Below are positions 1 through 33,631 of a stretch of 33,631 bases of DNA, one piece after another. The stretch's first letter is position 1. Each line of letters starts with the position of its first letter. The position numbers and the translations under genes are program-made. The notes under the pieces are model-generated. The model did not search any database, was not told where the DNA came from, and saw only the letters and a program-made list of their open reading frames with translations. The stretch comes from Methylophilaceae bacterium (GTDB lineage: Bacteria > Pseudomonadota > Gammaproteobacteria > Burkholderiales > Methylophilaceae), in the NCBI GenBank assembly GCA_029244935.1, contig JAQWQF010000012.1, forward strand, positions 1-33,631, read 5' to 3'.

Positions 1-299
1 ATAATACATTGCAAGGGGTGAGAAGCTTCTTTTGCTAAATTTAATACTTGATTCTTTTTAGTTTCTGCTATTTCAAGAGGATACATTCCTCCAATTCCAA
101 TTCCTTCTGTATGAATCTTAAGCATTACTCTCGTAGCCTCATCTAAACTTTTATTAAAAACTTTTTGTATAGTGAAGACAACAAACTCCATAGGCGTGTA
201 ATCATCATTTAAAATAATAACCTTATAAATACTTGGAAGCTTAGGTTTTATTTGTTCCGGAGCAATTTTAATATCTTGTTTGTGTTTTATTGAGGCCAT
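1..299 (-). CDS. clpS: ATP-dependent Clp protease adaptor ClpS (C-terminal end cut by window edge)
   Basis: The reading frame starts at an ATG whose complement is at 297-299 and runs off the left edge after 99 codons, with no stop seen. ClpS binds the N-domain of ClpA and delivers N-degron substrates to ClpAP in the cytoplasm. The translation shows the family core: a disordered charged N-terminus, then [17 protein letters not shown] (about residues 22-38), which is the substrate-pocket region with the family [10 protein letters not shown] signature. A helix with HTEG (about 65-68) and a hydrophobic C-terminal helix follow. The usual length is about 100-106 residues, so only a few are missing. 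It lies 16 nt downstream of the CBS-domain gene on the same strand, probably at the end of that transcript. The clpA gene that commonly follows is outside the window. Confidence 0.93.
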
Positions 300-315
300 A
301 GTTTTAACGGTTTAC

Positions 316-1578
316 TTACCTAAAAATTTTAACACTTTTTACGGTTCTGTCCTGAGCATTTAATATTTCAAAGGTTACATTACTTAGTTTGAAGCTAGTA
401 TTTGGATCAGGAATATCTTCAAAAAATTCTAGAATTAAGCCATTCAAAGTCTTTGGACCATCAATTGGAAGATTTAGTTTTAATTTCTTATTTAATTCTC
501 TTACAGATATAGCGCCATCAACAATCCATCCATCATCCGCTGATACAATTTTTGTCATTTTAGATGGGAGCTCTTCATTAAATTCACCAACAATCTCTTC
601 AAGGATATCTTCAATTGTAAGAAGTCCGATTAACTCCCCATGTTCATTAACAATCAAACCCAATTTTTCCTGATTATCTTGAAAGTATTGTATTTGCTTA
701 TAGAGCGTTGTTCCAGACGGAATAAAATACGGAGGATCAATTAAATCTATTAATTCATCATGGTTAAAATCGTTGACACTATCTTTTATAATCCATTTTA
801 ATATTTTTTGTTTTTCAAGTACTCCTTTGATTGTTTCATTATCCGCATTGCGGATCAATATGTGTTGATAATGTAGATTGGATATTTTTTCTAAAATATC
901 TTCTATATTTTGACCTAAACTTATTGATTCTATTGAGGTGTGTGGGGTCATAATGTCATCAATAGTCACTTTCTCAAGGTCAATTAAATTTAAAAAAATT
1001 GATTTATTTTTATTAGGTATGAATTGTCCAGAGTCACTAATAATACTTTTTAACTCATCCATATTGATTAGATGATTTTGCTTAAAGTTAGTCTTGATAT
1101 TAAGTATTTTTAAAATACCGAGTACAAAAATATTCACAAAGAATACTATTGGGTAGAGAATTTTTAGTAGGGGATAGAGAATGAAACTACAAGATAATGC
1201 TATTTTTTCAGCATGTGCTGCAGCAATAACTTTTGGAGTAATTTCACTAAAAATTAATATCAAGAAAGTCGTTATTAGAGTTCCACTCATAATGATAAAT
1301 TCTTGGTCACCATATAACTGCACTGCAATGATAGTTACAAGAGTTGCTGATGCTGCATTAGCAAAGTTGTTACATAGCAAAATAACGCTAAGAAGCTTAT
1401 CTGTTTCAGATAAAAGTTTTGATGTTAGAAGAGCGGCTTTATTACCACTCTTAGCAAGATGTTTTAATCGATACCTATTGATAGACATTAGGCTAGTTTC
1501 AGATATTGAAAAAAATGCTGAGACTATTAGAAGTAAAGCTAAAAGACTAATTTGTTGTGTAAGTGAGAAGTAGAACAC
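316..1578 (-). CDS. CorC/HlyC-family membrane protein with CBS domain pair
   Basis: A 420-residue inner-membrane protein with the three-part architecture of the CorB/CorC/HlyC (CNNM-like) family. Residues about 1-190 form a DUF21 domain with several hydrophobic helices, including an early 'SETSLMSINRYRLKHLAKSG' type motif. Residues about 205-330 are a tandem CBS pair (the 'DIMTPHTSIESI' start and 'GLIVNEHGELIGLLTIEDILEEIVGEF' region are typical). Residues about 340-420 are the CorC_HlyC C-terminal domain. Family members are linked to Mg2+ (or Co2+) homeostasis, with CBS domains sensing nucleotides. The exact substrate cannot be read from sequence. The gene is 10 nt downstream of secF on the same strand, so it is probably cotranscribed with the Sec genes. 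Length is normal and no defect is seen. Confidence 0.88.
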   Translation of the reverse strand: MFYFSLTQQISLLALLLIVSAFFSISETSLMSINRYRLKHLAKSGNKAALLTSKLLSETDKLLSVILLCNNFANAASATLVTIIAVQLYGDQEFIIMSGTLITTFLILIFSEITPKVIAAAHAEKIALSCSFILYPLLKILYPIVFFVNIFVLGILKILNIKTNFKQNHLINMDELKSIISDSGQFIPNKNKSIFLNLIDLEKVTIDDIMTPHTSIESISLGQNIEDILEKISNLHYQHILIRNADNETIKGVLEKQKILKWIIKDSVNDFNHDELIDLIDPPYFIPSGTTLYKQIQYFQDNQEKLGLIVNEHGELIGLLTIEDILEEIVGEFNEELPSKMTKIVSADDGWIVDGAISVRELNKKLKLNLPIDGPKTLNGLILEFFEDIPDPNTSFKLSNVTFEILNAQDRTVKSVKIFR

Positions 1579-1588
1579 TTTTTAAAAT

Positions 1589-2527
1589 TTATACCGTATG
1601 TTTTTTTGATTCTTCAGTTGCAGTCTTAAGCAGATTCTTTTGATTCGTCCCTAACCACATTGCCATTGGGCAACCAACCATAATCGAAGAATAAATACCA
1701 AATAAAATACCAATTGTAAGCGCTATAGCAAAATTATGAAGAATTTCTCCACCAAAAAGTAACATTGAGATAACAACTGTCTGAGTAGATAAGTGAGTCA
1801 TTATCGTTCTTGACATAGTTCTAGTAATTGCATTATTCATTATTTCTGAAACAGGTGAGTTTCTCATAGTTGATCTTCTGAAATTCTCTCTAACCCTATC
1901 AAATACAACCACAGATTCGTTGACAGAGTAACCCAGCACAGCAAGTACGGCAGCTAATACCGTTAAATTAAATTCCCATTGGAAGAAAGCAAAAAAGCCT
2001 AAAATAATAAAGACGTCATGCATATTGGCAATAATTGCCGCAAGGCCAAAACGCCATTCAAAGCGCATTGATAAATAAAGAACAATACCTAAGCAAACAA
2101 AAAGTAGTGCAAGGGCTGCTTTTTCAAAAAGCTCATCACCCACCTGAGCACCAACTGACTCAACTCGCTTAACATCTATTAAGTTATTTTCAGCCCTAAG
2201 TGCAGAAGCAACTTTTTCAGAAAGATCAGCAATTGAGAGTTCATCATTAATTGGCAGACGAATTAGTATATCTTTTGCAGTACCAAAGTTTTGAACCTGA
2301 GAGTCTTCCATGTTAATTGATTTAAGAATTTCTCGGACATCTTGTACATTGACAGTTTCTGGATAACTTACTTCCATAATTGTACCGCCAGTGAAATCAA
2401 TCCCTAAGTTAAGTCCTTTTATACTCAAAAAAGAAATGGATGATACAAAGATAATAATCGAGAAAACAGCAGATAATTTACTGAATTTCATAAAAGGTAT
2501 ATCTTTTTTTACTCTAAATATTTCCAT
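1589..2527 (-). CDS. secF: Sec translocase accessory subunit SecF
   Basis: A 312-residue inner-membrane protein, the partner of SecD in the proton-motive-force-dependent step of Sec protein export. After the first membrane helix comes the SecF family stretch 'GLNLGIDFTGGTIMEV' (about residues 39-54), then a periplasmic domain, then five C-terminal membrane helices of the RND fold. These contain 'LGYSVNESVVVFDRVREN' (about 198-215), the hallmark of SecF helix 4. The length matches the family. It starts 3 nt after the secD stop, as in the standard yajC-secD-secF order, and translation is probably coupled to secD. Confidence 0.97.
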   Translation of the reverse strand: MEIFRVKKDIPFMKFSKLSAVFSIIIFVSSISFLSIKGLNLGIDFTGGTIMEVSYPETVNVQDVREILKSINMEDSQVQNFGTAKDILIRLPINDELSIADLSEKVASALRAENNLIDVKRVESVGAQVGDELFEKAALALLFVCLGIVLYLSMRFEWRFGLAAIIANMHDVFIILGFFAFFQWEFNLTVLAAVLAVLGYSVNESVVVFDRVRENFRRSTMRNSPVSEIMNNAITRTMSRTIMTHLSTQTVVISMLLFGGEILHNFAIALTIGILFGIYSSIMVGCPMAMWLGTNQKNLLKTATEESKKHTV

Positions 2528-2530
2528 AAT

Positions 2531-4429
2531 TTAATTATTGTCTATTTTAAAAATTTCGCCGATCGACAGTTTGTGAATATGACGACGCCTTCCATAAATG
2601 TAATTAATAATTGCTCTTGAAACCCAAATAGAGCTATACATTGAAGTTAATATGCCCAGTACATGAACAACAGCAAAACCTTTAATAGGACCTGATCCAA
2701 AATAAAATAGTGCAATTCCTGCGATCATTGTAGTGATATTAGAATCTAGAATTGTCCCCCATGCCTTTTCGTACCCTATATTAATACTAGCTTGTGGCGT
2801 ATTTCCATTTCTAATCTCGTCTCGAATACGTTCATTAATTAAGACATTTGCATCAATAGCCATGCCTATTGTTAAAGTAATAGCTGCAATTCCTGGAAGA
2901 GTTAGTGTGGCCTGAATTGCTGAAAGCAGAGCGACTAAAAAAATTAAATTCACTGAAAGCGAGACTACGGATACCAATCCAAATCCCATATAATAAGCCG
3001 CAATCATAATTACAATTGCTATAAATCCCCATATGGTTGATTTAATTCCGTTAGCTATGTTTTCCTTACCCATGCTCGGACCAACAGTACGCTCCTCTAC
3101 TATTTCCATTGGGGTTGCTAGTGACCCAGCCCTTAAAAGAAGGGATATATCAGTTGCTTCTTGAGCATTTTCCATTCCAGTTATTTGCACACGCCCACCC
3201 CCAATCTCGCCTCTGATAACGGGATTTGTTATTACCTCAGTTATTTTTTTATCTATAAGAATTAAAGCTATTTTTTTCCCAACATTCTCACGTGTGATCT
3301 TTTTAAAGATCTTAGCTCCTTGACCGTCTAGGATAAGAGACACAACTGATTTTCCAGTTTGATTGTCTATACCAGGCCCTGCATCTGTAATCCGCTCTCC
3401 TGTGAGTACGACTTCTTTTTTAACTAATACTGGGATACCATCACGATCATTGAATAATTCTAATCCAGCAGGCACGTTTCCATTTATTGCGGAATCATAA
3501 GCTGCTTGATTTTCTTCAGTCATTCTCATTTCTAACATAGCCGTCCGACCGATAATGTCTTTTGCTTTGGCTGTGTCTTGCACCCCAGGTAATTGGACAA
3601 CAATTCTATCTGCTCCTTGTTGTTGAATAACTGGTTCAGCTACTCCAAGCTCATTTATTCGATTATGAAGAGTATCTAGATTCTGTTTTATAGCTTGACT
3701 TTGTGTGTCCTCATTGGAATAAGAATTAGGTTTTACATATAAGATAAATTCATTATCAGAATTAACCTCAACAAATTCGAAAGCTGCTGTTTCTTTTGTA
3801 ATTTTTCTTACCTGTATTTTTCTTCCAGAGGCAAAAGATTCAAATACTTCTTTAGCCATATCACGGTCTAATTCTTTTTTAAATTTAATCTCGATACCGC
3901 TATCAGTTTTTAATGACCCATAATAAGGAATCCTCTTTTTTTGAAGCTCCTCTCTGGCTGCAATTAGTAAATTGTAAACATTTTTATCGCTAGCCTTTGA
4001 CATATCTAACTGCATAAGAAAATGAACGCCTCCTCTTAAGTCAAGACCTAACTTTAATGGCAGAGCACCAATATTGGAAAGCCAATTAGGTGAGTTGGGT
4101 AGTAAATTGAGCGCAACCACATAATTCTCGCCAATAGCTTCTTGAATCAGTTTTTTTGCCTTTAATTGATCTTCGGGAGACTCAAGTTTAACTTTAATAC
4201 CAATATTCTCAATTATTAGCTTATTTATAGTTATATTTGAGTTCTTTAATGTAGTCTCGACAGATTCTACGATTGAATTATCAATCTTTTCACCTGACTT
4301 AACAGACATAATTTGAACTGCAGGAGCCTCTCCGTAGAAATTCGGTAGGGTATAAATTAAACTTAGCAATACCGAGGTAATGATAAGTAGATATTTCCAT
4401 CTGGAGAATTGATTCGGTTGTTGGTTCAC
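2531..4429 (-). CDS. secD: Sec translocase accessory subunit SecD
   Basis: A 632-residue inner-membrane protein, typical of proteobacterial SecD. An N-terminal helix (about 12-30) precedes a large periplasmic region. That region contains the conserved 'LGLDLRGGVHFLMQLDM' segment (about 128-144), the P1 head and P4 base domains. The RND membrane domain is C-terminal, with 'GMAIDANVLINERIRDE' (about 540-556), which carries the acidic residue implicated in proton movement. The start is a GTG (complement at 4427-4429) 18 nt after the yajC stop, with no strong Shine-Dalgarno sequence. It works with SecF and YajC as the accessory complex of SecYEG. Confidence 0.97.
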   Translation of the reverse strand: MNQQPNQFSRWKYLLIITSVLLSLIYTLPNFYGEAPAVQIMSVKSGEKIDNSIVESVETTLKNSNITINKLIIENIGIKVKLESPEDQLKAKKLIQEAIGENYVVALNLLPNSPNWLSNIGALPLKLGLDLRGGVHFLMQLDMSKASDKNVYNLLIAAREELQKKRIPYYGSLKTDSGIEIKFKKELDRDMAKEVFESFASGRKIQVRKITKETAAFEFVEVNSDNEFILYVKPNSYSNEDTQSQAIKQNLDTLHNRINELGVAEPVIQQQGADRIVVQLPGVQDTAKAKDIIGRTAMLEMRMTEENQAAYDSAINGNVPAGLELFNDRDGIPVLVKKEVVLTGERITDAGPGIDNQTGKSVVSLILDGQGAKIFKKITRENVGKKIALILIDKKITEVITNPVIRGEIGGGRVQITGMENAQEATDISLLLRAGSLATPMEIVEERTVGPSMGKENIANGIKSTIWGFIAIVIMIAAYYMGFGLVSVVSLSVNLIFLVALLSAIQATLTLPGIAAITLTIGMAIDANVLINERIRDEIRNGNTPQASINIGYEKAWGTILDSNITTMIAGIALFYFGSGPIKGFAVVHVLGILTSMYSSIWVSRAIINYIYGRRRHIHKLSIGEIFKIDNN

Positions 4430-4447
4430 TTTTTTATTAGAATCGAT

Positions 4448-4729
4448 TTAGATCGACTTAATGGTTCCTTTTGGAAGAAGGGTTTGTATTGTTTGCTTTT
4501 GAATTTTTATCTCAACATTCGAGGCAATCTCAATCGTTGAAAATTGATTATTGAGTTTAACCACTTTTCCCAGAATTCCTGTCGAAGTTACAACTTCATC
4601 TCCAGTTTTAAGTGCATCAAGCATTGATCGATGTTCTTTTGCTTGTTTCATCTGTGGACGAATTAGCATAAAGTAAAATAATACAAAAATAATAATAAAC
4701 GGTAGAAAACTCATTAATCCTTCATTCAC
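4448..4729 (-). CDS. yajC: Preprotein translocase subunit YajC
   Basis: A 93-residue single-span inner-membrane protein that associates with SecDF. The N-terminal hydrophobic segment (about residues 5-22) ends in 'MLIRPQMKQAKEHRSML', the diagnostic YajC motif. It is followed by a small soluble domain with 'GDEVVTSTGILGKV'. The start is a GTG rather than ATG. It is supported by a near-perfect Shine-Dalgarno AGGGGG (4738-4743 on the complement) 8 nt upstream. It is placed between tgt and secD, the widespread proteobacterial order. Confidence 0.96.
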   Translation of the reverse strand: MNEGLMSFLPFIIIFVLFYFMLIRPQMKQAKEHRSMLDALKTGDEVVTSTGILGKVVKLNNQFSTIEIASNVEIKIQKQTIQTLLPKGTIKSI

Positions 4730-4737
4730 AATTTTGA

Positions 4738-4743
4738 CCCCCT
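4738..4743 (-). promoter_or_regulatory. Strong ribosome binding site deciding the GTG start of yajC
   Basis: The minus strand reads AGGGGG, 8 nt before the GTG at 4729-4727. It is one of the strongest Shine-Dalgarno matches in the window. It supports a GTG initiation codon for yajC over an ATG that lies three bases downstream in another frame. Confidence 0.7.
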
Positions 4744-4776
4744 AAAAAATGTACGATTTTATCATAAGACATGCTT

Positions 4777-5883
<1,107 letters not shown>

Positions 5884-5982
5884 TTAGTATTCTGATTTAA
5901 GTTACTTTATTTATCATTATAAGTACATTAAATCTAGATAACGATGAATAAAAGAATATTCTAGGATAGAATTTCAGTAATT

Positions 5983-6762
5983 ATGAATAATATAGATAAA
6001 ATTAAACAAAAAGATTCCTTAGGCAAAAGAAGTTTTTATTTGCTGCCTAACATTCTTACTACCTCAGCCTTATTTGCTGGTTTTTATTCTATTGTCCAAG
6101 CAATGAATGGGGCTTATGACCATGCTGCTCTAGCAATATTTATTGCCCTGATTTTAGATGGGCTTGACGGGCGTGTGGCGCGTTTAACAAATACTCAGAG
6201 TTCTTTTGGTGCAGAATATGACAGTCTTTCCGATATGGTGTCTTTTGGGGTTGCACCCGGCTTAATAGTTTACGTGTGGGCACTTCAACCGCTAGGAAAG
6301 CTAGGCTGGATTGCAGCATTCATTTACTGCTCCTGTGCTGCATTTAGACTTGCCAGATTTAATGTAAAGCTAGATATTGATAATAAACAATTCTTTTTTG
6401 GCCTCCCATCCCCAGCTGCTGCAGCATTAATTGCAAGCTTTATTTGGATTTCATATGATAATGGAATTAGTGGCAACGAAATATTTTTAGGTTTTTTTCA
6501 AATGCAATGGTTTGCTTTTTTACTTACTATTTTCTCAGCATTATCAATGGTTACAGACCTTAGATACTATAGTGGAAAAGATATTAATCTAAGAAACAGT
6601 CAGCCCTTCATAGCAATTTTATTTATTGTAATGATTTTTGGTCTTATTTCTCATAATCCCGCAGAGATAATATTTATTATTTTGATGGCTTACGCATTAT
6701 CAGGCTATTTCATGTTTTTTAGAAACCGATATATTCAAAATATGAGAAAAAAAGATGTCTAA
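5983..6762 (+). CDS. pssA: CDP-diacylglycerol-serine O-phosphatidyltransferase
   Basis: A 259-residue integral membrane enzyme of the CDP-alcohol phosphatidyltransferase superfamily. It makes phosphatidylserine from CDP-diacylglycerol and serine, the precursor of phosphatidylethanolamine. The signature DG(2)AR(8)G(3)D(3)D is complete, within '[10 protein letters not shown]' and '[18 protein letters not shown]' (about residues 59-91). The rest is hydrophobic with about 7-8 membrane segments. The type (PssA type II, Bacillus-like) fits the length. The stop overlaps the leuA start by 8 nt, so the two are translationally coupled. The pssA-leuA pairing is common in betaproteobacteria. Confidence 0.95.
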
Positions 6763-8302
6763 AATAAAAGATAATAAATTAATTATATTTGATACCACAC
6801 TGCGTGATGGCGAGCAAAGTCCAGGTGCATCAATGACTCAAGAGGAAAAGGTTAGAATTGCAAAACAGCTAGAGAAGCTAGGCGTCAATGTTATTGAGGC
6901 TGGTTTTGCTGCTGCAAGTCCAGGTGATTTCGAAGCTATTCAGGCGGTAGCTAAAACTATAAAAACTAGTATTGTATGCTCTTTGGCTAGAGCAGTTGAG
7001 GCAGATATTGAAAAAGCTGGTAAAGCAGTAATGCCCGCAAGCAATAGGAGAATTCACACATTTATTGCTACAAGTAAAATACACATGGAAAATAAACTTC
7101 GTATGTCGGAGACTGAAGTTTTAGAGCGAGCAGTAATGGCAGTTAAGTGGGCACTAAATTATACAGATGATGTAGAATTTTCAGCAGAGGATGCTGTACG
7201 GTCAGATATTAATTTTCTGATTGAAGTATTTGATGCGGTTATTAAGGCCGGAGCTAAAACAATTAATGTGCCTGATACAGTTGGATACTCAATGCCAAAT
7301 TCATGGGGTGAGAGAATGGGAAAATTAATTCAACAAGTTCCAAATTCGAATACAGTAGTGTGGTCAACACATTGCCATAATGACCTAGGAATGGCGGTAG
7401 CTAACTCCCTTTCAGCAGTCTTAAATGGCGCAAGGCAGGTGGAATGTACAATTAATGGTTTAGGTGAAAGAGCAGGAAATGCAAGTCTTGAAGAAATTGT
7501 AATGGCAGTTAAAACTAGAAGAGATATATTTAATTTGGAAACAACTATTAATTCTGAATTCATTGTGCCAACCTCAAGGCTAGTATCAACTATTACAGGA
7601 TATCCAGTTCAGCCAAATAAGGCGATTGTTGGGGCAAATGCATTTGCTCACGAATCAGGTATTCATCAAGATGGAGTTCTGAAGCATAGAGAAACTTATG
7701 AAATTATGAAGGCACAGGATGTAGGTTGGGGAGCAAACAAAATCTCTCTTGGAAAATTATCTGGCCGAAATGCATTTAAATCTAGACTTTTAGAATTAGG
7801 AATTGAAATACAAAATACTGAGACATTGAATGCTGCTTTTTCTCGCTTTAAATTATTAGCTGACAAAAAGTCAGAAATATTTGATGAAGATCTTCATGCA
7901 TTAATAAGTGAAGAGTATGTTGAAGGTGCTATTGATTTACATAAATTGGTATCCTTAAAAACTAATTCGGAGACAGGAAAGATCCCTGCTGCTGAAATTG
8001 AAATGACAGTTGATGGGAAGGTTTTTAAGGCAAAGGCTGATGGAGGTGGTCCTGTAGATGCAACTTTTAAAGCTATAGAATCAATCGTAAAATCGGAAAC
8101 TGAATTATTATTATTTTCAGTGAATAACATTACTTCCGGAACCGATTCACAAGGAGAGGTAACTGTAAGGTTAGCTAAAGGAGGTAGAGTCGTTAACGGA
8201 CAAGGAGCAGATACTGATATTGTTGTAGCTTCAGCAAAAGCCTACATTAACGCTTTAAACAAGCTTCTCTCTAAGCTTGAAAGAGCTCACCCACAAGTTT
8301 AA
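6755..8302 (+). CDS. leuA: 2-isopropylmalate synthase
   Basis: A 515-residue enzyme condensing acetyl-CoA with 2-oxoisovalerate, the committed step of leucine synthesis. The N-terminal TIM barrel carries '[15 protein letters not shown]' (about residues 13-27) with the metal-binding Asp and catalytic Arg. '[15 protein letters not shown]' (about 204-218) supplies the metal-binding His pair. '[12 protein letters not shown]' and '[12 protein letters not shown]' are also typical. The C-terminal regulatory domain (about 390-510, ending with '[21 protein letters not shown]') binds leucine in the family, so feedback inhibition is expected. The start ATG lies inside the pssA stop region (8-nt overlap). 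Length is typical of the standard form. Confidence 0.97.
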
Positions 8303-8315
8303 TAAAGGAACGTAC

Positions 8316-8978
8316 TTGCAATTAGCAATTTTTGATCTAGATAACACTTTACTCAATGGCGACTCTGACTACAATTGGAGTTTATTTTTAATACAACATG
8401 GGATTCTAGATTCTGATTTGCATAAAGAAAGAAATGAACAGTTTTTTAAAGAATATCAATCTGGGAATCTAGATGTTTATGCATACTGTGAGTTTCAATT
8501 TAAAACTCTAAAAGATAACCCACGAAAATTACTTGATGAATTAAGATCTGAGTATATAAAAAAAATTATTAATCCTATGATAACAAAAGAAGCAAAAGAT
8601 TTAGTTGATAGTCACAGAAAAGAAAATCACAAATTACTTATTATTACAGCAACAAATAGTTATATTACAAAGCCGATAGCAGACCTTTTTGGTATCGAGG
8701 ATTTAATTGGAACAGATTTAGAAGAAGTGAATGGTGAATTTACTGGAAAAGTTTCTGGTTTACCCTCATTTCAAGAAGGAAAAATTACCCGGTTAAATCT
8801 ATGGCTTGAAGAGAGGGGCTTGATATTTGAAGAGCTTGAGAAAACCTTCTTTTATAGTGACTCAATGAACGATATTCCTTTGCTAGAAAAAGTTTCTAAT
8901 CCAGTTGCAGCAAACCCCGATGAGGTATTAGAAAAAAAAGCCATTAAAGAAGATTGGCCAATTATTTATCTTCGTTAA
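8316..8978 (+). CDS. HAD-superfamily subfamily IB phosphatase
   Basis: A 220-residue haloacid-dehalogenase-type phosphohydrolase. Motif I is 'FDLDNTLL' (nucleophile Asp at about residue 7, acid/base Asp at 9). Motif II is 'IITATNS'. Motif III is near 'FQEGKITRL' and motif IV is 'YSDSMNDIPLLE'. An all-helical C1 cap lies between motifs I and II, giving subfamily IB (SerB-like and related). The best start is TTG at 8316, preceded by AAAGGA at 8304-8309 with a 6-nt spacer. The longer frame opening at 8277 lies inside leuA and would add 13 unconserved residues. The substrate is unknown: family members include phosphoserine phosphatase and histidinol- or lipid-phosphate phosphatases. It is 13 nt after leuA, probably cotranscribed. 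Confidence 0.85.
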   Translation: MQLAIFDLDNTLLNGDSDYNWSLFLIQHGILDSDLHKERNEQFFKEYQSGNLDVYAYCEFQFKTLKDNPRKLLDELRSEYIKKIINPMITKEAKDLVDSHRKENHKLLIITATNSYITKPIADLFGIEDLIGTDLEEVNGEFTGKVSGLPSFQEGKITRLNLWLEERGLIFEELEKTFFYSDSMNDIPLLEKVSNPVAANPDEVLEKKAIKEDWPIIYLR

Positions 8979-9776
8979 TTAGTTTCCAATGATAATTTCA
9001 AGAACAAACTTACTTCCTAAATAAGACAGAAAAAGTAATATAAAGGCAGATAATGAGAATATGATGGCTTTTTTACCTCGCCATCCAGCTCTGGCTCTTC
9101 CTAATAGAAGTCCACCATATACTAACCACGACAAAATAGAGAAAATAATCTTGTGAGATATTTCTAATGGAATTCCTAGAAATTCCTCTGAGAAAAAAAT
9201 ACCCGTAATAAGAGTAATTGTTAGGGATACAAAACCAATCCAATATATTTGAAATAATACTTTTTCCATCGCCAGTAGCGATATTTTACTTTTGAAAAAT
9301 TCAGTTGGTCTGCTCGGTGAATGAAGGTTATTTTGAATCAGTAAAATGAATATAGAAAAAATTGCTCCAAAAGCAAGCAAACTATAACCAAGAATAGCTA
9401 TGACAATATGAAGTGCGGCATTGATAGAGAGATAATCTGAAACATAGTTTGTTTGATAGATAAAAGGGTGAAAGATAAGGATAATGATTGCTGGTAGAAG
9501 TGTTAAATACTCTAAACCTTCATAGGAATTATTTCTATTCATAAACCAAAATAAAAGTAGAGTAATCCAGCTAATAACTAATAAAGCATTGGAAAAATTT
9601 AAATTAATTCCTTGGTTAAATAGGCTGATGTAAATTAAAGCGATATGAGTCACTAACCCAATACTTAATAAGAAATAATTGTGGCGTGCTGTAATTTTTT
9701 TTGTTTTTGCTATCAATGAAAAACCTGGAATCAGATATAAAATCAGTGAGGCAAAAAGTAGAGTCCAATAATTCAT
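8979..9776 (-). CDS. CcsA/YpjD-like cytochrome c assembly family membrane protein
   Basis: An integral membrane protein of about 265 residues with roughly eight hydrophobic helices and short loops. The helix near 'HIVIAILGYSLLAFGAIFSI' and the C-terminal stretch with 'SHKIIFSILSWLVYGGLLLG' followed by RARAGWRGKKA match the CcsA/CcmC-type heme-handling family, specifically YpjD-like proteins encoded beside ffh in many proteobacteria. The first methionine at 9776 is preferred. An upstream TTG at 9806 would fall in a likely promoter (TATAAT on the minus strand at 9806-9811). The stop abuts the convergent HAD gene at 8978 with no spacer. The function of YpjD proteins is poorly established, and a role in heme or cytochrome handling is inferred only from family. 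Confidence 0.8.
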   Translation of the reverse strand: MNYWTLLFASLILYLIPGFSLIAKTKKITARHNYFLLSIGLVTHIALIYISLFNQGINLNFSNALLVISWITLLLFWFMNRNNSYEGLEYLTLLPAIIILIFHPFIYQTNYVSDYLSINAALHIVIAILGYSLLAFGAIFSIFILLIQNNLHSPSRPTEFFKSKISLLAMEKVLFQIYWIGFVSLTITLITGIFFSEEFLGIPLEISHKIIFSILSWLVYGGLLLGRARAGWRGKKAIIFSLSAFILLFLSYLGSKFVLEIIIGN

Positions 9777-9805
9777 AGGTTTAATTGGTGTAATTGTTAA
9801 ACACA

Positions 9806-9813
9806 ATTATAAT
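9806..9813. promoter_or_regulatory. Palindromic TATAAT element shared by divergent ypjD-like gene and ffh
   Basis: The 8-bp palindrome ATTATAAT reads TATAAT on both strands, in the 77-bp gap between the divergent membrane protein gene and ffh. It sits about 30 nt before the minus-strand ATG and 40 nt before the ffh ATG, fitting a -10 element for either direction. No convincing -35 is visible, so this is a tentative call. Confidence 0.3.
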
Positions 9814-9853
9814 GGATAATTGAGATAACCGTTAAAGATGAGAAAAAATAAAG

Positions 9854-11206
9854 ATGCTTGAAAATTTAACCGATCGCTTACAGTCAGTTATTAAAACCAT
9901 TAGGGGCCAAGCTCGCTTTACTGAGGAAAATATTAGCGATGCGATGCGTGAGGTGAGGATTGCATTAATTGAGGCTGATGTAGCCTTGCCAGTTATTAAA
10001 TATTTTATTGATCGCGTCAAAGAAAAGGCATTAGGCGCTGAGGTTTTAAAAAGCATTAGCCCTGGGCAAGCAGTTATAAAAATCGTCCAGGATGAATTAA
10101 CCGATTTAATGGGAAGTGCAAATAATCCTATAAATCTATCAACTACGCCACCAGCAATCATCCTCCTGGCTGGGCTTCAGGGTTCAGGAAAAACTACTAC
10201 AGCTGCTAAATTAGCTAAAATTATATCCGAGCAAAAGAAAAAAGTATTATTAGTAAGCGCAGATGTTTACAGACCTGCTGCAATTGAACAGCTAAAAACC
10301 CTTGCGGTTAGCTTAAATATAGAATGCTTTAATTCCTCAGAAAAAGATAAACCCAATAATATTGCTACTCAGTCTATAGCATATGCAAAAAAACATTTTT
10401 TTGATGTGATGATTTTTGATACAGCTGGTCGACTAGGTATTGATGATGCAATGATGAAAGAAATTAAGCAGTTGCATAAGACATTAGATCCAGCAGAAAC
10501 ATTATTTGTTGTAGATTCAATGCAGGGACAAGATGCGGTTAATACAGCCAAATCATTTGGAGATACCCTTCCCCTTACAGGTATTATCTTAACAAAATTA
10601 GATGGTGACTCACGAGGTGGAGCGGCATTATCAGTAAGACATATTACCGGTCAGCCAATTAAATATATTGGAGTGAGTGAAAAAACTAATGGACTGGAAT
10701 CTTTCCATCCTGAGCGTATGGCATCTCGAATTCTTGGTATGGGAGATATTGTAAGCCTAGTTGAGGATGCACAAAAAAATGTCGACATTAAAGAAGCGGA
10801 AAAATTAGCAGATAAAGTTAAGTCTGGAAAGAATTTTGACCTGAATGATTTTAGAAATCAAATATTACAAATGAAAAAAATGGGAGGCGTAGGTGCGATG
10901 ATGGATAAAATGCCTTCTCAAATTGCAGGTGCCGCCTCTAAGGTAAACCCAGAGGATGGAGACAAATCAATGGTTCAAATTGAGTCTATTATTAACTCAA
11001 TGACACCATTAGAAAGAACGAAACCAGATCTATTAAAAGCTAAAAGAAAAATGAGAATCGCATCAGGCTCAGGTACCAAGGTCCAAGATGTTAATCGCCT
11101 ATTGAAGCAGTTTGAAGAAATGCAAAAAATGATGAAGATGTTTTCTAAGGGTGGTATGGGTAAATTAATGAGGGGATTATCAGGTCGATTCCCTGGCATG
11201 AACTAA
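9854..11206 (+). CDS. ffh: Signal recognition particle protein Ffh
   Basis: A 450-residue SRP54-family GTPase that binds 4.5S RNA and signal sequences of nascent membrane proteins and docks with FtsY. The N domain (1-85) precedes the G domain with 'GLQGSGKTTTAAKLA' (P loop, about 105-119), 'DTAGRLG' (G3, about 190) and 'TKLDGDSRGGAAL' (G4 and closing loop, about 247-259). The M domain (about 300-450) is methionine-rich and includes 'KMGGVGAMMDKMP'. It also has the RNA-binding 'RIASGSGT' helix-turn-helix region and 'MQKMMKMFSKGGMGKLMRG'. Length and all GTPase motifs are normal. It is divergent from the ypjD-like gene, as in many relatives. Confidence 0.97.
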   Translation: MLENLTDRLQSVIKTIRGQARFTEENISDAMREVRIALIEADVALPVIKYFIDRVKEKALGAEVLKSISPGQAVIKIVQDELTDLMGSANNPINLSTTPPAIILLAGLQGSGKTTTAAKLAKIISEQKKKVLLVSADVYRPAAIEQLKTLAVSLNIECFNSSEKDKPNNIATQSIAYAKKHFFDVMIFDTAGRLGIDDAMMKEIKQLHKTLDPAETLFVVDSMQGQDAVNTAKSFGDTLPLTGIILTKLDGDSRGGAALSVRHITGQPIKYIGVSEKTNGLESFHPERMASRILGMGDIVSLVEDAQKNVDIKEAEKLADKVKSGKNFDLNDFRNQILQMKKMGGVGAMMDKMPSQIAGAASKVNPEDGDKSMVQIESIINSMTPLERTKPDLLKAKRKMRIASGSGTKVQDVNRLLKQFEEMQKMMKMFSKGGMGKLMRGLSGRFPGMN

Positions 11207-11239
11207 TATAATGGATGAACTATAAAAATAAGTCTCTGT

Positions 11240-11257
11240 CTACATTGACCAATGTAG
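11240..11257. repeat. Perfect 8-bp inverted repeat overlapping the tRNA-Lys promoter
   Basis: CTACATTG and its exact reverse complement CAATGTAG are separated by 2 bp, forming an 18-bp near-palindrome. It lies 33 bp after ffh and covers the -35 box of the tRNA-Lys promoter. No T-run follows, so it does not look like a standard intrinsic terminator. It could be an operator-like site. Confidence 0.5.
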
Positions 11258-11273
11258 ATTATTCCTGGATAAT
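11245..11273 (+). promoter_or_regulatory. Sigma-70-type promoter of tRNA-Lys
   Basis: TTGACC at 11245-11250 and GATAAT at 11268-11273 are separated by exactly 17 bp. Transcription would start near 11280, about 10 nt before the tRNA. The bases just after the -10 box (CGCCG) are GC-rich. In stable-RNA promoters this discriminator is associated with stringent (ppGpp) control, which is inferred here. Confidence 0.65.
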
Positions 11274-11290
11274 CGCCGTTGGCTGTCAAT

Positions 11291-11366
11291 GGGGAGTTAG
11301 CTCAGCTGGTAGAGCACCGGACTTTTAATCCGATGGTCACGCGTTCGATCCGCGTACTCCCTACCA
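11291..11366 (+). tRNA. tRNA-Lys (anticodon TTT)
   Basis: A 76-nt cloverleaf. The acceptor 5' strand GGGGAGT pairs with ACTCCCT, leaving a G-U wobble at pair 1-72. TA precedes the D arm GCTC-AGCTGGTA-GAGC. The anticodon arm is CGGAC-TTTTAAT-type with loop CTTTTAA, so the anticodon is TTT (lysine). The T arm is ACGCG-TTCGATC-CGCGT. The 3' ACCA is encoded in the gene. A run of seven T residues follows directly (11367-11373). It lies between ffh and the MarR gene and has its own promoter upstream. Confidence 0.96.
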
Positions 11367-11410
11367 TTTTTTTACTATTATAGAGTGAAAAAAACTCATA
11401 AATATGTTAA

Positions 11411-11899
11411 ATGTATCTTATGACAAAATACAACAATCTTTTGCTTAAGAATCAACTTTGTTTTTCGCTTTACGCAGCTACCAATTCTATTACTCGTTAC
11501 TACCGCTATTATCTTAAGGAACTTGGTATTACTTATCCACAGTATTTAGTTCTTATTACATTATGGGAATCAAATACATCAACAGCTTCAGAAATAGGGG
11601 CTATATTAAAACTAGACTTACCTACTATTACACCAATTCTTCAAAAATTAGATTCAATGGGATTTATTGTGAGAAAACGTTCAAATCAAGATAATCGAGT
11701 AGTGAGAGTGACTCTGACGAAAAAAGGGCTTGATATTAAAAAAACAATTGCTGGTATACAGAATAACGTAGCTTGTAAGACAAACTTGTCAGACAAGGAG
11801 TTTAATAAACTTAAAAACACTCTAAATAATCTAACAGAAACAATGGCAATTAATAAAGATGACCAGGATATCTTAATCAAGTTAAAGAATTGTAAATAA
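11411..11899 (+). CDS. MarR-family transcriptional regulator, OhrR-like
   Basis: A winged helix-turn-helix regulator of 162 residues (159 if the second ATG at 11420 is used; neither start has a clear Shine-Dalgarno sequence). The N-terminal sequence 'QLCFSLYAATNSITRYYRYYL' followed by 'LGITYPQYLVLITLWE' closely follows the OhrR pattern. It includes the Cys at about residue 17, which in OhrR senses organic hydroperoxides. The recognition helix lies around 'DLPTITPILQKLDSMGFI' and the wing around 'NQDNRVVRVTLT'. OhrR normally represses the peroxidase gene ohr, but no ohr gene is nearby, so the target is unknown. A terminator follows 24 nt after the stop. Confidence 0.85.
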   Translation: MYLMTKYNNLLLKNQLCFSLYAATNSITRYYRYYLKELGITYPQYLVLITLWESNTSTASEIGAILKLDLPTITPILQKLDSMGFIVRKRSNQDNRVVRVTLTKKGLDIKKTIAGIQNNVACKTNLSDKEFNKLKNTLNNLTETMAINKDDQDILIKLKNCK

Positions 11900-11922
11900 A
11901 GAATTAGGAAATAACATTAATG

Positions 11923-11952
11923 AAAAAAACCGCTGATGAAGCGGTTTTTTTT
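11923..11952 (+). terminator. Rho-independent terminator after the MarR gene
   Basis: The stem A7-CCGC pairs with GCGG-T7 around a 7-nt loop TGATGAA, and the downstream arm ends in eight T residues. The A-run on the left makes it work in both directions. It ends the OhrR-like transcript and isolates the protease gene that starts at 12002. Confidence 0.9.
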
Positions 11953-12001
11953 CATCTTTTATATAAAATGAATTTATTTCTTATTTTGCCCTCAGAGTAG
12001 T

Positions 12002-13009
12002 ATGAAAAAATTTCCTCTTAAATTTAAATATTTGTTCCCTCTAATTGCACTTTTTCTTAATTACCAAGCGCATTCATATCCTGCTCAGTCTGAATTATTT
12101 GGATTAAGTCAATCCATGGTGCATGTTTGGGTGACCTATGGAAATGGTGTCACTGGAACGGGTTCTGGGGTTGTTATTAAGGAGAATCATGTTGCAACTG
12201 ATTGCCATGTTTTTGCAGATGCTGAAGGCGTAAATGTAGTAAAAACTTTTAAAAAATATGTACCGATTGCTGTATACGCTGATTGGAAAAATGATTTGTG
12301 TATTTTAAAGTTTGATGACCTCCCTCTAAAACCTGTAAAAATGGTTACATCAAAGAATGTTCAGTATGAAAGTAAAGTTTTTGCATTAACTTTCCCTAAT
12401 GATAGTCCGATTGCACTACCATCCTATGGAAAAATAAAAGGTATCCACCCGTTTAAAGACAGTAATATCATAAGAACCTCAGCAGCATTTACTGTTGGTT
12501 CAAGTGGCGGTGCTTTATTTGATCTAAATTTTAATCTGATTGGTATTACGACCTTTAAAAGTCCTGGTAAACGATTAGGATATTTTTATTGCTTACCTAC
12601 TGAGTGGATTACGGCCTTACTCGAGACTGCTCCTCAATTTGATTTGAAAAGTAAATTCCCTCCATTCTGGAGTCTTCCTGACGATGAAAAACCATTTTTT
12701 ATGCAAGTCATTATGCCATTGCAACAGGATGATTGGGATAAGGTCAAACGTATTGCAGATGAATGGACCAGAAAAGATATCGAACATTCCGATGCTTGGT
12801 ATTTTTTAGGTTTAGCAGAGTTAAAAATGAAGAATTATCCAAAGGCCATTATTGATCTTAAAAAAGCCTTTCATTTAAATGGTCGTCATTTTGATTCACT
12901 TGTCGAATTACATAAAATAGCTAAAATTCAGAATGATCAGCAATCGATAGATTGGACAGTTAAGCAAATGAACGTTATTGATCCAGATTATGTTAATTAC
13001 GAGTTATAA
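12002..13009 (+). CDS. Secreted trypsin-like serine protease with C-terminal helical (TPR-like) repeats
   Basis: A 335-residue exported protein. A signal peptide (lysine-rich start, hydrophobic core about 9-20, likely cleavage near AHS at 23-25) precedes an S1/HtrA-type protease domain. The catalytic triad is readable: His69 in 'ATDCHVF', Asp98 in 'WKNDLC' and Ser168 in 'TVGSSGGALFD' (the usual GNSGG is GSSGG here). Residues about 225-325 form helical repeats ('DAWYFLGLAELKMKNYPKAIIDLKKAF' resembles a TPR unit). The PDZ domain of DegP/HtrA is absent, so it is not a classical HtrA. It is monocistronic between a terminator and the tRNA-Arg pair. The substrate is unknown and a periplasmic location is inferred. 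Confidence 0.82.
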   Translation: MKKFPLKFKYLFPLIALFLNYQAHSYPAQSELFGLSQSMVHVWVTYGNGVTGTGSGVVIKENHVATDCHVFADAEGVNVVKTFKKYVPIAVYADWKNDLCILKFDDLPLKPVKMVTSKNVQYESKVFALTFPNDSPIALPSYGKIKGIHPFKDSNIIRTSAAFTVGSSGGALFDLNFNLIGITTFKSPGKRLGYFYCLPTEWITALLETAPQFDLKSKFPPFWSLPDDEKPFFMQVIMPLQQDDWDKVKRIADEWTRKDIEHSDAWYFLGLAELKMKNYPKAIIDLKKAFHLNGRHFDSLVELHKIAKIQNDQQSIDWTVKQMNVIDPDYVNYEL

Positions 13010-13022
13010 AATTTATTTTAAT

Positions 13023-13099
13023 TGGCGCGCCTGAAGAGATTCGAACTCCTGACCCCTTGGTTCGAAGCCAAGTACTCTATCCAGCTGAGCTACAGGCGC
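13023..13099 (-). tRNA. tRNA-Arg (anticodon TCG)
   Basis: A 77-nt cloverleaf on the minus strand. The acceptor GCGCCTG pairs with CAGGCGC, with discriminator G and encoded CCA. The D arm is GCTC-AGCTGGATA-GAGT. The anticodon stem CTTGG/CCAAG has loop CTTCGAA, giving anticodon TCG (reads CGA/CGG). The T arm is CAGGA...TCTTC-like with TTCGAAT in the loop. It is the downstream copy of a tandem pair and differs from its neighbour at only three positions. Confidence 0.95.
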
Positions 13100-13114
13100 T
13101 TAAGGTAATAAAAT

Positions 13115-13191
13115 TGGCGCGCCCGAAGAGATTCGAACTCCTGACCCCTTGGTTCGTAGCCAAGTACTCTATCCAGCTGAGCTACGGGCGC
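13115..13191 (-). tRNA. tRNA-Arg (anticodon ACG)
   Basis: A 77-nt cloverleaf. The acceptor GCGCCCG pairs with CGGGCGC, with discriminator G and encoded CCA. The anticodon loop is CTACGAA, giving ACG, which is expected to be deaminated to ICG by TadA and to read CGU/CGC/CGA. It is the upstream gene of the pair. A TATAAT hexamer (13201-13206 on the complement) lies 9 nt before the 5' end and probably drives both tRNAs. Confidence 0.95.
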
Positions 13192-13200
13192 GTGAGCGAT

Positions 13201-13206
13201 ATTATA
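13201..13206 (-). promoter_or_regulatory. Likely -10 box of the tRNA-Arg pair
   Basis: Perfect TATAAT on the minus strand, 9 nt upstream of the mature 5' end of tRNA-Arg(ACG). No good -35 hexamer is found at 16-18 nt upstream, so only the -10 is claimed. Confidence 0.4.
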
Positions 13207-13241
13207 ACTTAGTTTTGAGGATAATTTAGGCAGAAGATTTC

Positions 13242-14360
13242 TTACTGGGCTACTGGAAGTGTTAAAACTGGTCCTGGTTTTTCTAAGTTACCAGATTGTA
13301 AGGCGCTAATTTGATTTAGAAGCATCAATGTATATTTACTCTCCATATCGTTGTCCTTTATGAAAAACCAATGGCCTCTATATTTGACTTTTACGGATGC
13401 ATTATTAGGTTTTTCTTTTTGGGAGTAGACAACAAAAAAATCTGACATAATATCCTGCCAATTAAAATTCTTGCCATCTTTGGTTCTGGTAACCTTAACT
13501 CGATTATTAATAATATCTTCATCAGGAATAAGAACGCCATGAGATAAGAAAAATTGAATACCAGCTAGTGATCTTAGATTGATTTCAATACTTGGCCCCT
13601 CTATCGCATTAGAGAAATTAGTTGTTAAAGGAATTATTGTATTTTTAGTAGATAAATCTAATGCCGTGAGTAGATTCTTAACTTCATTAGACCCACTAAA
13701 TTTTTTCCTAATTAGGAGAGCAAGCTTATTATTAGAGCCTTCCAATTGATACCCAAAGCTAATAATGTTTTTTTTCTGAAGTTGATAAAAGATATTAGCC
13801 AATACTTTAAATTCTTTATAAGATGGCTCAACATTAGGTGTGGGTCCAGAGGCCTCCGAAGCATTATTTATCCCATTAATTTTATTAGTTGTTAACCTCA
13901 ATAATCTCTCAATACTCCATCCTGATCTTGTTAGAAGTAATATAATTTCAGGCTGGATGGGGCTCAATACGTTTCTTACATAATTGGATCCCTGGAGAGG
14001 TAAATAAGTAATAGTTGGTTTTTCACTATAAGATCCATCACCTCGAATACCAAAATTATTATCAGCCCCATCAAAAATATTAGCTATTAAATTGCCACTC
14101 CGCTTCCATTCAAGAGAAGTTGATACACTGTTTACCTCTAAAATTGCAATACTGTCGGCATACCTTCTTCTGACTAAATTCAGTAACATTTCCTCATCAT
14201 TGGTATTTGCCAAGACTTTGTTGTAATCATTCCTACCATTCTCCATAAAATCTGGACCAAGCTGCGAACATCCAGATAAGAGCAACATCGTCACGCAGAG
14301 GGCTATGACAATGTAGAAACGAAATACTATTATTTTAAGAAATGAGTACACATGGAACAT
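13242..14360 (-). CDS. Putative lipoprotein of unknown function
   Basis: A 372-residue protein counted from the ATG at 14360. An upstream TTG at 14390 in the same frame is less likely, and neither has a clear ribosome binding site. The N-terminus is a long basic-hydrophobic signal peptide ending in the lipobox LLSGC, with the lipidated Cys at residue 31. No DNxD-type inner-membrane retention signal (Asp at +2) follows (the next residue is Ser), so an outer-membrane anchor is possible. The segments 'LLNLVRRRYADSIAILEV' and 'GWSIERLLRLTTNKINGINNA' resemble a conserved proteobacterial uncharacterised lipoprotein family that I recall but cannot name. No catalytic motif is seen. It lies between a small secreted protein and the tRNA pair. 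Confidence 0.7.
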   Translation of the reverse strand: MFHVYSFLKIIVFRFYIVIALCVTMLLLSGCSQLGPDFMENGRNDYNKVLANTNDEEMLLNLVRRRYADSIAILEVNSVSTSLEWKRSGNLIANIFDGADNNFGIRGDGSYSEKPTITYLPLQGSNYVRNVLSPIQPEIILLLTRSGWSIERLLRLTTNKINGINNASEASGPTPNVEPSYKEFKVLANIFYQLQKKNIISFGYQLEGSNNKLALLIRKKFSGSNEVKNLLTALDLSTKNTIIPLTTNFSNAIEGPSIEINLRSLAGIQFFLSHGVLIPDEDIINNRVKVTRTKDGKNFNWQDIMSDFFVVYSQKEKPNNASVKVKYRGHWFFIKDNDMESKYTLMLLNQISALQSGNLEKPGPVLTLPVAQ

Positions 14361-14427
14361 TATAGATGACAGTAAATGTACTTCAAGCAAGAAAGTTAAT
14401 TAACATAGATAATAATGTTGATTTTTG

Positions 14428-14450
14428 GTGCATAAGCTTATCCTATGCAC
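14428..14450. repeat. Short inverted repeat between two minus-strand genes
   Basis: GTGCATA and TATGCAC form a 7-bp stem around a 9-nt loop, 14 nt after the stop of the small secreted protein gene. The minus-strand transcript continues into CAAAAA rather than T residues, so a standard terminator is not supported. Its role is unknown. Confidence 0.35.
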
Positions 14451-14463
14451 TATATATGTGAGT

Positions 14464-14781
14464 TTATTTAATACCTAGTAATAAGAATGATGTTAAGTCT
14501 TTAACTAGGCTTATGTATTCCATATCTATTCCAAGAAGCTTAGTTTTATGAGTATGCTCTCCATACTCAATATCATGTTCAATAATATTTTTTTCTTCAA
14601 TGCCTTCACAACTGAAGATTACATCTGTAGTCATCTCATCGCGGTAATCACGATTTGGCTGATTCGAATAGAATGCTAGCTGCTCAAAAGATTTATGACT
14701 TAAAGAATTTTGAGGGTTATTAAATTCTGCCAGGCAATTTACAGAGAATAATATTAGTTGTATTGCTATAAAGTATTTCAA
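14464..14781 (-). CDS. Small putative secreted protein, unknown
   Basis: A 105-residue protein starting at TTG (complement at 14779-14781). The start is supported by AGGA with a 7-nt spacer on the minus strand. The N-terminus MKYFIAIQLILFSVNCLAEF is a convincing signal peptide, with cleavage expected after CLA (residue 18). The mature part is about 87 residues, acidic, with one Cys, and ends in a hydrophobic stretch 'LTSFLLLGIK'. The sequence is not recognised. The gene is solitary, 103 nt upstream of the lipoprotein gene on the same strand. It could be a truncated remnant of a longer exported protein, since it stops abruptly in a hydrophobic segment. Confidence 0.5.
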   Translation of the reverse strand: MKYFIAIQLILFSVNCLAEFNNPQNSLSHKSFEQLAFYSNQPNRDYRDEMTTDVIFSCEGIEEKNIIEHDIEYGEHTHKTKLLGIDMEYISLVKDLTSFLLLGIK

Positions 14782-14937
14782 TTTAATATCCTAATAAGGG
14801 TTGACCATCAAATGGGTGGACACACTTTATTACTAGCAATAACTATGCCAATATCGATAGTGATAATTTGTATTTAAATAAATTTAATAGGTTATTATCT
14901 AGATATATTTTTTAATTTAATTTTTTGGAGTTTTAAG

Positions 14938-15444
14938 ATGTCTTTATCAATGTACGAAGTCTCTGTTCCTTTATTTATTCATAATTTTAATATTCTTTCT
15001 CGAATTCTATTAAAAGCAGAAAAAGATGCAGAAAAAAGAAAAATTGATAAAGCAGTATTTATTAATGCGAGGTTAGCTCCAGATATGTTTCCGCTAACAA
15101 AGCAAATTCAAATCGGAACTGATATGGTTAGACTGGGTATTGGAAGATTAGCAGGTATAAAAGCACCATCATTTAAAGACAATGAAGTTACATTTTCTGA
15201 TCTACAAAAAAGAATTCAAAAAACAATTATCTTTTTAAATAAAATTAAATCAAAACAAATGGAAGGGTCTGAGTTAAAAAAAATTGAATTCTCAATAAGA
15301 AGAAGAGATTTTAAATTCAAAAATGGACACTTGTATTTAAGTAATTGGATCATTCCTCATTTCTTTTTTCATATGACGACCACTTATGACATTTTAAGGG
15401 CTAATGGGGTAAATTTAGGTAAGTCAGATTTTGTTAAAATGTAG
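14938..15444 (+). CDS. DUF1993 family protein
   Basis: A 168-residue, cytoplasmic, mostly helical protein. The start at ATG 14938 has GGAG 7 nt upstream (14927-14930). The N-terminal 'MYEVSVPLFIHNFNILSRILLKAE' and the central 'ARLAPDMFPLTKQIQIGTDMVRLGIGRLAG' match the DUF1993 family. So does the C-terminal 'HFFFHMTTTYDILRANGVNLGKSDF'. The family is related in fold to DinB-like four-helix bundles, with conserved His residues near the C-terminus, and has no established function. It has its own AT-rich upstream region and no operon partner. Confidence 0.85.
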   Translation: MSLSMYEVSVPLFIHNFNILSRILLKAEKDAEKRKIDKAVFINARLAPDMFPLTKQIQIGTDMVRLGIGRLAGIKAPSFKDNEVTFSDLQKRIQKTIIFLNKIKSKQMEGSELKKIEFSIRRRDFKFKNGHLYLSNWIIPHFFFHMTTTYDILRANGVNLGKSDFVKM

Positions 15445-15467
15445 GAGTTAGAACTTAAACATTAGTT

Positions 15468-15590
15468 TTATTTAGACCTCATTTTCCTTAACTCCCATAT
15501 GGCCCAACCAAGTAAAATGTTGGTTATAAAGCTTGAGCCCAGCAGACTAGTTCCCAGAAGTGTTCCTATCCCTATGTATAACCATTCCAT
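15468..15590 (-). CDS. Small single-span membrane peptide, unknown (40 residues)
   Basis: A short frame antisense to the gap between the DUF1993 gene and the sugar locus. It begins at ATG (complement at 15588-15590), preceded by GGAG with a 6-nt spacer, and ends at TAA 15468-15470. Another ATG lies four codons upstream (15602) but has no ribosome binding site. The peptide has a strongly hydrophobic, glycine-rich segment (about residues 4-31, 'YIGIGTLLGTSLLGSS' then 'FITNILLGWAIW') and a basic tail ELRKMRSK. It looks like a one-helix membrane protein with its C-terminus inside the cell. The sequence is not recognised. The Shine-Dalgarno fit and the hydrophobic-then-basic pattern argue for a real gene. 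Confidence 0.5.
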   Translation of the reverse strand: MEWLYIGIGTLLGTSLLGSSFITNILLGWAIWELRKMRSK

Positions 15591-15721
15591 ATAATTCTCC
15601 ATTGCTTAAGTGTAATTAGATCTAATATTATATAAAAATTTAGAATTTAATATTACTAAAAAGACCTAAAGCTATTCTGCCTAGTTTAAAATAGAGTGTT
15701 ATCAAACAATTAAGCTAATCT

Positions 15722-16666
15722 ATGAAAATTCTTGTTACAGGCGGTTGTGGTTATAAAGGTCATGTTCTTATACCTAAATTATTGAGTAAGGACTACGATG
15801 TAGTCGTATTTGATATTCAATGGTTTGGTAATTATTTAACTCCACATAAGAATCTGTCTGTCATTAAAGGTGATGTTCGGGATGTTGAATCAATTCCTTT
15901 AGATGGAGTTGATTGCATAATTCATTTATCCTCAATTGCTAATGATCCATGTAGTGATTTAGATCCTAAATTAACATGGGAGATAAGTGCATTAGCTACT
16001 ATGCAACTAGCAGATAAAGCAAAAAGAGAGGGAGTTAAGCGTTTTATCTATGCATCATCAGGCAGCGTCTATGGGGTTAAGGAAGAGCTTCAGGTAACTG
16101 AAGCTCTGAAATTAGAGCCTATATCAGAATATAATAAAACTAAGATGGTTGGCGAACGTGTCTTGCTTAGTTATGAGAATGATATGGTTGTTCAAATTGT
16201 TCGTCCAGCTACTGTTTGTGGATATTCTCCACGTATGAGACTAGATGTGTCTGTAAATCTGTTAACAATGCAGGCTTTAACCAACGGTAAAATTACAGTC
16301 TTTGGAGGAGATCAAATAAGACCAAATATACATATTGATGATATTACCGATTTATATTTACACCTAATTGACCACCCAGAAATAACGGGGATTTATAATG
16401 CAGGCTTTGAAAATATTTCAATTAAGGATATTGCCGCTTTAATCTCAAAAAAAATTCCTGCAGAGATTCTAGTTACTCCATCAAACGACCCAAGGTCATA
16501 CCGCATTAATTCTGATAAAATACTTGCAACAGGTTTCCGGCCAAAAAAGACAGTTGATGATGCTATAAAAGAAATAATTCAAAAATATAAAAATAATGAA
16601 TTAAAAGATGAGAATCGTTTTTACAACTTAAAATGGATGCAACAAACTGTTTTAACAAATAAATAA
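15722..16666 (+). CDS. NAD-dependent sugar epimerase/dehydratase (extended SDR)
   Basis: A 314-residue nucleotide-sugar-modifying SDR. The Rossmann motif is GGCGYKG (residues 7-13). The catalytic group is the Ser/Thr region 'YASSGSVYG' (110-118) plus Tyr137 and Lys141 in 'YNKTK'. 'RPATVCGYSPRMRLD' and 'PNIHIDDI' are typical of GalE/RmlB-type enzymes. The length is normal. It is the first gene of the plus-strand operon and overlaps the next gene by 1 nt (TAATG). Given its GmhA, kinase/nucleotidyltransferase and HddC-like neighbours, a substrate such as a nucleotide-activated heptose is plausible (HldD/DmhA-like roles), but this is inference and specificity cannot be read from sequence. Confidence 0.85.
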   Translation: MKILVTGGCGYKGHVLIPKLLSKDYDVVVFDIQWFGNYLTPHKNLSVIKGDVRDVESIPLDGVDCIIHLSSIANDPCSDLDPKLTWEISALATMQLADKAKREGVKRFIYASSGSVYGVKEELQVTEALKLEPISEYNKTKMVGERVLLSYENDMVVQIVRPATVCGYSPRMRLDVSVNLLTMQALTNGKITVFGGDQIRPNIHIDDITDLYLHLIDHPEITGIYNAGFENISIKDIAALISKKIPAEILVTPSNDPRSYRINSDKILATGFRPKKTVDDAIKEIIQKYKNNELKDENRFYNLKWMQQTVLTNK

Positions 16667-17250
16667 TGAAAACAAACCCTAATATTAAAGATTTTTTTGA
16701 AGGTTATTCAAAAAAACTACAGGAAGTTCTTCAAGAGTCAGATTGGTCGCCTATCGAGCAGTTAGCAAATGATATGCAAAAATGCTGGAACGAGGGCCGC
16801 CATATATTCTTATGCGGTAATGGTGGAAGCGCTGGTAATGCAATTCATCTTGCTAATGACTTCATATATGGAATAGCTAAGAAAACCGGTGGTGGCATTA
16901 AAGCAATTTCACTGTCTGATAACTCTGCAGTCATAACATGTCTGGCAAATGATATAGGCTATGATTATATTTACTCAGAACAATTAGCCGTTCAAGCAGA
17001 GAAGGGCGACTTATTAATTGTTCTAAGCGGAAGTGGTAATTCACTTAATATTTTACATGCCGTTGAACAAGCTAAAAAGATGCAGGTAAAATCATTTGCT
17101 GTACTAGGCTATAGTGGGGGAAAATGTAAAGAGATTGTTGATGTACCTATTCACTTTCCAGTAAATGATATGCAAATTGCAGAAGATCTTCAAATAATTG
17201 TTGGCCACATGCTTATGCAATGGCTATATAAAAATCGTCCTAAAAGATAA
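16666..17250 (+). CDS. GmhA-like sedoheptulose-7-phosphate isomerase (SIS domain)
   Basis: A 194-residue SIS-domain protein. GmhA converts sedoheptulose 7-phosphate to D-glycero-D-manno-heptose 7-phosphate. The phosphosugar loops are 'CGNGGSAGNAIHLAND' (50-65) and 'SGSGNSLNIL' (121-130). The C-terminal 'EDLQIIVGHMLMQWL' (173-187) keeps the Gln176/His181 pair corresponding to GmhA active-site residues. His61 is present. The acidic catalytic/metal residue that is Glu65 in E. coli GmhA is Asp65 here. Length matches GmhA. It is coupled to the upstream SDR (1-nt overlap) and to the next gene (1-nt gap). An isomerase of the same family with a different sugar phosphate is possible. Confidence 0.85.
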   Translation: MKTNPNIKDFFEGYSKKLQEVLQESDWSPIEQLANDMQKCWNEGRHIFLCGNGGSAGNAIHLANDFIYGIAKKTGGGIKAISLSDNSAVITCLANDIGYDYIYSEQLAVQAEKGDLLIVLSGSGNSLNILHAVEQAKKMQVKSFAVLGYSGGKCKEIVDVPIHFPVNDMQIAEDLQIIVGHMLMQWLYKNRPKR

Positions 17251-17251
17251 T

Positions 17252-18685
17252 ATGCCAAAGAAAAACACAGTTTTAGTTTCAGGAGTCTTCAATATTCTTC
17301 ATCCTGGACATATGCGATTTTTAAGGTTTGCGAGACATTATGGCGACAATCTTATAGTGGCTGTAGAAGGGGATAAAAAAGCTGGAGAGAATGCCCACAT
17401 TCCTGAAAATCTTCGATTAGAGGCATTAGAAAGCCATAATTTAGTGACTGAAGCGTTTATCTCCGACGAGCCAATTTCTGAGATTATTAATCGTATTAAG
17501 CCTGAAATTGTGGTTAAAGGAAAAGAATATGAGTTACTTGAAAATCCTGAATCTAAAGCTGTCCTGTCATATGGCGGTCGATTAATTTTTAGCTCTGGAG
17601 ACACTTTTTTTTCATCAGGAGATTTAATTAAAAAAGATTTTAAGGAAATTGATTCCCATTCTATTTCATTGCCTACCGACTATCTTAAACAACATAATCT
17701 AACTAAAGAAAAACTTATAAGGCGGTTAGAAACATTCAAAGATCTAAAAATTTCTGTAATAGGCGATTTAATTATTGATGAATACATCACCTGTCATGCG
17801 TTGGGAATGTCTCATGAAGACCCGTCAATTGTAGTAACTCCTACAGATTCGCAAAAATTTATTGGTGGTGCTGGAATTGTTGCATCTCATGCTTCAAGTT
17901 TAGGAGCATCAGTTGATTTTATTTCGGTAACAGGCAATGACGCATCAAGAAAGTATGCAATAGATAGCCTTTCTAAAAATAGGGTGAATGCACATTTACT
18001 CATCGATGAAGGTCGTCCGACTACTTTGAAACAACGTTTTAGAAGTAAGAATAAAAGTTTATTGAGAGTGAGTCACCTTTATCAAGGGGCAATCTCAATA
18101 GGACATCAAAATAAAATGCTTGAATTAATTAAAGAAAATATTAAAGATACAAATTTACTGGTGTTCTCAGATTTTAATTATGGTTGCCTGCCTCAATCCT
18201 TAGTAGGCGATATTATGAACATTACTAAAAATCATAAAATATTTGTTGCTGCTGACAGTCAGTCATCTTCTCAGGTTGGTGATATTAGTCGTTTTAAAAA
18301 TATGGATCTTCTCACTCCAACAGAGCGAGAAGCTAGAATTAGTACGCGTAATCATGAGGATGGGCTTGTGGTTTTAACAGAAAAGTTAAGGCAAGATTCA
18401 TTAGCAAAGAATATATTACTTAAACTAGGCGAGGAAGGTTTATTAGTTTATTCAAGGGAAAATAAAGGCGATAGGTCTACAGATAGAATAACAAATCTCA
18501 ATAATGTGGTTAAGGATGAAGCAGGGGCAGGTGATTCGCTGCTAATTACTGGTGCGATGGCAATGGCATCTGGAGCAGATATATGGGAGGCTGCATGCCT
18601 TGGTTCATTAGCTGCAGCATTACAAGTTGGCCGAATTGGAAATACGCCGCTTAAGATAGATGAATTTCTTCAAGTCCTAAAGTAA
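17252..18685 (+). CDS. Bifunctional nucleotidyltransferase-PfkB kinase, HldE-like with reversed domain order
   Basis: A 477-residue fusion. Residues about 1-140 form a cytidylyltransferase-like domain with 'GVFNILHPGHMRFLRFA' (HxGH at 17-20) and 'VVKGKEYE'. Residues about 165-477 form a PfkB/ribokinase-type kinase, starting with 'ISVIGDLIIDEYI' and 'FIGGAGIVASHASSLGA', and ending with the GAGD anion hole and catalytic Asp428. In HldE (RfaE) the kinase phosphorylates heptose 7-phosphate and the second domain adds AMP. There the kinase is N-terminal, so the order is inverted here. The start is ATG 17252, one base after the gmhA-like stop. The frame opening at 17198 lies inside the preceding gene and is not conserved. 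The nucleotide used is unknown. Confidence 0.87.
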   Translation: MPKKNTVLVSGVFNILHPGHMRFLRFARHYGDNLIVAVEGDKKAGENAHIPENLRLEALESHNLVTEAFISDEPISEIINRIKPEIVVKGKEYELLENPESKAVLSYGGRLIFSSGDTFFSSGDLIKKDFKEIDSHSISLPTDYLKQHNLTKEKLIRRLETFKDLKISVIGDLIIDEYITCHALGMSHEDPSIVVTPTDSQKFIGGAGIVASHASSLGASVDFISVTGNDASRKYAIDSLSKNRVNAHLLIDEGRPTTLKQRFRSKNKSLLRVSHLYQGAISIGHQNKMLELIKENIKDTNLLVFSDFNYGCLPQSLVGDIMNITKNHKIFVAADSQSSSQVGDISRFKNMDLLTPTEREARISTRNHEDGLVVLTEKLRQDSLAKNILLKLGEEGLLVYSRENKGDRSTDRITNLNNVVKDEAGAGDSLLITGAMAMASGADIWEAACLGSLAAALQVGRIGNTPLKIDEFLQVLK

Positions 18686-18737
18686 ATATTTTATTAAAGT
18701 ATTAATTTTTTTTTCACGTAACCTAAAAAATATTAAA

Positions 18738-19424
18738 ATGAGAACAATACTTTTAGCAGCGGGATTCGGCAAGCGCTTAATGCCTTTAACTAAAGATATT
18801 CCGAAGTGCCTGGTTCCAATAAACGGAGTGCCACTTCTAGAAATTTGGCTAACTCGATTAATCAAATTTAATTTAGGACCATTTCTTATCAACACTCATT
18901 ACATGTCAGGCCAGGTTGAGTCATATATCAATGGTAGTCAGTATAGTAAAAAAATAACAATAGCTACTGAGCCAGTGCTTATGGGAACAGCTGGAACACT
19001 AGTTAAAAATTTAAATTTTTTTCAAGGTAAAGATGGCTTATTAATTCATTCTGATAATTATTGTATGGCTGATTTTAATGCTTTTACTGAGGCGCATCAA
19101 AATAGACCAAAAGAATGTTTGTTAACAATGATGACTTTTCGAACTAATAACCCATCATCATGTGGAATTGTTGAATTAAATCAACAAGGTATAGTAACTG
19201 GCTTTTACGAAAAAGTAACTAATCCACCAGGGAACTTAGCGAATGGAGCAATATATATATTGTCGGCTGAATTATTAGAGATGATAAAAAAAGAGCTATA
19301 TAGTGCAAAAGATTTCAGTACAGAAATACTAAGTCACTTAATTGGTCGCATTTATACTTATGAAACACAAGAGATTTTTATTGATATTGGAACCCCAGAA
19401 GCATATAAACAAGCCAATTCATAA
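18738..19424 (+). CDS. Sugar-1-phosphate nucleotidyltransferase, HddC-like
   Basis: A 228-residue NTP-transferase. The N-terminal nucleotide-binding signature 'LLAAGFGKRLMPLTKDIPKCLVPI' type (GxGxRLxPLTxxxPKxLxPI) is at about 5-28, and the metal-binding Asp lies in 'LIHSDNY' (about 97-103). 'NGAIYILSAELLEMI' and 'IDIGTPEAYKQA' close the domain. There is no C-terminal hexapeptide repeat, so it is a short-form enzyme like HddC (GDP-D-glycero-alpha-D-manno-heptose synthesis) or MurU, not GlmU or RmlA. The GmhA and kinase context favours HddC-like. It starts 52 nt after the bifunctional gene and is the last plus-strand gene of the operon. Confidence 0.8.
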   Translation: MRTILLAAGFGKRLMPLTKDIPKCLVPINGVPLLEIWLTRLIKFNLGPFLINTHYMSGQVESYINGSQYSKKITIATEPVLMGTAGTLVKNLNFFQGKDGLLIHSDNYCMADFNAFTEAHQNRPKECLLTMMTFRTNNPSSCGIVELNQQGIVTGFYEKVTNPPGNLANGAIYILSAELLEMIKKELYSAKDFSTEILSHLIGRIYTYETQEIFIDIGTPEAYKQANS

Positions 19425-19453
19425 TATATAAATTAATTTAATCTCTATAAATT

Positions 19454-20497
19454 TTATTCAAAATGTTCCATAACTATCAATGGACGAAAAACTCGACCAT
19501 TTTCAAGATCATCAAGAGCTTGATTAATTTGTTCTAGTTTATATTTTTTAGTAAGGAGAGCTCCTAGAGGGGTATCTGATTTATGGAACAAGTCATACAT
19601 TATAGGTATGTCTTTATCTGGCATGGTTGAACCGCCCCAACTACCTTCAATAGACTTTCCAGAAATAAGTTCATGCGGGGCTATTTTTAGCATTTCACCA
19701 TCAGGAGGGTGAGAAGCAAAAAGAAGTTTACCGTGATTTTTTTGAATTAACGAAAAGCCTAGTTCAATAGTTTTTACATGACCTCCAGACTCAATACATC
19801 TATCCGCACCACCATCTGTTAATTCATGTATATCTCTATGGATATTATTGTTTGTTGCATTGAAAGTATGTGTTGCACCTAATTCTTTGGCTAATGTTAA
19901 TTTTTCATCAGATATATCAACGGCAATAATCATCTTAATATTCAGTGCTTTTAGGGCCATAAGAGCAGAAAGACCAATCCCTCCCAAGCCAAGAACAATA
20001 ATTGATAGATCAGAAGATGGTTTTAGTTCATTTAAGACCATACCTGCTCCTGTCGGGAGGGCACAGCCAAAAAGAACGGCTATATCAAAAGGCAGAGATG
20101 TTGGTTTTCTTACAAGTCGATTTTCAGAAATAATAGAATAATTGGAAAAAGTGGTGACACAACCTGAATTTATAATTTGATTATCATATTTGTACTTAGC
20201 TCCAGGAGCCTCCATACCATCTCCTTTGACCCAACCTACAATTACTTCATCGCCAACCTCGATTTTCTTGACACCTTGACCGATTGCTTGAACAATACCT
20301 GAACCTTCATGGCCAAGCAGATGAGGTAGCCAATTATCAGAACCTCTTTTACCCTTAACCTCCATAAGTTGGCTACGGCACACACCACTATATAAAATCT
20401 TAATTAGAACTTGGCCTGGAAGAAGTGGAGCTGTATCAATTGATTTTAGTAATAGCGGTTTTCCGAGCTCTTCTAAAACTGCAGCATTAATCTTCAT
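19454..20497 (-). CDS. Zinc-binding alcohol dehydrogenase (MDR family)
   Basis: A 347-residue medium-chain dehydrogenase. The catalytic zinc ligands are visible: Cys40 ('GVCRSQ'), His63-Glu64 ('GHEGSG') and Cys145 ('FGCALPTGAG'). The NAD(P) site is GLGGIG (170-175), with an acidic residue after beta-2 (VDIS), suggesting NAD. The four-Cys structural zinc lobe usual in class I/III ADHs is absent: around residues 90-112 the sequence is GDGMEAPGAKYKY without cysteines. This is normal in some subfamilies. It is the last gene of the long minus-strand operon (3-nt gap after the SDR). A role in oxidising or reducing an alcohol or aldehyde intermediate of the cluster product is inferred. Confidence 0.88.
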   Translation of the reverse strand: MKINAAVLEELGKPLLLKSIDTAPLLPGQVLIKILYSGVCRSQLMEVKGKRGSDNWLPHLLGHEGSGIVQAIGQGVKKIEVGDEVIVGWVKGDGMEAPGAKYKYDNQIINSGCVTTFSNYSIISENRLVRKPTSLPFDIAVLFGCALPTGAGMVLNELKPSSDLSIIVLGLGGIGLSALMALKALNIKMIIAVDISDEKLTLAKELGATHTFNATNNNIHRDIHELTDGGADRCIESGGHVKTIELGFSLIQKNHGKLLFASHPPDGEMLKIAPHELISGKSIEGSWGGSTMPDKDIPIMYDLFHKSDTPLGALLTKKYKLEQINQALDDLENGRVFRPLIVMEHFE

Positions 20498-20500
20498 TAT

Positions 20501-21400
20501 TTATTTATCATTTTTATTGTTTATAAAACTATCTATATATGATTTTAGTCCATCTTCTAAACTTGTCATTTTAAAATTAGTAAGATTATTTAATAAATAT
20601 TGTGTATCAAATTTTACCTTAAAAGGTCTCTCTTCATAAGGCCCCATTTGAATCTTAATATTAGATTTTAGTCCTAGAATTGAAAAAATATTTTCAGATA
20701 TAGTAAAAATACTATAACTATCTCCTGTTGCAACATTAAAAACTCCAGCCGTATTATTCCTGATTATCTGTTCAGTTATTCGAGCCACATCATTGGCTGT
20801 AATATAATCTCTTTCGATATTAGGGTTACAAAATAGGTAAATACTACCCTCGCTAATAGCAGATGCTACCAATCGATGAAGTGTACTTCCTTTGCTATCA
20901 CCCTGCCCATAGGATCCTGAAAGCCTGAGTATTGCTAGATCAAATCCTTTTAATTTAGATTCTTTTTTTAAAATATCTTCACTAATTAATTTTGATTTAG
21001 AATAAAAACAATGAGGCTCAGTCTTATTTAACTCACTAATTGGTAGTGTTGAATTTATTCCATACACATCTACGGTGCTTAAAAATATAACTTTTTTAGT
21101 GTCATTAGGAAGGCCTTCTAAAATATTTTTTATGATTTGAATATTTTTTTCGTATGCAGCCTTAGTGTTATAAATATATTCATCAGCTAATCTAGTTATA
21201 GCAGCAGGGATTATAAATATAGAGGACGGTGGAATACGTTTAAGTAAAGAAGAAACTGATTTTTTATCTAATAAGTCGCACATATTTCTATCAATGAGAT
21301 CAACTTTATATGAATTATTTATTAAATATGAAGTTATATTTTTACTAAGAAAACCTGCACCTAGAACTACAATTGATTGTGTATTTTTATTTGGATTCAT
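20501..21400 (-). CDS. NAD-dependent epimerase/dehydratase-like SDR
   Basis: A 299-residue extended SDR. The nucleotide loop reads GAGFLSKN (14-21), so the third Gly of GxxGxxG is Ser19. The active site 'FLSTVDVYG' (106-114) with Tyr133 and Lys137 in 'YSKSK' is intact. 'LRLSGSYGQGDSKGSTLHRLV' and 'RDYITANDVARI' are typical of sugar-nucleotide epimerases and reductases. It is slightly short for the family (usually 310-340). It lies 43 nt after the radical SAM gene and 3 nt before the alcohol dehydrogenase. The substrate is unknown, and a 4-keto-sugar reductase or epimerase role is likely given the dehydratase at the operon's start. Confidence 0.8.
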   Translation of the reverse strand: MNPNKNTQSIVVLGAGFLSKNITSYLINNSYKVDLIDRNMCDLLDKKSVSSLLKRIPPSSIFIIPAAITRLADEYIYNTKAAYEKNIQIIKNILEGLPNDTKKVIFLSTVDVYGINSTLPISELNKTEPHCFYSKSKLISEDILKKESKLKGFDLAILRLSGSYGQGDSKGSTLHRLVASAISEGSIYLFCNPNIERDYITANDVARITEQIIRNNTAGVFNVATGDSYSIFTISENIFSILGLKSNIKIQMGPYEERPFKVKFDTQYLLNNLTNFKMTSLEDGLKSYIDSFINNKNDK

Positions 21401-21443
21401 CTTTAATTGTATAAAATTATAAATAGCTCAAAATAATGTTCAA

Positions 21444-22589
21444 TTAAATAGTTCTGACGGGAATATTACCAATTGTTTCTTTTATTTCATGTTTTAGGTC
21501 TTTATCTAACATTTTTGCGTCATTTTTTGGGAGTAAATAGCCGCACCTATTACATCCACCTACAGTCCCTTCTTCTCTAATCGTATCCTTAAATTCTCTA
21601 AATACAGAACTAGATATAATATCAGTTAATTTTTTTTCTTTAACATTCCCCATTTTTATAGCCATGCAAGGGAAAAGATTTCCATCAACATTAATATGAA
21701 CACTCTCCCATGGCGCCTTACACTGCTTGAAATCAGCAGCATTATGATCACCATTATTAATAAATCCTAAATCAAGATTATTCAGAGGTTTGGGACTATT
21801 AAGCTCAATAACTTTAGGGTGTAAAAAACATTTTTTATTCATTGCAATGTTATATTCCCTAACCTTTTCTAGCTCATTTAATATGATTGGAAGTTTTTTA
21901 TACACATAAGCCTTTGACTCATACATCATATTTTCTATTGGTATCATATGGTCAGCGTATTGAATTGGTGAACCCTTTAGCAGCATGAAACTGTGAGTAT
22001 CACATTTAAGTTTTTCAATACAATATTTATGAATATCAAATAAATCACTAGCATTTTCATCTAGAACAACTGTTTTTGAATCTAGTACTGTACTTGATTG
22101 ATATTCATCTCTTTTTTTACTAAAGCGACGCATTAATTTTTCTGCCTTGAGCCATTGATCTGGAACAACATCTCTAACAATGTTTCCAATATCATCAACC
22201 GATATTGATAGTACTTTAAAATTTGGTGTTGATAATAGCAATTCAATTATTTCTTCTGTGAGTAAAAGCCCATTTGAAATAATATTGCATGTATGTTTTT
22301 TAGTGACAGCCTTAAAAACCTCTTCAAAGCCTTTAAATAAGAAAGGTTCTCCACCTGTTAAAGTTACATGTGCATATTCAGGAAGCTGATCAATAAGTTC
22401 TAACCATTGTTCAGTTGTAAGACTTCCTTCTATACGATCTTTTTCCTGAAAGCAAAATGAACATTTTAGATTACATCTATTTGTTAGAACAAAAACATAT
22501 CTGTGAGGCAGCATAGAAGGGTCATCATATATTTTTTTAGAATAATCTATGCGTGCTTGATGATAGTCTGTATTTTTTATATTAGCCAT
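21444..22589 (-). CDS. Radical SAM enzyme with SPASM/twitch domain
   Basis: A 381-residue enzyme. The radical SAM cluster motif CxxxCxxC is Cys39, Cys43 and Cys46 within 'LTNRCNLKCSFCFQEK'. 'TLTGGEPFLFKGFEEV' (76-91) is the SAM-binding GGEP motif. A C-terminal cysteine set (Cys290 in 'QCKAPWESVHINVDGNLFPC', Cys308, then Cys346 and Cys349 in 'GGCNRCGY') marks a SPASM or twitch auxiliary Fe-S domain. Such domains occur in peptide-modifying enzymes and in some carbohydrate-modifying enzymes such as BtrN-like dehydrogenases. Its place inside a sugar operon suggests oxidation, deoxygenation, epimerisation or C-C chemistry on a sugar intermediate, but no reaction can be assigned. No small precursor peptide gene is adjacent. 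Confidence 0.87.
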   Translation of the reverse strand: MANIKNTDYHQARIDYSKKIYDDPSMLPHRYVFVLTNRCNLKCSFCFQEKDRIEGSLTTEQWLELIDQLPEYAHVTLTGGEPFLFKGFEEVFKAVTKKHTCNIISNGLLLTEEIIELLLSTPNFKVLSISVDDIGNIVRDVVPDQWLKAEKLMRRFSKKRDEYQSSTVLDSKTVVLDENASDLFDIHKYCIEKLKCDTHSFMLLKGSPIQYADHMIPIENMMYESKAYVYKKLPIILNELEKVREYNIAMNKKCFLHPKVIELNSPKPLNNLDLGFINNGDHNAADFKQCKAPWESVHINVDGNLFPCMAIKMGNVKEKKLTDIISSSVFREFKDTIREEGTVGGCNRCGYLLPKNDAKMLDKDLKHEIKETIGNIPVRTI

Positions 22590-22621
22590 ATTTTTTCTAA
22601 AATTTATCTATTGCTCAAAGC

Positions 22622-23797
22622 TTAAAAAATATTTGTTAAGGTATAAATTCGCCTTGGTTGATAATTTAATATCTTCTTTAATAATGGTTTTGTACTATCT
22701 AGTGCAGTTATTAAAACAATAGAATCTGTAATATCACCACTCGAAAATTTTTCAATTTTAGGAGAAATATATGGCAAATATTTACCTACTCTATTATCAT
22801 TATCGTCGTAAATTTTTGAAATCCAATCTAAATTAGATTCCATGTGATAACCAATTATAGGAAGCATTTGAGCGGCCCCGAAACCAATAACTTCTTCATC
22901 AAATGCTTGCATTTGATTTAAAGATTCCTGGAGTTGTTTTTTATATATGTTGTAGTTATCGGTGATTTGCTTTTCTTGGAAAATATTAAAACTATTGTTA
23001 GGCACTTTTTCTTTATTGATTTTACTAGTTTTTTTAAACCAATATAATGAGGTACCTCCCCAAAGAGAATAATTGTACTTGCTTCCCATAAACTCACAAC
23101 CAATACGCTCTATAAGGAATCTCATGGATGAATACGAGAAATACTGTAGATGTTGATGAAAAATCTGATCATACCTTCTTTGATTGATTGTAGATTCAAG
23201 ACTAGGTACTTCAATAAAAAATAAGCAATCATCAGCTGCTAAATCGACTAATTTAAAAAACTCCTCGTATATACCATCAACGTGCTCAAATGTATGAGAT
23301 GAAATAATTAGGTCTGGCTTTACATTAAGGTCTGTATCATCCAATTCATTAATAAATTTTCCTTTTATAGATATTTTATTATCAATTATGAAGTCTTTAT
23401 CTTTCCAGACAGGGTCTATTCCAATCAGATTTTTTGCTTTGCTTGATAATTTCTTTATTAGATATGCATCGTTACATCCTATTTCTAGAATCTGATTAAA
23501 CTCCTTGTTTTTAACTACACTCTCTATTGTATTAAAAAAAAAGTCATTCCCACTTATGGATATATTACTTCCAGATGTTCTATGGCTATAGCTATCATCG
23601 TAAATAAGATCTGCATCTATTACATTTTTTAATTGGCCGTGACCACAATTCTTACAATAGTTAAAACCTTGGTCATACAAATTATTTTCTAGGTCTTTTT
23701 TTTCAAGATACAGTCCAGTTAATGGCATTTTTGGCATCTTGATTAATTCCACTAATTCATTATTCGAACAAATATTGCAAGTAGTTCTAACTCCCAT
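22622..23797 (-). CDS. Sugar C-methyltransferase-like protein (zinc-finger, class I MT, C-terminal reductase-like domain)
   Basis: A 391-residue protein with the three-part layout of nucleotide-sugar C-methyltransferases (TylC3, NovU, TcaB9 type). A zinc-ribbon uses Cys7, Cys10, Cys48 and Cys51. The SAM fold has 'ILEIGCNDAYLIKKL' (103-117) and 'SSHTFEHVDG'. The C-terminal Rossmann-like domain contains 'VIGFGAAQMLPIIGYHM'. In the family the region after the SAM domain carries a Y-H-E-H motif with catalytic residues. Here it is F213-H214-Q215-H216, so catalysis may differ. The start overlaps the ThDP-methyltransferase stop by 1 nt. It probably modifies a keto-sugar in this operon. Confidence 0.82.
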   Translation of the reverse strand: MGVRTTCNICSNNELVELIKMPKMPLTGLYLEKKDLENNLYDQGFNYCKNCGHGQLKNVIDADLIYDDSYSHRTSGSNISISGNDFFFNTIESVVKNKEFNQILEIGCNDAYLIKKLSSKAKNLIGIDPVWKDKDFIIDNKISIKGKFINELDDTDLNVKPDLIISSHTFEHVDGIYEEFFKLVDLAADDCLFFIEVPSLESTINQRRYDQIFHQHLQYFSYSSMRFLIERIGCEFMGSKYNYSLWGGTSLYWFKKTSKINKEKVPNNSFNIFQEKQITDNYNIYKKQLQESLNQMQAFDEEVIGFGAAQMLPIIGYHMESNLDWISKIYDDNDNRVGKYLPYISPKIEKFSSGDITDSIVLITALDSTKPLLKKILNYQPRRIYTLTNIF

Positions 23798-26367
23798 TAC
23801 ATTACCTCCATATCTACCCAGGAATAATCTCCTGAATACGAAAAATCAAATAACAATTTTTTCCATTCATTGACTGAAAAATAAGATTCAGCTGAGATGT
23901 TCCATGAGCGATATTTATCTAAATCTCTTACACTTCTACTTCCAGAAATACTTATATATGAATGTAACTTTTTAACTCTTTCAATTTCTTGTATTGCTTT
24001 TTCTAATAAGTGTTCAGGAACCTCATTTAATGTATTAAGACATATAACTAAATCAAAATTTCGATCCTCGTAAGGAAGTTGATCTACAGAACCAGTACGT
24101 ATAAATCTTTTTACCTTTGGATGAGCGTTTTTAACGGCATATTTTGATATATCAATACCTGATAAAGTAACGCCTGGAACTAATTTTTTCAGCTCATACA
24201 GAAGAAATCCTTTAGCACATCCAATTTCCAGAATCTTAGAATTTTTAGTAATTTTATAATGCTTAATAATATCTCTAGCAACCCCCTTAAAAAATTTTGA
24301 ATCATAGTAATATCCGCCATAACCTTCACTTCTTTTTCCATCAAAATAACTTTTACCAAATCTTTCAAAATTTTTAAGTATGTGTTGATTCAAAAGGTTT
24401 CCTGCTAAAATAGTTCCCGATTCGTCATGTGAATTTAATATCAAATCTTCATCCATATCCTGAATTAAATTAACTTTTTTCGGCGTACGTACACCAACTT
24501 TTTTTTCATGTGGGTATGTCTTTGTTAAATTAATTTCTTTACCAGGCAATTTAATATGTTTACCACTCCTTGTGGTTGATAACGAATTGTACAGCGACCT
24601 ATCAAGATATGGATACATATCATCAAGTGCTAATGGAGAAAATATACCATTTTCATCAGAGCTAAAACCTTGTCTAGGGACAATTTCTTGTTTCTCACTT
24701 ATTAAAACTTCACAAATAGTAGGTATTTTTTCTGAGGTAATTTCTTTTAATTTACTATGTAACCCTGATTGAGAAGTCAGTAACTTATATTTTAAGTTAA
24801 ATGCTTTTGAAATATTTTTTATATTAAGTAAATGTAAGCCAGTATTTGGTGTAGAGCCATAAAAGCGCTTATCTAGAAATTCATTTTGTGTTGATTTAAT
24901 TGAGGTATATCCATTGTTATTAAATACAAAAATAGTAATAGGCATTTTTATATTTGAGATTAATTGTAATTCTTGAACATTAAATGGAAGACTTCCATCA
25001 CCTATAAAACATATGATTTTCTTTTTTTTGTCCGCATAATGTACGCCAATAGATTCAGGTATTCCAGAACCCATTGAACATAAACTAGTTGATAATATAA
25101 CTTTTTGATTTTTTTTAATTCTTAATGACTGGAACGAGGAGTAAACAATTGTTCCTCCACCATCAATCACATAAGAATATGACTTGTCTAACATTTTACT
25201 TAGTACATGTTGAAAATAATATGAATTTATCTTGTCTGTATTTTTTTGGTAGTTTAGAGCTATAAGATTTTGTTCTCGGTATTTACTTGTATATTGGAAC
25301 CACTCTTTATTAGTATTTTGATAGTTAAATTTAGTTTTATCTAAGTAAGTAAAAAGTTTATTAATATCGCAATTTATACTTTTCGTTAAATTTAATGGTG
25401 AATTATCGGTTTCATTCTTATCTATATCTATCATTATAATTCGTGCATTTGGTGCAAAGCTGGTTGGCCTGACTGTTACAATACTGGAGTTTAGATGACT
25501 GCCAATTGCAATAATTAAGTCAGAATTATGCAATCCCAGATTAGCTCCTCTATGCCCAGCTATTCCTGGGCATCCAAGATTTAATTTATCTTCAGAATCA
25601 AAAGTATCAAAATTTGACCATGTCACTACATATGGAATTTTAGTATTTTTAATAAATTTCTTAACTAACGATTCGGCATTAGATAGACGAATTCCATATC
25701 CAGCTACAATTATTGGTTTCTTTGATTCTAAAAGAGACTGTTTTAGGTTTTTAGAAATTTCATTTAATAATCTATTGCTTACGGTTGGATATTTTTCAAT
25801 TTCTTCTTTACTTGGGTAAAATGATATTTGATCCTTTGCCTTAATAAATGACCATCCAATATCAACTGGTATATCCAGCCAAACCGGACCTGGCCTTCCA
25901 TTACTGACAAAATAAATCGCTTTTTGAAGTTCGTACTTAACATCAGTAAGAGAGTAAATAGTTTTTGCATATTTTGTGACTGACTTAACCATTGGCACTA
26001 TATCAATTTCCTGGGTCCCAACCTGCCTTAAATTCCTGCCATTTATTGTTTGATTTGTTCTTGCTTGTCCTGAGATAAAAATACAAGGAATAGAATCAAG
26101 CCATGCAGCTGTAAGTCCTGTCAATGCATTCGTTGCTCCAGGACCAGTTGTAAATATTCCTACCCCGAGTTTATTTTTGTGCCTGCTATATGAATTAACA
26201 GCAAATGATGCAGATTGTTCATGATTAAAATAAACTGCTTCAGTTTTTGGATTTTTCTCAACTGAATCAAATAGGTGAACAGCTGCACCCCCTGTCACAC
26301 CAAAAAATTTTTCACAACCATTCTTTTGCAAAAAATCGATTATAAAATCGGAACATTTAATAGCCAT
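23797..26367 (-). CDS. Fusion: acetolactate-synthase-like ThDP enzyme plus class I methyltransferase
   Basis: An 856-residue fusion. Residues 1-595 are a complete ThDP-dependent enzyme of the acetolactate synthase/YerE group. The PYR domain has catalytic Glu50 in 'FNHEQSASFAVN' and 'TTGPGATNALTGLTAAW'. A central domain spans about 190-345. The PP domain has GDG (456-458) and 'FVFNNNGYTSI' (480-490). A linker of about 70 residues leads to a SAM methyltransferase (about 665-856) with 'ILEIGCAKGFLLYEL' and 'DLVICLNTLNEVPEH'. The tail resembles the free-standing methyltransferase at 31850-32509 (shared FDGxRxxGYGGxxY, GCAKGF and GDYxW). The ThDP part could transfer a two-carbon acetyl unit from pyruvate to a keto-sugar, as in YerE, but this is inference. 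Confidence 0.85.
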   Translation of the reverse strand: MAIKCSDFIIDFLQKNGCEKFFGVTGGAAVHLFDSVEKNPKTEAVYFNHEQSASFAVNSYSRHKNKLGVGIFTTGPGATNALTGLTAAWLDSIPCIFISGQARTNQTINGRNLRQVGTQEIDIVPMVKSVTKYAKTIYSLTDVKYELQKAIYFVSNGRPGPVWLDIPVDIGWSFIKAKDQISFYPSKEEIEKYPTVSNRLLNEISKNLKQSLLESKKPIIVAGYGIRLSNAESLVKKFIKNTKIPYVVTWSNFDTFDSEDKLNLGCPGIAGHRGANLGLHNSDLIIAIGSHLNSSIVTVRPTSFAPNARIIMIDIDKNETDNSPLNLTKSINCDINKLFTYLDKTKFNYQNTNKEWFQYTSKYREQNLIALNYQKNTDKINSYYFQHVLSKMLDKSYSYVIDGGGTIVYSSFQSLRIKKNQKVILSTSLCSMGSGIPESIGVHYADKKKKIICFIGDGSLPFNVQELQLISNIKMPITIFVFNNNGYTSIKSTQNEFLDKRFYGSTPNTGLHLLNIKNISKAFNLKYKLLTSQSGLHSKLKEITSEKIPTICEVLISEKQEIVPRQGFSSDENGIFSPLALDDMYPYLDRSLYNSLSTTRSGKHIKLPGKEINLTKTYPHEKKVGVRTPKKVNLIQDMDEDLILNSHDESGTILAGNLLNQHILKNFERFGKSYFDGKRSEGYGGYYYDSKFFKGVARDIIKHYKITKNSKILEIGCAKGFLLYELKKLVPGVTLSGIDISKYAVKNAHPKVKRFIRTGSVDQLPYEDRNFDLVICLNTLNEVPEHLLEKAIQEIERVKKLHSYISISGSRSVRDLDKYRSWNISAESYFSVNEWKKLLFDFSYSGDYSWVDMEVM

Positions 26368-26369
26368 AA

Positions 26370-27161
26370 TTAATTGTCATCAACTTTTTGAAAGTAATGG
26401 CGAGCTTGACCACCTTCAACTGGAATAACAGAACCTATACAAAATGATGCTTTTTCAGAACAAAGTAAAACTACAATAGGACTTATCTCATCTGGCTGCC
26501 CAAACCTTCCTAAAACCGTCCTTTCATCGAGATATTTTTTTGCATGCTCTGAATTAGCGTTGCTTGATGTCCAGTGACCGTCCTCAGTTATTACAACACC
26601 AGGTAATACTGCACTCATAACAATCCCTGTTTTCTCAAGCGCTAAAACTCTAGCCATTGACCTTGAATAGGCAGTGTAAGCTGCTTTTAGAGAAGAATAA
26701 GGAACAGGCCCGCTATTTTCCATCGACGCCCCTGCTGTAATATTAACTATTCTCCCCCATTTATTTTTCTTCATAACAGGAATAACTTTATTATTTATTT
26801 CTATTGCCACCCCCATAATTAATTTAAATAAATCATACCAATCATCTAAAGGACATAATGGATCTAGAATACCTAATGTAGCACCAACGTTGTTTACAAC
26901 AATGTCTATCGATCCAAATTGATTCATAACTAAATCAACTAGCTCTGTTGGTGAGTTATCTTTAGTCAATTCACATTTAAAACCTACGCACTTGTTATTG
27001 ATCTTCTTTAGATCAGCTAAAGCATCATTAAGTTTTTCATCACTCCGGCTAGTGATAATTACTGTTGCACCTTCTAATGCAAGATCAGTTGCAATAGCTT
27101 TGCCAATTCCAGATGCACCTCCAGTTACTAAAGCAATTTTATTTTTAATTCCTAAATCCAT
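26370..27161 (-). CDS. Short-chain dehydrogenase/reductase (classical SDR)
   Basis: A 263-residue FabG-type oxidoreductase. The cofactor loop is TGGASGIG (13-20). 'VNNVGA' follows at about 89-94. The catalytic Ser146-Tyr155-Lys159 set lies in 'NITAGASMENSGPVPYSSLK'. 'PGVVITEDGHW' and 'CSEKASFCIGSVIPVEGG' close the domain. The length is standard. Arg39 and surrounding residues after beta-2 ('TSRSDEK') favour NADPH, tentatively. It sits 2 nt from genes on both sides, between the HpcH aldolase and the ThDP fusion, which suggests reduction or oxidation of a keto or hydroxy intermediate passed between them. Substrate unknown. Confidence 0.87.
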   Translation of the reverse strand: MDLGIKNKIALVTGGASGIGKAIATDLALEGATVIITSRSDEKLNDALADLKKINNKCVGFKCELTKDNSPTELVDLVMNQFGSIDIVVNNVGATLGILDPLCPLDDWYDLFKLIMGVAIEINNKVIPVMKKNKWGRIVNITAGASMENSGPVPYSSLKAAYTAYSRSMARVLALEKTGIVMSAVLPGVVITEDGHWTSSNANSEHAKKYLDERTVLGRFGQPDEISPIVVLLCSEKASFCIGSVIPVEGGQARHYFQKVDDN

Positions 27162-27163
27162 TT

Positions 27164-27937
27164 TTATTTACCTTTTACTTTATTGAAGTGTGATGTGATG
27201 TCTGAGAAGGATTTTAATATCACTGAGCAGTCTGCATCATAAGTAATGTATGTAGCACCATTATCTATTAAGAATTCTAGGTCCCTTTTGTTTGTAGCAA
27301 TCGAGCCTAAAATAAAACCTGAACCCAATATTTTATCTGCGATCAGTTTAAATGCTTTGATAAATTTAGGACTTTTAAAATTACCAGGGATACCAATTGA
27401 AATTGATAAATCATACATCCCAATAAAAAATATATCAGACCTTTTATTCTCTAATATTTTATCTATATTTTCTAGAACATTTACTCCTTCAAGTTGGGGA
27501 ATAATTAATAAATCGTTATTATAGCTGGCAATAAAATTATCCATATCAGCAGAAAAATATTTTGCAGATGACGTAAAAGGTGAGAGTCCTTTTTTTCCTT
27601 CTGGAGGGTATAGGGAGTATTCCTGAATCCTATCGATATCACTAAGAGAATATACGTTAGGAATTTGAATTCCATCAATATTAATTTCTGTTGCTTTTTG
27701 AATCTCTGATTTATTGATAGATGAGACTCTAAGAATTGCTGAAGTATTATTTTTATGTGCAACCATAGTCATAAGTTGAGCTTTTTCTAAAGATATTGGG
27801 GAATGTTCATTATCAATCACAATGAAATCAATATCAGAGCTTGAAATAATATCAATCATTTCGACGGAAGGCACAGTAATCCAGGTACCTATACAAGATT
27901 GTGTTTTATTTAGTTTTTGTTTTAGTTGTTTTTTCAT
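27164..27937 (-). CDS. HpcH/HpaI-type 2-oxoacid aldolase
   Basis: A 257-residue class II aldolase of the HpcH/HpaI family. These enzymes join or split pyruvate (or a related 2-oxoacid) and an aldehyde to give 4-hydroxy-2-oxoacids. His45 in 'IDNEHSPISL' and Arg70 in 'AILRV' match the HpcH catalytic His and Arg. The metal ligands are the Glu in 'PQLEGV' and the Asp in 'FIGMYDLSISIG'. The start ATG lies inside the end of the DmpG-like gene, giving a 32-nt overlap in another frame, so expression is likely coupled. The aldehyde partner is unknown. Two aldolases in one operon imply both making and breaking, or sequential extension, of a carbon chain. Confidence 0.85.
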   Translation of the reverse strand: MKKQLKQKLNKTQSCIGTWITVPSVEMIDIISSSDIDFIVIDNEHSPISLEKAQLMTMVAHKNNTSAILRVSSINKSEIQKATEINIDGIQIPNVYSLSDIDRIQEYSLYPPEGKKGLSPFTSSAKYFSADMDNFIASYNNDLLIIPQLEGVNVLENIDKILENKRSDIFFIGMYDLSISIGIPGNFKSPKFIKAFKLIADKILGSGFILGSIATNKRDLEFLIDNGATYITYDADCSVILKSFSDITSHFNKVKGK

Positions 27938-28934
27938 TATTTTTTATCCAGTTAGCAGCTTCTACAATTTTATCTTCTTGTCCACCAATAACTTTTTGTT
28001 TTCCTAAGTAAGCATATATCTTTCTTGAGTCAACATCGTATACCTTTGCAACTTTTTCGATATGTTTATTAAACCCAGAAAAAATTCCTGTAAGACCACT
28101 AATTACCGCACTTGAAGTTATTGTGGGCGATTGTTCGATAAATTTATTCATTGCAAGTTCTGATGCATCAAGTGCAGAATATAAATCAATGCCTGTTTGG
28201 TATTTCATTCTTTGTAAAACAGCAACAAGAACTTCTAGTTGAGCATTACCTGATCCAGCACCAAAACCCTTGATAGAGGAATCAACAACTGTAGCTCCAT
28301 TTTCAATTGCAGTTATTGAATTGGCAATTGCTAAGCCTAAATTATTATGAGCATGGAAACCAACATTAATTGATAAATTTTTGACTAGGTATGAAATTCT
28401 GCTCTTCACATCTTCGGTAATATAATTGCCAGCAGAGTCAAAAATACTAACCCCAGACGCACCATATTCTTGGAATATTTTTGCTTGCTTGAGTAATTCT
28501 TTTTTATCAACCATGTGACTCATCATTAGAGCACCATAAACTGTAACGCCATTCTTTTTTGAAAACTCTATAAAATTTTTGGAGATATTTGCTTCGGTAC
28601 AATGCGTTCCGACACGAACGATATCTACTCCAATATCTATTGCTTTAGTTAAATCATCTTTTATGGTTGCAAAGCCTGGCATGACATGAACAGCCAACTT
28701 TGTCTTTTTTAAAATCTTTCTGGCAATCGTAAGCATTTTTTTATCAGTACACTTAGAAAAACCAACTTGAAGAGAGCTTGCACCTAGACCATTCCCATGC
28801 CCAACCTCAACGACAGGGATACCTGCTTTTTCAGCTATTTTGCAGTATTTTTCAATGGAGTCAGCGCCTAGTTGATGACTTATGGCATGGTTGCCGTCTC
28901 TTAGGGTAGTGTCATGTATGATTATTTTTTTCAT
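27906..28934 (-). CDS. DmpG/MhpE-like 4-hydroxy-2-oxovalerate aldolase
   Basis: A 342-residue aldolase with the DRE-TIM barrel. The N-terminal 'HDTTLRDGNHAISHQ' holds Arg12, Asp13 and His16, equivalent to the DmpG/BphI catalytic Arg, metal Asp and base His. The metal-binding pair His194/His196 lies in 'VGFHAHNNLGLAIANS'. 'VIGGQEDKIVEAA' near the C-terminus is a DmpG signature, followed by the communication-domain region that docks the dehydrogenase. The tyrosine that contributes to stereocontrol in BphI is Phe285 here ('GIFSGF'). In aromatic degradation this enzyme splits 4-hydroxy-2-oxovalerate to pyruvate and acetaldehyde, channelling the latter to DmpF. It overlaps the DmpF-like gene by 4 nt, consistent with a complex. 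Confidence 0.9.
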   Translation of the reverse strand: MKKIIIHDTTLRDGNHAISHQLGADSIEKYCKIAEKAGIPVVEVGHGNGLGASSLQVGFSKCTDKKMLTIARKILKKTKLAVHVMPGFATIKDDLTKAIDIGVDIVRVGTHCTEANISKNFIEFSKKNGVTVYGALMMSHMVDKKELLKQAKIFQEYGASGVSIFDSAGNYITEDVKSRISYLVKNLSINVGFHAHNNLGLAIANSITAIENGATVVDSSIKGFGAGSGNAQLEVLVAVLQRMKYQTGIDLYSALDASELAMNKFIEQSPTITSSAVISGLTGIFSGFNKHIEKVAKVYDVDSRKIYAYLGKQKVIGGQEDKIVEAANWIKNNEKTTKTKTK

Positions 28935-29809
28935 ATTTTATTATGTGCAATATGCTCCGCTACCTTAATTGCTGCAGCATTGATAATATCAAGATTACCA
29001 GAGAATTTGGGCAAATAATCTCCATTGCCGATAACTTTTATCATTATAACTAATCTTTTTTCAATAATTTTAGGGTCTAAAGCTAAGTCATATCCGGTTA
29101 TATATTCTTTTACCCGGTTGATAGTTGTATGTAAATTTTTTGTAAGAGAGCTTAAGTTAATATTATTGTCTTTTAATAAAAAAGATAATGTAGTTTGCAT
29201 GTATATAGGAGGTTCAGCAGGGTTCAGTATTAAGATGACTTTATTTGCTTTATTTCCCGAAAATTCTTTGATTGCTGATGCTGTATTTGTAACATATTCA
29301 TCAATATTAATTCTAGTTGCTGGACCTGCACTGATTGATGCAATAGATGAAACTAGTTCAATATACTGGACACGATTACCAAGTATTTTTTTTACTGTAT
29401 GAATTAATGGTATAGATGATTGCCCGCCACAACTTACCATATTGATATTTTTATTAACTAAAGCATCATCTAAATTTATGGTTGGAATTATTGGACAACC
29501 AATCTTTGAGGGGGTCATATCAATTACATTAATATTAGTTTTTTTTAAAATTTCCCAATGAGTTAAATGATCTTTTGCAGAGGTAGCATCAAAGACAAGA
29601 TCAATATTTTCCTTTTTATTTATAATTGCATCTATTCCTTTATTAGATACATTGAAACCCTTTTTTCTTGCAAATACCAAACCCTCAGACTTAAGGTTTC
29701 TCCCAGCTACTAATTCACAGGATAGAACTTTAGATTTTCTTATCTTACATAGAAGATCAATCCCTATCTTCCCTGATCCTAATATTGCTACATTTAACAT
29801 TCTAGTCAT
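28931..29809 (-). CDS. DmpF/MhpF-like acylating acetaldehyde dehydrogenase
   Basis: A 292-residue enzyme that converts an aldehyde to its acyl-CoA with NAD and CoA. The nucleotide loop is GSGKIG (11-16). The active-site Cys is Cys127 in 'NMVSCGGQSSIPLIH'. 'SSIASISAGPATRINIDEYV' and 'GNGDYLPKFSGNLDIINAAA' are typical of DmpF/BphJ. The usual length is 300-316, so it is slightly short. It overlaps the E1 beta stop by 1 nt and the aldolase start by 4 nt. In known systems DmpF and DmpG form a channelling heterotetramer. No aromatic-ring degradation genes accompany the pair here, so it probably works in biosynthesis or on a non-standard aldehyde. Confidence 0.9.
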   Translation of the reverse strand: MTRMLNVAILGSGKIGIDLLCKIRKSKVLSCELVAGRNLKSEGLVFARKKGFNVSNKGIDAIINKKENIDLVFDATSAKDHLTHWEILKKTNINVIDMTPSKIGCPIIPTINLDDALVNKNINMVSCGGQSSIPLIHTVKKILGNRVQYIELVSSIASISAGPATRINIDEYVTNTASAIKEFSGNKANKVILILNPAEPPIYMQTTLSFLLKDNNINLSSLTKNLHTTINRVKEYITGYDLALDPKIIEKRLVIMIKVIGNGDYLPKFSGNLDIINAAAIKVAEHIAHNKI

Positions 29810-30864
29810 TAGAATGGTCCTTCAAACCATTCACCGGGAATATCATGGGGCATGGGCTCTATTAAATCTTTTCTTACTTGGCTAGTATCTCTTTCCATCA
29901 TGTTCATTATTTTTTCTACAATATCAGCTGCTCTAATATAAAATCCTTTAGTGAGGGAATAGCTAGTTGGCTCTGGGACATCCGGCATCGCTAATCTTGC
30001 AGGAGCTGATTTAAGCATCTTAAATTTTTCCATAGATACCCGAGCAATAATTTCACCTGCGACTGAACCAGTAGAGAATCCAGAGTCGAGCGTTAATAAT
30101 CGACCAGTTTTTGATACTGAATCCATTACAGCTTCCCAATCTAGAGGTTTAATAGTTCTCAAATCAATTACTTCACAGGAAATTCCTTGCTTCTCTAAGT
30201 AATTTGAAGCATGTATAGCTTCTATAGACATATATGACATCGTAACTATAGTTATATCTTTTCCTGATTTAACAATTTTTGCCTTGCCTAGTGGTACCCT
30301 AATATCACCATCTGGTACCTCTCCAATACTATTATGTAACCAGCGATGCTCCAAAAATATTACTGGATTAGGATCAAAAATAGAAGCCAATAGCATCCCT
30401 TTTGCATCTTCGGGAGTTGTTGGCATAACAACCTTCAGCCCAGGAATATGAGAAAACCATGCCTGGAGGTTCTGCGAATGTGTAGGCCCTTGGCCCCAAC
30501 CTCGGCCAATAATTAACCGAATTGTAATGGGCACACAATTTTGACTGCCAAACATGTAATGCCATTTAGCGGCACCATTAACCAGTTGGTCCATTGCTAA
30601 GAGGAAAAAATCAATACGTTGGTGTGTCATAACTGATTTTATGCCATTGAGTGCAGCCCCAATTGCCACGCCTGTCATAGCATTCTCTGAAGTTGGCATA
30701 TCGAAAACACGTTCTGGACCAAATTGCTTCTCTAGGTTTATAGTTGTACCAAATACAGCTTTAGGATCTGTTACTCCTAAACCATAACAAATTACAGAAG
30801 AGTCTAGTTGCATGGCTTCATGTAAAGCTTTATTTATAGCCTCAACATAAGTCATTTGACTCAT
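29809..30864 (-). CDS. 2-oxoacid dehydrogenase E1 component, beta subunit
   Basis: A 351-residue transketolase-type beta subunit (PDH/acetoin dehydrogenase E1 beta-like). Catalytic Glu60 in 'DMPTSENAMTGVAIGAAL' binds the ThDP aminopyrimidine. 'GRGWGQGPTHSQNLQAWF' (about 120-137) contains the conserved His129, and 'GLKVVMPTTPEDAKGML' is the usual PYR-domain stretch. The C-terminal transketolase_C domain is present ('TVAG'-like 'DSGFSTGSVAGEIIARV'). The start ATG overlaps the E1 alpha stop (ATGA). GGAG precedes it. It forms a heterotetramer with the alpha subunit in the family. No E2 (dihydrolipoyl acyltransferase) or E3 gene is present, so it may use a different acyl acceptor. Confidence 0.92.
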   Translation of the reverse strand: MSQMTYVEAINKALHEAMQLDSSVICYGLGVTDPKAVFGTTINLEKQFGPERVFDMPTSENAMTGVAIGAALNGIKSVMTHQRIDFFLLAMDQLVNGAAKWHYMFGSQNCVPITIRLIIGRGWGQGPTHSQNLQAWFSHIPGLKVVMPTTPEDAKGMLLASIFDPNPVIFLEHRWLHNSIGEVPDGDIRVPLGKAKIVKSGKDITIVTMSYMSIEAIHASNYLEKQGISCEVIDLRTIKPLDWEAVMDSVSKTGRLLTLDSGFSTGSVAGEIIARVSMEKFKMLKSAPARLAMPDVPEPTSYSLTKGFYIRAADIVEKIMNMMERDTSQVRKDLIEPMPHDIPGEWFEGPF

Positions 30865-31865
30865 TTTGACGTCTCCTCTGTTGCATAAACTCCCTCGTAA
30901 GCTTCTGATTGATCAGGAAATGGTGATTTTTCTGCAAATTCAAATGCCGCGGCTACCTCTGAGTTAATCTGCTCCTTGATTGAGAAGAGTTTTGTAGTTG
31001 TGTCGGATCCATTTTTAGTTAGGCTACTTTCCAATAGCTTTAAGGGATCTTTCGCTTGCCATTCTAAAAATTCATCTTGGCTTCGGTAACCTATATCATT
31101 ATCAAAATTGTGCCCACAATGTTCTCGCCAGCGATAAGTAGAAAATTCAAGGAAATGAGGCCCATTACCAGATCGAACATTACTCACAGCTTTTTTCATT
31201 AATTGTTGATTGGCTAAAATATCGTTATCATCACCAAAACTCATATCGATTCCCATAGCTCCAACCATTTTTGCAATACTTCTACCTTTTGGTTGCCTGA
31301 CCGAAAGATCGCTATAAACCGAATATAAATTATTTTCACAAATAAAAAGAACAGGTAACTTTTTCACAGCTGCAAAATTAACAGACTCATAAAAGACACC
31401 TTCTTCAATAGCACCATCACCTAAAAATATACAGCTAACTTGATCAGTACCTTTTATTTTTGAAGAGAGCCCTAAGCCTACCCCTACAGGTATGCTATTG
31501 CCAACAATTGCTGAGGTACCCATAAAATTTACATTACGATCTATTAAGTGCATAGAGCCTCCCTTACCTCTTGAGCACCCAGTAGATTTACCATAAATTT
31601 CAGCAATCATAGCATTCAGATCTCCTCCCTTAGCTAAATAATGTGCGTGACCTCGGTGAGTGCTTACAGTAAAATCACCCTTAGTAATTGTTAACGCAAA
31701 CACTGAAGGAATAGCTTCTTGACCGGTCGATAAATGAACCGGGCAACGCATTTTTCCTTCAGAGTATCGACGAGAAATTTCTTCTTCAACCTTTCGTATC
31801 CTATACATATGATAGAAGAGGTCTAGAGAATTTTTATTAGAGCTATTATTTACGGGGTGAACCAA
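30861..31865 (-). CDS. 2-oxoacid dehydrogenase E1 component, alpha subunit
   Basis: A 334-residue ThDP-binding alpha subunit. 'MYRIRKVEEEISRRYSEGKMRCPVHLSTGQEA' (about 20-51) is the conserved N-terminal region with His44. 'THRGHAHYLAKGGD' and 'GKGGSMHL' are also standard. The ThDP motif is GDGA (149-152) with Asn178/179 in 'ICENNLYSV'. The start is TTG (complement 31863-31865), with GGAG at 31873-31876 and a 7-nt spacer. It overlaps the methyltransferase stop by 16 nt. The first in-frame ATG (residue 20) would cut conserved sequence. It pairs with the beta subunit downstream. Acetoin dehydrogenase and branched-chain oxoacid dehydrogenase E1 enzymes are the closest concepts, but the substrate is unknown. 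Confidence 0.92.
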   Translation of the reverse strand: MVHPVNNSSNKNSLDLFYHMYRIRKVEEEISRRYSEGKMRCPVHLSTGQEAIPSVFALTITKGDFTVSTHRGHAHYLAKGGDLNAMIAEIYGKSTGCSRGKGGSMHLIDRNVNFMGTSAIVGNSIPVGVGLGLSSKIKGTDQVSCIFLGDGAIEEGVFYESVNFAAVKKLPVLFICENNLYSVYSDLSVRQPKGRSIAKMVGAMGIDMSFGDDNDILANQQLMKKAVSNVRSGNGPHFLEFSTYRWREHCGHNFDNDIGYRSQDEFLEWQAKDPLKLLESSLTKNGSDTTTKLFSIKEQINSEVAAAFEFAEKSPFPDQSEAYEGVYATEETSK

Positions 31866-32509
31866 AAGTAATCTCCATTATAATTTACCTCTTTAAAAAA
31901 TTTGATCCATTCATCAACTGACATGATGGTTTTAGCAGTTAAGTTCCAGGCATACATCCGCTCTTTTTCTTCTTCATTTCGATAGGCATCAACTGTAATA
32001 AATGATTTTCCTTTACTTACTCGCTCAATTTCTTGTAGGGCTTTTCCACATTCTTCACGATCAAGATTGTGAATAGTATTAATTGAAATTACTACATCAA
32101 AAGAATCGTCAGGAAATGGAAGTTGAATTGCATTTGCAACCTCGGTATAAGGCTTCATACTGTCTATTGCATTATCAATTGCATACTCTGAAATATCAAC
32201 GCCCCTAACATTTATCCCAGGAATCAGTGATGTAAGATCATGAAGCATAAAACCTTTGGCACAACCTACGTCAAGTAATGATGAATCTTTGGTTAAATTC
32301 CAATACTCTTTAAATTTTGGTATAACCGGCTGCCAAAAACGTGGCATATAATTAAAGCCGCCATAACCATGTTTCCTATCTCCATCGAAGAATTCACGAC
32401 CAAATTTCCTCGCTATAAGTCTATCGGCATCACTTTTAGACGCAAGTCTTTCCTCTAAATTACGTTTTGCTTTAGGATAATTTTCAAGTAGATCTATTTC
32501 TTTTCTCAT
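31850..32509 (-). CDS. Class I SAM-dependent methyltransferase
   Basis: A 219-residue methyltransferase. The SAM-binding glycine motif is within 'LLDVGCAKGFMLHDL' (about 78-92), the acidic residue in 'VRGVDISEYA' follows beta-2, and 'SFDVVISINTIHNL' is motif IV. The N-terminal 'KFGREFFDGDRKHGYGGFNY' and the C-terminal 'GDYFWF' recur in the C-terminal domain of the ThDP fusion encoded at 23797-26367. The two are paralogs within one operon. It lies between the RmlB-like dehydratase (18-nt gap) and E1 alpha (16-nt overlap). The acceptor is unknown and could be a sugar hydroxyl, a carbon or a carboxyl group. Confidence 0.85.
   Translation of the reverse strand: MRKEIDLLENYPKAKRNLEERLASKSDADRLIARKFGREFFDGDRKHGYGGFNYMPRFWQPVIPKFKEYWNLTKDSSLLDVGCAKGFMLHDLTSLIPGINVRGVDISEYAIDNAIDSMKPYTEVANAIQLPFPDDSFDVVISINTIHNLDREECGKALQEIERVSKGKSFITVDAYRNEEEKERMYAWNLTAKTIMSVDEWIKFFKEVNYNGDYFWFTP
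31873..31876 (-). promoter_or_regulatory. Ribosome binding site deciding the TTG start of E1 alpha
   Basis: The minus strand reads GGAG 7 nt before the TTG at 31865-31863, inside the end of the methyltransferase frame. It supports the non-ATG start and a 16-nt gene overlap, indicating coupled translation. Confidence 0.6.
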
Positions 32510-32527
32510 TCTAATCCTTTGGTTTAT

Positions 32528-33514
32528 TTAGGCTTTATGTTGATAATTATATGATTCTTTTTTAAGGGCCTCTAAATTTTCTTTTACCCAAAATATACAT
32601 TCATCTAATCCTTGATCTAACTTGATTTGATCCTCCCAACTCATCTCTTTTCTTAGCTTTGTACTGTCAAGATGATATGCCAAATCTTTACCGGCACGTT
32701 CGCTAACAATCTCAACATAATCTTCGAATTTTACGTTTAATTTTACACAAATTATTTCTACTAGCTCACGAATTGAAATGACCTCATTCGTTGAAATGTG
32801 GTATGTTTCACCGGCTTTTGCTTGTTCCATAATATTCCAGGTAGCTCTGGATACATCGCTCATATGTATAAAAGAGCGAGTCGACAAACCCCCGCCATGC
32901 AACTGTATTTTTTTCCCTAATAATATAAAAAATATGGTGCGCGGAATAATTCGATATAGTTGCTGACCGGGACCATAAACGTTAGCCGCACGAGTTGTCA
33001 CTACTGGGAAATTATACGTATCATAAAAGGTTCGTAGACTCATATCTGCCGCTGCTCTAGAAACGGCATAAGGGGTACTGGGATTGAATGGAAACTTTTC
33101 ATCAACAAATCCTGTACATGACCCGTAGACCTCAGGTGTGGAAATATGAATGTACCTTTTTAAAAAATTACATTTTCTAAGGCTATCATGAAGGTTTGTA
33201 GTTGAGACTACGTTAGTCATAAACCAATCGGCGGGATTTAACCAGCTTTCCCCAACCATACTCTGCGCTGCAAAATTAACAATATGGGTTGGTTTTACAT
33301 CATTAATAAGTGTAATAATTTCTTTTAGGTGATGATTTAGATCTAATGAATGAAATGTAAAACTATCATGATTTTCCCATTTATAAGGTAAGAAAGGATA
33401 ATTCGCTTCTTTAGAGCGACTAATTCCTACAACGTTGGCTCCTTGTTTTAATGCATAGCCCACAAAAGAAGCCCCAGAAAAAGAGTTACTGCCTATAATT
33501 AAGATATTATCCAT
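32528..33514 (-). CDS. RmlB/GMD-like nucleotide-sugar 4,6-dehydratase-type SDR
   Basis: A 328-residue extended SDR. Overall layout fits NDP-hexose 4,6-dehydratases: 'NFAAQSMVGESWLNPADW' (80-97), 'HISTPEVYG' (123-131), 'PYAVSRAAADM' (148-158) and 'TRAANVYGPGQQLYRIIPR'. The RmlB acid/base pair Asp-Glu in TDEVYG is Pro127-Glu128 here. The catalytic YxxxK is Tyr149-Arg153, with Arg in place of Lys. The nucleotide loop is GSNSFSG (8-14), with Ser in the middle Gly position. I recall a subgroup with these changes, so it is probably functional, but its reaction may differ (dehydratase, epimerase or decarboxylase). It abuts the upstream partial gene with no gap. Confidence 0.83.
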   Translation of the reverse strand: MDNILIIGSNSFSGASFVGYALKQGANVVGISRSKEANYPFLPYKWENHDSFTFHSLDLNHHLKEIITLINDVKPTHIVNFAAQSMVGESWLNPADWFMTNVVSTTNLHDSLRKCNFLKRYIHISTPEVYGSCTGFVDEKFPFNPSTPYAVSRAAADMSLRTFYDTYNFPVVTTRAANVYGPGQQLYRIIPRTIFFILLGKKIQLHGGGLSTRSFIHMSDVSRATWNIMEQAKAGETYHISTNEVISIRELVEIICVKLNVKFEDYVEIVSERAGKDLAYHLDSTKLRKEMSWEDQIKLDQGLDECIFWVKENLEALKKESYNYQHKA

Positions 33515-33631
33515 TTATAAATTTAGCGCCTTTAAAATTGTATCGGCATTATCATCTTCCCAAATTATATGCTGATTGGGGGCTGCCCATTTAAAATTAT
33601 CCCCATAATCCATTAAAAAGTTGTGTTTATG
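33515..33631 (-). CDS. C-terminal end of an unidentified gene cut by the window edge
   Basis: An open frame enters from the right edge and gives 38 residues before TAA at 33515-33517. The stop touches the ATG of the dehydratase gene (TAAATG on the minus strand), so this is the upstream gene of the same operon. The visible sequence has several aromatic and acidic residues (around 'NQHIIWEDDN') and ends in ILKALNL. It is too short to identify. It is clearly part of the same transcript, which shows the operon extends beyond the window. Confidence 0.6.
   Translation of the reverse strand, partial: HKHNFLMDYGDNFKWAAPNQHIIWEDDNADTILKALNL

Follow-up and report, generated by a model that had tools for sequence, protein, structure and literature searches.

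The operon described here probably makes a nucleotide sugar with carbon branches, destined for a glycan, by way of an acid made by DmpF and DmpG (DmpFG), its ligation by a YerE-like enzyme and a second ligation by E1 alpha/beta. It lies in a window of 33,631 nucleotides, the whole stretch of Methylophilaceae DNA that was analysed. Six of its genes fall into two modules, one in which E1 alpha/beta travels with a 4,6-dehydratase and a methyltransferase, and one in which DmpFG accompanies YerE-like carboligases, mostly with RfbFGH. What was observed is which genes are present, the families they belong to, the catalytic residues they conserve and these module associations; from them we infer every reaction of the pathway.

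Gene content and extent of the operon

The six open reading frames are all intact and all on the minus strand, and their coordinates bear out the initial annotation of a contiguous series joined by overlaps or a 2-nt gap. E1 alpha (30861–31865, TTG start), a subunit of a sugar-type 2-oxoacid decarboxylase/carboligase, overlaps its partner subunit E1 beta (29809–30864) by 4 nt. E1 beta overlaps by 1 nt the sugar-type acylating acetaldehyde dehydrogenase DmpF (28931–29809), which retains the catalytic Cys127, and DmpF overlaps by 4 nt the sugar-type 4-hydroxy-2-oxopentanoate aldolase DmpG (27906–28934). The junction of DmpG with an HpcH/HpaI-family pyruvate aldolase (27164–27937; nearest solved structure YfaU) is a 32-nt overlap, and a gap of 2 nt leads to an SDR oxidoreductase (26370–27161), a candidate for reducing the ketone newly formed in the branch. 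Pfam and NCBIfam were consistent with all six assignments; DmpF (336.5 against 282.25 bits) and DmpG (368.2 against 286 bits) scored above their NCBIfam equivalog cut-offs, and E1 alpha, E1 beta, HpcH and SDR under theirs.

The operon extends beyond these genes, since a class I methyltransferase (31850–32509, minus strand) overlaps E1 alpha by 16 nt and the SDR lies 2 nt from an 856-residue fusion (23797–26367, minus strand). The fusion consists of a YerE/JanthE-like ThDP carboligase (approximately residues 1–605) and a methyltransferase (approximately 669–850) that is a paralogue of the class I methyltransferase. The six genes had been read as a functional unit; they are intact and in one operon, but the unit leaves out this decisive ThDP neighbour. 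The minus strand also encodes an NDP-sugar 4,6-dehydratase-like protein of the dTDP-glucose 4,6-dehydratase family, below the equivalog cut-off (32528–33514), a Methyltransf_13/23 protein that is a candidate sugar C-methyltransferase (22622–23797) and, by family assignment, a radical SAM/SPASM protein (21444–22589), an NAD-dependent epimerase/reductase (20501–21400) and a zinc-type alcohol dehydrogenase (19454–20497). A facing group on the plus strand (15722–19424) was assigned by family as an epimerase, a GmhA-like isomerase, a cytidylyltransferase-kinase, which is HldE-like with the domain order reversed, and a nucleotidyltransferase.

Two modules in different neighbourhoods

The initial annotation had described a locus free of E2, E3 and aromatic-degradation genes. 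A search of the window gave no E2, the 20 window proteins scanned included no E3, and no catabolic setting was found. Genome-wide there was a single E2-type match, on a different contig, and a single match to the window E1 alpha. The freedom from an E2 complex extends to relatives: an E2 lay near none of the 30 loci of the window E1 type compared with six of seven controls, and five further E1 loci also had none. The neighbouring E2 of a pyruvate dehydrogenase complex E1 is therefore missing, and an orphan pyruvate or acetoin dehydrogenase was rejected because no E2 is nearby and the E1 forms a separate group. E1 alpha/beta beside deoxysugar genes, with neither E2 nor E3, is the context of the sugar-branching alpha-KADH2 enzymes.

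The dehydratase, methyltransferase, E1 alpha and E1 beta occur together in the related genomes G021 and G018, without adjoining DmpFG. Identity between G021 and the window is 75–80% for E1 alpha/beta, 84% for the methyltransferase, 76% for the dehydratase of the G021 core and 75% for the candidate C-methyltransferase. DmpFG is absent from all 26 other sugar-type E1 loci; the methyltransferase family recurs beside the E1 pair in six of the 26 and HldE/GmhA relatives recur nearby in 13. The plasmid search with E1 beta matched 941 records, and five of the 15 listed were opened; four glycan-type pairs entered the alignments and counts, and the fifth (L063, Streptomyces, other setting) was left out.

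Two of the opened plasmids carry related E1 pairs near annotated glycosyltransferases. This and the heptose-type precursor genes near related pairs argue against the idea that the branched sugar ends up in a diffusible specialised metabolite and not in a surface polysaccharide. So does the scan of 20 window proteins, in which no scaffold gene for a polyketide or peptide appeared. The characterised E1-type sugar enzymes do stem from antibiotic clusters, and the same 20 proteins, which cover the whole operon and the facing group, include no glycosyltransferase, so that the surface location of the polysaccharide is itself a deduction; the specialised metabolite is nevertheless improbable.

The DmpFG genes have other neighbours. 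In the tree, the window DmpF was separated from 21 rows labelled catabolic with a branch support of 100/99, and thus falls outside the catabolic clade of aromatic meta-cleavage. DmpG has His83 and Phe285 at BphI positions 87 and 290, in place of the Leu and Tyr of the catabolic enzymes, and the His and Phe are shared by its sugar-type group. BphI mutants at these sites reportedly have inverted stereochemistry, from which the product of the window DmpG is predicted to be (4R) 4-hydroxy-2-oxopentanoate, the mirror-image form. Exceptions at the Tyr position are one sugar-type bacterial DmpG with Val (L048) and five of 67 viral DmpG with Met or Val, four of the 71 viral loci being dropped because DmpG was too short or absent. 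His is also present in three DmpG from other settings and is therefore no marker of sugar use by itself.

Eight sugar-type bacterial DmpF loci were counted outside the window and G018. An RfbH-like gene was near DmpF in all eight (six at a score of at least 344 bits, two at 181–191 bits) and an RfbF-like gene in seven. A YerE-like ThDP gene was near in six of the eight compared with none of six catabolic loci; in the two exceptions the contig ends about 0.1 and 2.6 kb beyond the DmpFG-epimerase genes. HpcH was near in only one of the eight, and in one of the six catabolic loci. A plasmid search with DmpF matched 284 records, and of the 15 listed one was opened (L062, other setting). A literature search for DmpFG together with O-antigen or lipopolysaccharide gave nothing relevant. 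Viral contigs repeat the association: at a distance of up to eight genes from DmpF, all 71 loci have a YerE-like ThDP gene, which is the immediate neighbour in 70, and 70 loci have DmpG, which is the neighbour in 66. No HpcH relative was found in viral contigs, and the one DmpF match in named phages was in a Salmonella contig.

A meta-cleavage remnant was rejected, as the DmpF clade, the DmpG residues and the neighbours all differ from those of catabolic loci. The same three differences make it scarcely credible that a methylotroph uses these genes simply for catabolism or to recycle aldehydes, with the sugar genes adjacent by chance, even though DmpF and DmpG both score above the catabolic equivalog cut-offs.

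The six genes had also been proposed as a recurring set, which was not borne out. In 398 genomes of the phylum, sugar-type DmpF was found in seven (at least 342 bits) and sugar-type E1 beta gave 28 matches in 23 (at least 433 bits); the two coincide only in G000, and a single conserved six-gene cassette was rejected on this ground. None of the sugar reference genes was found near the DmpF of G344 and G301. At a threshold of E 1e-95, a class sample of 369 genomes gave two more RfbFGH-type DmpF loci and an order sample of 399 genomes no new one; the phylum, class and order samples overlap. Elsewhere in the family, both sugar-type genes occur in G018 alone. There DmpF, DmpG, HpcH, SDR, the ThDP fusion and the subsequent genes keep the window order, at 86–87% identity where computed, and the dehydratase, methyltransferase, E1 alpha and E1 beta keep it on another contig, at 90–91% for E1 alpha and beta. 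Ahead of DmpF, G018 has the tail of the gene that lies before the dehydratase and a brief remnant of the dehydratase start, and after its E1 beta comes an ORF other than DmpF, so the E1 beta/DmpF junction is absent. This junction is known from the window contig alone, where misassembly is unlikely.

Predicted route to a branched sugar

The best PDB match of the window ThDP domain was 8rph, which together with 8rpi and 8rpj we take to be JanthE. In a tree that did not include YerE and ErwE themselves, the domain fell on the YerE-like side, opposite three acetolactate synthases, with a support of 100/100. It keeps the ThDP-binding motif (GDGS...N) and the N-terminal catalytic Glu (NHEQS). Judged from these features, the fusion appears to be a YerE-like carboligase, and it is predicted to accept ketones.

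In the proposed pathway, DmpF would convert acetyl-CoA to acetaldehyde and hand it to DmpG, which would join it with pyruvate to give 4-hydroxy-2-oxopentanoate, predicted to be (4R). The YerE-like enzyme would decarboxylate this acid to a four-carbon acyl anion and join it to the ketone at C4 of a 4-keto-deoxy sugar, as in ErwE/erwiniose; the ketone in the branch would then be reduced by the SDR or the epimerase. A second carboligation, probably of a pyruvate-derived C2 unit and without E2 or E3, would fall to E1 alpha/beta together with the 4,6-dehydratase and the methyltransferase. Another 4-hydroxy-2-oxo acid, or a longer one, probably comes from HpcH, whose role is the least certain of these.

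Donor and acceptor may both differ from this scheme. The window ThDP domain groups with a G021 enzyme, at only about 40% identity, whose locus is without DmpFG, so its donor may be other than the DmpFG product. On contig C14 of the same genome, a glucose-1-phosphate cytidylyltransferase, a CDP-glucose 4,6-dehydratase and RfbH all scored above their cut-offs, in a locus with its own YerE-like ThDP gene and a NeuB-like gene. Since RfbFGH is outside the window and this set has its own ThDP enzyme, a different sugar may serve as acceptor in the window, where the dehydratase is of the dTDP type. The erwiniose-type cluster, with RfbF-RfbG-RfbH beside DmpFG and the YerE-like gene, is thus not reproduced.

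The DmpFG product could instead be taken by E1 alpha/beta, the fusion using pyruvate or the HpcH product. The position of E1 beta directly upstream of DmpF would suit this, as would the G021 grouping. It is unlikely: the E1 pair is 75–80% identical to that of G021 and the ThDP enzyme only about 40%, the 26 other sugar-type E1 loci are without DmpFG, and E1 beta and DmpF are not neighbours in G018. Moreover, C2 units are all that the known E1-type sugar enzymes transfer, according to PMC12247030 (section 2.2).

The initial annotation had a hydroxy-oxoacid become a branch, a chain extension or an acyl decoration of an unusual sugar. The carbon branch is the best-supported reading, and the acyl group is disfavoured. 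E1 alpha/beta might in principle decarboxylate the hydroxy-oxoacid oxidatively to a 3-hydroxyacyl unit (e.g. 3-hydroxybutyryl) for an amino or hydroxy sugar, which is highly improbable given that there is no E2 partner, that the scan of the operon proteins showed no acyltransferase family, and that DmpFG elsewhere usually has a carboligase as its partner.

A wider reading, in which two ThDP carboligases and two pyruvate aldolases form an assembly line for one sugar, is unlikely, and its probability is lowered by the separation of the modules in G018. A (4R)-hydroxybutanoyl-type C4 branch, a C2 branch and a C-methyl group would all be placed on one nucleotide sugar. Relatives would keep the E1 core and exchange the donor module, which would be DmpFG-HpcH in the window, a split transketolase in G021 and possibly a NeuB-like synthase on C14, giving a combinatorial branched-sugar system. 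Viruses would share the kit, as tailed-phage contigs carry ThDP-DmpF-DmpG, and algal viruses may build branched capsid sugars with acetolactate synthase, acetaldehyde dehydrogenase and transketolase. These three algal-virus genes are currently described as amino-acid or sugar metabolism.

Comparison with known systems

The window enzymes belong to the same two fold families as DmpFG/BphIJ of aromatic meta-cleavage and share the catalytic Cys, metal His and Arg-Asp-His motif. The differences are a separate DmpF clade, the DmpG Leu to His and Tyr to Phe changes, and sugar neighbours. A natural DmpG whose two substitutions fall where stereochemistry has been switched by engineering allows a sharp test, and a catabolic enzyme pair is linked to glycan building in bacteria and virus contigs.

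YerE-like ThDP enzymes are shared with the systems of ErwE/erwiniose (Pectobacterium atrosepticum) and caryophyllose (MMAR_2332), where they build a surface-glycan sugar by linking a 4-keto-deoxy sugar with a 4-hydroxy-2-oxo acid (PMC12247030, section 2.1). According to the same section, ErwE acts on CDP-4-keto-3,6-dideoxyglucose, and its donors are 4-hydroxy-2-oxo acids and not pyruvate. DmpFG would be a fitting, and likely, source of the acid that ErwE-type enzymes need. Unlike the erwiniose system, the window adds E1 alpha/beta, HpcH, the methyltransferase fusion, the C-methyltransferase and the radical SAM gene, and RfbFGH is elsewhere in the genome. JanthE is the best solved relative of the ThDP domain; it has CDG in place of GDG (PMC12247030), whereas the window enzyme has the canonical GDG and a methyltransferase tail.

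The alpha-KADH2 pairs of avilamycin, paulomycin and kibdelomycin (AviB1/B2; Plm8/9; Pau11/12; KbDH) likewise have E1 alpha/beta beside deoxysugar genes, a likeness of gene context, and make a two-carbon branch. They come from actinomycete antibiotic clusters. The window locus is Gram-negative and of the glycan type, has aldolases and a second ThDP enzyme, and so extends the range of E1-type sugar enzymes from antibiotics to loci of this type. For chemists and glycobiologists, the operon is a small collection of enzymes that act on carbon-carbon bonds. The view that no described pathway has exactly this set holds for the combination, as far as was searched, but each half has a precedent, in ErwE and in the E1-type pairs. 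The chemistry is of a known kind, and the combination and the DmpG active-site changes look new in the literature searched.

The minus-strand operon and its modules in related genomes

The organization of the operon was examined by ORF reading and family profile scans, which bore out the initial annotation in its description of six contiguous genes and in the family names assigned to them. The six ORFs (26370-31865, minus strand) encode E1 alpha, E1 beta, DmpF, DmpG, HpcH and SDR and are intact and collinear, with neighbours that overlap or lie 2 nt apart. They belong to a longer operon on this strand, which includes, in order, a 4,6-dehydratase, a methyltransferase, E1 alpha and E1 beta, then DmpF, DmpG, HpcH, SDR and a ThDP enzyme-methyltransferase fusion, and lastly a candidate C-methyltransferase, a radical SAM/SPASM protein, an epimerase and an alcohol dehydrogenase. 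The end of one further upstream gene occupies the final 117 nt of the contig. A facing plus-strand group encodes an epimerase, a GmhA-like isomerase, an HldE-like cytidylyltransferase-kinase and a nucleotidyltransferase. The cytidylyltransferase domain of the HldE-like protein (17198-18685) precedes the kinase domain, the reverse of the order in HldE. The host genome is 1.25 Mb.

In G018, a relative of the same genus, the genes from DmpF through DmpG, HpcH and SDR to the ThDP fusion and those after it occur in the window order, and the dehydratase, methyltransferase, E1 alpha and E1 beta lie on a separate contig from this DmpF block; the proteins share 86-91% identity with those of the window, where computed. 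The G018 DmpF follows the terminal part of the gene that precedes the dehydratase in the window, together with a brief remnant of a dehydratase start, and downstream of its E1 beta is a different ORF, not DmpF. Since the two modules do not meet in G018, their adjacency is seen in the window only. The G018 segments L002:1-420 and L016:1-508 read as a recombination or deletion point between the modules.

A second relative of the same genus, G021, keeps the dehydratase-methyltransferase-E1 alpha-E1 beta core at 75-84% identity to the window, followed by a methyltransferase, an SDR and a split transketolase that reach near the contig end. The E1 core thus stands alone, and the donor-making genes vary. 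A YerE-like enzyme with about 40% identity to that of the window lies upstream of the core, and no match to DmpF was found in this genome, which is 68% complete. The G021 locus (L198:7947-18657) is of glycan type and contains three types of ThDP enzyme: YerE-like, E1 alpha/beta and the split transketolase pair.

The best match of the window fusion protein (23797-26367), a partner that the initial annotation did not count, among solved structures was 8rph, which we take to be JanthE and which contains a CDG motif (311 bits, compared to 269 bits for acetolactate synthase). JanthE is described as carrying this motif in a 2025 review (PMC12247030). In a 22-row ThDP tree the window enzyme grouped with YerE-like rows, opposite three acetolactate synthases, one of them from the window genome itself, with 100/100 support. 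On another contig of this genome, three CDP-sugar enzymes exceed NCBIfam cut-offs, and their genes adjoin those for a NeuB-family protein and for another enzyme of the YerE-like type. This region (L212:4369-13664) contains RfbF-RfbG-RfbH, the NeuB-family protein with a cupin, the YerE-like ThDP enzyme, a C-methyltransferase and an epimerase, and is a second branched-sugar locus of the genome; the NeuB-like synthase could be an additional maker of 3-deoxy-2-oxo acid donors.

A sugar-type E1 pair without E2

Searching 398 genomes of the phylum with E1 beta gave a top group of 28 matches in 23 genomes at 433 bits or more, the window genome included, while all other matches scored at most 384 bits. 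Searches that used E2 proteins from four members of the family found no E2 near any of 30 sugar-type E1 loci (26 genomic and 4 plasmid), compared to six of seven control loci with ordinary E1 beta. None was found at five additional E1 loci, a Streptomyces plasmid among them, and the single E2-type match in the window genome is on a different contig from the operon. The human E1 stretch TYRYHGHSMSDP corresponds in alignment to TYRWREHCGHNFDND in the window E1 alpha; this replacement is taken as a mark of the family and no proof of a lost lipoyl contact.

At the 26 top-group loci outside the window genome, E1 alpha adjoined or was fused to E1 beta in every case, with HldE- or GmhA-like genes near 13, NAD epimerases or dehydratases near 11 and the methyltransferase family of the window near 6; DmpF, DmpG, HpcH and YerE-like ThDP enzymes were near none. 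Fusion of E1 alpha and E1 beta into one chain of approximately 690 residues is frequent in the sugar type (L168, L172, L174, L175 and others), and two E1 alpha/beta pairs occur within a single sugar locus in G080 (L200:9865-14856) and G323 (L179).

DmpF and DmpG in bacterial sugar loci and viral cassettes

DmpF matches at 1e-30 occurred in 34 of the same 398 genomes, seven of which scored at least 342 bits and the remainder below 295; in two of the seven (G344 and G301) no sugar reference genes were found near DmpF. Eight bacterial sugar-type loci (G246, G231, G443, G408, G001, G034, G746 and G849), counted apart from the window and G018, had an RfbH-like gene near DmpF in every case, an RfbF-like gene in seven and a YerE-like ThDP gene in six. 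None of these three was found in six catabolic loci (L052-L057), and HpcH was near DmpF in one locus of each set (1/8 and 1/6). A scan of 10 neighbour proteins across the catabolic loci identified several of degradative type, namely catechol 2,3-dioxygenase-like proteins (L052, L055), the FAA-hydrolase family (L052, L057) and ChsH2/MaoC (L054), with no specific family match for those scanned in L053 and L056. In a maximum-likelihood tree of 53 DmpF rows, including 21 viral rows picked mostly by number, the 21 catabolic rows, 6 of them given that label from their neighbourhood and 15 from score alone, all fell on one side of a branch with 100/99 support, the other rows not necessarily forming one clade.

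The catabolic DmpG counterpart BphI uses and makes solely (4S)-4-hydroxy-2-oxopentanoate, loses stereochemical control in Y290F and becomes (4R)-specific in L87N/Y290F and L87W/Y290F, according to PMC3962088. His83 and Phe285 of the window DmpG align with these two sites. Among 84 aligned DmpG sequences (8 sugar-type bacterial, including the window and G018, 67 viral, 3 other and 6 catabolic), the first site was His in 8/8 sugar-type, 66/67 viral and 3/3 other sequences, and Leu or Ile in all six catabolic ones. The second site was Phe in 7/8, 62/67 and 1/3 respectively, and Tyr in 6/6 catabolic sequences; the DmpG of G746 and G849, outside this count, likewise have His and Phe. His alone is no mark of sugar use, because the three other loci have it without a ThDP neighbour. 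The window DmpG is predicted to yield (4R)-4-hydroxy-2-oxopentanoate, a prediction by analogy since His is neither the Asn nor the Trp of the BphI mutants. Erwiniose is presumably 3,6,8-trideoxy-4-C-[(R)-1-hydroxyethyl]-D-gulo-octose, which, assigned by hand on this name, would have an R centre at the matching carbon; published descriptions make it a C4-branched, ten-carbon sugar. At two further loci (L051:8530-11813 and L062:10958-14223) DmpG-DmpF adjoins an aminotransferase and has Cys at the Tyr290 site, with ATP-grasp and FAD proteins also nearby in L062, an arrangement in which DmpFG appears to serve a further biosynthetic purpose.

In viral contigs, represented by 71 loci (L096-L166, for example L096:10001-10858 and L137:10001-10846), the genes for ThDP enzyme, DmpF and DmpG form a compact cassette accompanied by genes for sugar dehydratases. 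A YerE-like ThDP gene, assigned by best match to one of two references and checked in the tree for nine, lay within eight genes of DmpF at all 71 and directly adjoined it at 70. DmpG was near in 70/71, a 4,6-dehydratase-like gene in 62/71 and an RfbH-like gene in 46/71. A large-terminase match of tailed-phage type exceeded the cut-off in 6 of the 25 longest virus records; none of the 25 matched an NCLDV capsid, a zero that carries little weight as the capsid control itself gave no matches. A PHROGs scan of 20 viral flank proteins gave a few matches, to glycosyltransferase, HNH and head-maturation-protease families.

Proposed pathway and relation to known systems

DmpF would convert acetyl-CoA to acetaldehyde, from which DmpG would form a hydroxy-oxoacid that the YerE-like enzyme could add as a carbon branch, with reduction afterwards. 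In parallel, E1 alpha/beta may ligate a C2 unit onto the dehydratase product. The C2 step is given to E1 because G021 and G018 both retain the E1 core with no DmpFG next to it, and because C2 ligation is the sole reaction of known E1-type sugar enzymes. HpcH, whose nearest solved structure is YfaU, could supply a second hydroxy-oxoacid.

In the literature and genome samples searched, both ThDP types together with DmpFG and HpcH were not found in one operon, nor was a DmpG residue switch in natural enzymes. Each half of the system is already known, and the viral cassette has been partly published under a different reading. According to PMC5454428, MpV1 and MpV-PL1 have genes for acetaldehyde dehydrogenase, acetolactate synthase and aminotransferase, which that paper assigns to amino-acid synthesis; a 4,6-dehydratase is reported in three of four Micromonas viruses, and two transketolase genes in MpV-SP1 only among the four. 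As far as these reported gene lists extend, their contents mirror the DmpFG-transketolase swap between the window and G021, and the genes may represent branched-sugar cassettes rather than amino-acid synthesis.
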